From contig NHNW01000056.1 of the NCBI GenBank assembly GCA_002786025.1, positions 186,001 through 250,000 on the forward strand: DNA of 64,000 nucleotides, read 5' to 3'. This stretch comes from Zasmidium citrigriseum. Its lineage: Eukaryota > Ascomycota > Dothideomycetes > Mycosphaerellales > Mycosphaerellaceae. Each line of letters begins with the position of its first letter. Positions within the stretch are counted from its first letter, which is position 1. Below, piece after piece: positions 1 to 64,000 of this stretch. The position numbers and the translations under genes were made by a program. The notes under the pieces were generated by a model, which did no database searches, was not told the origin of the DNA, and was given only the letters and a program-made list of their open reading frames with translations.

Positions 1-833
1 ACCAGATTGAAACCCCATGCCTCGCCGGTGGATTCGGTGGTGGTTGGCGAGACCAGAGCGAAGAATGGGTTGTGGATATGTGAGGAATAGCCCACAGTGC
101 TGCGGAAGCTGGTCTCGCCGTAGGTGACCTTGCGCTTGTTGCGTCTCCTCTCAGCGGCCCAATCGCCCTGCAGTTCGATCAGGTCGAGATCGAGGTTTGG
201 CATGTCGAGACTGATGCTGGCGGCTCGCTCGATGACAATCTCTTCAGATCCGTTGTTGTGGATCTGGAAGCTCCTGGCAATGGCATTGTATTTCGGGAAG
301 ACCGAGTAAGATAGCACGGCGGTGATGTCGGAGTAGTTGTCGTACATGGTCACTTGGATCGTCGAGACATCGCCATCTTCGCCGTAAGTAGCCGGAAGAC
401 CTGGAAGAGCAGGCTTGCCTTGCATGATCTCATGAGATTGGTAGTGGAAAGCAGACACAGTATTCCCATCGGCGTGCTGGATGTGGATGGCCGGGAGACG
501 GAAGTCGCTGCGGCCAATGTCTGGGAACTCTCGTCTGAGGTTGCCCAGGCCGTCGACCCAGCCGCTTGGAGAGATGGTGGCGGCAGGAGTGAAGTCGTCG
601 GCAGGGCCTCCAAAGTGGTCGGACAAGAGGTCGCCGGTCTCCTCGTCGACGTGGAAAAGATACGACATGCCATCAGCCGTGAGGGTGAAGTTCGTGCCAT
701 CGGCGGTGATGACTGTTCCCATCAAAAGTCAGCCATTGCCACCAGAAAGTGAATATGTCCAAAACATACCATCCTGTCCCAAAGCCAGGCCGGCCAGAGA
801 GGCCAATGCGGATAAACCCAAGACGCTCTTCAT
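1..833 (-). CDS. Secreted GH36 alpha-galactosidase, N-terminal part (3' end outside window)
   Basis: Exon 1 is 833..770 and exon 2 runs from 712 to the left edge; the 57-nt intron has a GTATGT donor and an ACAG acceptor (phase 1). The product starts with a signal peptide (MKSVLGLSALASLAGLALG) and continues in the N-terminal beta-sandwich of fungal AglC-type enzymes, including the stretches LPAIHIQHADG, AFHYQSHEIMQGKPALPGLP and GWVDGLGNLRREFPDIGRSDFR. These resemble family 36 enzymes that release terminal alpha-galactose from galacto-oligosaccharides outside the cell. The catalytic barrel is not in the window. The reading frame is intact for all 258 visible codons. Family assignment rests on remembered family sequence; no search was run. 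Confidence 0.85.
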
Positions 834-1871
834 ATTGTCAGCTCCAACCTCGCAGTCTCACTCACACGCAGCAAAGAGTCTGCAGAACGTGGAGGCCATG
901 CGGCTCTTATACACTTTTCGCAATGCCGGTACCTGGGCGCTTGGCGGAGGAACAAGTCTGCGGGGAAGAAGATGGCAAAGGCCGGGATGTGGACACGTGA
1001 GGTGATGGACTCGTTGTTGCCATGCGGACGGCTTGGGCGGGCCTATTACCGGTGATATTCCGCAGGTCTTCTTTCTCTGCATTGGTCCATATTCGAATCG
1101 CGGGCAGGCGCGGAGATGGACAGAGAGACCGTCTTAATCGAAAGAGTAGCCACTTGTGATTTGACGACTTCGGGTTTCTTCCGAGCGAGTGGAGGAACAG
1201 GAACAGTTCTGAATCGTGGTGGTCCGGGGACTGCAGGCATTTGCAAAAGCTGGGGGCGAGATTTTGCGGAGAAGTCTGCCTCTTTCGTTCAGGCCATCGA
1301 ATGCGAGATCCTTCGTCGGTCCCATCCTTCATCAACATCACCGCCAGCAGCAGCATCACTTCCATCGAATTCATCAAAGCCATCAATCGACAATGCCATC
1401 TTCTAGCAAGTCGTACGGCTTCACCTCTCCTCCGCGCCCGCCTTGACACCTCCGCATGGTACGACAAATCCCCACAGCCCCAGGCCGGTGTCTTTTCGGT
1501 GAGACTGAGCATCGGAATGTGCGTCCACTTCTTGGGTCCTCATCAATGCTGAATTTCACCTGTTCGTGAGAGAGACATATCGGTCCTCCACTGTGGCCAA
1601 GAGGCGTTGTTGATGGGTCTTCGATGCCAATGCTGAGGGTAGTTTGTGGAGGGAAATATGAGGGCGGATTGGTCGGATTCAGACAGTATCTTCAGGATCA
1701 CATCGCCACATGACTACGATGCCCGAAGGGAGCATTGAAGAAGGAGAACGAGGTGAAGTCAAAAATTGCCAAAGGCGAGAAATATCACCAACCTCGCCAA
1801 CGCTGACATCAGCTTCATACGCAAGCAAAACCCCCCCTCAGGGATGTGACATTCACCTCACGTCCTCATCC
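834..1871. other. Intergenic, about 1.0 kb
   Basis: Upstream of the alpha-galactosidase and downstream of the membrane-protein gene. Open frames here have no family resemblance or plausible start context. No repeat was seen. Confidence 0.6.
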
Positions 1872-2982
1872 TCATCGTTCATCTCGTCGACTCTCCTCAC
1901 CAATACTAGGCAAGATCCCCTTCATCTCCCTCACCTCCCCGGGGCTCCTCACAACTGGCACCTCCCACCCACCGACATCCCCCTCCAACTCCACCACAAC
2001 ACCCGCATCAACCTCATGCGGTTTCGTCGCTCCCGGAACCTCATATATCGCCTCATCAGTCCCCAGTTCAGCTCGAACCTTACTCTCCCCAGGCAGCTCT
2101 GGTTTGTCGATCCAGGTCGAGTCTTGGAGTTCTGGCTGGTGTTGTTGCTGCTGTTTCTTCCGCTTATGCCGTTTCCAGAATATGAAGGCGACGATGCCTG
2201 CGATGAGGAGTGTGCCGAGGGAGATGCCTACGCCGATGCCGGCTTTTGCTCCGACGTTTAGATCTTTCTGTTCTGCGGGTTCTGCTGAAGGAGATGCTGA
2301 TGTTGGTGCGGGCGTGATACTCAAACTCGCACGAGATGTCGACGAAGGACTCAGAACACTCAAATCCGAGGACTGCCACCCAACAACCACTGAACTCGCC
2401 TTCTGGAAGAAAGTCCCCGTATAAGCCTCCGTCTCAGTACGATTGATGATCGTAAGTGTCGTGGTCACCACCTGCGAACAATTCCCAGTGGCCATCAACT
2501 CCATCGACCTGTCTCATCGTCAGCACACTGCCCTCATCCCCACCTCATGAAAAGACATACCCAGGACAACAAGTCGCCCACGTCAACTCCCCACTAACAC
2601 TACTCGCCTTAGTCGCATACCCCTCAAAACACACCCCGGGCGAATAAACCGTATCGCTCCCCGCGCGATTACTCAGAATCACATTCGTCTCCATCGCTCC
2701 ATCGCTCGGCCAGCATTCGGGTTTGAAACCTCGCACCGCCATGATCATCCCGTCGAGGACTGTGTCGTTGCCCTCTGGCGCGAGGGTGTAGGTCGGCGCG
2801 GAGCATTCTGCGGATGGGGTGAAGGTTGTGGTGAGCGGGAGGGTGTAGCGCGTGTAGCCGACGTAGGCGTCGAAGGCGCCGCCGGCGGAGGTGCTGGTCA
2901 TCCTCCCTCGTGGAGGCGAGTGTCCATCGTGGAGATTCTCTGCTGGCGGGAGGATGAAGGACTGTTTTGTTCGAAATGCCAT
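1872..2982 (-). CDS. Single-pass membrane protein, function unknown
   Basis: Two exons, 2982..2561 and 2508..1872, joined across a 52-nt intron (GTATGT donor, GAGACAG acceptor, phase 2), give 352 aa. The N-terminal half contains about seven cysteines (FKPECWPSDG, GVCFEGY, ATCCPG) and looks like an extracellular domain. A Ser/Thr-rich stretch then leads into one membrane segment (AGIGVGISLGTLLIAGIVAF), a basic stop-transfer (KRHKRKK) and a Gln-rich and acidic tail of about 90 residues. This is the layout of fungal cell-wall sensor-like proteins (Mid2/WSC type), but no named domain is recognised. No signal peptide is visible after either ATG (2982 or 2901), so a short upstream exon may be missing. 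Confidence 0.7.
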
Positions 2983-3198
2983 GCCCTACGTCAGCTAGAT
3001 GAAGCCGACGTCGCACAACATCTTCGCAGGCACTGTGATATTCAGCCGCAGCGCAAGCAACTCCCCATCGGCTCGATCGAGTTATCCGGATTGCCTTGGC
3101 TGCTGTTTTGGGAGTCGAATCCCAGTTCGTCGTGCATGTGCCAAGGGCACAAGCAGGACCACCTTTCCGTGTGCCGTCTCGCTTGCTGGTCCTTATCA

Positions 3199-4497
3199 TC
3201 ACTTCACCATCTCCAAGATCTCCAGGACTTGCGCCTTCGTCGTCAGTGGCCTTGGACTTGTTGCACACCAGCGGTCATGCAGGGAGTTCTCTGCGAGTTG
3301 GGAGAGTTTGTCTTCGCCTTCGACACCCACGGCTGTGAGACTTCTCGGCATGCCGAGCGTGGTGATGATAAGATCCAGTGCATCGCCCAGATCACTTCCT
3401 TCCTGCTTCAGCCCTTTCGCCTGCAACGCTTCTTTGACCTTCTCATCCTCCCAAAGAACCTGACACATCCTCCTCTGCTTTTCCCCATTCACGCTCACAT
3501 TATACTTACAAACTGCCGGCAACAATACACAACTCGTCTCTCCATGCCCGACACCCATCGGACCCAACTGATGTCCAATCCCATGACTGGCGCCCATTGG
3601 CACGCCATGCTGGAAGACGACACTCATGGCTTCGATGACGGCCATCTGACAATCGAATCTCGCCTTCAGATCTCCAGGATCGGCTTTTGTGCGTAAGAGT
3701 CCAGGGACGAGTAACCTCAACCCCTTCGCGGCATTCGCATCACTGGCTTCAGTACTCTGCAAAGAACACAACGCTTCAACGCAATGATCCATAGCTCGCA
3801 CGCCGAATTGCAACCAGACATGCTCCGGCGTAGAAGTCGTGAGTTCGGGATCCAAGATCACGAGTGCCGGGCCGACGGTCGGATGGCCGAAGCCGTATTT
3901 CCGGTGATTCTCATCATTCGTCCCACCGCCAAGGAAGGAGTACTCGCCGCCGGAGAGGGAGGTCGGGATGCTGATGATGGGTATTGTGGGGGCGTTGAGG
4001 TCGGGGCGTTGGGTGGACCAGTCGTCGCCGGAGTGGAGATTGTCGAGGTCGGCGAAGGTGTGTGCGTTGTTTGCTAGGGCCTGGGGAGCGTCAGTCCAAC
4101 CCACGTCTGTGTTGGTGATGAGGGCCTCGAGGCTCACCGTGGCGATAATCTTGGCCCCGTCCGTGAGGCTGCCAGCCCCCACGGTGACAATCAAATCTGC
4201 CCGCGCTTCCCTTGCCGACTGGGTGACTTCCAATATCTCACTCCACAGGGTGTGCGGTTTCATGCCATACCTGGTCCCCGCCAGTCGATCACCAAGGGCC
4301 ACCTGGAGCTTTTTGACGAAGTCGGTGTTTCGTGACAGAGATGCAGATGCGATGATATACACACGAGAAGCTTTGAAGGTATGTGAAACGTGCTTGACGC
4401 ATGATTCGATGTAGGAAAGACCGTAGGAGATGTGTGGGTAGCCGCTGCTGTATGCAGGGCGATAGACCTCGCTGTCGCTCGATACTTGGCTCGACAT
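3199..4497 (-). CDS. Iron-containing alcohol dehydrogenase / maleylacetate-reductase-type enzyme
   Basis: An intact 432-aa frame; the start is the first ATG (MSSQVSSDSE), because the longer frame opens with TTG. The N-terminal half has the dinucleotide-binding part with TVGAGSLTDGAK, followed by IPTSLSGGEYS. The C-terminal half is the all-helical metal-binding domain with AMDHCVEAL and HGIGHQLGPMGVGHGETS, which supply the Asp and three His typical of this superfamily. The MDHxVE and HxLGxxxxxxHGE spacing is closer to maleylacetate reductases (aromatic-ring degradation, NAD(P)H-dependent) than to fermentative ADHs. Likely cytosolic. The substrate cannot be told from the sequence. It is convergent with nothing nearby and lies head-to-tail with the 1872-2982 gene. 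Confidence 0.85.
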   Translation of the reverse strand: MSSQVSSDSEVYRPAYSSGYPHISYGLSYIESCVKHVSHTFKASRVYIIASASLSRNTDFVKKLQVALGDRLAGTRYGMKPHTLWSEILEVTQSAREARADLIVTVGAGSLTDGAKIIATVSLEALITNTDVGWTDAPQALANNAHTFADLDNLHSGDDWSTQRPDLNAPTIPIISIPTSLSGGEYSFLGGGTNDENHRKYGFGHPTVGPALVILDPELTTSTPEHVWLQFGVRAMDHCVEALCSLQSTEASDANAAKGLRLLVPGLLRTKADPGDLKARFDCQMAVIEAMSVVFQHGVPMGASHGIGHQLGPMGVGHGETSCVLLPAVCKYNVSVNGEKQRRMCQVLWEDEKVKEALQAKGLKQEGSDLGDALDLIITTLGMPRSLTAVGVEGEDKLSQLAENSLHDRWCATSPRPLTTKAQVLEILEMVK

Positions 4498-5099
4498 AGT
4501 GATGTGAAACGGGAACAAGATGGCCTGCAGTTTGGGAAAGAGTACAAAGAGACATATAGAGTTTCACTTACCCCGCTTCCCTGTTGAGGTCCTTTCCAGC
4601 GGTGCGATGTTGGAGGTGCTCGGACTCCTGTGTTCACAGGTTCGAGAGCTTGATAAGATGCTTACCATGTCACGAGGCATGCCAGCGTGTTTGGCTTCAT
4701 GAGGGTGTTGGCACAGTTCCTGATATGGTCAGCAGCCATCAGCAACCCTCAAGCCCTCGAGCATCGACTCCGCCCAAATTGCCCCATGAGGCATATCGAT
4801 CAGGGAATCGTCATGCTGCTGGCTGGTTGCTGCTCCAAATGAAGAACAAGGGATCTCGCAGCCGGTCCTTGCGTGGTTGTTAAAGGCCTGTCACACCAAG
4901 TCCGATTCGTGGAGATGGCGAATATGCTTGGCATGGGGGCGTGTGTGATTGGCGATACCAAAACATCGCGGTTCAGGGAATGGCGAACGCGTCGCCATGG
5001 TTCTTAAACGCGAGAGGGCGTTGGACGTGTCCGCGTCTGTTCTCTTCACTGCATCTTCAACTTTGAGCAACGCCTCATCAAGTTCTTCCGCATACCACA
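4498..5099. other. Intergenic, 0.6 kb
   Basis: Divergent promoter region between the dehydrogenase gene and the small coiled-coil gene at 5100. No other feature seen. Confidence 0.5.
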
Positions 5100-5758
5100 A
5101 TGGGCTCCAACAGCACGAGCACAAAGACTCCCTCGGCCTTCAACCCAGGCTATCGTAAGCCCACCGCAGCAGTCGTGGGGACCATCGAAGCACCTCGCGG
5201 ACATGGCATTGGACCGTCCCACACGGCGCAGATGACTGCCCTCAACAACAAGGTCCAGTATGAGAAAAACGTCTATGGAGCGTTGGAGGGCCATCTCTTG
5301 CTTCAAGAGAAGGAGAATGAATACCTGTGCCTCAAGATATCCCGCCTGGACCGTCAACTCCAGCGGACAAGACAAGAGAGGGACATTCTTGTATTGAGGC
5401 AGTATGCCAGCCAGCAGGAGATCCAGGTGGAGCAAGCCGAGAAGCGCAAGTCGAGTCCGTCCGTGGTATGGATGTTACTGACCAGTTTCCAGAGCTTTAT
5501 GACAACCATGGCATCGAGCCGCTGAATGTTTTATCGAGGTCTCGCGAAAAGCGGCGGATCATGGAAGTGGACACTCCAGATACCGGACGCAGTCCCAGTC
5601 CGCCCAAGGCACCTCGCCGCCCGGCTAATAAGAAGGACAAGTTTGGATGTGCGTCGGATGCTTCGAAGTCGTCGGAGGAACCTTCTTCATCGGCGTCTGA
5701 GAAGACTTCTCATCCTGATATGGTGGACTTGAGTGACAGCACTGATGATGAGTTGTGA
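5100..5758 (+). CDS. Small coiled-coil protein, intron or frameshift unresolved
   Basis: The frame opened by ATG 5100 (MGSNSTSTKTPSAFNPGYRK) codes for a clear coiled coil (EKNVYGALEGHLLLQEKENE and onward to QVEQAEKRK, about residues 55-125) but stops at 5525. A second frame, in use from about 5486 (FPELYDNHGIEPLNVLSRS) to the stop at 5758, carries a basic/acidic Ser-rich tail ending SDSTDDEL. Both halves have coding-like composition, so they probably belong to one protein of about 190 aa. Joining them needs an intron whose length leaves a remainder of 2 on division by 3; 5391..5485 fits but its branch site is poor. A frameshift mutation is the alternative. Function unknown. Confidence 0.45.
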
Positions 5759-7233
5759 TCTTGCCAGTCGGATATGGTTACTGTCTCAGGGCTCGTAGCA
5801 GGCGTCAGCTCTAACTTCTGCGACCAGTGTAGTTATAATGCATGATTGAGCGTTGGGGGTTCTTTGACCTTCATCGACTTACCTGTCGTCCTCTGATCCA
5901 GCGGCAAGAAAGCAAGTGAATGCTGCACTTTACCATACGAGGTATGTGATCCAAGAAGTGAAGCGTCTTTTCATGACTCGTGCAAGACAGCCAAGCAGCC
6001 AACCTGTACTTGGCTCTTCGAACAACGCGAGAGCTGCTTCTCCCTGGCTGGTCGTGATAGGCCAGTGTCCAAGTAATGATTATTATCGGACTTCCACGGT
6101 CTGCTCATCGAGTTGGTCAAGTGACTGTCAAGCATTTGAAATGCCAGCCTAGGGGCGAGGTGGTAGAATCAGGAGCTCAACGGTCGCTTCCAATCCCTTA
6201 GATGACATGATGCTTCCACGTTTGGACGATGCCGCGATTATTGTGTATCGGACATGCTCTCTCGAAGAATACGGCGGAGGATGGCAAATGATGCATGCTA
6301 CATTGGCCTGCAGATGGTAGTTGATGACCTGCAGGAGGAGCTCGCCAAGTCGGACAACGAGTGGAGAAGCCGTGGCCGTTTTGAGCGAGTCGTCTCCCAC
6401 AATCGATGGTGGTGTAAACAAACACGGTTTTCTCGCCTCGTGATGGCCGCACAAAGATAGCACCCTCGTGGCAGAGGAAGTCCGGCGGATGACAGACAGG
6501 AGCAGGGGCCGACGTCCGGATTTTCTGGATGATTCTTGCTTTGGTGGTGTTTTTTGGCGAAGAGCGGAAAGTTTGATGCGAACAACGTTGCGAACACGTC
6601 TCAGAACCGTGGGGCATCGTGAGCGTATCGCGGTTCGTGTCTGCGATTGCATATCGATCGCTCGAACGTCATCGTCTTCGAATATCGTCTTGGTGTGAAG
6701 GACAGGCACAAATAGGTCGTCGACGCCGCCAATGTTGATGTTTGATGGATTCTGCCGCTCCGGACAATGACGCCTCGGCATGGTTGACAGCTTGGGATGA
6801 CCTTGCATGCCCTCGTGCCCGCCTGCCAACTTCTGCGTCCAGCTCTGCGTGCATAACGACGACTGGTTCTTCTGAATCTTCTCCTTCTCCTTCGCCACGG
6901 CCAGGAGAAGGGCGACTCCTGGCAGGATCGTTCGTTGGCAGAGACATTGCAAACTCTGCCGTCGCCCAGCGCGCATCGATTGGCGGTCGTTGGTTGTGTA
7001 GCGAAGATCTGCGGGCGCTGGCGTGATCTCAGCTCGGCTGTCCCACGCCTCACCAGCTCCGCCCACCGACGACGACACTTCTGACTTCTCGCCCACGCCT
7101 GGCGGGCTGACAGGACGTTGCGCCTTTCTGCCCTGAGGCTCCCGCAAACATCTCCTCCGTCGCCCGGCTGCGACTGGAGTTCGACTCGTCTTCTTCTTCT
7201 GCTGCAGCTGGACGTCTGCACTCTTGCATCAAC
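5759..7233. other. Intergenic, 1.5 kb
   Basis: Long frames on both strands (for example 6149-7147 minus) are Arg/Ser-rich shadow frames without a family. The last 150 bases are a pyrimidine-rich leader of the downstream membrane-protein gene. Nothing else seen. Confidence 0.5.
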
Positions 7234-8496
7234 ATGGGCTCGCATCGCCGGCGACAGCTCCAGTTCGTCGAGGGCGGCGGCGTCTTCATCGACCGCGCCT
7301 TTCCCTTCTCGCAGGATTCGAACGACGACGACGGATTGAGCGGGACTTCGACTCAGGACAATGCCTTCAGCACTCCCACCGACGATAGCGCATCGATTTC
7401 GACGAGCATTGGCTTGGACAGCGCGACCACCGAAACACTGAACGGCAGCGGCGACACGCTGAGCTTAGTCGTAGTCAGCACCGTTTACGATGGCGGCGAT
7501 CCGGTGACCTCGTACTCTGCGACCATGTCATCTCTACCCACCACTACTACTGCTGCCCAGTCGGCCCAGACGACTTCTTCCTCCACCATGGCGCCGCAGA
7601 CGACCTCTACCGGCGATCCCGCGACGGCCGGCGAAGCTACCAAATCGTCTACACCTACCTCGCTTTCTGTCGAGCATCACCACGATGACGATCTGTCCAA
7701 GGGCGAGCTTGCGGCGGCGATTGTGGTACCGATCGTGGTTGTGATCGCGCTTCTCGCGCTCATTTTCCTCTGCTTCCGGCGACGACGAAAGCAGCAGCGT
7801 GGGGAACGAGCAGGTAGCTTGGGTGCAACATTCATACCGGCATCGATTAAAGAGAAGTGGACTTCGATACGCACGAGCAATACGTCAGCACGACATGAAG
7901 AGCCCGTCTTGACCAACACCCAAAACAACGCCTACAACACTGGACTTGATACATCATCTCACGGCTCCGGCGATCGATCTGGGCAGCATAGTGGTGAATA
8001 CACACCTGGAAGGAGATCAGAAGGCGGGACAACATTCGTGCAACCTCCTCCGCCCTACAACACTGATCCACCTGCTCCGTCTCTGCCGCAGATGCGCCAG
8101 AACACACCTCTCAGCATGTCTCTCGATATGCCGCGCGAGCCGTCGGCTGCACATCCAAACGACATACAGCTATCGCCACTATCTCAAATCCACGACGCAC
8201 CTTCAGCAGCTGCGCTACTCGCAATGCCCTTGGATCCACCACAACCTTCCTCCCGCTCTGCGCGCAGCATCACCTCGACTCTCTACTCCGACACGGCCAG
8301 CGTACACTCCGCCCGAGCAGCGCGCATGTCTGTGGGCGGTCCTCACATGATCCAGTCCCAACCAAGTGTTTCTCGCAGCGGGAGCGGGTCTGGCGATCCC
8401 TTCGACACCGGGGCAAACACCCCAATCACCCCCTTGAGTACACGAGATCAGGAACCCGTCTCACCGCTGGAGCGAGAGAGACATGATGCCTCATGA
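7234..8496 (+). CDS. Single-pass membrane protein with Ser/Thr-rich ectodomain
   Basis: An intronless 420-aa frame from ATG 7234. Residues 35-150 are Ser/Thr-rich (mucin-like, probably O-mannosylated), followed by an HHHDDD patch. A membrane segment lies at about 158-181 (AAAIVVPIVVVIALLALIFL), followed by FRRRRKQQR. The cytoplasmic tail of about 235 residues is disordered, rich in Pro/Ser/Gln, with FVQPPPPYN, a possible WW- or SH3-type ligand. The architecture matches fungal stress-sensor-like or adhesin-like membrane proteins, but no named domain is seen. The N-terminus (MGSHRRRQLQFVEGGGVF) is not a classical signal peptide, so the outside-in orientation is inferred from the charge distribution. 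Confidence 0.7.
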   Translation: MGSHRRRQLQFVEGGGVFIDRAFPFSQDSNDDDGLSGTSTQDNAFSTPTDDSASISTSIGLDSATTETLNGSGDTLSLVVVSTVYDGGDPVTSYSATMSSLPTTTTAAQSAQTTSSSTMAPQTTSTGDPATAGEATKSSTPTSLSVEHHHDDDLSKGELAAAIVVPIVVVIALLALIFLCFRRRRKQQRGERAGSLGATFIPASIKEKWTSIRTSNTSARHEEPVLTNTQNNAYNTGLDTSSHGSGDRSGQHSGEYTPGRRSEGGTTFVQPPPPYNTDPPAPSLPQMRQNTPLSMSLDMPREPSAAHPNDIQLSPLSQIHDAPSAAALLAMPLDPPQPSSRSARSITSTLYSDTASVHSARAARMSVGGPHMIQSQPSVSRSGSGSGDPFDTGANTPITPLSTRDQEPVSPLERERHDAS

Positions 8497-9445
8497 CACG
8501 ATGCGTGCGAAGTGTGAATAAACGTACAGGACAGGACAAACGGGACTTTGACTTTCCTCTGATGTTATCTACGAGCGATGGAGTTATGGCGTTCTTGCCC
8601 CCACGGTGGGATCGTTTCTGTGAAAATGAAAAGATGGATGAGGATTTCGGATGAAGAGAGAGCCTGTAGCTTCTTCGATACCATCAATGATGATGCGGCC
8701 GTGAGCTGCCTGAATGTACCAACATCGCCCTACCGGTTCGACTCGCAAATTTCAACGAAGGAAAGAAGTGCTCTTCCGCTCGGCGAAGCGCAAGATCAGG
8801 TAACGTACAGGTCTATGGTTGTTCCAAGCTGACATTGGCCTTAGCAATCACTTTCTCATCGTGCGCAGAACCGCCGTTCGTGCAGCGGGTCCATGCTCAA
8901 GATTGCTCGATTGAGCATAGCGAACATCTGCCTTTGAAGGCGAGGTCAACGAGTCTGCTATCGCTCACCAGCTTTTGACCGACATGCAAGCGCTGTGGCA
9001 CTCTTGGGCACGCCATGGCCCGTTTCATCGCAGACGCACCAACTGCAAGCCGCATGTCCAAGACCAACGACTGGGGCCAAACAGACAACGTTGACCGGTC
9101 ACACGACAGCCATCTGGCTGGGCTGACAAGTAGATGAAAAATCGCCGAAGCGCACAACCAGTCACGATCGTCACGCCAACACCGACTATGCAACCGTCTG
9201 GAATCTCTGTTCGTTGGTCCTCTCCCTCTTTAAGCGACACATCTCCAGCTGAAGCGTGGCTACGCAGAATTGATAATAAAAATGGACCTCGCGTGGCACG
9301 ATCGTCGCCGCTAGAGAATCCTTCGACTAGGGTCGCTGGGGCTGAACAAAGGCCTGCCAACACTACAAGATCTTGCCTGTCTGTCGTGCCTGGACAGAGG
9401 AGTCACAACCTGGCCTTCCTCCTTCGCAGCCTCCAGTCCATCGCG
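8497..9445. other. Intergenic, 0.95 kb
   Basis: Between two co-directional membrane-protein genes. In-frame extension upstream of ATG 9446 back to 9134 is considered 5' leader because it precedes the signal peptide. Nothing else seen. Confidence 0.5.
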
Positions 9446-10405
9446 ATGGTATCCCTGAAGAACCTCCTACTAGCGACCCTTGCGATCGAGCTTTCAGCGG
9501 CGGATTATACGAACTTCTACTTCAACGCCTCGAATGGCTGTCCAGATCTTGGGATTGCATGTCAGGCGCCCGGGTCGATGTGTGCATACGACAGCGTGAA
9601 CGACAAGTATTATTGTTGCTCGGGATCAAACTACGACATCTGTCGGGCGTTTGCGGCGGATTGTCTGGGGAGTGACGGGGGGCCGAGTACCAGCCAGCAG
9701 GAGTGTAGTTCGGGGAGCAGCAGTTGGTGTTGTTTGAGCGAAAGCAATGAGAGATGTACCAGTCGCAATGGTGAGTCTAGAAGACTGTATGATGGGGTTG
9801 CAAGGTGACTGACAATGCGAATAGGCCAAATCAACGTCTGTGTTGCGACGCAGGATAACCCGATCGCTGCGGTTCCTGAACTACTCATGAATGAGACCTT
9901 TTCGTCTCTGTCTGCGGCCAATCCTTCGGCGACGACGTACTCGGTTGACGTCGACTCCCTTGCAGCGAGAGCAACGGCTTCGTCTACATCGTCTTCGAGT
10001 TCAACAGCCACCTCTTCAACGGCTTCAGCGTCATCAACCGCCACGCAAATTCCTACCTCAGATGACTCCTCCCTCTCCGGTGGCGCCATCGCAGGCATCG
10101 TCGTCGGCTGCGTCGCCGGAATCGCACTCATAGCAGGACTCGTCTGGTTCCTCCTCCGCCGTCGACGAAATAGCAAGGCTTCGAACGTTCCGCCATCCTC
10201 GCCGATCAATGCCGAGAAACGCGATCACTTCGGCTCACCGTCGCCTGGCGTCCATACACCTGCTCCGCAGTATCAATTGGCTGAGATGCAGGGGACGAGG
10301 GAGATCAGCGAGATGTCTGATAGTTCGAATAAAGGGTTGCTTGGACATAGCGAGCCGAGTGAGCTGCCTTCTGGACCGCAGGGGCCGAGAGAGTTGCCCG
10401 GATAG
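9446..10405 (+). CDS. Cys-rich type I membrane protein
   Basis: Two exons, 9446..9770 and 9825..10405 (54-nt intron, GTGAGT donor, CTGAC branch, ATAG acceptor, phase 1), give 301 aa. A signal peptide (MVSLKNLLLATLAIELSA) leads into a domain of about 100 residues with about eleven cysteines (NGCPDLGIAC, MCAYDS, YCCSGS, SSWCCLSES, NVCVAT). A Ser/Thr linker (150-190) precedes a membrane segment at about 195-219 (GIVVGCVAGIALIAGLVWFL) and RRRR. The tail contains Pro/Ser and YQLAEM. The Cys pattern resembles small secreted Cys-rich domains of fungal surface proteins, but no family name is certain. It shares its overall plan with the 1872-2982, 7234-8496 and 54076-55123 genes. Confidence 0.75.
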
Positions 10406-10676
10406 TTTAAAGTGGTCGATACGATCGATGACTTGCCAGTGTGCAACCGAGTGCGGCAGTAACATTCGTCCTCATCTTCACGATGTGATGTGATTGATGC
10501 CTCCCAGGCGAGGCCGCCAGACGAAGGAAGAGGACCAAACTTTCGAACCCTGAGGCATCACGAATCCTTCACGACGCCAAAGCAACTCAAAGTCTGCACA
10601 GCCATCACAACACCTTCCCTCCACTGTTTCAAAATTTCTCCCACGATCCGTCAACAGTCCAGTTCAAACCTCAACC

Positions 10677-11669
10677 ATGGCGGCAAAAGCTCTCCACGAG
10701 CCCGCGATCCTAAATTTGATCTTCTCCCAACTCGACCCAATCGACCTCCTCCGGATCCAAAGGGTCTGCTACACCTGGCGACAGATTATAACAACGGACA
10801 AGACCTTCCTCAAAATCCTGTCATTGCACCCGGAGGATCCTCGCATCACATCGCACGACCCAGCAGTCACCCTTAACCCGCTCCTCAAAGACCTCTTTCC
10901 CTCCTTCTTCTATGGACGGGAATGGTGGGAAGGCCGCTGGGGCAACAACGCGGGTCCCTGGAGATTGACAGCCGAAAGATACTGGACGCCGGAGTTCGAC
11001 AATTGTCGCAAGATCTCTCGCCCCGACGCCAGCTGGCGACGCATGCTGCCCTACTCTCCACCACCGAAACGACTGGAAGTTCACGTTTCAGACCGCAAAA
11101 CGAAAACCATCGCTCGCCTCAATTTTGATAATGAGACGACCTGGCTGACTTTTGGTCTTCTTCATGATCTCGTCGAGAACGCCTGGATGCACGGCTCCCC
11201 CTGGTGGCTCCAAGACGTCGAACTCGAACATCCAGGCTGCAATCCCAGCCTTCACCGACGATACGACTTTGGTGGAAAGTACCCCAGCCCACCAGCGAAC
11301 GACACCGTGTACTTATACCTCACCGTGGACCATCGATCTCAAGATGAAAGGCTGCAGGTTTTGAGGCAGGGAATTGTGGAGAGGAAGAAGAGTATCAAGA
11401 GACAGGAGAGGAGGATTATTAAACTTTGTGGGACAAGGCCTAGAAGGGTCACGGAGCTGGATGAGCATGATTTTACGGGGGAGTTTCATGCTGAGGGGAG
11501 TCGGTCGTTTGGGGATGTTGAGTGGGATGAGGTTGAGGCCGTGAAGACGACTGATGTTGGTGGTGAAGAGGAGGAGGAGGAGGAGGAGGAGGAGGAGGAG
11601 GAGCCTGCACCTGGACAGCCACAAGTGCGGTCGACGAGACGAAGACTGTTTGGACTTTGGCGGAAGTGA
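10677..11669 (+). CDS. F-box protein
   Basis: An intact 330-aa frame. Residues 5-45 are an F-box (EPAILNLIFSQLDPIDLLRI, then QRVCYTWRQII), the Skp1-binding motif of SCF ubiquitin ligases. The rest has a Trp-rich region (REWWEGRWG, SPWWLQDVELEHPGC) of unknown fold that presumably selects substrate, and near the C-terminus a run of 13 Glu encoded by a (GAG)n tract at about 11567-11603, then a basic end (RRRLFGLWRK). Start is the first ATG (context CAACCATGG). Such F-box proteins are numerous in filamentous ascomycetes; the substrate is unknown. Confidence 0.8.
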   Translation: MAAKALHEPAILNLIFSQLDPIDLLRIQRVCYTWRQIITTDKTFLKILSLHPEDPRITSHDPAVTLNPLLKDLFPSFFYGREWWEGRWGNNAGPWRLTAERYWTPEFDNCRKISRPDASWRRMLPYSPPPKRLEVHVSDRKTKTIARLNFDNETTWLTFGLLHDLVENAWMHGSPWWLQDVELEHPGCNPSLHRRYDFGGKYPSPPANDTVYLYLTVDHRSQDERLQVLRQGIVERKKSIKRQERRIIKLCGTRPRRVTELDEHDFTGEFHAEGSRSFGDVEWDEVEAVKTTDVGGEEEEEEEEEEEEEPAPGQPQVRSTRRRLFGLWRK

Positions 11670-12092
11670 TGTGTCTGAACAAGAGGATGGGAATCGGCTT
11701 CGAGGCAAACATGAAGCGAAACAACAGGTGGATCAATCAAGACATCGAGAGGATTGCAAGTCTGACTCTGACTACTCGCCTTAACGAATTGTCTTCCCGC
11801 GATGGGCGGTTGGGCATTTCTAAGACCACATACTAGATATCGTTTGCATTGGTCCATCCATTTTCTTCATGTTGTTTGACTTTGACTTTGGGGGCTGTGT
11901 GGTGGGCGTGGGCGGCTTCTTCAAGGGACTCAGCCGCACGCCGCCCACAGAACAAGACACCGCTTTTGCATAGCTCACTAGAATTCGATTGCCCCAGCAT
12001 TTACTTAATATCATATAGCCAAGACGATGTCTATTGTACAATCACCACAATAATTTCGACATCGACTATTTTCCAGCAAAAGAACGACAACC
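11670..12092. other. Intergenic, 0.4 kb
   Basis: Leader and promoter of the downstream dioxygenase gene; nothing else seen. Confidence 0.5.
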
Positions 12093-12863
12093 ATGTCGTC
12101 AAATTCCCAACAATCAATGCAACCCCTCCTCCAAACCCTCCGCCAACCCTCCCCATCAACAGTCCGCTCAGAACAAGTCAACTTCAAGGAACTAGGCTTC
12201 ACCGAACACGAAGGCGCCTTCGCCCTCCTCATCCACGACCTCCTTACCCCCTCAGAATGCGACGCCCTCCGCACCGCCGCAGAAACAGCCTCAAACGGAC
12301 GATGGGACGCAGCACTCATCAACGCCGGCGGCCAGATGGTCATGGCCAGCGGTATCCGGCACTGCGATCGGATTATGTGGGATAATCCTGAGCTCGCGGA
12401 CGCTTTACTTGGACGGCTGAAACCGCATATCCCATCCAACATCTCGACGCTCAAAGACTCGCCTCAGATTACGAGTGACGACCCCATCTGGAGCTCCGGC
12501 ACCTGGACAATCTCCCGCCTGAACGACCGCCTGCGCTTCCTGCGGTACAAACCCGGCATGTACTTCCGGCAACACACGGACGGATTCTACGTCACACCCG
12601 ACGAAAGCGAAGTCTCCTTCCTGACCGTCCATCTCTATCTGCGCGGGAGTTCGGATCTCAAAGGCGGCGCGACGAGGTTCTTTGGCGAGGACCGGCCCGG
12701 GAATGTGTTGGAGTTTGATGTTGATCCGAGTCCCGGGAGTTGTTTGGTCTTTCAGCATTATGATCTGGTGCATAGTGGGGAGGATGTGAGGGAGGGGACG
12801 AAGTATACTATGAGGACGGATGTTATGTATCGGAAGGTGAGTGAGGAGGGTGGAGGGGGGTGA
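12093..12863 (+). CDS. 2-oxoglutarate/Fe(II) dioxygenase of the prolyl-4-hydroxylase type
   Basis: An intact single-exon 256-aa frame. The double-stranded beta-helix core shows the iron ligands H161 and D163 in FRQHTDGFY, H227 in DLVHSGEDV, and the 2-oxoglutarate-binding K237 in GTKYTMRTDVMY, all with the spacing of prolyl-4-hydroxylase alpha-subunit-like enzymes. GGATRFF precedes the second histidine, as usual. No signal peptide, so it is probably cytosolic or nuclear. Substrate unknown (protein prolines or a small molecule). It is convergent with the U-box gene 300 bp away. Confidence 0.85.
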   Translation: MSSNSQQSMQPLLQTLRQPSPSTVRSEQVNFKELGFTEHEGAFALLIHDLLTPSECDALRTAAETASNGRWDAALINAGGQMVMASGIRHCDRIMWDNPELADALLGRLKPHIPSNISTLKDSPQITSDDPIWSSGTWTISRLNDRLRFLRYKPGMYFRQHTDGFYVTPDESEVSFLTVHLYLRGSSDLKGGATRFFGEDRPGNVLEFDVDPSPGSCLVFQHYDLVHSGEDVREGTKYTMRTDVMYRKVSEEGGGG

Positions 12864-13163
12864 GCAATTGCCAGATGAACGAATGAGAACTGTCTTTGAT
12901 TCGGTGGCAGGAGAAGGATAACTCAGTTAATGACAGTTCCTCGTTCATCGAGCATCTCGCCTGTGCCAGAACGATGTAGTCGCTGGAAGGCGAACGAGCG
13001 CTGCCCAAACTCTCAAGGGACAGAGTTTAAGACTCTCGTGCTTTGGGTAGAATGGAGGTGGTATTAGAGTCGAGGTCGATGTTTGCCTTGCGACGCCACA
13101 GAAAGGGTCATGCGCTCTCCTCTGCTGACTCTCGCTGACCTTGCAGAAGGACAAGATTGAGGC

Positions 13164-14141
13164 TCAATCCTCGGGAACATCTTCGACGGTAGCAGGCCGG
13201 GGAATGCGTCCATCATGCCGTTCACGATCCGGAGGTCCTTCCATATGCTTCGCCTTCCACTGATCAATCATCGTCTGAAGAACACGATTCGGTCGTAAAT
13301 CGCGATGGTCGAGAGGCTCCCTCGTGACTGGACAGTTGCCGTAATCCGCAATGTGTCGCTCGATGATCTCTCGGTCGTAAGTATGGCCGCTGGGCGTCAT
13401 GACTGCTTCGTTGATCAAAGCCGAAGTTATGATATGGTCGATCAGATGTTCAGGTGGGTCCTCGTCAAGTTCTTCGGTTCGTCGTGCGTCTGAACTTGCA
13501 GTCTGGAACGATGCCTTTCTGCCGTATCGTGGAACGTCGTCTCTGTCTCTGTATACAGGTTCGTAGTCTTCTGCACGGGGAGATTGGCTTCGTCTCGATC
13601 TCGTTCTGTTGCTGGCAGCACCTCCAGGTCTAGATCCAGAGGCTCCCGCACGCGGAGACTGGCTCCGCCTCGAGTTCTTCCTGTTGAATGATGGCTGTGA
13701 CCTCGTGCTACCCGCACGCGAAAGGGGATGAGATGCCGGCCTCGGGGCTGCTGGTCTTGCCGCAGCTGGTCTCGGAGGAGCTGGTCCAGGCCTTGGAACC
13801 CCATTACGACCGCCATTCTCAGGTGCAAAAGTCTCATGATTCCGCATCCCAATATTGGCCGGCACGATCGCTCCGGGTAATACGACGCAGTGATTCAGTA
13901 TTCCCCCCTTGACGATCCCACCTTCCTCCACTCTGCAGTGGTTCATGACGCCGCCCTGCACGATTCCGCCATTGACGGTGCAGTGGTTCATAACGCCGCT
14001 CTCGATTCGGCCTGCGTTGACGGTACAGCCATTCAAAGATCCTCCGTATACCTCGCTTTCGCCGCGGACTCTGGTGTGGTTGAGGACGCCACCGGTGACT
14101 CGCGCCGTGAGTGCGATGTCGCAGTGGTTGGCGGTTGCCAT
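13164..14141 (-). CDS. U-box protein with N-terminal Asn-His-Cys repeats (probable E3 ubiquitin ligase)
   Basis: I chose ATG 14141 (MATANHCDIALTARV), giving 325 aa; the frame is open upstream to 14423 but looks like leader. Residues 1-100 consist of short repeats around a Gly-Gly-(Val/Ile)-Met/Leu-Asn-His-Cys core: GGVLNHTRV, SGVMNHCTV, GGVMNHCRV, GGILNHCVV, plus GGSLNGCTV, with a spacing of 15-16 residues. This suggests a parallel beta-solenoid. Residues 110-215 are a disordered Pro/Ala and Arg/Ser linker. The C-terminus (about 245-310) is a U-box: LIDHIITSALINEAVMTPSG, HTYDREIIERHI, CPVTREPL, NRVLQTMIDQWK, the E2-binding fold of U-box ubiquitin ligases. I do not recognise this domain pairing from known U-box proteins. 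Confidence 0.75.
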   Translation of the reverse strand: MATANHCDIALTARVTGGVLNHTRVRGESEVYGGSLNGCTVNAGRIESGVMNHCTVNGGIVQGGVMNHCRVEEGGIVKGGILNHCVVLPGAIVPANIGMRNHETFAPENGGRNGVPRPGPAPPRPAAARPAAPRPASHPLSRAGSTRSQPSFNRKNSRRSQSPRAGASGSRPGGAASNRTRSRRSQSPRAEDYEPVYRDRDDVPRYGRKASFQTASSDARRTEELDEDPPEHLIDHIITSALINEAVMTPSGHTYDREIIERHIADYGNCPVTREPLDHRDLRPNRVLQTMIDQWKAKHMEGPPDRERHDGRIPRPATVEDVPED

Positions 14142-14932
14142 CTTAAGCCTGACCGAGACTCCACGTAGATTGTGATGCTGGGAATGATGTTCTGCAAGAT
14201 CTGTGAGGCGGATGGCTACTGCGCCTTGACTTCGTGATCCGTGTATGTGTTTGGCAGGCGGAGTGTAGTGTCGATCATTCGAGGTCGGGCAGATATTCCT
14301 CAGCTCTACATCGTAAAGTCTTTTGGGATGATCATGCTGCAAAGATGTATACCCACACGGCGCGGTCGCGAAGAGGCGAGTGATCCAGCGTATGGTCCTG
14401 GTCGTTGAGGAGAAAGCAGTCACCCTGATCGCTCAAAGTCAAAGTCCACACGAGTGCACGGTCCTCTGCCCTTTGCCCTTGTTCGTCCCAAACTCTCTTA
14501 AATTCACAAGGCTGTCCCCAAGACAGGGATGTAAGCCCTCTCACTGCCATATTGTTCTCACATTAAAGCCCCTACACTGGCCATGGCGAGGTGAATCAAT
14601 TCCCGAAAAGTGGCTCAAGTATAGTAAGTCTTTCTCAACCAAACGATCACCATCCATGGCAAGGGACAGGGCTATCAGAGACTGACGAGGAAGAACATGA
14701 TTCGGGGAGAACAACATCAATATCAACAAGTGCAAAGTGGTATCATACGCTGAAGTGAGGCCAACGCTCACGCCTCAAGACCCAAGCCGGGTACAAAGTC
14801 ATCTCAAGCCTTCCCATCCCATTTCTCTCCCAAGCCATATCCATCCATGCATTCAATCGTCTCAATCGTGCCCGTTCATCCTGTCCCATTCTGTGGGATC
14901 AACTCCTTTCAATGCCAATGTGGTTCTACTAC
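14142..14932. other. Intergenic, 0.8 kb
   Basis: Contains the leader of the U-box gene and the downstream region of the 14933-16549 gene (both minus strand). Nothing else seen. Confidence 0.5.
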
Positions 14933-16549
14933 TCAAATCTCTCCACGTGCCGCCGCTGCGGCTCTCACCTTAGCCGTCTCTTCTTCATCGATGGGCCAGC
15001 TCTGCATCATCTTCAACTCTCGCTGCACTCTCCTACGCCTCGCGCTCTTACTCTCGCCGTTCATACGGCCCTTGTGGATCAGCGTCTCGGCACGACCCTC
15101 ACCGGAGAAGCGCCTCGTCTTGGAGACGCCGTTGGGAGAGGCATCGCCGCCCAGGCTCCAGCGCAGCTTCTGGCCGCCGCGGTTCTTCTCTGGAAGCTCG
15201 TAGGCGGCTGGCGACATCTTTTTCGCTCCTGCAACGGCATCAAAATCTCCCGTTGGCGTGGTGTGGGAGGATGGTGGCAACTCTGGCGACGTGGCGCTGG
15301 TAGCGGAGTCCTGACGCTTGGAGCTGTGGTCATCGGATACGTCTGAGTCGCTGCGCAGTGGCTGGGAATCTCGAATCGTGTTGGTTGGGAGCGAGAGCGG
15401 GTCGGTGTCGGACTCCTCGTCGTCGTCATTCTCGTTCATGTTGTAGTTCAGCTGGCTGTCCCGTTGAGATTGGGTGTCGCGTTCGTCAGGAACTTCATCG
15501 AACGCATTCGTCAGAAGCAGGCCATTGCTCTGCAGCTCGTCGTCGGAAGTCTGCTCAACCGCAATGGCTGGGACTCCATTATGCAGACTGACAACTTCCA
15601 CTCCATCCTCGTCTTCATGGGCAGCACGTGGGCGTCGGACCTTGCCTCCCGCGAGTCGGGTATTCTTGCGTGCGAGGAGAGCCTTGTAGACACCCATGTT
15701 CTTGGCCTTCTCATACTCTGCCATCTTCTCGGAGATCACAGCGTTCAGCTTGGCCATCTTGACGATGTCGCGAGCGAGGATGGTGCTGAGACCGGGCGTG
15801 GTTTGTGGTGGTGGGATACGCGGAGCTTCAGACTCTGACTGAGCTTCTTTCTGCCGCTTGAGCTCGTCCAGCTCCTCCTCGGTGTACTGATTGAGATTGT
15901 ATCCCTTCTCGATGGCGGCCTGCTTCTTGGCTTCAAGGTCGGCGCGTACCCGCTGGGCATTGGCCTGACTGAAGTCGAACTTGAGGTTGCTAGCTTCTTC
16001 TTCACTGTCATCGTTGATGAGTCTGGTGGAGCGGCGACGTGGGTTAGAGGACGCGGTGGTGGATGGCTTGCGCAGGCGCGTGGTGGTGGTGGGACCGTTG
16101 TGGAGGGTGTTGCGGCGGGCGCGCTTGGCGGGTCTGGCCATATCGTCTTCTTCTTCTTCGTTCTCGGAGTTGTTGGTGTCGGTGTCAATGTTGCCGGTGC
16201 TCTTGCGCTTGAGCGTCTTCTTGCTGCTGGTGCTGGAGTTGCCGGCTGCGGCGCGTTCTTCTGCCTCTGCGGCCTCTCTTCTCGCCTTCATGATGCGCGC
16301 CTTTCTCTTGCGATACTCCGGGTCCTGGTCCAGCCATTCTTGCGGAGTGTCGTCGGTGACTTCGTAGGCGGCGCCGCGCCAGTGGTAGACGAGGAGGATC
16401 TCGGTGTTCTTGAGCTGCTTGATCTTGATGCCGCGCATGGTGTCCTTGCCGTCGATGTTCAGGCGTCGCAGCTCTTTGGGCACGTTCGGGTCATCGCTGC
16501 TAGGATTGACCGAGGCGACGTTGGGGAGGGAGTTGCGAGTGCCGACCAT
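14933..16549 (-). CDS. Presumed nuclear protein, function unknown
   Basis: An intronless 538-aa frame from ATG 16549. Residues 38-75 form a compact segment (MRGIKIKQLKNTEILLVYHW, then RGAAYEVTDDTPQEWL) that resembles a small beta-rich reader-type module but is not a recognised family. A helical basic stretch follows (EYRKRKARIMKARREAAEAE). The remainder is low-complexity, acidic and basic, with candidate nuclear signals (ARPAKRARR, PRRRSTRL) and a predicted coiled coil around residues 205-235. The C-terminus is basic (KSARRRRVQRELKMM). Its leader is CA-rich (CACACACAAACAAG). A chromatin or RNA role is an inference from composition only. Confidence 0.7.
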   Translation of the reverse strand: MVGTRNSLPNVASVNPSSDDPNVPKELRRLNIDGKDTMRGIKIKQLKNTEILLVYHWRGAAYEVTDDTPQEWLDQDPEYRKRKARIMKARREAAEAEERAAAGNSSTSSKKTLKRKSTGNIDTDTNNSENEEEEDDMARPAKRARRNTLHNGPTTTTRLRKPSTTASSNPRRRSTRLINDDSEEEASNLKFDFSQANAQRVRADLEAKKQAAIEKGYNLNQYTEEELDELKRQKEAQSESEAPRIPPPQTTPGLSTILARDIVKMAKLNAVISEKMAEYEKAKNMGVYKALLARKNTRLAGGKVRRPRAAHEDEDGVEVVSLHNGVPAIAVEQTSDDELQSNGLLLTNAFDEVPDERDTQSQRDSQLNYNMNENDDDEESDTDPLSLPTNTIRDSQPLRSDSDVSDDHSSKRQDSATSATSPELPPSSHTTPTGDFDAVAGAKKMSPAAYELPEKNRGGQKLRWSLGGDASPNGVSKTRRFSGEGRAETLIHKGRMNGESKSARRRRVQRELKMMQSWPIDEEETAKVRAAAAARGEI

Positions 16550-17073
16550 GTTGCTGGTGTTCGTTTGGTCTTGTTTGTGTGTGTGGTTGAGGGTGCGTCG
16601 TCGCGTTTTGCTGTGTGTTGGTGGTGAGGATGGGCGTTCTTAGGATGTGTACATTTCCAGAGCGAGGCCGAGCAAGAGGAGCAAGATATACAAGAGGCCG
16701 GTATTGTCGCCAACAACAATAGACGCTTCAATTGAAAGCAGACAATAAGAACGCCGCCGCGCGCGGCCCCGCCGCCTCGGGCCGAACCCTGAAATCGAGA
16801 CATGTCTTGGCGCCACGAACTGGTCTTGTCCTTTCCACCATCCAGTACACAAACGTCCTTGTAAAGTCGAATGCAGCAGTCCTAGAACTTGCACGAGCCG
16901 AGGAAATGACCATTCTTGAGCTAGTCTGTTGTTGTCATCCCGATATTGAGAGGATCCTCGGGGTGTCGATGTGGTGTAGCCCCAGTCTTGCAGTGCCGGC
17001 TGAGCATGAGCCGTGAGCAGTGTGAATCTACCGCCTCCGTGCGCCGGCCGTGGCCGCCGCAGCGATGGGGGCA
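16550..17073. other. Intergenic
   Basis: Between the hairpin array A (17074-17280) and the start of the 14933-16549 gene. No ribozyme-like element like those at loci B-E was found here. Confidence 0.5.
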
Positions 17074-17280
17074 GGGGAACGAGAAAGACAGAGCCTTCCT
17101 TGTTATGACAAAAGTGATGGGAAGGGGAACGAGAAAGACGGAGCCTTCCTTGTTATGATGATGGTGGTGGTGGTGGTGGTGATGAGATGTAGAGGGGAAC
17201 GAGAAAGACAGAGCCTTCCTTGTTATGGTAGTTTGGTGATGATGGCGAAGATCAAGCAAGACAGAGCCTTCCTCGATGGT
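17074..17280 (-). repeat. Hairpin array A: four units in the 3' flank of the 17323-18705 gene
   Basis: Units at 17074-17107, 17124-17157, 17194-17227 and 17249-17280. On the minus strand (sense of the adjacent gene) each reads GGAAGGC-TCT-GTCTTTC or a close variant (TCC in unit 2; CTTGC in unit 4). The tip AAGGC/GUCUU closes a pyrimidine triloop and flanking bases extend the stem (AAC...GTT in three units). Spacers are G-poor (for example TCCCCTTCCCATCAC). The first unit starts about 45 nt after the stop codon of gene A. Unlike loci B-E, no AAAATTTTT tract or pseudoknot follows. Confidence 0.85.
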
Positions 17281-17322
17281 GGTACACACAGGTTGGTGTA
17301 TATGGGCTGGTCCGGTAGGTGA

Positions 17323-18705
17323 TCAGCGGTCGTCGGGCTTGGGGCGGCCGGCCGGGAGCGCTGGTGGTTCCCAGTTGTTGGCAAAGGGTGTCGAGGTGTA
17401 GCCAAAGTCCTCACCTGTCTTGTTGCTGAACTTTTTTGGTGGCTCATCGACATCGCGCGCATTGGACTTCTCCTTGAACTTCAGACACTCGCGACCGATC
17501 TCATTCAAGCTGCGATGGTCTCGCTGGTGCCACTCACGGAGGTTCTTCAGGTATTCCTCTTGGCCACCAGCTGCTTGTCGAGAGCGATGGACCCAGTTCG
17601 TGAAGTCCGGATAGTTGTACTCGCCCAGATATTCTTGTCCACTTCCTGAATGACCGTCTTCGTCGACCTCGGGCAATGCATTCGACGGACGTGCACGAGC
17701 TCTGTAGTAGCTCAGCATTAACTCGGAGGCGGCCTTCATGGTGTTGTTGTTGTCGAACAGCTCCATCTGCTGCTGTTCGGTCAAAAGGGCACCTTTGCCG
17801 TACCGGCCATCTTCGTCGCGACGAATCTCTGCTTCGGTCTGGGGTTCCCGAGGCCCTGCGGGTTTGCGTGAGGCCGTCACTGCCATCTCTTCTTCGTCGT
17901 CCTCAATGTTGGTGGTACTGAGGGCTCCTGGCAGACATGGCACACCTAGAAGGTCCCACGTGGCGCCGAGAGACATCATTGCCCGCTTCTGCGTTGGGCC
18001 GATGGCTTTGCTGGGGTTCCAGCTGTCTTGGCTGCCGAGCTGGAGCATGCGACGGAAACCCGTGGGCATCTCCAAGGCCCAGTCCGCAGTAGCAGGTATG
18101 CTCGTCCGGTCCGCCAGTGCAAACGAGCCGCTTCCAGAGAACTTCGTAGGCGTGGACTGGTCCGCGAACTCCAGACGTCCACCCAGGTGTAGGCCGGGGT
18201 TGCGGTCGTCTTGCGCCTCGTCGGCTTTCTTGTTGTGCTCTGCCACGAGCGTGTCCCAGATGGCAGGGTCGTTCTCTGATTGTTCACATCAGTTCCCTGA
18301 AGAGCATAAACACGATTGTAGCGGGTGTGACTTACTGTTCTTCAGCTCTTGCACCTTGGGCTTGAGCGCGTTGGCTTTCTCGAGCCATTCCATGGCGCGG
18401 GATCTCGCCGTTTGTGCATCGCGCACAGCTGACTCGTACTGATTTCTCAGCTGCGCCGCCTCCTGCGTGTCGTGGCCTCGGCCTTGGCTGGCCTGCACCA
18501 ACTGCCACAGGCGCTGCACTGTGGTATTGAGCTGTTCAGCTCTCGCTTTCGTCTATCTCAAAGTCAGTATGGGCATACGGGACCAGTGGTGGCTCTAAAG
18601 ACTCACTGTCTCAAGTTCTCGGGCGTAGTAGGCCCAAGTGCACGAGGGGCATCCGCCTGTGATCGACGGGTGCGGGCATGGCTTGTTGATTTTGTTGGAC
18701 TCCAT
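17323..18705 (-). CDS. Presumed nuclear protein with short Cys motif and coiled coil (gene A)
   Basis: Three exons: 18705..18607, 18552..18336 and 18275..17323 (introns 54 and 60 nt, GTGAGT and GTAAGT donors, ACTGAC and ACTGAT branches), 422 aa. The N-terminus has a short Cys motif (KPCPHPSITGGCPSCTWAYY), then a helical coiled-coil region (residues 34-110: ARAEQLNTTVQRLWQLVQAS and beyond). The remainder is polar without known domains; LHLGGRLEFADQ and QKRAMMSLGATWDLLGVP are notable hydrophobic patches. Introns were placed by matching phases (0, then 1), and the frame is continuous. The stop is followed directly by hairpin array A. Function unknown. Confidence 0.75.
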
Positions 18706-19048
18706 AGTGGTGGTGTCGAGGTCGGTGGTACGTGTGTTGGGGAGCGTGTGGTAGGGGTATGTAGGTGTAGGTGTAAAGTTCGAGAAGGCGATGTGAGGGA
18801 AAAAGCAAGCAAACAAAAGTGGCGCCAAGACGTCTTGGCAACGACTTTGATCTAATCAGGCAGGAGCGGCAAGAGCAAAGTGAACGTCTGCCTCCAAGCA
18901 GACCCACAACAACGCAAGCGACTAACACTCCGTGTATATTGCAATGGCAAGACAGTTGCCGTGTACAGTTGTGAGTGCATGCTTGTCGATTATTCTCTTC
19001 TCCGATACCGGGCGCGTTGCCCAAGCAGTGATGAAAAGATGGAAAGTT
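18706..19048. other. Promoter region of gene A with a perfect 16-bp palindrome
   Basis: About 340 bp between ribozyme B and the gene A ATG, same strand. It holds the perfect palindrome GCCAAGACGTCTTGGC at 18824-18839, about 120 bp upstream of the ATG, with an ACGT centre like sites for bZIP dimers. The leader near the ATG is CA-rich. The regulatory role is inferred. Confidence 0.5.
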
Positions 19049-19120
19049 GAGCTGACTTGGTTTCGCCTTTCAGGCTACTCACGCCGCGCACCACGAGAAG
19101 GTGCAGCTCAATCGCACGGC
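19049..19120 (-). ncRNA. HDV-like self-cleaving ribozyme candidate, locus B
   Basis: A 72-nt element whose predicted cleavage is just 5' of G1 at 19120, after the tract AAAATTTTT. On the minus strand: P1 GCCGTGC/GCGCGGC (7 bp, one T-G wobble), P2 GAGCTG/CAGCTC (extends to 8 bp with TT/AA), P3 ACC/GGT, L3 TTCTCGT, junction GTGAGTAG, P4 GCCT-GAA-AGGC, and J4/2 CCAAG. The order P1-P2-P3-P3'-P1'-P4-P4'-P2' is that of the HDV ribozyme fold. The P1.1 mini-helix is not certain. It lies downstream of gene B and array B. Confidence 0.75.
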
Positions 19121-19130
19121 AAAAATTTTA

Positions 19131-19270
19131 GACCGATCCAAGACGAAGCCTTGAATCATGTCTGTGTTCAATGTGGGTGCAAAGGGGACGGTCAAAGACA
19201 AAGCCTTCGGTCGTATGAGTGTTTGTGTGCAAGGGGACGATCAAAGACGGAGCCTTCGGTCGTATGAATG
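19131..19270 (-). repeat. Hairpin array B: three units in the 3' flank of gene B
   Basis: Units at about 19131-19160, 19187-19216 and 19238-19264. Sense (minus strand) cores are CGAAGGC-TCC-GTCTTTG, CGAAGGC-TTT-GTCTTTG and CAAGGC-TTC-GTCTTGG. The stem edges ACGA/TCGT in the unit nearest the gene pair as DNA and RNA. The triloop varies only among pyrimidines. The array begins about 45 nt after the stop of gene B and ends directly at the A4T5 tract preceding ribozyme B. Confidence 0.85.
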
Positions 19271-19312
19271 TGCATGTGTATGGTTATCCACCAGTGAGCC
19301 AGCGTGCTGAAC

Positions 19313-20862
19313 TCAAATTTCCTCGTACTGCTCTTCCTGCGGGTTCTCCAATCCCGCCATCACATCATCGGCTTCTTGCCGTGTCATTGCCGCCTCCTCT
19401 TCTTGAATCTGTCGTCGTGGCTCGGGGCTGGCGTCGGCAGTCATTTCGTCATCGTCGTCGTTGTCGTCGGGATCGGTCTCGCTATTGCTGAAGTCGATGG
19501 CGTCGACATCTTGGGGTTTGGCAACGCGGCGGCGTCTCTTGGTCTTTCGGGGAGGGGATCGCGGGGGAGGGCTCTCAGACCCATTGACGGCTTCAACCGG
19601 GGTATCGGCCTGCTTGGGCTGTGTCGAACCCTGCTGCTCAGACATGCGACTGCCGACAGCCGCCATCTTCGCCCTCAAGGCGACTCGTCGAGGGTCGTCG
19701 ACCGCCGCAAGACCCGTGCTCGAGGCGTCGACTTCTGCCACATGTTCTGGATGGGCGTTCCGATCGCGTTTGCGAGCGTGATCATGGGCCGTTGCGGACC
19801 CCGAAGAAGACATTGGCCGCTGGGGCAAAGGTGGAGGCGGCATGTAGCTGAAGCCTGGGTTCAGGCTCTCTTGCTGGTGCTGAGGCTCTTCGGTCCTCAG
19901 GCGCTGTGCAGGCCTCTGATCTATATCTGCATCAGTGAAGTCCGTGTCGTGAGAATGAATACACTTACCTTCCAGGGGCTCCGCGTCTGGAATGTCCATG
20001 TTGGGCGGAGCTCGTGGCAAGCTGCCCACGCGTCCTGTCCCGCGCGCAGAGCCAGTGCGGAGTCCACCTCTGTTGGCACGGTAGCCCGATCCAAGAGCCT
20101 GACCTCTGTGGGCACCACGTGAAGCATTGCTAGCAGGATGAGGTTCCTGCGGGACATCGACAACGTAGAGCCTGGAGCCCGGCGGCAAAGTGCTGAAGTC
20201 GAAGTTCGACGACGGTACCCCGGAGAACGAGACCGCTGGTGGTGCCTGGGTGTACTGCGGCTGGTACTGCGGCTCAACGCCGTGCGCACGACTCCACCAC
20301 TCTGCGCTCCTCTGAGCGTCGCTCTTGCCCCGTTGCTGCGGCTCCTGCAGGTGCTGCAGCGGATTGGCTTGAACATGAGGCGGCAGAGGAGGGGGGCTCT
20401 GTAGGTCGATAGAGGAGGGCTGCCAGCCCCGCGGGACTTTGTCGTCTGGCAGAGGCTTCAGCCTCTGGGCCCCTTCGCCCGTCCTCGGCTTTGGTGGTGG
20501 AAGGTCGCCGAGGGTCTTCCTCTCCTGCGCTTGAAGGTAGAGCGCGTCGCTCATGGAGATGCCGCTGAGGACGCAGCTGCCACCAAACGTGCGGCAACAC
20601 GTGCATAGCGCTTGATTCACCTGCTTGTCGCACTGTCGCCGCCACTGTTAGCAATGTAGATTTAAAGGGGCTGTGGGGGTACACGTACGTCGAGCCACCT
20701 TCTCTGCTGGCAGGGCGTGCATTCCGTGTGAGGCGTGGTGGAGATGGTGTAGGTGGCCGTAGGCTGGCCTGTGGTGGCGGCGGGGGTGGGGGTGCTTTCG
20801 GCGGCCGTATCCATTGCGGCCGGCTCGTTGTTGTTGTTGGTGGTGGTGTCGTGGTCGGACAT
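19313..20862 (-). CDS. Six-cysteine zinc-cluster-like protein of unknown function (gene B)
   Basis: Exon 1 20862..20689 and exon 2 20632..19313 (56-nt intron with GTACGT donor and GCTAAC branch) give 497 aa. The N-terminal exon is Thr/Ala/Asn-rich and then, across the intron, six cysteines read C-x2-C-x7-C-x8-C-x2-C-x6-C (TECTPCQQRRWLD joined to CDKQVNQALCTCCRTF), spacing close to fungal Zn2Cys6 clusters. The rest is Pro/Gln-rich with an acidic/basic end (SPPRKTKRRRRVAK, then SNSETDPDDNDDDDEM). A 48-nt segment, 19968..19921, has GTAAGT and ATAG borders and could be a frame-neutral intron. Probably nuclear. Followed by array B and ribozyme B. Confidence 0.7.
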
Positions 20863-21075
20863 GGTGATGGTTCTGGTGTGCGAGTGGTGGTGGTGGTGGT
20901 GTTGATGTGATGCAGAGGAGCAGACGAGTCTGAACATGAGGCAGGAGCGGGCCAATTTCGGCTTTAGCGCGACAGCCGTTTGCTTCACGAAAACAAAGGC
21001 TGTCCGTCCGTCCATTTGTTTCCACCAACACCTCTCCGACCTCAGCAAAGACGAACCCCGCCCACGCATTCCATC

Positions 21076-22650
21076 ATGGATCCACGCAGCCAGCGACCCA
21101 TTTTCCTACCGAAGTCCGCCGGGGAGCTGTGGGATCGGCTCCCACATAAGTACGACAGCAGCGGCGAGAGAGAGCACGCGAGCAACAAGGCCAATCAGAG
21201 ATGGTGCCATGACAACTACGAGGCACTGGAGGCTCGTGACGAGCTGTCTATGGAAGAGCTGATGGCGCAGGAGCTGTACGTGTCGATGATCAGCGATCTG
21301 CAAGACCGTATCGACGCAGGCTGTGGCGGCGTCCGTACAGAATCTGTGCCAGCGGCCCCTCCTTCGCCCTCGTTCCCACCATCTACGCGAAAGGTACGTC
21401 TCATATGTCATTTTGGGGTTTGGATATTACTGATGCAGCTCCAGGGCAAAGACAAGGAGAAGGAGGGGAAGGAAGAGGTGGTGGCAGCAGCAAAGGAGGA
21501 GGAGGATAAGGAGCGCAGCCGAAGCCCCCGGAAAACTACACCATCATTGACGCCTTCACCTGCACCCAAAGTCGAAATACCGATGAGCTTCGGACATGCG
21601 CTGGGAGAGCAGCCGTCGTCGACGGAGAGCTTCGGGTCCTTCTTTCCCCTGAAAGCTCCCAGCGGAGAGTCTAAGGCCACTCCTTGGGATTCCGAGTCTC
21701 TCGATGGCGACAACAATCCATTCCACTTCGACTTCCACCCTCCCCGACAAAAGAGCCCTCCAGTATCTGCGGCACCCTCTACTGTCCAGAACAAGTCCGC
21801 TGCTGAGCCCAAGGCTGAACCATGTCCAGCGCCGAAGTCACCTAGTTCAGAGGAGCCACTTCCACCAGGCCAATGGGGCCAGCTGAGAAAGCGTCTGCAA
21901 GAGTCTGCTGATCCTGAAGCGAAGTCTCTAGGTGGCAGAGGTTCGACCTGGAGCCTTCCACCCAAGCCAGTAGACATGTTCGAGCGGTCGGATGCTTCTG
22001 CGAAGGTGGTTGTGAAGGTCGACAAGAATTCTCTCACCGGCCTCAACAGACATGGATTCGACCCAGCACAGCACTGGCCAGACAGCAGACGACACGGTCC
22101 CGGGAATCGTCCAATTTTCCACGAGCCAGAACTACAGGCTTACCTCCTGCGAGATGCCAACGGTATGCCTTACCTCAGCCTGACTCACGCATACATGACA
22201 TTCCATGAGCGGCTGCTCGTCAATCCCAAGCAGATGAAGCAGTTCATGGAAGATCATGGATTCTATCATCGATGCGACGGCTGCAGGCCAAAAGGTGGTT
22301 CCAAGGACTCGCCGCCGAAAAATTGCGACCACGCCTGGCCATGCAGTCAATGCCAAAGCGCCGGCATTAAATGTTCATACACATGGGCGGTGTCCTTTGA
22401 GAAAAAGGACTTCTACTGCAACTTTGCGCGACACTGCTTCAACATCCACGCCGAGGCCGTGGCATTCTTCAGCTTTGTCCAGGCCAACACATCGCGCCAG
22501 TCTTTCGTCGAGTCTCGCAGCAGGACAGGCCATTGCGGCACGAATGCCGTTCAGCCACCACAGGCATCTGAATCCGAACGATTGAGAGCCATCCAGCGCG
22601 ATTACGACAGCTTTCAATGGCCAGAGTTCGATTTCGACCCTTTCTCTTGA
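21076..22650 (+). CDS. Six-cysteine zinc-cluster-like protein of unknown function (gene C)
   Basis: ATG 21076 (MDPRSQRPIF) to stop 22650. A candidate 51-nt intron at 21394..21444 (GTACGT, TACTGAT, CTCCAG) is divisible by three and leaves the frame open if retained; 524 aa unspliced. The N-terminus (PKSAGELWDRLPHKYDSSGE) is helical; the middle is acidic/Pro-rich. Near the C-terminus CDGCRPKGGSKDSPPKNC, then PCSQCQSAGIKCSYTW, spell C-x2-C-x13-C-x5-C-x2-C-x6-C, a Zn2Cys6-like cluster. It is divergent from gene B (214 bp between ATGs). Followed on its strand by array C and ribozyme C. Confidence 0.75.
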   Translation: MDPRSQRPIFLPKSAGELWDRLPHKYDSSGEREHASNKANQRWCHDNYEALEARDELSMEELMAQELYVSMISDLQDRIDAGCGGVRTESVPAAPPSPSFPPSTRKVRLICHFGVWILLMQLQGKDKEKEGKEEVVAAAKEEEDKERSRSPRKTTPSLTPSPAPKVEIPMSFGHALGEQPSSTESFGSFFPLKAPSGESKATPWDSESLDGDNNPFHFDFHPPRQKSPPVSAAPSTVQNKSAAEPKAEPCPAPKSPSSEEPLPPGQWGQLRKRLQESADPEAKSLGGRGSTWSLPPKPVDMFERSDASAKVVVKVDKNSLTGLNRHGFDPAQHWPDSRRHGPGNRPIFHEPELQAYLLRDANGMPYLSLTHAYMTFHERLLVNPKQMKQFMEDHGFYHRCDGCRPKGGSKDSPPKNCDHAWPCSQCQSAGIKCSYTWAVSFEKKDFYCNFARHCFNIHAEAVAFFSFVQANTSRQSFVESRSRTGHCGTNAVQPPQASESERLRAIQRDYDSFQWPEFDFDPFS

Positions 22651-22775
22651 AGACCTGACAAGACATCACCGGGTCCGCTTCTGGAGAATACGGCACTTCG
22701 GCACTTGATCCGTTCTCGATATCGATCATGCGGTCATGTTGGAGCTATCAACACCCCTTCGCCCCTTCTTTCCCA

Positions 22776-22913
22776 TAATTCAAGGCTTTGTCTTGGATTC
22801 TCTTCATATCACATCATCCCCTTCTCATACGATCAAAGGCTCTGTCTTGGATCGTCGCATTTTGCACAACACAGCATCACATTACAATCAAAGGCTCTGT
22901 CTTGGATTGTCCA
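22776..22913 (+). repeat. Hairpin array C: three units in the 3' flank of gene C
   Basis: Units at about 22776-22803, 22828-22857 and 22884-22912. Plus-strand cores are TTCAAGGC-TTT-GTCTTGGA, TCAAAGGC-TCT-GTCTTGGA and the same again. The outer stems covary between units: CGATC/GATCG in unit 2 and CAATC/GATTG in unit 3. The first unit lies 125 nt after the stop of gene C. The array runs into CCAAAAATTTTT and ribozyme C. Confidence 0.85.
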
Positions 22914-22922
22914 AAAATTTTT

Positions 22923-22992
22923 GTCGCGCGATGAGCTGCACCTTCACGTGGTGCGCGATGTCAGTAGCCTTCGGGTGAAACCAAGACGGCTC
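22923..22992 (+). ncRNA. HDV-like self-cleaving ribozyme candidate, locus C
   Basis: A 70-nt element after CAAAAATTTTT, predicted cut before G22923. P1 GTCGCGC/GCGCGAT (7 bp, opening G-T wobble), P2 GAGCTG/CGGCTC (one T-G wobble), P3 ACC/GGT, L3 TTCACGT, junction GTCAGTAG, P4 closed by CC-TTCG-GG (a UUCG tetraloop in RNA), J4/2 CCAAG. P1 differs from locus D at most pairs yet still forms. It ends 17 bp from the stop of the convergent 23010-23925 gene, so it is antisense to that gene's 3' flank. Confidence 0.78.
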
Positions 22993-23009
22993 TTGTTAGA
23001 TTACACCCT

Positions 23010-23925
23010 TCATACAACGGAGCTATTACCTCTTGCCATTACCATCTCATTCTCTTGGTTAGGGTGTTGGTTGAAGAACCGTTCAACGAAGACGTCTGAA
23101 CGAACAATTCCACCGACAGCTGTTCCAATTCCACGAACGGTTCGACGACATTCGCCACTCAGTCCATCCGCCATATCACCGCTGGAATTTCGGTCTATCA
23201 CTGTCAGCAGTCCCGCACACGAACATTTGGATGCCATGGCTGTCGCTTCCCGCGCACTCACTGTCTCTGTGGAATCGACATTTGTGCCCGTGTTCTCGAA
23301 ACGAGCAATTGGCACAAGCGCCTCTGAGAGCATCGCCGTCTCCGTCAACAACACACCTCCGAAAGGGGCCCATGCCGCGTTTGCACTCATCGCAAGGCTC
23401 TCGCTGGGCGAGACCAACTCGATGAATCTGAAGCGCTCGACGATGCCTCTCAAAGCCAATCTGAACCGTGTTGCGCCGGCGAACGAACTCATCGCGGAAT
23501 ACGATCCGTTGGCGAGTCGGCAGCTCGAGGCATGTGGCCCATAGCGGTACTCTTCGAAAGCTTGCTTCGCCAACCTTACGTAGCTCATCTCTAAGCTGGT
23601 TGACGAGGCTTTCGGTGTAGTCCGCGTTGTGGGCCGGACGGAACTTGTCTCGAGGCATCGCTGTTTGAACAGCTGCAGCGTCGATTGCCTCGGGCGGCAG
23701 CACGTCTGCGATTGATGCATGAGGGCCATCCTGCTCGTCTTGTCTCAAGAATGCTTCGACCATATCAATGGCATCACCCGTTGATGGCGACAGCGATTCC
23801 CAATTCGCAATTGAGCTTTTCGAGTTCAATGAAGGTCCATGCCTGCGCTTCGCTGGGCTTGAGGCAGCAGATCTGTTCACAGACAAAGTCCGCTTCTTGC
23901 CGCCGATAGCTGACTGGTCCTTCAT
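23010..23925 (-). CDS. DUF3716-like zinc-cluster protein
   Basis: Exon 1 23925..23262 and exon 2 23200..23010 (61-nt intron, GTGAGT donor; the only tested acceptor keeping both frames is CTGACAG) give 284 aa. Residues 100-215 carry ADYTESLVNQLRDEL and a six-Cys cluster CDECKRGMGPFRRC ... GACANCSFREHGHKC, i.e. C-x2-C-x9-C-x12-C-x2-C-x8-C followed by FHRD. The same arrangement (ADYT, GPF, GACANC) recurs in the 26445-28608 gene. I match it from memory to the fungal domain of unknown function DUF3716. The N-terminus is basic (GGKKRTLSVNRS, PAKRRHG). Role unknown, probably nucleic-acid-associated. Convergent with gene C. Confidence 0.65.
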
Positions 23926-24383
23926 TGACTGTGCGGATGGTCACCTCTGACGTGTGCTGCGGCCCTTGAGAGGCTACGATCGTGTCCGCGTGCGACGAGC
24001 TGGGACAATTCGATGCCTTCCAGATCGTCACTTCGAGCGGGATGATGTGGGTGAAGCGGAAAACAAATGTGTGCAGGAGAAGGCGAGAGAGAACAGGAAG
24101 ACAAGAACAGGACAGAGGACAACACCGATTGTTCTGGCGCCAACCCCAAATGTCCACATGCTTCACGCTTGTTCCTCAAGGATCAATCCGCGAAAAGGAG
24201 AGACTTTCATGGCTTCTCCTTGGTTGATGAGGTCGTACAACGGCTGCGCTTAGGCCATGGCGTAGTCCACATCGCTGTGGATTTTCGCTCGCTCAGGAGA
24301 TCCGCGAGTGCAGCCCACGAGTTCCTCCTCCATCGGGGCTTACTTTGATGCGAGGGCTCTATCGCTGATGTCCCATTGGCAAC
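23926..24383. other. Intergenic, 0.46 kb
   Basis: Divergent region between the 23010-23925 and 24384-25487 genes. Nothing recognised. Confidence 0.45.
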
Positions 24384-25487
24384 ATGACGCCTGCTGCCGG
24401 TGCTTCCTCCAAGGTCATGAAATCTGGGAGCAAATCACGCAAGGGTGGAGAATCACGAAGAGAGTCTTCACTTGAACGGCATCGACAATCGTACATACGA
24501 GCATGGACGGCGATTCATCAGGCAAAGGACGCGACCATTGCGGAGGACCGAAATCTGCTTTCGACGAACCGCCCCCTGTGCAAGAACGATACTTCTGGCG
24601 AACCAACATCTGCATCGAAACAGCAGAAACGACCCTAGACCGGAGATGCGTCGAACAGTTACCACGATGAAACTTCACACTCGAAGAAGAAGAAGCGAAG
24701 AAAGCTGTCAAAAGAAGGCCCTCCCGAGAGCCAACACCCAAAGGACCCTTCTTCTCCTGCTAAACCGTCATTGAAGTCCAAGAGCTCAATCAGTGCTTCC
24801 AAAGACAGCGCACCATCCCATAGGGTAGAGGATGAGAATTCCACGGGCGACCCAGATGCATCGTCAGTCAGTGGAACAGGACTGTTCGTGACGCCTGAGC
24901 CTGGAAGTTCTACAGGCGACCATCAAAGCTCAAGCCGAAAATCTCGTCTTCCTCAGACGCGGCAATCAACGTCTACATCGAAACTGGTCCCGTTTCCGAT
25001 GAAAAGGCATAGACGAGATATTGCTTTCGTCACAAACGCCCCAGACTCGCCGGCCGTTGGGAACGTCTCCGAAGCCACCATGAAAGCAGCTGCTCGAAAC
25101 ACATTCGGACTGCAGAAAGTAAGAAAGGTCTACCAGAGTAGTCCTGGCGTATGGATCGTTCGACTGCTGGCCACGGAAGATACGAAGGCTGCGGTAGGTG
25201 CGAAGCTACTCATTGGTGGTGTTGAGCTCGCAGCCGAGCGCATATCCAAAGACAGCCCCAGATCTTTCACTTGGACGACTTCAAGAATGTCAGACGTACC
25301 TTCTAGAGGGGAGATGATGTCCAGAATATCGAATTTGCTTGGGTCGCGGCAGCCTCCGCCAGAGGTTCAGATCCAGGAGGCGCCTTGCCGGGTCACTGCG
25401 AGATTCTCAGAGCACCCTGGGCTTCTACGATTCTACGTTGAGCTTGCCGGAGGAGTCAATGCTCGATTCGACCCTGCGACACCTTGA
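24384..25487 (+). CDS. Paralogue of the 29096-31011 gene; 5' part broken or mis-resolved
   Basis: The 3' part, from about 24650 to stop 25487, is clearly coding: Lys/Ser-rich (DETSHSKKKKRRKLS), then a folded domain (EATMKAAARNTFGLQKVRKV, SSPGVWIVRLLATEDTKAAV, RVTARFSEHPGLLRFYVEL) that aligns with the C-terminal domain of the 29096-31011 gene. Upstream, the same frame from ATG 24384 meets a TAG at 24636-24638, while a second frame opened by ATG 24503 reads coding-like (MDGDSSGKGRDHCGGPKSAF) to a stop at 24670. Either an unrecognised intron skips the TAG or the gene has decayed. It lacks the C-terminal zinc-knuckle-like tail of its paralogue. Confidence 0.5.
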
Positions 25488-25670
25488 TCTGGATTCTGGG
25501 AGATGGTCCGATGCTGTTGCGCTTCCGCCGAGGCGAAGTCAGTACGGAGACCCACAGCCTGACCGTGCCAAGCACGAAACAACCTCATGACCACCCCATC
25601 CTCAACCCTCACCTCAACGAACCACGAAATCAACCATCACCGAGCCATCTCCCTCACTTCGGCCGGCTTA

Positions 25671-25692
25671 TTTCACACTATATAATGTGAAA
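25671..25692. promoter_or_regulatory. TATA-containing inverted repeat upstream of tRNA-like gene
   Basis: Arms TTTCACA (25671-25677) and TGTGAAA (25686-25692) flank CTATATAA. It sits 45 bp upstream of the tRNA-like gene at 25737. It could be an upstream TATA element for RNA polymerase III; this is inference. Confidence 0.35.
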
Positions 25693-25736
25693 TTTCCTCT
25701 CATCTTCCAATAAGGTCCTCAGGGGCTCTTGGCAAA

Positions 25737-25867
25737 GGGGAAGTGGTGTAGCGGTAGCACACGGAGGGGCTCTGGACCAGATATCTCTCGTTACTGGGCC
25801 AGGGTGAGATCACTCATACTCTCAGTACCTTAACTCCGAGACATGGGTTCGAATCCCATCTTCTCCA
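25737..25867 (+). tRNA. tRNA-like gene with long insert in the anticodon arm, isotype unassigned
   Basis: Acceptor stem GGGGAAG/CTTCTCC (7 bp, one wobble) followed by A, D arm GTGT/GCAC with loop AGCGGTA, anticodon stem CGGAG/CTCCG, T arm ATGGG-TTCGAAT-CCCAT (a good B box). The two halves of the anticodon stem are separated by 67 nt (25767-25833), so about 60 nt would be intron. No way of splitting the insert puts U at position 33, so I cannot assign an anticodon. A run of eight T at 25877-25884 is a ready polymerase III terminator. It is either a tRNA with an unusual intron or a decayed copy. Confidence 0.55.
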
Positions 25868-26444
25868 ACTATCGACTTTTTTTTGGCACCTGCTGGAGGT
25901 GTGATGGGGATGGTGATATCGATGCGATCCGACCCTCGAAATTTTGGACTTCGCCGACGACACATGGGGGCCCCTCCATATCTTTTTGAGCTGCAGCAAA
26001 CGTTCCATCTTCTCGCACGACGCAGATTCGATTCCCCTCTGTCGAAAGCTACGATACACTTTGTCGACAGCTGAACGGAACTCCCGCGATGCAGCCAGGT
26101 ATCAAGTCTCCTGCCAATCTCTGGAATTTGCCGCCGCATGGCCTTTCTTCTATGATCGACTGTCATTTCATGTCGTACCCCATTCCGATTCCGATGGAAC
26201 GAAATCTCACCTGCTGGTGCACCACCATGAATTATGGTCGATCCTTCGAGACTTCGCTATCGTTTCGAACATTCATGAACAGAGACGGACGCTGAACTTT
26301 ATCACGTGGCCGTAACCTTAGAAGTCACAGGGCAAACAAATGGGGCAATGAATTGCATTACGATTTGTATGGGGTTTCATGGGAACTCCTAACATTTTTG
26401 AACCAGCACACGATGTCCAACAAGATCAGCGCACGCACTCTCCC
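25868..26444. other. Intergenic, 0.6 kb
   Basis: Pol III T-run at 25877-25884, otherwise nothing recognised. Minus-strand frames here read through the tRNA-like sequence and are not genes. Confidence 0.5.
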
Positions 26445-28608
26445 TTATACTCCGTAGCGCTTCCGGAGTTCCATCCAAGCCATGGATAGACCGTCATCGC
26501 CATCAAGGTCGGTCAGATCGATCGTCTTTTTGTGATCCGGCCATAGGCCGAACTTCTCCACGAGCTCATTCAACCATTCCCAACGGCGGACAGAAAGGTA
26601 CCTTTCTTTCGACGGCCACTCATTCTCTTCTCCGTACTTCAGTTTCTTGCTCAGGACAGACCGCCACAGTCTCTCCAACTCATTCGTGCTCCAGCAATCA
26701 CAGCGACTGATGATGAAGCGCACCTGTTCATTGGTCGCTGTGCCTTCTTTGAATCTGTCGGTGACGAGGACCTTTACGTCTTCCGTAGGGAAAGCTCCGG
26801 CCAAGGCATCGGTGCACGAGTACCCGCGGACGCAGCCTGGGTGCACAAAATCTCTCGGTATAGCATCTGCAGAGTCTTGACGTTGGCGTTTGATGATGGG
26901 CCCCTCGCCGTCTGCACCGCTGGTACCTGTCATTTCTTCGACCATGTCAAGCACATCGGCCATGTCATCCGTCATCTGGCGTTTTAAGGGATTTCGTCGA
27001 GAATCTATATCGGTAGCATTGGCTGCGTCAACATTGACGTTGTTAACCTGGCGCTCGCTTTGGGCTGTGCTGCCATTCTCGACGCTTGCCACAAAGCTCT
27101 GGATGTCATCTGGAGCGTCTCCGATCACTTCTACGTCCTGGCCTCGTGGTAGAAGATCGCGATCGTCCTGCGAGGACGCTGGAGTCAGCTGCATATCCAA
27201 GTCGTCGAACCCGACCGAACTTCGAGCAGCCTCGCTGTGCGCCCTCTGGGACGACGGGGCAGAGCTATGGTCCGAGAGGGCGTTGCCAATGCCCATCAGC
27301 CTGGGTATGTTCTGAAAAGAATCTACAATCATTAGACGAAGCCCTGTGCTTACTGGTCGGCACTTACTCCTGGTGTGATATTCACACTGCGTATTGTCGT
27401 GTCGGCTGAAGCCACAATTCGCGCAAGCTCCAGAGAAATCGTTCATCCAAGTCACACACTTGGCAAAGGGACCTGCTCCGGCCTGGCAGCAACTGCATCG
27501 ATTGACTTGCGCCACGCCGAAGATGTAAACAAGCATCGCTCGAACCTTGTCCGGCCGGTCAAAGGTGTACGTCTGGCCCTCTCGCATCAGCGTCGGCGGA
27601 AGCTGTAGCCGCTGGCGGATCCGCAGGTTGAGAAAGCGAGAAATGGTGCTATTTGCCAGCCTCGTCGTCTTGACATTGTCCGCGACCAATAGCTCTCGCC
27701 GCATCTGTTTCAGAAAGCTGATTGTGTAGTCAGCATCTGCCTGTGGTTGAAAACGATGGAAGGAGAAGTGTTTTCTGGTGTTTGGATCCGGTTCCGCTTC
27801 GGGGACGACGTAGCAATCTGGAAACTCCAGGAAAGTCCACCAGCTCAGCTCAGCTGTTTCTTGGGTACTGTTTTTGACCTCGCCAAGTTCCCTTTCGAAG
27901 TCTGCCACTGCTTGTTTCGGCAGTTCCCAATCGAAATGCCAACTGGGCTTCCAGACGATCAAATCCATCTCTTCACCAGTCGCGGCATGTGACTCAGCAG
28001 GAGAGTGCTCTTCAACATCCCACTCAACACCGGCAACTTTGACCGTCAAGCGTCCATCGTCCGCTTGATGGAGGACAGACTTTGGGTGCTTTGTGTTCGC
28101 CCACCTCACCAAATGTTCGACGACTCCATGGTTCCTGCGCTTATTTTCGATCCTCACCACCTTCCAGTCTCGGTCTGGAAGGCTTGCTCTTGCTTCATCC
28201 AGCAGTCTTCGAGGTGGCTCGACGGATGTGTCGTCTGCTGTTGGCAGAAATTCTTCAGTCGAGGACTGGCCATCTACCCGTTCTTCACCATTGGTATTCT
28301 CAATGCTCTGCTCAATGGCAGCGGACACAGCTACTGGAGGCCGGAAAGGTAGATTGATGGGCTGGAATGACGGAAGTTCAGGAGAGCCTAAACTCGATCA
28401 GTACTCCTGCGGCTACTCAACACATCGGGTTCGGCCTACCAAGTCCGTCCATTGCTGCGTTTGATATTTGCTGTGATACGAGCTCTGGACTTGGACAGCG
28501 AGCACGCTTTCGTCTTTGCAGTTCCTGCAGATATGAGTCGAGGTCGAGCGAACGACTCCACAAGTATCGAAGCTCAGACTCTGGGTCCCAACGCCGAGCA
28601 TTCACCAT
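26445..28608 (-). CDS. DUF3716-like zinc-cluster protein, long form
   Basis: Exon 2 is 28361..26445; its continuous frame lacks a good ATG at its 5' end. A short exon 1 at 28608..28480 (MVNARRWDPESELRYLWSRS) joins in phase 0 across a 119-nt intron with a weak GTATCA donor and a TTCCAG acceptor, giving 681 aa. The first 230 residues include Trp-rich patches (VWKPSWHFDWELP, LSWWTFLEFPDCYV). Then ADADYTISFLKQMRREL and a six-Cys cluster CSCCQAGAGPFAKC, GACANCGFSRHDNTQC (C-x2-C-x9-C-x10-C-x2-C-x8-C) match the 23010-23925 gene. A 42-nt segment at 27353..27312 (GTAAGC, TTTTCAG) may be a frame-neutral intron. The C-terminal 150 residues have DFVHPGCVRGYSC and RRWEWLNELVEKFGLWPDHK. Function unknown. 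Confidence 0.65.
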
Positions 28609-29095
28609 AGCCCAAACATTGCACCTAGACTCGTCTCTGTGTTCGGAGTTGAGGAGAGTGATGTGAGGACACAGAACGCGACTCGCGTTCAAGAGTCCGA
28701 CGTCACGACAAGGGCTCGTCGGCATTGCCCAAGGAGGCAAGCAGGCTCGCGAACCACAACAGAGCACGCATCACGCTAAAACGCGAGAGAGCCTTGTCCC
28801 CAAGCCCTTCAAACGTCAGTGCAATGGCTGTCAGCATCTCGTGGACCATGTTCGCAACCCAAAGTCAAGAGCGACCAGGACTCCCAATTCGGTCTTTGTG
28901 GAGAAGTCTGCGAAATTGCAATCGCCAGGGTGATTGAAGCCCAAACCCGACTGTGGTGGGTTCAGGATCACTGTCTTCTCGCCACCTTGCTCTTTTTGTG
29001 GCTGATCACCATCAGCATCCATCCCCTGATCCAGCTTGAATCGAACGCAAGCCTCAGACCAGACCAATTCAACATCGCAAGAGCAGTCTCTAAGC
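28609..29095. other. Intergenic, 0.5 kb
   Basis: Divergent region between two genes. Nothing recognised. Confidence 0.45.
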
Positions 29096-31011
29096 ATGGG
29101 AAAGAAAGGTGCAGAGATACCGTCCGACGATGATCTTCCTCGACCGGTCAAGAGAAAGGCAGGCCAGTCTAGCGGACGTGCAGAAAATGAAGCCGAGAAA
29201 GAGGCAGACGAAAGACGGGGAAGCAAGAAGATCAAAACGGAGCCTGGTGTTCCTACTGGCCACGTCGTAGCATCCACTGCTCACACGACTATCACCCAAT
29301 CCAAATCAACATCCGCAGCAGAGGCTTTGATGCGGAAACGAGAAGCATCCTCGACATCCACACCAAGAGTGGGCACACCGACGAGACCTGAGAGTCCTCC
29401 AGTCGTTGAAGTGGCCTTGAAGACGCTGGCCGAAGTCCCGCTGGACAACGATATGTTCGTGCGTGATGCCATCAGAGTCTTCACCGAAATGCATGTCAAG
29501 AGCAGCATGCCCAGGTGCAAGTTTGAGAGCCGAATACCAGAGGTCGAAGAATACTTTCGCCAGCGGCAGATACCTCCGGCCCAGTCCCTACGGGCCAAAT
29601 ATCTCCTGGGAGAGAGTGAAACGGAAGCGAATGCGTCCTGGATCACAGCAGCATTCCCCGATGCAGATCTCAGGGAGAGGGTCTGTCAGAAGGTATTGGG
29701 TGATCTGCGTAGCACAAAAAGGCTCAGGACTGGTCCTCTGCGCACACCACAGCCCTCTTCGACCAGTGCCGCTGGAGAAATTCCCTCGCCCCCGCCTTCA
29801 TCGATTCGCACGAGCAATGGTCCAGGTATCGGTAAGCCGTAGCTTGACATCCTTTCACCACTCAGTACGGACGTTCTCGACGGATGTGTCGTGGACACGC
29901 TGATTCCTTTGCAGACTTTTACGAAACTGAATATCCTTCTCTGCCACGAGCCGAGCGAAAGGCTGTTCTTCACATTCACTTCGCCGAGGCCCAGGACATT
30001 TTCACATATCATGCGCAACGCCTTCTGGAAGAATCAGTACCGGCAGTTCTTCGTCAAGAGCATATAACAGGTCTCTGGCTCCGCCTGTCCGAGAAGCAGA
30101 AGGGCGAGTGGGAGGCCCTGCTGGAATCACTGCATTCACGGGCACCCAAGGACATGAGAAGGCCGGAAGCACATACCCTACTCGCCGCGCAACTTGCCCA
30201 CATCCAACCGTCCTCTGGGGCTGACGAAGAGTCGTCTTTTGACAAAGGAGACTCTCCCTCGCCGCCCACACAATCTTTGCCCACTCCCATGTATACGCCC
30301 GTCAAGGCCGACATCACGTCCTCCAGACCCCAAAACCCCAGCACGCCATCAAATCTCTCCGCTCCCTCCTACACCTCCCGCCCTCTCCTCATTCCCTTCA
30401 CACCCTGGCACCCGCATCCCAACACCTACGTCGTTCTCCTACCCATCAACACCCCCTCCTGTCCAGTCCCCGACGCCACACCCCAGGAGATCCGTCAGGC
30501 CTGTCTAACCGCCTACGGCGAACACCGCGACTCCGCCACCATCGAGCAAATCTCACCACACTGCTGGACCGTGACCTTCCACGGCAAACACCCCTCCACT
30601 CACCCAGGCTTGATCGACCGACCACTGGAGTTGAGAGGCATATCCTTCCGATCGGAGTACTTCCCTCGCCAACCACCTGCTTACTTCGAAGCCGACTTCT
30701 CCGACACCCGTGCTCTACCCATCCCCAACGACATCATTGCTCGAGAGATCCGTTGGGCCCTCGCAAGCACCCCAGCACGCTACCAACTCGTGCAGCAATT
30801 CAATCCATCGCAAGCGAAAAGGACAGTGGTGATCTATTTCGACTCAGCGCCGGAGTTGTTGAGATTTTACATTCCGTTCCCCTTGGCGCAGGGGACAGAG
30901 GTGTTTGTGGCGTGCTTTCGACCTTTGAAGTCGCAGGCTCGGTGTTGGTTTTGTGGGCATATTCATCGAATGAATAGGTGTCGGGATGCAGAGGTCTTGT
31001 CGGTGATGTGA
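29096..31011 (+). CDS. Protein with C-terminal nucleic-acid-binding-like domain and zinc-knuckle-like tail
   Basis: Exon 1 29096..29831 and exon 2 29915..31011 (83-nt intron, GTAAGC donor, CTTGAC branch, TTTGCAG acceptor, phase 1) give 610 aa. ATG 29096 (MGKKGAEIPSDDD) is chosen; the longer frame starts at TTG. The N-terminal 90 residues are basic/disordered with PRPVKRKAG. Residues 115-230 and 250-330 are helical. After a Pro/Ser linker, about residues 400-600 form a domain (TPQEIRQACLTAYGEHRDSA, HCWTVTFHGKHP, AKRTVVIYFDSAPELLRFYI) shared with the 24384-25487 gene. The end is CWFCGHIHRMNRC, close to a retroviral-type zinc knuckle. Such a layout recalls retroelement gag/ORF1 proteins, but no reverse transcriptase is nearby. 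Confidence 0.7.
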
Positions 31012-31348
31012 GCTCGGGTAGAATACTGTACATCGACTTCATCTTTACTTATTTCTTCCATCTAACATGAATCATTCTTATGCGGTAAAGAGAAGTCTTA
31101 ACACCGCTCTGAGACAAACACGAAGGCAAAAGAATAAAAGAAGGCGTCAGTGTGTGGGCATGTACTTGCATTTCAATGTACAGCTACGATTCAGTGTCTA
31201 TGGAACGCCACATCAGTGACAAGACCGCATCAGCATCAAACTTTCCAGCACACCCCAAAATTCCCCCTGACTCTCAAGGTCATTCTTCTTCGTGAACATC
31301 ATAAAACAAAGGGAATCATCAGCATCATCTCAGCCTCTTCCTCTGTGC
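31012..31348. other. Intergenic, convergent 3' flanks
   Basis: 337 bp between two convergent genes. No hairpin unit of the type seen at loci A-E is present here. Confidence 0.5.
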
Positions 31349-33769
<2,421 letters not shown>

Positions 33770-35228
33770 TTAAGTAAGGCAAGTGACGATTCCCGGCAGG
33801 ACAAGCAGGGACCTGGGCCAGTCAAAGAGCCGCCGTTTGTCAATTCGCTGTTGGCGACGAGAGCTCGAAGTTCTGGAAGGTGAAGGTGAAGCACGGTGGG
33901 TCAGGACTGTGAGGGGCAACAGCGAGGGGGATAAATAGCAGACCGCCGCTGACTACATGACAGTCCATTGTATCAATTGATCTATAACCTCTACCATACT
34001 GCACATTGCGTCCCACCTGGAAAGCTTCAATCGACCAATGTACTACTTAAGCGTAGATTACGATACGAATAGATGCTGGTAGATTTTCATGTTGCAAGCA
34101 AAGAAACCGCCAAATGATGGAACTTGTGGAAAAGCGCTGACATACTCTCAAGCTTCCTTCGCTGGCTTCCACAACGCATCCCGAGAAATTTGTTAGAGCA
34201 TGGCAAAATTTGGCCGCCCGATAGAACGCAACCTTCTCTTTGAACACGACATCCAAAAGTCGCGTGATACCACGATGAAGAAGCCGCATTATTTCTTCGA
34301 ATGGTGGTTGGGACAACATACAGATGACTGCCAAGGAGAGATAGCAGTACTGCTCGTTAACACTCTCCGACAGGAGCGACTAGAGCTCGGTCAGTCCTTC
34401 CTAGAGCGGGCAGCTCGCTCGAAGTCAATGACGAAGGGATGGCCATTAAACTCTCCACCGCCGGGTCAGGGTCGTCGTCGATATCGCAGCAAACATTTTT
34501 TTGCCATGAGGCGAATCTGCAGGGCGTCATGGCGTTGTTTGTGCTAGGCAGTACCTGCGTCCAGCCGCTGGCCGTGCTACAGAAGGTGCTCGAGTGAAAC
34601 GTTTCGTCGTGGCAGCCATCGACGTCGCCGCCATTGAAGCTGACCTCTGTAGCGGGGAGCTCAGGTGGAGCAGCTCGTTCGCTCCCACCAACTCCGAACA
34701 ACCGACAACCCGGTCGGCCATTGGCATCCTCCCTGGTCGCCACTCGTTCCGAACTGCTTCATCGACCACAAGTGCAAGCATTCTCCGCGTGTCTGCTGAT
34801 ATCCTGGCTCATCAATCACGCCATGCCCCCGCGTTAGGACGAAGAAAGCTGCAACGCCAGCAAAGTGACCAACAGTACTCCAACCATGCCTTGCGAAATG
34901 TCGGATTAGTGCAATGGCGAAAGGGGTGAAACTGTGAAGATTGAAGTGACAGTGCGAGCCAATACGAATCGGTCTGGTCCAATGGCTCGTTTGAGTTGAC
35001 CAGATCTAGAAAGCTTCTCCCTCTGTGGGGATATGCTTTCCCTTGAATAGAAACACAACACAGATGCATGACGGATACGATGGACATGGGGTAGTGGAGA
35101 CTTGACGCGAAAGTGGGTGAAAATATTGATGACTTACCTCTTCATAACTTACCTCTCTGTACGAGTGTAGCCTGCACAAGCTCGTACCTTCTCCTTCTCC
35201 GTTCTCCATTCTCCGGACCGTTTTCGAA
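33770..35228. other. Intergenic, 1.46 kb
   Basis: Upstream of katG. A TATA-like ATAAATA lies at 33931-33937. Frames on both strands lack any recognisable product. Confidence 0.5.
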
Positions 35229-35708
35229 TCAACCGGGACCAGAAGACCCGGCAGACGAACCCGACGACACAGACGGCGCATCCGATGGCCCTCCCGAATC
35301 ATCCCATTTCGGCCACACACGCTTGCGGCGCTCTTTCTCCGTGGGGATGGCTTTGGAAGTGGCATACTCCTCCTCAAGTTTGAGATCAAGCTCACTGCTC
35401 TCAGCCAGCCAGGCGGAATGGGCCTCTGTGACGGCGTCCGTCAACCGACAAGCGGTGTACTCGATCTGCTCGATGAAAAGGTCATCCTCCGGCGTTGCGG
35501 TGCCCATGGGCTTGGCCTTGAGTTCATCTACCTTCTGCCAGTGACGTGCGAGATCTGCCCGGGCATTGTTCAAGTTCTGGAAGGCCTGCTCAACACGCTC
35601 TTGTTGGAGAGCGAGATGACGCTCGGCGATGTCATGGAAGATGATCCGGGTGGCACGGTAATCAGCCCACTGCTCAAGGCTGTTGCGACCTGATCCGTCA
35701 GAAGACAT
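35229..35708 (-). CDS. Small helical protein, function unknown
   Basis: A 159-aa frame from ATG 35708 (MSSDGSGRNSLEQWADYRAT); the longer frame opens with GTG. It is predicted to be almost entirely helical with heptad-like spacing (ERHLALQQERVEQAFQNLNN, then ARHWQKVDELKAK, then LDLKLEEEYATSKAIPTEKE) and ends in a Gly/Ser tail. No known family. It is supported by amino-acid composition and a good ATG; it could be one exon of a larger gene. Confidence 0.5.
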   Translation of the reverse strand: MSSDGSGRNSLEQWADYRATRIIFHDIAERHLALQQERVEQAFQNLNNARADLARHWQKVDELKAKPMGTATPEDDLFIEQIEYTACRLTDAVTEAHSAWLAESSELDLKLEEEYATSKAIPTEKERRKRVWPKWDDSGGPSDAPSVSSGSSAGSSGPG

Positions 35709-36719
35709 GACGGTCACAAGGTGGGAGCGACCGAAGGCGGTGTGAGAGCGCCGTGGAATCGGGAGGAGGGTGGAGAAGGTGTCGATACCAGATCGACTTG
35801 TCTGAGAGTGCTGAATCGAATGACTGAAGTGAAGTGAAGTGGGGAACGGAACTCACCTGGATTCCATCCCACATTAATGCTGTCTTGGACGGTATGCTTT
35901 TTCGTACCTTTGATGAAACTCTTTATGCGCCTGGCATTGTTGCGATAAAGCACCTTGCACATAATCGCATTGTGATGCTGACCAGTCTGTTGTTGGACAA
36001 AGACAGCCAGCCAGCATCGTGTTCGGTCTTGTTCGGCAGTCTCGACGCATGTCGGTGCGCCTGACCTTGCGATAGCATACGGAGGCCCCTCCGTACGTCA
36101 CTTTGTGCACCCAGCGAAGATAGAGCAGTACTCCCAGGGTCGATAAGGGCAGATTGCGGATGTCGTAGATGGTGTTGCCGCCGATCATGTAGTAGCTTCA
36201 TCCGTGGCCACGTCGACGAGGTCTAGAGCGTCGTGGGTGTGAGTGCGTCATGTCGATACCACCTGCATTCCAAATAGACGATAATGGATGCTGAATGATG
36301 GAGGGTGTGGAGGAAAGGGAAGAGAAACGAAGAGAACGCAAGCTAGAGAAGTGGGAAACCACGACCGATGCACGCGCACTGGCCACACGGAGCGCGGTCC
36401 GGCCACTCGATCATTCGATCAGACTTCTTTCCTTCGTGTCACCTTCTTTCGACTTCACCTCATCATCATCTCTCACCACTCGAGCACGGGATACTTCCAT
36501 CTCATACATCAAGCAGGACATTTGCTGACCATGCGAATCAACACACCAATCACGCGAGTCTGCAGACGCGGCTCGAGATGCACTGCATCGTCCCCGGAAC
36601 AAAAGCGCCGAGGAGGAGGCTGAGTAAGAATTTTCCCTTTTCCGTGTCTTTACCACATCTCTTCCAGCTTCTTTGGTGACCGGCCAGGAGCTGCACCGGC
36701 GGAGCTGGTACCGCCAGTA
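35709..36719. other. Intergenic, 1.0 kb
   Basis: Upstream of the 36720 gene. I looked here for a missing zinc-cluster exon of that gene and found none with the C-x2-C-x6-C pattern. Confidence 0.4.
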
Positions 36720-38264
36720 ATGCGGACTCCTCCAGACAGCGAGCCTGACGGGGCGTGCCAGGATCCGGGCGCAGAGGGGTTAGAGGACGCCGACAATGCG
36801 GCGCTTCGATCGAGCCGCAACCGCGCCGGAAAATCCGCCAAAATCATATCTGAACGTCAAACCTATTCTGCCAAGTCGAAGGCACTGAATCGTCGAGCAC
36901 GGCCTGCTCAGCGAAACATCAAAACCCCGGAGAGCGTCAAAGATGAGCCCCTGGTGCTGCACAGGCCGTCTTCTGGCACATCCCGTCTTCGATTGGAACT
37001 GGCATCAATGCTGGAGCGCACGCATCGAAGTGGAACGTGGATGACTTTGGTGCCCTCTCGTATCGGGCACAGCGAAGCTATTGACTCGGCAGTGAAGGCC
37101 ATCCTCAAAGCCAACGAGCATGCCAACTTGAACACCTCCATCACCGAGGAGAGCTGCCTGGGAAGCTACGCCAAAGCCCTCACCACTCTCAGGGATGACA
37201 TGGAGAAGTCGACACCCAGCGATGACCTTCTGCTCACAGTCGCGCTGCTGGTCACATTCGAACGAGTCTTTGCGTACTCTTCGGTCCCACTTCGATCACA
37301 CATGCACGGCGTGGTAGCCATCATGATGCAAGCAAAGCAGCACAAACCGCCCAGTGAAATGGCTCGAGCCTTGCAGTATCAGTTCTGGGCCGTTGCATTC
37401 ATTGGTCCTTGCGTCATGGGCGTGCCATCTCCTTTCGAGAGCCCACGCTGGCTGGATGCGGAGCCGGTATTGCTGGCGGAGGATGACATGAGGACTTCTG
37501 CAAAGATCGTGTCTCGTCTTCGCAAAATGAGCAATCAGCTCTTCATCCGCCTTCCAAGGCTGATACTGCTAGTCAAAGGTGTACAGGCGAATCCTGATCC
37601 GCAAAACGTGAATGAGGCCATCATTCTAGCCAAGGAGCTTTTAGAGATCGAAGATATTGATGCTGAAAGCGAGCTTCTTCACCATGTTCAGGTAAGTGAC
37701 GATCGCTTACCTTCACGAACAGTACTCACGTCCTCATAGATCCAGAAGAGTGATGAGTCGGACAGTACACCGGCTGTCCCGTACTCGATGAGCTTCAGCT
37801 CGATCCCTGAATTCGAAGCCGCCGCGCATTACTGGTCCACGCACATCATCCTCAGCCGTTTGTGCTGGAAGCTGCTGGGCCTCTTTCCTGCCAAATCCAG
37901 CAAACTCCAGATGAGACCCAAGGCCGATCTTCACACCAGCGTCTCTCGTATGGCTTCGAATGTCCTCATGGTCGGACGTTTTGCCTTGAGCAAAGGCGAA
38001 GTTGGCGAGAGCTGCCTGATTATGGGACTGGTAGCCGTGTGGGGCGCTCTGAACGACTACGATGTCTTTGCCTCTCGCAATATCTCGCCGATCCGGGTCC
38101 GAATGGTATTGAAGCAGCTGGGCCAGAATGTCATGAAGCCGACAGGAGAGAATGCCCTCGACGAGTCCGGTCAAAGACTGGAAGCAGCGGCTGAGCTTTT
38201 CGCTGGCGGGCAAAGTTCTGGAGTGCTTGCTTTTACCTTCCGCCGTCCGGCACCAAATGGCTGA
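36720..38264 (+). CDS. Fungal zinc-cluster-regulator-like protein without visible zinc cluster
   Basis: Exon 1 36720..37691 and exon 2 37740..38264 (48-nt intron, GTAAGT donor, CATAG acceptor, phase 0) give 498 aa. The N-terminal 90 residues are basic and disordered (SRNRAGKSAKIISERQTYSA). From about residue 95 the helical sequence (LRLELASMLERTHRSGTW, SCLGSYAKALTTLRDDME, LLLTVALLVTFERVF, HMHGVVAIMMQ) resembles the C-terminal regulatory domain of fungal Zn2Cys6 transcription factors. No Cys6 motif is present in the frame or in a recognisable upstream exon, so it may be a DNA-binding-less derivative or a 5' exon may have been missed. Confidence 0.65.
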
Positions 38265-38833
38265 TCCCCACGCTTTCGTTGGGCAAACATGCTCTCATAT
38301 CGAATGACAGGACTGATGTCCTCGGGACCGAACACGACATGCGTTCCTGCCAATTCCAGGACTGGTAGCGAGGCAGGGCTCAATTCCTCCGACGGCTCAT
38401 ATCAAGATTCTGGCAAAGCGCAGTGGTTTGTGCAATGGAAACGCGAGGAAAGCCGGCATCATGTCCAATTGGATGCTTTCCACGAATTTGAATCGCCGAA
38501 TCGCCTTTCCGGAGTCGAGGATTGGCGTTTCCAACTTCGAGAATATCAGAACGCTGCCTTGGTCTGACTGAAAATCTCGTACGAAAGGTCAAGGCCGGAC
38601 TTAAGGACCTCGTCGATTGAGGGTGGGGTACACTCCTGATAAACGAGATGGACGCCGCTGGTACAGACTTGGTATATGATCGGATGCAGGATCGCGCTGA
38701 AGGATTCCGATGGGACCTCGTGCCGTCCACGTGTAAAGCTTAATTACCTGGCACTGCCCTGGCAGCCAGGTCTACAACAAGCAGTTGCTCCGACATCTCC
38801 CCTCGCCTCTTACGCCTTCGTGCAGGCAGAGAT
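38265..38833. other. Intergenic, 0.57 kb
   Basis: Nothing recognised between the regulator-like gene and the gag-like ORF. Confidence 0.45.
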
Positions 38834-39490
38834 ATGGCCACGAAGACCTCACATCGACAGAAATATAAGTCTAATCGATATCACACATACGATGCAGGAC
38901 AAAGGAAGCCCCACAACGACACGATCTTTACCAAGACGTTCTCCAAGTTCCAAGCACTTGTGAACTGCAAGCTCGACAACTACGACAACTACCAAGACTT
39001 CCTGGAAGACTTCGAGAAGCTATTTGACAATTACGATCGACTACCCAACAATCTCACACACGGCGAAGACGTAAAGAACTTTCTGTTCGCGATAAGCCTC
39101 GGCGACGGATTTAAGGATTGGCTGGATTCGCTATCTCGCCACGAGAACATCGCCGGCTGTGATCCAACTCAAGGCGAAACGATCAGATGGGAAGACTTCG
39201 AGGAGCGAGTATGCGCCAAGGTAGTTCGCGAAAACTTCTGCAAACATCCAATACCGAATCCTGGTGGCGTCTTCACTTACAGAAACATCTTCGATATCCG
39301 GAATCGTGGTACCAAGAGATCGTGCGAGAATGTTTCCGGCAGCGAATCGGACGAGAAGCGGGCAAGAAGTCTGGTGCAGGGTGCGAATGACTCTGCTAGA
39401 GTCGTCGTACCACGACGACGAGGGCCGGTTTCTCGAAGTCGTGAACTCGGATGGCCCATGGTAGCATCTTTGGAAAGCTTTGCAGATTGA
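38834..39490 (+). CDS. Gag-like ORF, possible retrotransposon remnant or domesticated gag
   Basis: An intact 218-aa frame from ATG 38834. Residues 35-140 (TFSKFQALVNCKLDNYDNYQ, DFLEDFEKLFDNYDRL, EDVKNFLFAISLGDGFKDWL, DSLSRHENIAG, WEDFEERVCAKVVRE) follow the helical pattern of copia-type gag polypeptides, in which an LxxSL segment ends the capsid-like fold. The C-terminus is basic (VVVPRRRGPVSRSRE) and lacks a zinc knuckle. No protease, integrase or reverse transcriptase frame and no long terminal repeats were found in 2 kb either side, so it is a remnant or a domesticated gene. Composition is not RIP-mutated. Confidence 0.45.
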   Translation: MATKTSHRQKYKSNRYHTYDAGQRKPHNDTIFTKTFSKFQALVNCKLDNYDNYQDFLEDFEKLFDNYDRLPNNLTHGEDVKNFLFAISLGDGFKDWLDSLSRHENIAGCDPTQGETIRWEDFEERVCAKVVRENFCKHPIPNPGGVFTYRNIFDIRNRGTKRSCENVSGSESDEKRARSLVQGANDSARVVVPRRRGPVSRSRELGWPMVASLESFAD

Positions 39491-39942
39491 CCATCGCCAT
39501 CAGGAAGGACGAAACGGTGCTGTTGATCATGCAACATGCAACAGGGAAGCACGAAGAATGACTGAAGATTCGAAGACTTTATTTTGGACTACTAATGTAG
39601 ATAATACATCGCATCGAACGAGCCATTTTCAACGTTCAATCGTCGTATGCACATGTCGCGGAGTGGCACCTCATTGGGTAAATCCGTTTCAAGCGAACTT
39701 CAGTCAAGAAAATGCTTCCCGTTCGACAATACCGATGAATGAAGACATCAAAGCATCGATAAAAGCACATCATCTCAAATTCATCCTTGTCACTGCAAGG
39801 CATGGCATTTTGACTTCAAGCCCCCACGCCTTCAGACGCCACAACAACCTCGGCCTCTCGAACTTCCGACCTCACCTCTCAAGTCCCAACTTCCATCCAT
39901 CAGGACGAGACAACGGACTCGATACCAACAACCCAATTCATC
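39491..39942. other. Intergenic, 0.45 kb
   Basis: Somewhat AT-richer than its surroundings; nothing recognised. Confidence 0.45.
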
Positions 39943-40852
39943 ATGGCAGGCCCCGACCTCAACCCACCCGCCTGTGAAGGCTGCACAGTCACCTTCCCCA
40001 TCCCACACGTCATGCTCCTCACCCTCTCCCGACCCAAGCAAATGAACTCCGTAACGCACACCATGAACTGGTACATCGAGAACCTCTTTACCTGGTTCGA
40101 CAACGAGCCTTCTCTCCGCGTGGCGGTAATCACAGGTTCTGGAAACAAGGCTTTCTGCGCGGGCTCGGATTTGATTGAGATTGAATCTTCGCGGACGGCG
40201 ATGATTACTGGAGAGGATTTGAAGAGTGCGCAGCCGTGGTTGCATGAGCATCCGAAGGGTGGGTTTGCGGGGGTTTCGAGACGGAGGGGGAAGAAGCCGA
40301 TGCTGGCTGCGGTGAATGGGGTGGCGCTTGGTGGGGGGTTTGAGATTGTCCTGAACAGGTTTGTCACTATCGAGCCGCATTGGGTGGCAGGTTGCTAATG
40401 AGGGTTGTAGTGACATTGCAATCGCCTCTCCCAAAGCACAATTCGGCCTCCCCGAAGCCCAAGTAGGAGTCTACGCCTACGGCGGCGGCCTCCCTCGTCT
40501 CGTCCGCGCCGTGGGAATGCAAGCCGCCAGCGACATCGCGCTAACCGGCCGTCGACTCTCTGCACAAGAAGCTCTCGATCTGCATCTCATCCAAGGCATC
40601 GCTAAGTCTCCCGAGACGGTCCTCGAGGAGACTTTGGAGAAAGCGAAGCAGATCGCTGCGATATCGCCGGATGGGATTATCGTGACGAGGAGTGCGTTGA
40701 GGGAGGCGTGGGAGACGGCGAGTGTGGAGAGGGCGTTCCAGATCACGCATGATGGGTTCTTTGAGAAGTTGATGAGGAGTGAGAATTCGGCGGAGGGGTT
40801 GGAGGCGTTTAGGATGAAGAGGAAGCCGAAGTGGAAGGGGTCGAAGCTGTAA
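39943..40852 (+). CDS. Enoyl-CoA hydratase/isomerase family protein
   Basis: Exon 1 39943..40358 and exon 2 40411..40852 (52-nt intron, GTTTGT donor, GCTAAT branch, TTGTAG acceptor, phase 2) give 285 aa. Crotonase-fold marks: NKAFCAGSDLIEIE (first oxyanion-hole strand), AVNGVALGGGFEIVLN (second oxyanion hole), FGLPEAQVGVYAYGGGLPRL with a Glu at the usual catalytic position. It acts on an acyl-CoA thioester; whether hydratase or isomerase is not decidable. The N-terminus (MAGPDLNPPACEG) is not a clear mitochondrial signal and the C-terminus (WKGSKL) resembles, but is not exactly, a peroxisomal PTS1 (SKL is the consensus end here: residues S-K-L are the last three). Peroxisomal location is therefore plausible. 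Confidence 0.88.
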
Positions 40853-41695
40853 TAGGAGTGTGTGTTTGGCAGGCTGTCGCCTCGATCGAAGTTCCAGTGA
40901 GAGGTGTGAACGTTCTCTTGATTGTGGTTCCGAACAGTTGTGAGTGAGATTCGCCGACTCCAAGTCCTTTCAGAGTGCATGACTCCAATCCTGAGCCTTC
41001 ACTCACCTCTCAACACTTCCCAGGCGAAGTCCAGGATCTAACTGCAGTCCATCAGCACAAGCCTCATTACTCTCAGCTTAAAGACTCAGAATCGTACCTC
41101 TTCCGGATGGATGACACTCGGATTACCCCCATCCAGCCCAAACTCGGCGACATGCTTCGCTCCCTCTTCAATGTCAATTCGAATATCATCCGGCAACGAA
41201 GCCCACGCACCATCAGGGGCGTTGGTTGGTATCTGGTCTGAACATCCAGCGCCTTGCTCCATTCTTCCGCAAACTCCTCAAACGTCAACATTACTCAAAA
41301 TCCCAGGATATGTTTCTGCGATGGCTGTTCCAGAGCGATCAACCAGCTCCGATCTTGCCTGGAAATGATCGTAGTCATGTGCTGCCTGGCTGAATACGAG
41401 AAATGGCAGGAGGAAACCCAAGTGTAGAGTACAGGCCAAGCCCACTCACTCGTCCAGAAGCTGCACTGATGTCGGTAATCATTGCTTGCTAATGCTTCAA
41501 ATGCCCTGGGCTGATCTTCGAGTCTCGCTTGCAGACTGATGCCGAGAAGGCTGTCCTCTCGTAATCCGGTCGATGAAACCCACATTTCGAACAGATGTAT
41601 TGCTCCACCGAACATCGCTTCTTCATCTTCTCCAGATCCGGGCTTGCTTGGAAAGCCCAGAGCTGATGAAAAGTCTTTGAGAAGGATGTCGAATT
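40853..41695. other. Intergenic, 0.84 kb
   Basis: Convergent region between the hydratase gene and ribozyme D. Frames here are shadows. Nothing else seen. Confidence 0.5.
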
Positions 41696-41769
41696 GAGCT
41701 GGCTTGGTTTCACCGAAGGATCGGCTACTCACACCGCACACCACGAGAAGGTGCAGCTCATTGTGCGGC
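41696..41769 (-). ncRNA. HDV-like self-cleaving ribozyme candidate, locus D
   Basis: A 74-nt element, predicted cut before G1 at 41769, preceded on the minus strand by CAAAATTTTT. P1 GCCGCAC/GTGCGGT (7 bp, opening G-T wobble like G1-U37 of the HDV ribozyme), P2 GAGCTG/CAGCTC, P3 ACC/GGT, L3 TTCTCGT (HDV: UCCUCGC), junction GTGAGTAG, P4 CCGA-TCCT-TCGG, J4/2 CCAAG (antigenomic HDV: CUAAG). One extra C lies between P2 and P3, which could lengthen P3 to CACC/GGTG at the expense of one P1 pair. Confidence 0.8.
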
Positions 41770-41777
41770 AAAAATTT

Positions 41778-41958
41778 TGTATGATCCAAGACAGAGCCTT
41801 GAAGCATAGTGTTGGGGGAGTGGGCTGGTGAAGATCCAAGACAGAGCCTTGAAGCTTAATGACATGGGAATGGGCAGGGGAAGATCCAAGACAGAGCCTT
41901 GAAGCTTGATGAGAATGGGTGAAGGGAAAGGTCCAAGACAAAGCCTTGAATCATGATG
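41778..41958 (-). repeat. Hairpin array D: four units in the 3' flank of gene D
   Basis: Units at about 41780-41808, 41831-41859, 41880-41910 and 41928-41956. Sense (minus) cores are TTCAAGGC-YYY-GTCTTGGA; the triloop is TTT in the unit nearest the gene and TCT in the other three. Outer stems differ but pair: TATG/CATA in the unit next to the ribozyme, AAG/CTT in a middle unit. Spacers are nearly G-free on the sense strand (for example CCCTTCACCCATTCTCATC). The array starts about 25 nt after the stop codon. Confidence 0.87.
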
Positions 41959-41981
41959 AGGTGTTGCGAGGCCGAGGGCGC

Positions 41982-43943
41982 TCAGATGTCGTTGCGTCCG
42001 GAGTTGTCGACCGAAGCATCGTAAATGTCGCGGCCGAGATTGTCTTGCTTCTCCTGGCCGAGCCACTCGCTGAGCTTGAAGAGCCGCTGGAGAGCTGGAT
42101 CCCGGTCGCCTCTGTACGTGATGGGAATTGGAGCCAAGGAGAAAGCGCCGTTCATCTGATTGGACCAGGCCATATCCTGTACGAAGAACTGGTCGCCTAT
42201 GATGTCTGCACCGACGTCACCCTGATAGACGAACAGCTTCATGGTATAGGCGAAAGTAGTGGGGTTGATCCAGGTCTCGGCCCACGTCTCGAAGTATCCG
42301 CTAGCGGCTGTGAAGCCATCAGGGCCTCTCATGATGAGGTTGAGCTCGATAGCGTCGTCTTCATACCGTTCCCGTAGCCTAGCGAGGGCTTTGTTGAGTT
42401 TCGAGTCTCCGCGCTCGGTTGCTGGTCCGACCGTACGGGCAACAGGATCTGTGCCTTTCCTATTGATGCGTGCAGTCTCGATGATGTTGTCTTCCTCGAA
42501 CGTGTTTGGTGGGAACCCGGACATGAAACGCTCGGCGATCTCCAGATTCTCGGCCATCCTCCTGTCCATCGACTCTTGTGTGATCGCGCCTGCAGCGGTT
42601 GCGCTTTGACGGCACACGACGACGACAATGCGACGTATTCTCCTGCCTTCTTCATCGAACATTGGCCGGACGGAGTCTTCAATTGCTGCTGAATGCCTCG
42701 CAAACTTGTTGGCTTTCGGCTGCACGTCTGCGGCGCGAGTCCGAAGCATCTCATGGAGCATCTTCGGGGTATTGGATGCCGGCCTGGAGGCAAAGGCGCG
42801 CAAGAGCTTGCTCCAATGCAGTCCTGCTTTCCGACAACAGTCCACCAACAACTTCATCCTCTTTTCACGGCTCAAGATCGAAATGTCTCGATCCGGTCCG
42901 AAGTCACCGTTGGCCAGCATCTCGTCGACCTTCTTCTGGTTCTGCCGGATCCAGAAGGCCAGTGTGATGGAACCTGCACCTGGCAAAGGCTTCTCCGAAA
43001 TCTGTACAAGCTTCCAGAGGCTATCCACGGCCACCCTGACCTGATCATTTCGGACGTGACAGGGTCTGCCGCCCCTTTCCAACCAATGCTTGAAACCGGT
43101 GTCAAGCTTTGCCGGCTTCCAGGGCTTGGACTTCGCTTTGCGGTTCCGTTTCTTCTTCGGCGGATCTTCTGTACTGATGTCACGATCTGTGAGCTCTGTG
43201 GACTCCGCAGGGTCGACACGGTTAGTGCTATCGGGGATCTCGACCAAGAGGGCAGCGTCTTTTGCCTCCTGGATGGCATTCTCGTCTCGTGTGCCCGTGC
43301 GGCGGTCCAGATGCCAGATTCGCCACTGTTCATCCATCTCTCTGGTGGATTCTGGGTGGCGCACATATTCTTGCTCTGCAGCCTCGTTTGCCCGAGTAAC
43401 CATCTTCGCAGTCCCTCGACGTGAGACAGTTGTTTTAGAGGTCTCTTGAACTCGTGCATCCACCGAATCCAGTCCCGCAAGAATGTCGCTGCCATGACAT
43501 TTTGCCTGCTTAATGTGCACCTCCTTGGCGCTTACACACTCCAGCTGCAGGCATTCACACCGCGTGCACGCGCGCATGCCATCGCCGCCGCCATGATCAC
43601 ACAGTACACATTCGTCTTGCTGGTGCTTGACCAGGGCGTCTGAGGTGCCGAAACCTTTACCACACAGCGGATGGTGGCACACGTACGGTTTCCATTGCTT
43701 TGCAGCGCGGCTATGGTCTGGGTCTGGAGTGGCGATCACATATCCATCTTCCCCTTCACCGGTAGCCATCGACAGCGTGGAACCACGATGGAATTGGATC
43801 AGATGTCGCTGAAGAGCCACCTTCTGGTGGAATGCGGCCTTGCAGCCGATGACGGGACAGTGCTGGTTCTTCGTGGCGAGCTTCATTCGCTCCAAGCAAG
43901 GACCACAAGTTGTCCGGCGCAATTTCTCTCGGAGAGCATTCAT
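41982..43943 (-). CDS. C2H2-type zinc-finger protein of unknown function (gene D)
   Basis: ATG 43943 (MNALREKLRRTTCGPC) gives 653 aa. The frame is open upstream to 44249, but that extension starts at TTG and is made of a minisatellite, so it is probably leader or intron. Near the N-terminus are CGPCLERMK, a finger CPVIGCKAAFHQKVALQRH..H (C-x4-C-x12-H-x4-H), a second one VCHHPLCGKGFGTSDALVKH, and a Cys cluster CVLCDHGGGDGMRACTRCEC. A basic nuclear signal (PPKKKRNRKAKSKP) follows. The C-terminal 330 residues are mostly helical with GFKHWLERGGRPCH and TFAYTMKLFVYQGDVGADII. The stop is followed immediately by array D and ribozyme D. Confidence 0.75.
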   Translation of the reverse strand: MNALREKLRRTTCGPCLERMKLATKNQHCPVIGCKAAFHQKVALQRHLIQFHRGSTLSMATGEGEDGYVIATPDPDHSRAAKQWKPYVCHHPLCGKGFGTSDALVKHQQDECVLCDHGGGDGMRACTRCECLQLECVSAKEVHIKQAKCHGSDILAGLDSVDARVQETSKTTVSRRGTAKMVTRANEAAEQEYVRHPESTREMDEQWRIWHLDRRTGTRDENAIQEAKDAALLVEIPDSTNRVDPAESTELTDRDISTEDPPKKKRNRKAKSKPWKPAKLDTGFKHWLERGGRPCHVRNDQVRVAVDSLWKLVQISEKPLPGAGSITLAFWIRQNQKKVDEMLANGDFGPDRDISILSREKRMKLLVDCCRKAGLHWSKLLRAFASRPASNTPKMLHEMLRTRAADVQPKANKFARHSAAIEDSVRPMFDEEGRRIRRIVVVVCRQSATAAGAITQESMDRRMAENLEIAERFMSGFPPNTFEEDNIIETARINRKGTDPVARTVGPATERGDSKLNKALARLRERYEDDAIELNLIMRGPDGFTAASGYFETWAETWINPTTFAYTMKLFVYQGDVGADIIGDQFFVQDMAWSNQMNGAFSLAPIPITYRGDRDPALQRLFKLSEWLGQEKQDNLGRDIYDASVDNSGRNDI

Positions 43944-44093
43944 ATCCCTCTCGAAGCTGGAGCCCTTTCCTTCGACCACGCGGTTGATCTCGAAGCGTGG
44001 TGGGAGTCCCGTCGAAGTCGCTGTCGTACAGTCAGCACAATAGCTTTGGGAAAGAAGTAAGAGAAGGGGCTGGAAGACGTGACGATGGGCCAG

Positions 44094-44300
44094 CCAGTGA
44101 GCGAGACAGTGAGCGGAGGATTCAGCCCAGAAATGAAGCAAACCCATCCCAATGGCGAACGGGTAATGAACCCAACCATCGTGCACAAGTGAGCCGGACA
44201 GTGAGCCAACCATCATGCAGAAGTGAGCGGGAGTGTGAGCCAAACACAAAGCGGAAATGAGCCAGACAGTGAGCCAGACAGTGAGCCAGACGGTGAGGAT
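44094..44300. repeat. Degenerate minisatellite, unit about TGAGCCAGACAG
   Basis: Successive imperfect copies of GTGAGCCAGACA and relatives (GTGAGCGAGACA, GTGAGCCGGACA, ATGAGCCAGACA), perfect in the last three units near 44264-44292. It lies between the start of gene D and the 3' end of the 44361-44828 gene (both minus strand), in a 5' leader or promoter. Confidence 0.7.
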
Positions 44301-44360
44301 TTGACCTGGTAGGGTAGTGGTAGTGGGGAAATGGAGGAATGCAGAGGCAAAGAATGGCTA

Positions 44361-44828
44361 TCACCCACAAGGAGTCTCCTGGCTGGAGTCGACTGGCAGG
44401 TTGGTGGCCTTCTCCTTGCCCTTGGTGCCTGTGGCCTGCACCTTGGGTCTGTCGCCATCGAGCTCGCCGTGGCCGCGCTTGGCCGGGGTGCCAGGTGCTG
44501 TTGGGGCGGTCAGTGGTGTTCAAGAATCGTAGAACCGTGACACGAGAGAGCACTTGCCTGGAGTTGCAGCCTGTGCGGTCAGTTCAAGCTGCTGGATCCG
44601 TTCCAGCAGCGTCTGCTTCTCGTGCTGCAGCTTCTGGTTCTCCTGCTGCAGCTTCTGGTTCTCCTGCTGCAGGTGCTGCAGCCCAAAGTTCACTTGCAGC
44701 TGCGCGTAGCTCCGCTGGTGCTGCAGCTGGCTCGACAGGTACTGGTTCGTCTGCTCCAGGTGCTGCACATAGGTCTGCTGCTGCGGGCCTTGGGATACGG
44801 GCGGCGGCGGGGGCTGGGGGTGCTGCAT
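44361..44828 (-). CDS. Gln-rich coiled-coil protein with a GC-AG intron
   Basis: Exon 1 44828..44558 and exon 2 44497..44361 (60-nt intron with a GCAAGT donor, CACTGAC branch and CAACAG acceptor, phase 1) give 135 aa. Only the GC donor keeps both frames. The N-terminus is Pro/Gln-rich (MQHPQPPPPPVSQGPQQQ), followed by a long coiled coil with perfect Leu/Gln heptads (LQHLQQENQKLQQENQKLQH, then EKQTLLERIQQLEL). The tail is Lys/Gly-rich (TPAKRGHGELDGDRPKVQ). Likely a dimerising nuclear protein, without a visible DNA-binding basic region. The leader is a long CACC/ACC tract. It lies upstream of gene D on the same strand. Confidence 0.65.
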
Positions 44829-46720
44829 GGCGGCGGCGGCGGCGGTGATGGTGGTTGTGGTGGTGGTGGTGGTTGTGTGAAAGAGACGAGACGCGTCGAC
44901 TTCGCCTCGCCTTCGCGGGTAGGCAGAAAGCACGTGGACCCCCCTGTACTAGAAGTGGGTCTGGGTATGGCATGGCAGGAGCGACCTCCTCCAGCACAAC
45001 CACGAACATCGCCAGATATTCGCGCGACAGGACTGGCGTACATCGTGAACATCATCTTACGAGGGCCTAAGCGTTGTCGTTGCAATCGGAGCAGAGTTGA
45101 GGTGGTGGATGGATGGGAGGTCTCCCACAGCCAGCCAGCCCGCCCATGCCAGGCCAGGCGGTCGACCATCGCCAACGCTGGCCAAACCGTCACACGTCCA
45201 GTCCTGGGACATGCTTTTCCATCTCACAGCTCCATCGACATCCTCGCACATCGTCCACGATGTTCTGGATGTGCGCGAGGATGAAGATGAGGGTGAGGGC
45301 GGTGGCACCTTCCTCTCGTTTCGCTCCCCGGCCTGTGCCGTGGCCGTGGCGCGTGCCAAAGGTCGTGTCCTGTCCTGTGTCTCTCTCTCAGGCTGCACTG
45401 AGCTGTCTCAACGATGACAGCGACACATACTTGGATTGAGAATCATGCCGCGATAGTGCCAGCTCGCCAGAGATGAGTGTTCCTGTATAGCAAATATCCC
45501 ATTGAAGAATCCAGTGCCAGGTTTCCACGTGTTCGGCGCGTCCGTGCCCAGGTTGCTCCTTCCCAAGTCCATTCTTGTCTGCCTGAATGCCAGAATGCAG
45601 GATGCCACTTCTCTCTTCTCTTCTCTCCTCTTCTCCAAGCACCAACAACAACAACAACAGCAACATCAGCCAGCCAGCCAGCAGCAGCAGCAACACCAGT
45701 ACGATGAGTCCAGCCCCAAACAGACATGCCCACGCAGACCCACTGACTCTTGCATGCACACAGACCTCACGCCAACGAGATGGGTCCACGTCGACATCGG
45801 CTTGATCTCGTACCAATACCATACGGCCAATCGTTCACCCGGGGCTGTAGCCGTACCGGTACCCATACCTTGCCCTTTGCCTTGCCATCCAGCCTCCACC
45901 ATCCCGTCCTTGCGTCGTTCCTCTCAAGAAGCAGACATGCTAACGCCTGGGCAGGGGAACCTCTCCGGAAAGCGAAAGTCCTGGGTGCAATTGATTTGCG
46001 GATCGTTGCTCGCCGGAAGCCATGTTGGGGAACCTCTCCATCGGGTGAATGGACAGCACGATTGCGCGCGCCATTGGGGGTTGTGTCCATGATCTGCCCG
46101 TCTTCGAAACCCAGTCTCACGGCGGTCATTTCGACAGTCCAGCAAACACAACAACCACAACAACACAACATGAGCCTGAGTGTGGAGGAGGAGGAGGAGA
46201 GGCGGACTTGACCAGACTGAGTTGCATCCACCATCTTGTGCAGATTACTGATATGATTCACAGTGCGGCTGGTGTCCATCACCAACAACATCAACACACT
46301 GCTCCGCCATCCGGGTCCGGCAAGCGGCCTTGCGCTGTCGCTGGCTCTGGCCATGATGTCCTCTTCCCCAGAACGCAGGTGATACTGTCGCCTGGGGCTG
46401 TTGGATCGTCGGCGACGGGCTGGCTGTACGCACTGCACTCCTCGATGTCTCAAGTGGCTCCGGCATCATCTTGAGATGGAAGGGAACCGCATTCAAGGTG
46501 CCTGCATGCCTTCAACTTGGTCATTGCCGCCGTAAGGCTCACTCGACCAAGAGCCTCTCTCGTCCTCGGATGAGTTGGCCACACTCTTGTTGGGAACTTG
46601 GGCTCGTCGGCGTACTTGATGTGTCTGACACTTCATGGTACGTTGGCTTTCCTGGGCTGGGGCTTTGTTGGTCTTGAGGGCTTTGTTGGTCTTGAGGGAT
46701 TTGGTCTTCCAACGACGAGA
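44829..46720. other. Gene-poor region, 1.9 kb
   Basis: Starts with the ACC-rich leader of the coiled-coil gene (44829-44880). Contains CAA/CAG microsatellites (45640-45700, 46140-46200). The long plus-strand frame 45502-46092 is Gln/Pro/Ser low-complexity and not supported as a gene. Confidence 0.5.
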
Positions 46721-46727
46721 GCATTCA

Positions 46728-47070
46728 ACCATACCGTCTCATAGTGGCGGCGTGAAGATGCGATTGTCGGAGAATCATGGGTGAGCACGGTCACCCGGCG
46801 AAGCTTCGCCGCCCTTTGCAGATGCTTCTCCCTGTCGGCCTTTGGCTGTGGCAGAGTTTGGGAAATCTGGCGGGCAACAACACTCGACGCGAGCACCCAA
46901 GCATACCGCCTCATCCCATGGCGGCGTGATGATGTGACTGTCGAAGAGCGAGGGGTGACCACGGTCGCCCGGCGGTGGCAACATCGCCGCCCTTTGCAGA
47001 TGCTTCTCCCTGTCAGCCTTTGGCTATGGCAGAGTCAGGGACATTTGACGGGCAACAATCCAAACGCAAG
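46728..47070. repeat. Tandem duplication of about 180 bp, two copies
   Basis: Copy 1 about 46728-46900 and copy 2 about 46906-47070 share, in order, CATACCGYCTCAT, GGCGGCGTGAWGATG, GTGASCACGGTCRCCCGGCG, then GCCGCCCTTTGCAGATGCTT and TCCCTGTCRGCCTTTGGCT, and GGCGGGCAACAA or GACGGGCAACAA. Several substitutions separate the copies, so the duplication is not recent. No coding content recognised. Confidence 0.75.
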
Positions 47071-47269
47071 TGATACGTTTGGCTGCGGACGGTGACGGCG
47101 GTGGATGGGCGTGGTGTATGTAGTTGTAGTTGTTGTTGCTGCTTCAAATTCAAGACTGGACCCTGAAGAACTGAAGAACAAGTTCCTCTTTCCTTCCATC
47201 TTATCTTATCTCATCTCATCTGGACAAACTTCATCATCGCCGCCCGCCCGCCAGATCATGCACCACCAT

Positions 47270-48100
47270 CATGGCGATTGCGAACTCGCTCCCCACTGTC
47301 ACGGTCACAGTGAGTGCCGGCGAGAGAGCCATAGCCGAACATGCTGACAGCGAGAACTGGAAGCCCGCCCGCTGGCAGCAAAGCCACCTGGCACCACAGC
47401 CAAGGCGTCCTCCTCCCCGGCGGCAAGATCCAGAAGTACCTGTATCAGACGCTGGGAGACATTCCAGAACATCCTCATCCTCATCCTCATCCTGACAGCG
47501 AGACGCCCAACCCGTTCGACACAGTCACACGCTAATCGAGGCCCAATCTGGACAAACCTTCGAGATTCGCATGGAGGTTTTGATGTCTCTGTAGACGGCA
47601 ACGAAACCGACTGTTTTTTCGTCTGGAAGCCGGCCGGCCGGCAGCGAAGCCACCTCACACTACAGACAGACAGACAAGCCGCGAAAACACCGCCGAAATC
47701 GTGTTCGAATCCTTCAATTGCGCTGGTCTGTACATTGCTGTGCGAGCACCTCCGGCGCCCCATCTCGCTACCCCTCCGCTCGCCGCCGCTGCTGCTTGGC
47801 GGCTCACAGCGTATGACCGGCTGTCACATGACGAAGGCCTCCTCCTCCTCCGCGGCGGCAAGATCCAGGAGTACCAGTCCCGGGCGCTGGACAAGCGCGA
47901 GGACATCAAGAGCGACAAGGAGCACCATAGCGGCGGATCCAAAGTCCTGCGATGTTGGTACCATCTCCGAGAAAGATATGAAGGGCAAAGCACTTTCGCA
48001 TTCTGTTGGGTGGGTGGAACAATCGCCATTTCGTGGAGGCAGAGCGCTGACATGCAGACCAGCTTGAACCCAGGACGCCACAGCGCTCTTAGTGCTCCAT
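47270..48100 (+). pseudogene. DUF7918-like pseudogene
   Basis: Pieces in different frames read in order as this fungal domain: MAIANSLPTVTVTVSAGERA (from 47270), PNPFDTVTR ending at 47535, IEAQSGQTFEIRMEV (from 47540), GFDVSVDGNETDCFFVWKP (47577 onward), then TAEIVFESFNCAGLY and LLLLRGGKIQEYQSRALDKR. Between VTR and IEAQSGQ one base is missing (CGCTAATCGAG), which moves the frame and creates a stop. A further stop (CTCTGTAG) follows. A stretch around 47357-47440 (KPARW ... PGGKIQKY) resembles 47625-47870, so a piece has also been duplicated. The family name is from memory. Confidence 0.6.
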
Positions 48101-49800
48101 CTCTCTACCAATCTCTCCACCAACATTGGTCCATCCTCCGCCTCTATTCTCCTTCGCCAAGATGCACGATCCGTACGCCCGCCACCAACAATACCAGCCT
48201 GATCGCACCGAAAGCTTCTGCTTCCAATGGCATAAGAGGAAGGGGGAGGAGGAAGATTGGTGGTGAGGGAAGAGAAGAACAAGATGGAGGGAAGTTCATT
48301 CAGCACCGGTGTCGAACAGAAGGAGGCGCAATGGAAGCAAATGGAAGATTCAGAGGCAATACAGACGGCGGCGGTGGCCCTCTGAGGAATGTGGCACAAA
48401 ACACTCCCCGTAGAGACTCCCCGTAGAGCTCGATATGCCACATTAGCACATATCCTTTGTGGCAACTGGGCTGGACTCCCCGCCACGCCATCCAAATGCG
48501 AAGTCACCAATCGCAGCCGGAGATTTGGAAAAAGTCCTGCGTGCATCGGCCTTTGTTGATCAACGAGAGCGTCTAGAGCACCAGGAGACTTCACTGGGGA
48601 CGGCGGTGGAGCCACAACGTGGTGCTGCCGCGTTGTCAAGAACTTCAGTTTTGTCTTCGACCCGGCCGAGACTCTAATCCAGATCCAGATAACATCGCCA
48701 TGTCCTGCCCACGAATCCAGATCCTTGCGTTCGACATCGACATCGACATGACTTCCCTCTCCCTTCTCTCAGTCTTACCTGCACAGCAATCCTTTGGTAC
48801 TACCCAGCGGCATGGTAGGAAGAGAAGGAGGAAGAACAAGGTTGATAAGAGGGATTAAGAACAAGACGAACGTTGTGTTAGAGGCCAGAGCGCTGAGGAC
48901 GGACGGATAAAGGCACATATTCCGTTTGCGCACTGCTGGACTGCTCGTGGACTCGGGTTGGAACGGCAAAGGGATGGGAAGCTGGGGCGGCGGCGGCCTC
49001 GTTCACCTTACCCATTCGACAATCCAGGATGCCACAATACTACGCTCGACCCCCTGTTTCCGGACAACCTCACAACACATGAAGTCACGAATGAGATCCG
49101 GACATCTCGAGTTGGCCTCACATGCTCTGGCATCTCTTGATACAGTAAATCACCCAGTGCCCAGGCAATCGAGCGGCTTCGCTTCTCAATGCGCGGCACA
49201 TTTCTACACTTCTGCCGCTGCCATTCCCCTGGAGTCTGGAGCCAATATGGCCGGGGCGAGCAAGGACGAAAAAAGAAGATAGGGAAGACACAGGGCAGAA
49301 GACAACACTGCACTACACCAGCTCTGTAGCTGCTCGGACGATAGGCTCGAATGGACATCTCTCCAGCTCCACATGCACCTCAAATCCGCACGCTCCGAAG
49401 TTGATGGTCATACGGGACATCATTTCATTTCCGCTGCTTATCTACGCTTCACCCGGATCTTGACGGGATGTCTCGCTTACAGTGATGAGCTGCCACGACC
49501 TCTGGAACAAGGCCTTCGAGAGCTTAGACTCAGACTCAGCTGCCATTCCGGGCAGGGAGAGAGAAGGATGGCAATCTCGCTCGCTCCGCCTCGACAAGCG
49601 CCTACAGACATTTGTGACCAACTCGAGACTTTCTCCCTCTTGCGCTTCTTCGCCTTCTTCGCCTTCTTCGCATCAGCCTCCAGTAAGGTTGCTTCGGATC
49701 ATCGTCTAGGCTGATCTTAAGCATGTCATTGACTTGTTCTAGGCGTTCGGGCAGGTGCTCCAGCCTGAAGTAGCGTGGTGGCTTCGCCATGACCGCGTTC
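48101..49800. other. Gene-poor region, 1.7 kb
   Basis: No frame with a recognisable product. Scattered short pieces look like decayed coding sequence but I cannot assign them. Confidence 0.45.
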
Positions 49801-50370
49801 TACGTTCGCGGCACCTCATACTGATGTCCAAGCACACATATCTTCACCCAGAGCGCGACTTCTTCTGCCGCCGGTACCGTGATTGGGCTCGTCTCACTTC
49901 CTTCTCCTTGTGGTATGGCATCTTGGAGTAGGGCCTTGTTGATGATCCAGAAAAACAGGTGTTCCCATGCGTCTTCGAGGTCGCTGTCGTCGGCGAAGCT
50001 CGGCACGCCTGGCTCGTTGTCACCGAGCGACTGTTGTATGTCAAGTCTCTCACGAACAAGGGAAGCTTGAGGCATTGAGGAGGAGTATGTCTTCCTGGAC
50101 CTGGTATGGCTTTGGGGAGGCGCCGACGAAGTCTTCCGCCGCCAACGTGATCGGACTTGCCTGACTTCCCCTCTTGTATCGACATCTTGTGGCAAACGGT
50201 TGTTGATGATCCAGAAGAGCAGGTGTTTCCATGCGTCTTCGAGGTCGCTGTCTTCGGGGAATCTGAGCACGCCTGGCTCGTCATCTCCGATGGAATATTG
50301 CACGTCGAGCGGTCGGGCGAAGAAGGCGGAGGCATTGATGAGGGTGCTTTCTTGGACTTGGGAGGGCTAA
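49801..50370 (-). pseudogene. Degenerate BTB/POZ domain, two tandem partial copies
   Basis: Copy 1 (about 50370-50130) reads QESTLINASAFFARPLD, then SIGDDEPGVLRFPEDSDLED and AWKHLLFWIINNRLPQD. Copy 2 (about 50120-49801) reads VQEDILLLNASSFPCS and then a stop/frameshift, continuing in another frame with LDIQQSLGDNEPGVPSFADD, AWEHLFFWIINKALLQD and ending VALWVKICVLGHQYEVPRT. The pattern (SxFFxxAL, FxxDxxxxxWxxLLFWI, LWVKIYVLGxxYxVP) is that of fungal BTB domains. The first copy lacks its C-terminal strand-helix and the second is broken, so neither encodes a full domain. Confidence 0.7.
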
Positions 50371-51380
50371 GAAGAGGTGCCGACGAAGATCTTGATCAGG
50401 CGGTGTTCGGTTCGAAGTTGTCTGGAGACGTCAGTCTCAGTCGGTGGACGAATATTACTGCATGAGCGACTTGATCTCCGCCGGTGGTACCGCCGTCTTG
50501 TTTTGCCTTGACAATAGGCTGTGATGGTGATGTTCTTGGTGGTGAGAGTGTGAGAATGAGGTTCAACAAGGCAGGCAGGCAGGGAGGATCTTGAGCTAAA
50601 GGCGTGACGTGACGCATGTGACGCACGATTCGCCTTGAGATCGTGAATAACGCCCAGCTCCAGCTCGATCCATCCATGCATCGACAGACATCTATTCTTC
50701 GGCTCGTCCGCTTCGTGGACTCTTCATCCGCCGCCGCCACCAGAATCCCGATCACACCGCCGCAGCCATGCCCACGCAAATTCGAAATCCGCAGTCGCAG
50801 TCGTTTTCCCCTTCCCGCCAGAATCATCACGTCCCACGAATGTTTGCTCCCACCCAACGGCGTCAAAGGAGGAAGACTAGCAAGAGGGCGAGAAGGATAA
50901 GATGGAGGACAATTGCGTTTAAAGCACTCAAAGCCAGCGAGAAGAAGCACATTCTCATGGAGCGAATATTGCTGCCACAGTGAAGGGCTCAAACTCCGGA
51001 TGGACCGCAACGCGTGCGCAAATCGGGTTTGCAGCCCGTGCGACTTCACCAGAGCGACCCGGACGTCAGCGCAGCTCGAGCTCTTCCTGGTAGATATTGC
51101 AGGCAGCATCCAGTCCGTCGCAGAATGCAGCAAGAGGAAGTATGGATTGAAGAGTGACGAGGAAGGGGAGCAGGAGCAGCAGCAGCAGCAGCAGCGCTGG
51201 ATGAGAACCAACAGCACCTCGCTTGGTGGAGGAGGAGGGAGGAAGAGGAGGAGGCATCTCGTACTGCTGCTGAGGCTGCGTGGATCCAGGTTGGCAATGC
51301 AGAGAAAGACATTGCCGTCGCCTCGACTCGACTCACAATACTACGCCTTTCACCTTCTACCACCCCGGATGAGCAGAACA
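50371..51380. other. Intergenic, 1.0 kb
   Basis: Contains a CAG tract (51170-51200). Nothing recognised as coding. Confidence 0.45.
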
Positions 51381-51404
51381 ACTCAGATACTATGTGTGTC
51401 GCTA

Positions 51405-52505
51405 CTGGCAGAGCTTCGCATCCACATCTACGAGTACGCACTGGGCCCACCGGCCGACCCTGGACGCATGCACCCTCTTCTTGTCCGAATCATCAAAGAT
51501 GATGGTTTCTGCTATTCCTCCAGCCAGAGCTGCGTATCCGCATCTACGAGTATGCATTGGACCCATTGGGCCCATTGGCCGACGCTCTTGTCCGAATCAT
51601 CAAAGGTCATCACCAAGTTGCCATGCTTCTGTCATTCCCAGCAGAGCTCCGCATCCGCATCTACGAGTATGCATTGGACCCACTGGCAGATCCTGGACCT
51701 GGACGCATGCACCCTCTTCTCCGAATCTTCAAGGCCATCGCCCACTTCCTAATTCTTCGTCGCTCTCAGCAGAGCTCCGCATCTGCATCTACGAGCAGGT
51801 ATTGGATCCACTGGCCGACCCTTGGCGTGTACGGCCCCATCAAATCATGATAGGGCCATCACCAAAATGCCTGCTATGGCACAGTGCCACGGAAGAGAAA
51901 CCGCGATGCGACTGTGCCATGAACACCATCAACCTGGCTCTGTTGAGAGTCCACAAGGAAGTCTCGGCCGGAGCCATGGCCTCCATTGCGAAGGACTCAC
52001 ATCCATGCCGACCTCTCGACGGAGGCCATGGCCTTGCTGGGCTTGACAAGTATTGGAAGACAATCCAGCAGGAGTTGCCTCAATTTCGAAAGATTTAAAT
52101 CCACGCCGACCTCTCCACGGAGAAGATCAACAACTTCAAGTTCGTTCTCTCAGCTCTCATGGGACTCAGGACGTTAGGCAAGCTGCAATATATTCGACTT
52201 GAGCTGGTACCACGACTATCAAGACGATTACGTCGAGACTTGCCGTACCAATGTAGTACTGGTTGTGATGACCCGGTCGGGATGGTCTTGCTGGGCTTGA
52301 CAAGGATTGAAAGGCGCATGGAGCGAGAACTGCCTCAGTTGCCCGAACACCACTCCAAAGCTCAGGATGTAGAGCCGAGAGCGAACACCGGATGGAGAAT
52401 TTCGTTGGCGTTGACTCTTGCTTGGTTCTCCCCCATTGATATGCACACTGAAGCATGTACTGTGATTGAATTCAACCAAGAGAATGATCGTGGAAAGGAG
52501 GAAAG
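51405..52505 (+). pseudogene. Relic of an LPAELR-type fungal protein with four tandem N-terminal motif copies
   Basis: Four tandem copies of a unit of about 125 bp encode LLAELRIHIYEYALGPPADP, a second in a shifted frame, FPAELRIRIYEYALDPLADP and LSAELRICIYEQVLDPLADP (at about 51407, 51525, 51640 and 51767). Copies 1-3 also share MHPLL-RI. The motif is the start of a large fungal family (LPAELRNRIYEYVL). After copy 4 the frame continues NTINLALLRVHKEVSAGAMA, the usual next motif, to a stop at 52098. A further related piece (LLGLTRIERRMERELPQLPE) appears at about 52290 in another frame. Frames shift between copies, so it is unlikely to be functional. Confidence 0.65.
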
Positions 52506-52544
52506 ATGAAATGGGAAATTGAGGATCGCCCGCTGGCATCTGGC

Positions 52545-52930
52545 ATGCGTTCGATTAGCCAAGAGGAGGAGGACGGACGTCTCGAAGACAGTGCGGTCAA
52601 ACGATCTCTAACAATGCCAACTTGTCAAATTCTATCAAACGCAGACTCAGTGGGTCAGACCCTCGATAGATCGTGGGGATATGAGTACGAACGCGAGGGT
52701 GAGCGTCGATGTTCATGCGAGATTGAAAGCAGTCAGTGGGTCCGCCGGGCAGCGGGCAGCCAACACAAAGTTGAATTCTCGCTGTGGACGATCTCCATCT
52801 CCCTTGATCTTGCTTTCTCTGGTGGTGTCAGGCGCTGATCCGGTGCCAGAGACGATGAGGGTCTCATGGAGAATATGTCGAGGATTCAAAAAGGTCATCT
52901 AAAATTCAGTTCATGCTAGCTCGCCACCCA
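52545..52930. repeat. Direct repeat of about 380 bp, copy 1
   Basis: Shares with 53350-53722, in the same order, AAGAGGAGGAGGACGGAC-like, GGTCAAWCKATCTCTA, GACTCRTTGG/GACTCAGTGG, GATCGTGGGGAT, ATCTCCATCTCC, GTTAGGCGC/GTCAGGCGC, TCATGGRGAATAT and GCTAGCTCGCC. Differences are substitutions and short gaps without RIP bias. Probably part of a decayed minus-strand gene. Confidence 0.7.
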
Positions 52931-53120
52931 AGAACCATCTTGTCGTCCAGTCTCGCCATCATATTGACGCTGGTGATGCGTAGGAAGAGATCTGCTGGCA
53001 AGTGGAATGCGAAGCCGTCGGTGTCAAGGCCGTGCTGTGCAGCTTGGGTGTAGAAGTGGAAGACGTGCTGGTAACCGATGTCGCAGAAATTGCAAATCCA
53101 GTATGAGCCGCCTCCGCCTC
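52911..53120 (-). pseudogene. C-terminal fragment of an unidentified protein
   Basis: A minus-strand frame reads GGGGSYWICNFCDIGYQHVF, then HFYTQAAQHGLDTDGFAFHL, PADLFLRITSVNMMARLDDK and MVLGWRASMN before a stop near 52912. Composition is coding-like, with a CNFC motif, but there is no start and no family is recognised. It abuts repeat copy 1, so repeat plus fragment may be one decayed gene. Confidence 0.4.
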
Positions 53121-53349
53121 GATTGAAGCAGTGGATACTAAGGAGGCGCTGACTCTGAGCCTTCGCGACCTAGGTGTTTCTGACTATGGCCAGTGACATG
53201 AGCCGTAGCTAGTAAGCAAGAAGGGCAGAACAATGCAGCAATCTGACATTCCGGGCCGAACAGAAGCCTGTCATCCTCACTCTTCGCCTCATTGGTGATC
53301 GGAAACATGAGGGCATGCCATGGAACTACAAAGACAGCAGGGCAAGCGG

Positions 53350-53722
53350 CAGCGGCATCCAGAGATGCATGCGTAATGAGCAAGAGGAAGACGACGGACA
53401 TTTCGGAGATGATGCGTTCGGTCAATCTCTAGGAATGGCAGCTTTTCAAGTATACCAAGCGCCGACTCGTTGGCTCAGAGTCTCCATGGATCGTGGGGAT
53501 GTTCGAAGCAATGAAGCAATGAAGCAATCAGCGTCTCCGCGGGGCAGAGCAGCAAATACGACGTCGAGATATCAATTTTGATAATCTCCATCTCCGTCGA
53601 TCTCATGTTTTCTGAGAGTGTTAGGCGCCGATTCGGTACCACGGACGCGGACAATCTCATGGGGAATATAGTATCGAGCATTCGCAGTTCTCTGAGGTCT
53701 AATTGAGTTCGGGCTAGCTCGC
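53350..53722. repeat. Direct repeat of about 380 bp, copy 2
   Basis: See copy 1 at 52545; the period between copies is about 800 bp. This copy has a short GAAGCAAT duplication near 53515. Confidence 0.7.
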
Positions 53723-54075
53723 CGGACATCCGCTTACTAAGTAAGACCAGTCGCTTGCCTTGCCCTCTTCCAACTACATCCGCTGGACTGCACAGCGACG
53801 ACGACGTGTGCCATCGTCAAGGGCAACGACTACCAATCCGGGCGCCTTCCAACCTCTATTCACTCGTTTGCGACACCGATATCACCTCCAGCGCGCCGCG
53901 CGTGGACATCCACGACATTCCGAGCGACCCGTCGCGATCTCCTCAATCCGCCAACATTACTGCAGCGACACCGACCCCATCAAAATCGCCGCATCCACTA
54001 TCGCCGAGCCGTCGCACGGTTCATATCAGCAAAGAGACCGAGATACAACCCGCCATTGGATGCGAATCGCCCGCA
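53723..54075. other. Intergenic, promoter of the CFEM-like gene
   Basis: The frame upstream of ATG 54076 is open to 53755 but lies before the signal peptide, so it is treated as leader. Confidence 0.5.
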
Positions 54076-55123
54076 ATGCCTCCCAAACGCACCGCTCTCG
54101 TCCTGCTTTCCACCCTCGCCTCCCTGGTCGCCGCGCAATCAGGAGTCCTCGTCGACGGCAATAGTCAGCTGCCACAATGCGCGCAGACCTGTCCACTCCT
54201 TCAGCAGGCCGCTCAGGCCTGTACGAGCGGCGGCTGGAACTGTCTGTGTACCAGCCCGTTTCTCGTCAATCTGAAGAATACGGCCACTGGAGCCTCTGTC
54301 TGCGCTGCCAATTGCCCTGGTCAGAGTGCTCAGCAGGTGGTGACATGGTGCGTATAGAGGGATCTCAATGCCTCCACTGTGCTGACTTCAAACCAGGTAC
54401 AACTCCAACTGCGGCACTGACAACGGCGCATCCGAACATTCGGGCGACGCTGCGGCGACGACATCGGCCGCGGCAGGCCAGTCGAGTGCCACAGCATCGG
54501 GCACAGCAGCTGCCACCGCATCCGGCAGCGCCAGCGGCAGCCAGTCCGACTCGAACGACGGCTCCAACTTCAGCGCCGGCTCTTCCCAGAACTCCGGCGA
54601 CTGGTGGAGCAATCACTATGTTTGTGCCACATCTCTCACTTCCACGTACTTTACTGACCTGTCATAGAAATGGATCATCATGCTGATCGTCCTCGCCATC
54701 TGCCTGCCCCTCCTCGCCGTTCTCGCCATCTGGCTCAAGCGCCGCCACGACCGCAAGCAAGACCACATCAGCGAAGGCTTCAACGCGGGTATCACTCACC
54801 GACAGGCCCCCATGAGCGATCCGAACCTCAATGCCTCAGGCGTGGCCGGGTCTGCAGCAATGGACGGCAGCGGCAGGAATTCGCCCGCGCGCACAAGAGA
54901 TGCTTTCATGCCGTACGGCTACGGCTACAATCGCAGCGAGAGTCGACTTGGGTCCAAGCAGGCGGTGTACGATGACCGGAGGAGTCCGTTGGCAAGAGGA
55001 GATACACCCATGGATCCAGAGAAGGACGCGGGAATGGGCGAGACACCCGGCAAGAAGAAGTCGAGGCGTGTCCTCGTCCGCGAGCGCAGCGCCGAAGACA
55101 GCATCGAGACCGAGAAGAGGTAG
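54076..55123 (+). CDS. CFEM-like Cys-rich type I membrane protein
   Basis: Three exons, 54076..54347, 54397..54619 and 54668..55123 (introns 49 and 48 nt; GTGCGT and GTTTGT donors, CTGACTTC and ACTGACCT branches), give 316 aa. A signal peptide (MPPKRTALVLLSTLASLVAA) leads into a domain of about 75 residues with eight Cys: LPQCAQTCPLLQQAAQAC, WNCLCTSP, ASVCAANCPG, NSNCG, matching the CFEM pattern (surface proteins, some bind haem). A Ser/Ala/Thr linker (about 95-160) precedes a membrane segment (WIIMLIVLAICLPLLAVLAI), KRRHDRK and a cytoplasmic tail with several basic and Ser/Pro sites. Exons 2 and 3 end and start at codon boundaries around the membrane segment. Confidence 0.82.
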
Positions 55124-55857
55124 CTGGGGCCAGCAATGGTTGGTTTTGGGCGTCGTAATGAATTTATGGGATACATGACCGCAGCCTGTTCGGCGAGAAT
55201 AGCGCTTCTAATTCTTCGAAATGCAACACGTTTTGCGTTGTCCGGGTGCCTTCGCGCGCTGTCGTTCGAGGTGTGGAAAAGAATGAGAGGATACAGCAAA
55301 GATGAGGTGAGGTTGAATAAAGAAACAAGACGAAGAGTTGGGGCCGCGTAATGCGCGACGGCGCGAGAACTAGTTTTGCAATCCCTGCGGGTCTGATTGT
55401 ACATGATGATGACATCTTCACAGATATATACATTCTTCTAGAAAGACAGTTTTTGACCATGTCTGAGGGGCCGACGGACAGCAAGCACACTCATCAGGGC
55501 ATTTGTTCACGTGGGAGCCGATCGATGCAGATTCTGATTCTGATTCGATCCCGCTGCGTCAACTTGTTGTCAATTTGATCAGGATGCTCCTGTCTCCTAT
55601 CTCTCGATGTTTCATCAGCAGCCGATAGCGAGGGCACGCCACGCCGGCGGTCAGCTGGTCGTCGGCCACGCCGCCATGTCTTGCACCGAGAGGAGAGGAG
55701 TACAGCTTCCAGAAGTGAAGAGCAAGGGAGCGGTGGTTGGCTAGACAGTCCATTGCGATTGCGATAACATTGACATGCCAAACACTCTTCTTCTCCAACC
55801 CCTGGTCCCCTGGTCATTGAACGCCGATCAGCAGGTGATGAAAAAGAAAATGTTGTA
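55124..55857. other. Intergenic containing a dispersed repeat copy
   Basis: Convergent 3' flank between the CFEM-like gene and ribozyme E; holds the repeat copy listed at 55499-55700. Confidence 0.5.
55499..55700 (+). repeat. Dispersed repeat copy, inverted relative to 62385-62610
   Basis: Plus strand reads TTGTTCACGTGGGAGCCGAT, CGATG, ATGCTCCTGTCTC, GATGTTTCATCAGCAGC, then GGCGGTCAGCTGGTCGTCGG and CCACGCCGCCATGTCTTGCA; the reverse complement of 62385-62610 has the same blocks in order. Translated, both begin HLFTWEPIDADSDS / RLFAWEPIDAESDS, so the ancestor was coding. This copy has a stop after ISRCFISSR. Confidence 0.7.
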
Positions 55858-55934
55858 GAGCTGTCTTAGCTTCACCGAAATGAGTCGGCTACTGACACTG
55901 TACACCGCGAGAAGGTGCAGCTCCATCGTACAGC
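55858..55934 (-). ncRNA. HDV-like self-cleaving ribozyme candidate, locus E
   Basis: A 77-nt element, predicted cut before G1 at 55934, preceded on the minus strand by CCAAAAATTTTT. P1 GCTGTAC/GTACAGT (7 bp, opening G-T wobble), P2 GAGCTG/CAGCTC, P3 ACC/GGT, L3 TTCTCGC (one base from UCCUCGC of HDV), junction GTCAGTAG, P4 CCGA-CTCATT-TCGG, J4/2 CTAAG, identical to antigenomic HDV. P1 differs from the other copies at several pairs without losing pairing. Confidence 0.8.
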
Positions 55935-55944
55935 AAAAATTTTT

Positions 55945-56129
55945 GGACGATCCAAGACAGAGCCTTGAAGCGTACTTATGTGTGATGGGGCAGGGAAATG
56001 ATCCAAGACAGAGCCTTGAAGCATGATGAAGTATGAAAAGGGCAGGGGAAGATCCAAGACAGAGCCTTGAAGCTTGATGAATCGGAAGATGGGTAAGAGA
56101 GATCCAAGACAAAGCCTTTGATCAAGAAT
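55945..56129 (-). repeat. Hairpin array E: four units in the 3' flank of prp43
   Basis: Units at about 55945-55976, 55997-56024, 56048-56078 and 56099-56129. Sense (minus) cores are GATCAAAGGC-TTT-GTCTTGGATC (nearest the gene) and TTCAAGGC-TCT-GTCTTGGA in the rest. Outer stems covary: AAG/CTT, ATG/CAT and ACG/CGT in successive units. The predicted stop codon of the spliced helicase message lies inside the first unit's left arm. Spacers such as CTCTTACCCATCTTCCG are G-poor. Confidence 0.87.
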
Positions 56130-58586
56130 TGCTGTTGAAAGTCAGCAGGGGGAGGTGTGAGGATACTCACGAACTCGGGAGGTCCAAGATGTACTCGCGA
56201 CTGAATCCAGTCATGGAGCGGAACTTGGCGATGACGGCCTCCTTGATCGGACCCTCGGGCATACGGCGGGGATTCCAAAACCGGTATGAAGACCAGATCA
56301 GCCACTCAAGCTTAACGGCCGACACCTTGATAAGTCGTGTCGTGGCTCCGGAGACTCTGCACTCGTCGAAGATGACCCACTCCTTGTCGCCATACAAGCG
56401 CTCAGACTTGGTGAGCTGAGCTCTCTCGCCAGATGTGACGGTGAGGTACGTGGGCGGTGGGTCCGGATCATTAGGCTTCTTCTTCGGTGGGTCGGGCATC
56501 TTCTTTGCAGCTCGCATGAAGTAGGCCGCGCAAAGAGCCTTCAAGATCGACGTGAAGAAGTTCTTGGCGGAGGGGTCGAGCCACTTGATGGGGATGTTGT
56601 TCTTCTTCATGATGTCGAGCAGCTGCCGGACTGTCTTGTCGGCGGTCCTGAAGATCTCAATGTCCAAGAATTGTTGATAGCAGACGGATTCGGCTCTCTC
56701 GTGACCACCATTCTTCAGCGCATGGCAGTAGACGTAGTAGGCGTTGAGCAGAGTGAGATGCTCTCCACTCCAGTGCTGGTAATGCTTGACGCATTCTTTG
56801 CGTGGCTCCTTGTCCTCGTCCTTGTCCGCCGGGAGGAAGATACCTTGCTCTTGTGTGGCCTGCAACATGGCAATGATGCAAACAATCTCACCAGAGCAGC
56901 CGTATGACGCACCGGCCAGGATCGCGACAGCTTGGTGCGGCTCGAGTGGAAATTTGGCGACCATATGACCGCGTCCGGTCAGCACTGCTGCGTCCTTGTC
57001 CGTGCAGATCTCCAGCCAAAAAAGTTCTTCGAATGCGCGAGCAAACGATTCGGGCGCCGGAGGGTGGATGAAGTCGAACTTGAGGGGATTGTGGCCGAGG
57101 CCGCACAGGGTGACAGCAGTCTGGGTCATGCTGTCCTTGAGGATGGCGGGGTCGATGCTTTCGGCGAAGCCCCCTTGAAATGCTTGCTCGGTGTACAAGC
57201 GGAAGCAGACACCGGGCATGGTACGACCAGCACGACCGCTGCGCTGCTCGGCTTGCGCTTTGCTGATCCTCGTGACATTAAATCTCTTGAGAGCCTTGCG
57301 AGGATCGTCTACCTTGGCCTTCACCAAGCCAGTGTCGACGACGAAGACGATGCCATCGATGGTCAGCGAGGTTTCGGCAACGTTGGTCGCAACGATGACC
57401 TTGCGGTCGATCCGACCGCCCGCGCCGGCAGAGAGTGGTGTGGGCTGAAACACCTGCCTCTTCGCCGCCGCGGACGAACCCGAGGCGAACTTGATGGGCG
57501 TCAATGTGCCCAAATTGCCGGTGCCCCTGCATCTCCTGACGAGGTCGTTGATGGATTTAACGACCTTGTTGATCTCTTCCGCGCCCGGCACAAACACCAA
57601 AACATCACCAGGCCCCCGTCGGACCGCAATCTCTTCCACGACGATCTTGGCTGCAGCGTCGAGGATGTCATCGGCTGGCTCCTTCAGGTACACGATCTCG
57701 ACGGGGTGCGTACGACCCTTCACTCGAACAATGTTGTCCGGGCCGTTCAAGCTTGGGAAGTACGACAGAAACTTGGCGGTATCGAGGGTGGCGGACATGA
57801 TGATGACTTTGAGGTCTGGCCTCTTCGGCATGATGCTCTTGAGAAGACCCATGAGGATGTCGGTGCTGGCGGTTCTCTCATGGGCCTCGTCGATGATGAC
57901 GCAGGCGTACTGAGGCAACAACGGCTCCAGCTTGGCGTGCATTAGGAGGAGGCCTGTGGGTGAAAGTCAGCCAGCTGTTGGGGCTATGGTGTTATGGTGG
58001 ACATACCGTCTGTCAAGAAGTCTGTGACGGTCTTTCCCAGTTTGCACATCTTCTCGTGCTTGAACTCGTAGCCGACTTCTTCGCCAAGGGCGACGTCGCA
58101 TTGCTGTGCGACACGTTCCGAAACCTGAGAGACGGCCGTCAGCAATTGGAATCAACTGTGGAGCACGACAGCACTTACCGAGCGTGCGGCGACCTGTCGA
58201 GGCTGTGTGCAGGCCACCTTCTGCGGCTCCTCCGCCAGGCGGACGGGGTCCTCATCCGCAGTAACGAAGTAGGGGACCAGAGTTGTCTTCCCCGAGCCGG
58301 TCTCCCCCACAAAGATCATGAGCTGGTGCTTGTGGTAGCAATCCAAAAACTCCTGTCGGGCGAGGAAGACCGGCAGATCCTCCAGCTTGGCCATGATGGC
58401 ATGGTACTCGTCGCTAAGCTTTTCCCCGTTGAAGGGGTTGATCTGGCCGTGCTCGATCTCGGTGGCCAGGGCGGAGGTCATTTCATTTGGCGCCCATATC
58501 ACGTAGGTCTTCTTGGGCGCCTTCTTCGTCTTCGTCTTGTTGGAGTGGCCTCCACGGCCAGCGGGCAGCTGCGATGGTGCGCTCAT
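56122..58586 (-). CDS. prp43: DEAH-box RNA helicase Prp43 (gene E)
   Basis: Four exons, 58586..58179, 58124..58007, 57953..56171 and 56131..56122, give 772 aa, the usual Prp43 length. Motif I GETGSGKT (94-101), Ia TQPRQVAARS, II DEAH (197-200), III SAT (229-231), V NVAETSLTIDG, VI QRSGRAGR, then winged-helix, ratchet (HA2) and OB-fold regions are complete. Prp43/DHX15 releases spliceosomes after splicing and works in ribosome assembly. Introns of 54 and 53 nt have GTAAGT/GTATGT donors and CTGAC branches. A third, 39-nt intron (GTGAGT, CTGAC, CAACAG) interrupts the penultimate codons; unspliced, the protein would end two codons earlier at the TGA inside the donor. Followed by array E and ribozyme E. 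Confidence 0.93.
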
Positions 58587-58813
58587 CGTTGCGGTGGTGG
58601 TGGTGGTGTGGTGTGGTGGTGTTGTTCAATTGTTGGTGTGGTGTGGTGTGGTGTGGTGTTGTTGTTTCGGTCGTTCGGTCGCGTGGGTCACGAGGCGCGC
58701 TAGGCTTCTTTTGGACAGTGCTGCGCCACCCCCACCCCCGCTCCACCGGTCACCTTGAACAACTCAATTGTCTTCTGCTCACAATCGCACACCAAACGCC
58801 CTCCATCATCAAC
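58587..58813. promoter_or_regulatory. Shared divergent promoter of prp43 and CSN1
   Basis: 227 bp between the two start codons. The prp43 side is an extreme C/A leader (CACCACACCACACC repeats on the minus strand, 58590-58670). A simple bidirectional promoter is inferred from spacing. Confidence 0.6.
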
Positions 58814-60238
58814 ATGGCGCGCCGCGATCTTCCTCCACCGACGTTCGACCTCGAAGCATACGCCGGCAACTACGAAGAAGGCCCGCTCCTTCTCTGCCGA
58901 CTCGCCCACATCGCCGCCCACTGCCCCGCCCTCTCCCGCCAGGCAATCACTCTCGCCCTCTCCCAAGCGAAGAAAGGCAAAGATGTGCAGATGTACAATC
59001 GGTTGTGCGATCTGGCGATAGAGCTCGGCTTCAAGGATCTGGGCAAGCAAGATACGGACTGGGCGAGCCGGAAGGATGAGGAGAACAGACGGGAACTGAG
59101 CCGGCTGGAGAGCGAGCTGAAGGGCTACAAGAACAACCTCATCCGCGAGAGCATCCGCATGGGCCAGGAAGAGCTGGCCATCCATCACCTCCTCACCGGT
59201 GGCCCCATCCCCGATCACCTCAACCCACAGAGCATGAGCAGCGCAGGCTACCAGGCAGCCCACCAGGCGTTTGGCAAGATGCGCGACTACTGCACCACGC
59301 CCGCCCACATCAACAGCATGACCCTGCGTCTCATCTACACCTCGCTGGTGCAAGCCGTCACCGCCCAGCAGAACGGCAACGCCTCACCCGCCCAGTACTT
59401 CAACTCGGCCATCTCCAGCGCCAACCGCCTACGCAGCACGGGCGTGAAGGAGGAGGAGCAGTCGAAGCTGACGCCCGTTGCCCACGTCGTATCGGGCATC
59501 GGACATATGGGAATACACGAGTATCGCTCGGCTGCTACAGCTTTCCTCCAGACGCCCTTCGACTACCACAACAACGGCGGCATCCATAACACCGATTTCG
59601 AGCGAAGTGTGGCCAGCGCGAATGACGTCGCCATCTACGGTGGACTGTGTGCTCTGGCCACCATGTCCCGCGAGGATCTGATAGACCACGTTCTGGGAGG
59701 CCCTTTCCGTGCCTTCCTTGAGCAAGAGCCGCACATGCGCAAGGCCATAGTCCTCTACACCACGGCCAAGTACCAAGCCTGCATCGACACTCTACGCCGC
59801 TACTACAGTGACTGGAGTCTAGACATCTTCTTGGGAGCGAAGGCGTCTTTCGGCGGCTCACACGTTGATCGACTGTTCGCTATGATCCGTCAACGCAGCA
59901 TCACGGCCTACTTCTCGTCATTCTCCGAAGTCAGCTTGGCCTCCCTCGCATCCACCTTTCCACCAGACTCCAATGCCCCGGACGCCATGGAGGTGGAGAT
60001 TTTGAACATGATCGAGAACGGTACTTTGGATGCGAGGTTGGATGTGGTGAATGGCGTGCTGGTGGCCCCGCAGAGAGACACGAGACGGAAGACTCATCAA
60101 GACGCTCAGAAGGCGGCACAAGAGCTGGAGCGGACACTGCTGCTGCGGCTGCACAGGGTCAACATGACGCTGGCGGGTCTGGACATTCCCAAGGGCAAGG
60201 GAGGATGGGATGGAGTGCGGATGGGCAATGGATACTGA
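58814..60238 (+). CDS. csn1: COP9 signalosome subunit 1
   Basis: An intronless 474-aa frame from ATG 58814 (MARRDLPPPTFDLEAYAGNY). The N-terminal helical repeats contain GPLLLCRLAHIAAHCPALSR, DLAIELGFKDLGKQD and SRLESELKGYKNNLIRESIR with MGQEELAIHHL, characteristic of CSN1/GPS1. The C-terminal PCI domain runs from about 330 to 430 (HVDRLFAMIRQRSITAYFSS, FSEVSLASLASTF, EVEILNMIENGTLDARLDVV) and a helical tail follows. In the COP9 signalosome CSN1 supports removal of Nedd8 from cullins. In fungi this affects development and secondary metabolism. The frame upstream to 58487 is leader reading through the CA-rich tract. Length agrees with fungal CsnA proteins. Confidence 0.9.
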   Translation: MARRDLPPPTFDLEAYAGNYEEGPLLLCRLAHIAAHCPALSRQAITLALSQAKKGKDVQMYNRLCDLAIELGFKDLGKQDTDWASRKDEENRRELSRLESELKGYKNNLIRESIRMGQEELAIHHLLTGGPIPDHLNPQSMSSAGYQAAHQAFGKMRDYCTTPAHINSMTLRLIYTSLVQAVTAQQNGNASPAQYFNSAISSANRLRSTGVKEEEQSKLTPVAHVVSGIGHMGIHEYRSAATAFLQTPFDYHNNGGIHNTDFERSVASANDVAIYGGLCALATMSREDLIDHVLGGPFRAFLEQEPHMRKAIVLYTTAKYQACIDTLRRYYSDWSLDIFLGAKASFGGSHVDRLFAMIRQRSITAYFSSFSEVSLASLASTFPPDSNAPDAMEVEILNMIENGTLDARLDVVNGVLVAPQRDTRRKTHQDAQKAAQELERTLLLRLHRVNMTLAGLDIPKGKGGWDGVRMGNGY

Positions 60239-61052
60239 TGATGACGAGAGACACGAATAGACTTGCTTGCAGCATAGCGTGGGCGTTTGGTGGAGTTGCT
60301 ACGACGGCGATGATAGCTCGCTGGGAAAGAAGGCATTGCAACATTTGAGTAGAGACTGCGCCAAAAACGGCTGCGGTCAGGTGGTTACGAAGCGAATGGA
60401 ACATGAAATGATACCCCATGAATGAGCGAGTTGTCGTCACGATCATTTCCACATTGACGATATTGCAGCCCAAATATATCATCATCGCGGGTGGGTCTCG
60501 CGTGTACATTACCTCGTGGTCGGGGCTGTTCCTTGCGTGGTGACTCGTGGAAGTGCAGGGGAGGTTCCAACTTCACGTCTTGATCTTGAACTTTGACGGG
60601 TTCGGATGTTTTGGGGATGCGAACGGCTGCAATGGCATGGCATGCATGTATGACGTGCATTATTTGCGGTTCGATGCGAGATCGATCTTACTTCTCTCCA
60701 ATCTGGTGCTGTCGACCATATGCCCTAAAGCTATCTCGACATCTTGGTCAAAAGACGAATGTCGGAAACAGCACTCTTGGAGGGATCTTTCACCCTCGCC
60801 TAATCCTCCCTCAATGGGCTTCTCTGTGCCTGGTCGAATCTGTCTCGAGTCAGCAGAGTGCCTTGAGGCGATCGACGACCAGCGACTTACGGACTGCCTT
60901 CTCTCGATCGAATCTCATTCCCCAAGCGAATGCTCTGAAGAGACATGCTGTCGAGACCCTTGACGGCTCAGTCTCGAACTTGCTCTTCGAGATTGATTCT
61001 CTTTTCTGTTGTCATAATCTGTCGTCTGTCTTCCCTCTTCTCATTCCCTCAT
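60239..61052. other. Intergenic, 0.8 kb
   Basis: Convergent 3' flanks of CSN1 and the AhpC/TSA-type gene. No hairpin array or ribozyme-like element was found here. Confidence 0.5.
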
Positions 61053-62048
61053 TCAATCATCCAGCTCCAACAACTTCCTCAACGCCGTCATCTCAGTATG
61101 ATCGCGATAATTGCTCATCCGATGACACCAGATCACCTCGCCCTCATCGAACAGGAACTCGCCACCAATCTGCATGGGATTCCCACCCCTCAGCACATCC
61201 CTCTTACGGATACCTTCGGGGTCTTTCAAACTCGTCCGGATCGTCTTGACTTGTCCGGCCACCCACTGCGCTTTGGTCACCCCGCTCATGTACTCCGGCG
61301 TGACTTTTCCCGTCTTGAGCGTCTTGATCATGCCCAGTTTCTTGAACAGCTGTCTCGAGGGATCGGCGAACATGGGATACGGACATCCCGTGAAGGTCTT
61401 GTAGTGCGGGATGAGATCCGGCTGTCCACAGCCTATGATTATTATGCTCGTCGGCGTGGGAATGGAGAAGTACTCGCGCATGGTGATCGACTCCGTCAAC
61501 GCTTTGAGGTACATCTGACAGGCACCGCAGTAGAAATGTCGCACGAAGATGACGAGTTGGCGCTGGTGTGTGGCGGTTGCGGGATCGTAGATGGAGCCGA
61601 ATGTTCGCTCGTTGCCGTCGGCGTCGAAGATGGGGATCTCGTTGACGGCGGCGAGGGTTGCTCGATCAGGGCATTCGTCGGATTCGGTGCCGTCGTAGTC
61701 GGATGCTGTGTGGAAGCGGGCGAACCATTCGTCGGGCGTGACGGTGCAGACGGGGCTCTCGACGCTGTCTTTGCCTGACGAGCGCAGGCGCTCGCTGGAG
61801 CTGAGTGAAGTCGGAGAGGTGTCCATGGGGTCGTAGGAGAAGAGCGAGTCGACGGGTTTGTGGCGGGCGTACTTGGAGAGGAGGAGGTTGTGAGTGTTAA
61901 GCGGCGTGGCGGTCGTTGATGTACTCGCATTATTTGTCGTAGGCGAGGTCACACTGAGCGATGGCGAAAATGGCCTCTCAAAGCGAGACGTGCCAATGGG
62001 CGAGACACTCCGTCTCACTGGCGCCGCCGAGCTGTACTCGCTAGCCAT
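61053..62048 (-). CDS. AhpC/TSA-type thioredoxin-fold protein (PRXL2-like)
   Basis: An intronless 331-aa frame from ATG 62048. The first 125 residues are Ser/Thr/Pro-rich and disordered. The thioredoxin-like fold follows with LVIFVRHFYCGACQMYLKAL (C174 and C177, a CxxC), TSIIIIGCGQPDLIPHYKTF, CPYPMFADPSRQLFKKLGMI and GGEFLFDEGEVIWCHRM. These are the marks of the AhpC-TSA_2 group (PRXL2/AAED1-like), close to peroxiredoxins and proposed to act in redox control. Here both cysteines are present; enzymatic activity is not established for the group. Located at the edge of a repeat-rich region. Confidence 0.85.
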   Translation of the reverse strand: MASEYSSAAPVRRSVSPIGTSRFERPFSPSLSVTSPTTNNASTSTTATPLNTHNLLLSKYARHKPVDSLFSYDPMDTSPTSLSSSERLRSSGKDSVESPVCTVTPDEWFARFHTASDYDGTESDECPDRATLAAVNEIPIFDADGNERTFGSIYDPATATHQRQLVIFVRHFYCGACQMYLKALTESITMREYFSIPTPTSIIIIGCGQPDLIPHYKTFTGCPYPMFADPSRQLFKKLGMIKTLKTGKVTPEYMSGVTKAQWVAGQVKTIRTSLKDPEGIRKRDVLRGGNPMQIGGEFLFDEGEVIWCHRMSNYRDHTEMTALRKLLELDD

Positions 62049-62757
62049 CCTGAAGCTGCAGATGGAGGAGCTCGAGGTACCAATGTACGTCTTGTCACAG
62101 GAGCAGCTTCCGCTTCGAGATGTGACGGCCGATCTTCAATCATCCAACAGCGAGTGGTCGAAGGAGGGGGAGCGGATGGATGGATGAGTGGGCTGGCCGC
62201 GCTTTTGAACAGACGACCAGAAAGACCCCGGCTCGACACACCACGACTCGTACTCGACCATGTTCCCGTTGCTGTCGTGCAACGCCTCGACGAAAATCCG
62301 CACGCGCGAGAAACTTTGACAGATCCCAGGAGTGGCGTTGATCCGGAACGGTCTTGTGCGCCTGGCCAACCAACGTTCGGCTCCTCTCAGTTCTGGAAGC
62401 TCGCCTGCGTCGCTGTACTTTTCTCGCTGCAAGACATGGCGGCGTGGCCGACGACCAGCTGACCGCCGGCGTGCACTCGCTATCCTCGATTGTGCCTCTC
62501 CGCTGCTGATGAAACATGGAGAGACAGGAGCATCCTGGTCGAGGGGACCAAGCCGGGTCGAATCAGATTCGGCATCGATCGGCTCCCACGCGAACAAACG
62601 TGGATCCTTCGTCATGGTGTGCGTTATAATGACACGGAACCGGGCCCCATACCAGCCAAGACGGAAGTCGGTGAGAATCACACCGCCGGCCGTCGGCCGG
62701 CGTATGTTGACGCGTTCGCGTTGTTTACCTCACCGTCGACACCTCGCCGTCGCTTTC
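62049..62757. other. Repeat-bearing intergenic region before the RIP-mutated block
   Basis: Minus-strand frame 62681-62136 is open and carries the repeat copy at 62385-62610; the sequence NGNMVEYESWCVEPGSF (about 62240) looks like decayed coding sequence. No intact gene. Confidence 0.45.
62385..62610 (-). repeat. Dispersed repeat copy, inverted relative to 55499-55700
   Basis: See the partner entry. Minus strand reads RLFAWEPIDAESDSTRLGP with no stop for 180 codons, so this copy is the better preserved of the two. About 6.9 kb separates the copies. Confidence 0.7.
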
Positions 62758-64000
62758 CTACCGCCGCTACCGCCCTATAAATTAATTAGCTATTAATTCC
62801 TTATTAATATCTATTAAATAGATGTATTCGAGCGGGAGGTAGCTACTCAATTAAGCTAGTTTCTCACCCAGCCGCCGCCGGCGTTACTACCGCCTATACC
62901 TACCCCTTCTCTACTACTTATAGACGCTCTACTATTACCTACCCCCCCTCCGAATCGATATCTATCGCCTACGCGTAAGGTATACGTATATCTATCGGCC
63001 GACTAGGCTCTTAAAGACGATATCGACGCGCCCGCTACTACCGCTCCGCCGATCGATCTACCTACTTCGTCTAAGTCGCCTATCGGTACCGCTAGAGGTA
63101 TTAGTATAGATAAGGAGGGGGGTAATACTCTATAGTAGTTAGATAGTAAAGATAAGCTACCGCCGGCGCGGCGGAAGAAGGGTAAGAGGTTAATTGTAGT
63201 CGTTAGTAATAGCTATAGGCTACTAGACGCGCCGCCGGCCGTAGAGCTAGAAGCGATACGAAAGAAGGTATTAATAATCTAGCCTAGCGAGGTTATCGAG
63301 TAGACTATCGAAGAATATAAGCGATACTAGCTATATTACGATAACTTCTAGCGGTATTATAAAGGCGAGTATACGGTAGCTAACGGAGCGCTATATACTA
63401 TCTAGAGGTGTCGATTTGTACGGCCGAAGGGTAAGGTAGTAAGGTAAGAGTATATCGTTAAGCCTAGTAGTAAATCGATATCGCTAGCGGGTAAGTGCCC
63501 GGTAACTATATTAGTGCTCTACTATACCGAAATCGACGAAGAAGGGCATAAGGTCGAGCGATATATCCTTAGGCGACGAGCTCGTAATATCGCCGCCTAT
63601 ACCGACCGCTATATAGTTAACCGAATAGATCGATTTAAGCGGTGTAGTACTCTAATAAATACCGGCGGCTAGTAGGTGTGTAGAGGGTACTTAGCGGCCG
63701 CTATATATCGCACGATAAAGTCTAAGTACTATAAAGCTTATTATAAGTAGTATCTCGCGGCTAGAGGGCGATACCTATCTTAGTAGTATATAGCTAACGC
63801 TAGACGGCGGTTTCGAGAGTAGTTTCCGGACCTACGACTTAGCGGTAAGGCGGCGGTATAGTAGGTATAGTAGAAGGACCTTCTATAATAGTTAATTAAT
63901 AGTAAGTAATTATCTAATAATAAAGAAACGTTACTAGAGCTAGAAGTTTAATATCGACGGGTGCTACTAAGTAGCCTAAGGTATTAAATTTTGCTCTATC
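62758..64000. mobile_element. RIP-mutated repeat, probably a transposon relic, continuing off the right end
   Basis: From about 62758 composition changes sharply: whole 60-base lines (for example 63001-63060 and 63061-63120) contain no CA and no TG, while TA is very frequent and CG is kept. This is the signature of CpA-to-TpA change on both strands by RIP, which acts on repeated DNA in ascomycetes. Every reading frame is full of TAG and TAA. Strings such as GAGGTTATCGAGTAGAC suggest former coding sequence, but the element class cannot be named. The 5' edge follows CCGCCGCTACCGCCCTATAA. Confidence 0.85.

Follow-up and report, generated by a model that had tools for sequence, protein, structure and literature searches.

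HDV-like ribozymes are common in retroelements, those of R2 and L1Tc being situated at the 5' end of the element. A variant form of the ribozyme has been described from fungi by Li & Breaker (2017; PMC5640933), who report 230 examples from 26 fungi that, according to the main text of that paper, are marked by an additional nucleotide, in most cases C, separating P2 from P3, by a loop E that partly replaces P4, and typically by C-G pairing where cleavage occurs. For two of these variants cleavage at the base of P1 was demonstrated, the product masses of one agreed with a 2',3'-cyclic phosphate plus a 5'-hydroxyl, and the gene associations of the class are described there by the authors as widely variable (PMC5640933). 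Within the open-licence literature that was searched, by titles and the openings of abstracts, this was the only paper with natural HDV variants of fungi as its plain subject, and no report of ribozymes of this kind coupled to tandem hairpins came to light. The four copies considered here (c1 to c4; Table 1) share with the variants, as presented in PMC5640933, the nested double pseudoknot, the extra C and probably the loop-E-like P4, whereas the pair at the cleavage site is mostly G-U here and C-G there. The hairpin arrays, U5 tract and association with stop codons that are found at this locus receive no mention in the main text of the paper on the variant class (PMC5640933), and the surroundings of the ribozymes are not explained by membership of that class.

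Table 1. Positions of ribozymes, preceding A/U tracts, hairpin arrays and upstream open reading frames in the window
Feature	Position	Strand	Remark
HDV-like ribozyme c1	19049..19120	minus	R1 covariance model 90.9 bits
HDV-like ribozyme c2	22923..22992	plus	R1 covariance model 87.5 bits
HDV-like ribozyme c3	41696..41769	minus	R1 covariance model 86.7 bits
HDV-like ribozyme c4	55858..55934	minus	R1 covariance model 85.3 bits
A4U5 tract	19121..19129	minus	ends at predicted c1 cleavage site
A5U5 tract	22913..22922	plus	ends at predicted c2 cleavage site
A4U5 tract	41770..41778	minus	ends at predicted c3 cleavage site
A5U5 tract	55935..55944	minus	ends at predicted c4 cleavage site
Hairpin array before c1	19133..19263	minus	3 tandem hairpins
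Hairpin array before c2	22775..22910	plus	3 tandem hairpins
Hairpin array before c3	41781..41954	minus	4 tandem hairpins
Hairpin array before c4	55947..56125	minus	4 tandem hairpins
Hairpin array a5	17078..17277	minus	4 tandem hairpins; no ribozyme behind (no R1 match)
ORF before c1 module	19313..20620	minus	no family found
ORF before c2 module	20980..22650	plus	weak Zn-cluster match below Pfam cut-off
ORF before c3 module	41982..44249	minus	weak C2H2 zinc-finger matches below Pfam cut-off
ORF before c4 module	56167..57942	minus	main 3' ORF of Prp43-like DEAH helicase gene
ORF before array a5	17323..18246	minus	no family found

The window, by which is meant the whole 64,000-nucleotide stretch of Zasmidium citrigriseum DNA that was analysed, was searched on both strands with a structural descriptor comprising a 7-bp P1 starting with G, a 6-bp P2, a 3-bp P3, a 7-nt L3, CNAA at J4/2, and P2'. 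The descriptor, which was drawn up after the copies had been seen, returned exactly c1 to c4 and nothing else, all four at the places and on the strands given in a preliminary description of the locus, and had no match in a control set of 40 sequences, each 128 kb long, generated by a first-order Markov model. A cmscan of the whole window against Rfam revealed no HDV family up to an E value of 10, and a laxer scan of the 351 bases around c3 gave RF02682 (HDV-F-prausnitzii) at 41733-41769 with 16.6 bits, where the cut-off is 44. The Rfam comparison that had been proposed as a check on the family is therefore negative at the gathering cut-off, whereas copies from the same genome, together with their covariation, do support the fold.

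These further copies were sought in the 44.4 Mb of the genome (148 contigs). A DNA search located two, 193 bp apart on contig C59, and the first six copies were used to build a covariance model (R1) that pairs P2, P3 and P4 and has no P1 or P1.1 pairs. Patterns for P3/L3 or P4-J4/2, followed by a check with R1, added copies at C75:153990 (71.7 bits), C75:33024 (59.2 bits) and C116:212687 (31.1 bits). The genome thus holds at least nine copies, four in the window and five elsewhere, a figure that is a lower bound because the patterns are narrow and one list of candidates was followed in part (24 of 41). That list derives from the P3/L3 pattern, with 47 matches in the genome (56 in the control), six of them copies already known; the R1 search of 24 among the other 41 yielded one new copy. 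A wide J4/2 pattern matched 13 times (four times in the reversed control), nine of the matches being ribozyme copies, and the remaining four (on C35, C78 and C94, and at C116:1077283) were discarded as having no R1 match. A looser descriptor applied to the loci from this genome and to the window recovered only the nine copies. Outside the genome, one core pattern matched 24 stretches in IMG/VR and at least 119 in GTDB genomes; the looser descriptor gave four matches in these 143 loci (1.12 Mb), which were rejected as chance, none having AGTA by eye, and with them the candidate prokaryotic or viral relatives.

The settings of the copies outside the window are varied. The C59 pair (C59:288007-288271; L015:4007-4078 and 4200-4271) consists of tandem ribozymes, each located shortly after a TACTAAC...CAG sequence reminiscent of the branch point and 3' splice site of fungal introns, and each with a P2 of CAGGCAG/CTGCCTG rather than GAGCTG/CAGCTC. 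The copy on C116 (L167:1460-1534) starts 91 nt past the point where a same-strand open frame of 181 codons stops, and one of those on C75 (L211:1494-1564) may, as read by eye, lie behind a short two-exon ORF; from these two contexts, 3' flanks may be the place of further copies. Upstream of the ribozyme at C75:33024, in the first 600 bases of L211 on the ribozyme strand, a segment like GGCGAACTCAATACTTGTCACACAGCC occurs about four times by eye.

The order P1-P2-P3-P3'-P1'-P4-P4'-P2' put forward for the window copies recurs in all nine, each with a 7-bp P1 and a 3-bp P3, and with every cell of P1, P2 and P3 paired. Six copies gave 120 paired cells out of 120, and nine gave 181 standard pairs out of 181, compared with 25-45% of cells paired in a slid-structure control. 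Changes on both sides were seen at 17 of the 21 pairs, including 7/7 in P2 and 6/7 in P1, so that the covariation earlier claimed for P1 holds, and the covariation score of 0.668 (0.225 when shuffled) was reached by none of 500 shuffles. The adverse outcome that the preliminary description had named, namely more homologues with unpaired P1 or P4, did not arise, in that all cells pair in each of the five additional copies. Two of these, C75:33024 and C116:212687, were found by J4/2 patterns without P1 letters, and all seven P1 pairs and P1.1 form in both; since P1 and P1.1 lie outside the R1 pairs and the P4-J4/2 patterns, they constitute independent evidence in these copies. The wobble pairs, comprising G-U at the base of P1 in seven of the nine copies (three window copies had been said to open in this way), U-G in P2 in one, as described previously, and G-U in P4 in six, are consistent with the assigned strand; read on the opposite one they would not pair.

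Certain details of the fold required revision. P4 is paired in all cells, as claimed, but is better drawn as outer pairs RCC/GGY over an AGUA/GAA pattern, invariant in 9/9 copies, that is probably a loop E. For J4/2, originally given as CYAAG, the C (the catalytic C of HDV-like ribozymes) is present in 9/9 copies and is followed by YAAG in seven and by UGAG in two. Two features had been listed as weak points. P1.1, described as not obvious, is present as one pair that joins L3 to the base after P1', C-G in eight copies and U-A in the C116 copy, a second pair not being evident. The extra C between P2 and P3 is real in 9/9 copies and, far from being a weakness, matches the published mark of the fungal variants; it is because of this hallmark that the ribozyme is placed in that class. 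The pair at the cleavage site, where C-G is published as typical and not as required, is G-C in one copy, C-G in another and G-U in the remaining seven. The fold, its covariation and the new copies support the proposed family, and c1 to c4 are, as judged from their sequences, HDV-like ribozymes belonging to the known fungal variant class, with cleavage predicted.

Each of the four window ribozymes is the last part of a module that reads, on the sense strand of four different neighbouring genes, stop codon, a tandem row of three or four covarying hairpins, A4-5U5 and ribozyme. The preliminary description had named neither the hairpins, the A4-5U5 tract and the stop codons nor the copies outside the window. 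The distance from stop codon to array on the same strand is 56, 131, 34 and 48 nt for c1 to c4 and 52 nt for a5. All five arrays are situated behind a same-strand ORF of at least 300 codons, compared with 2.6% of random positions and strands having such an ORF end no more than 150 nt upstream, although the five are not independent trials because the arrays are related. The upstream proteins showed a best mutual BLASTP E value of 0.40, and common ancestry for the five was rejected. Protein searches were conducted with the c2, c3 and c4 ORFs, the c3 query being trimmed to 651 codons and that for c2 taking in intron-like as well as 5' sequence. The DEAH helicase of the c4 gene, for which a Walker A motif is readable in the sequence upstream of the main ORF, is 38-42% identical to the 120 relatives listed, and no scored relative at E 0.001 was obtained for the c2 and c3 ORFs, with approximately 8000 candidates scored per search.

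Other features of the window were recorded also. DUF3716 domains are encoded at 23269-23436 and 27378-27539, both on the minus strand, three of the five whole-genome matches to this domain being on the contig of the window and two inside the window itself. Just downstream of the c4 ribozyme are inverted repeats (55502-55691 and 62422-62598) that are approximately 7 kb apart, measure 35-52 nt and are 89-98% complementary. A tRNA match at 25737-25867 (plus strand; RF00005, 49.6 bits) has an intron-like insert at the anticodon arm, and ARAGORN in its bacterial setting lists none. Four copies of a coding-like 69-nt repeat, 65-81% alike, occupy 51397-51826 on the plus strand. A Starship island was considered and rejected, the four DUF3435 matches comprising three stop-containing pieces on C70 and one match below the cut-off on C116, with none on C101.

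The arrays comprise 18 hairpin units with the core AAGGCUYYGUCUU on the same strand as the ribozyme, spaced at 47-55 nt with one gap of 70. Each unit can form a hairpin with approximately 10 bp around a 7-nt loop or, according to folding prediction, 12 bp with a UYY triloop; pairing weakens past base pair 10, and stem position 7 is unpaired in 9/16 units. The alignment (A3) contains 16 distinct units, two of the 18 being omitted as identical to others over 33 nt, as was a two-mismatch core match at 8654-8666 that belongs to no array. Within it 87.5% of cells are paired, compared with 29-55% for slid versions, and the covariation score of 0.405 (0.119 when shuffled) was reached by 0/500 shuffles. 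Two of the five measures applied, the count of both-side changes and the count of pair types, were no better than shuffles (119/500 and 141/500, respectively). The 13 linkers between units contain 16 G in 334 nt. Whole-array folds of three of the five arrays, in which inter-unit pairing is mixed in, were not unusually stable (z of -1.46, -1.33 and -2.51), and the case for the hairpins is one of covariation, not of folding energy.

The last hairpin core precedes the first base of the ribozyme by 19, 19, 18 and 19 nt in c1 to c4, and A4U5 or A5U5 ends exactly at the predicted cleavage site in all four. The five copies elsewhere in the genome have no A4-5U5 tract in front of the ribozyme, and the hairpin model found nothing above 13.9 bits at their loci. 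The core has 29 matches in the genome (7 in the control), 18 being the window units. Eight of the other 11 were scored by the hairpin model and rejected as hairpins of this kind at 12.9-22.6 bits, compared with 38.0-49.4 bits in the window, although the best of the outside matches, on C83 (E 0.0003), may be a lone hairpin. Two exact cores 25-55 nt apart occur 12 times in the genome, all within the 39 kb that contain the five arrays (reversed control 0), in a search that is blind to arrays with a different core. Array and ribozyme are separable, since one of the five arrays is without ribozyme and five of the nine ribozymes are without array or tract.

It could feasibly be, and we give this reading roughly an even chance, that genes here finish their mRNAs by ribozyme, cleavage making a tail-less end that is guarded by hairpins and carries U5 with a cyclic phosphate. 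The module would be transcribed together with the gene; the ribozyme would then fold and cut before its own first base, as was demonstrated for two other variants in this class and as its structure implies here. Were the cut in vivo to precede or supplant polyadenylation, the 5' product would be a working mRNA that lacks poly(A) and terminates in the hairpins followed by U5 bearing a 2',3'-cyclic phosphate. Hairpins and U6-like end might together replace poly(A), acting as a barrier to decay or as the binding site of a protein, for example Lsm2-8. On the account given in PMC7491322, Lsm2-8 recognises an oligoU end that bears a 2',3'-cyclic phosphate, whereas the complex that initiates mRNA decay, Lsm1-7, disfavours such phosphates; Lsm2-8 is for this reason a concrete candidate for the protection step. 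The ribozyme fold and its covariation, the published cleavage of the class to a cyclic phosphate and the covariation of the hairpins suggest such an end, as do the arrays behind stop codons, the 18-19 nt from core to ribozyme and U5 at the site in 4/4 copies, although the shared spacing and U5 may be inheritance because the four modules are related by descent. Against it stand the separability of array and ribozyme, the unremarkable fold energies of the three arrays folded whole, and the two hairpin measures that did no better than shuffles.

The main rival is that the module limits expression of its own gene, the ribozyme stripping the poly(A) tail such that the mRNA is degraded, with the hairpins binding a regulator of cleavage or decay. 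Hammerhead ribozymes in the 3'UTRs of rodent Clec2 genes do lower expression, and the same module anatomy would be expected; however, the hairpins remain on the 5' product, right beside its freshly cut end, and cleavage does not require the constant U5 tract, features that suit a purpose-made end better without being decisive, and we regard self-limitation as unlikely. It is more improbable still that the modules are what is left of some local repeat or of a mobile element, which the ribozyme serves or served with no role for the host gene. The frequency of HDV-like ribozymes in retroelements favours such an origin, as do the mutual similarity of the modules and their confinement to 39 kb. The architecture is indeed shared with the R2 and L1Tc ribozymes; these, however, occupy the 5' ends of retroelements, and the background on retrotransposon 5' ends that was first invoked for this locus does not fit the window copies, which come after stop codons. 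Covariation has, moreover, been kept across nine divergent copies, 5/5 arrays are on the sense strand just behind the stop codons of different genes, and no reverse-transcriptase family was detected among the 30 ORFs scanned. A switch in which the 3' strand of a hairpin pairs with the J4/2-P2' segment and turns the ribozyme off is highly improbable. Predicted duplexes with the c2 and c4 tails do rank low against shuffled tails (11/300 and 15/300), but those with c1 and c3 are unremarkable (66/300 and 69/300) and the idea failed its control, three of the four array-less copies that were scored (c5, c7 and c9, with 0, 3 and 3 of 300; not c8) being at least as complementary.

Returning to the ribozyme-made 3' end, the module could, in a more speculative and rather doubtful extension, be the signature of a gene cluster, in which neighbouring unrelated genes replace polyadenylation with a hairpin-guarded, U6-like end of oligoU with a cyclic phosphate, recognised by Lsm2-8 or by some protein that binds the hairpins. 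The fixed place of the ribozymes behind four genes bears on the role of natural HDV-like ribozymes in cellular genes; this place, a second covarying RNA element and a defined cleavage end make a role in forming mRNA 3' ends directly testable. If correct, it would amount to a way of finishing nuclear mRNAs by ribozyme, without a poly(A) tail. Histone mRNAs carry a stem-loop near a tail-less 3' end, whereas the genes described here are followed by a row of hairpins of other sequence. In U6 snRNA, oligoU with a cyclic phosphate is the Lsm2-8 ligand, according to PMC7491322, and a like ligand is proposed here. The U6 and histone ends are, however, made by proteins, whereas the end proposed here would be made by a ribozyme.
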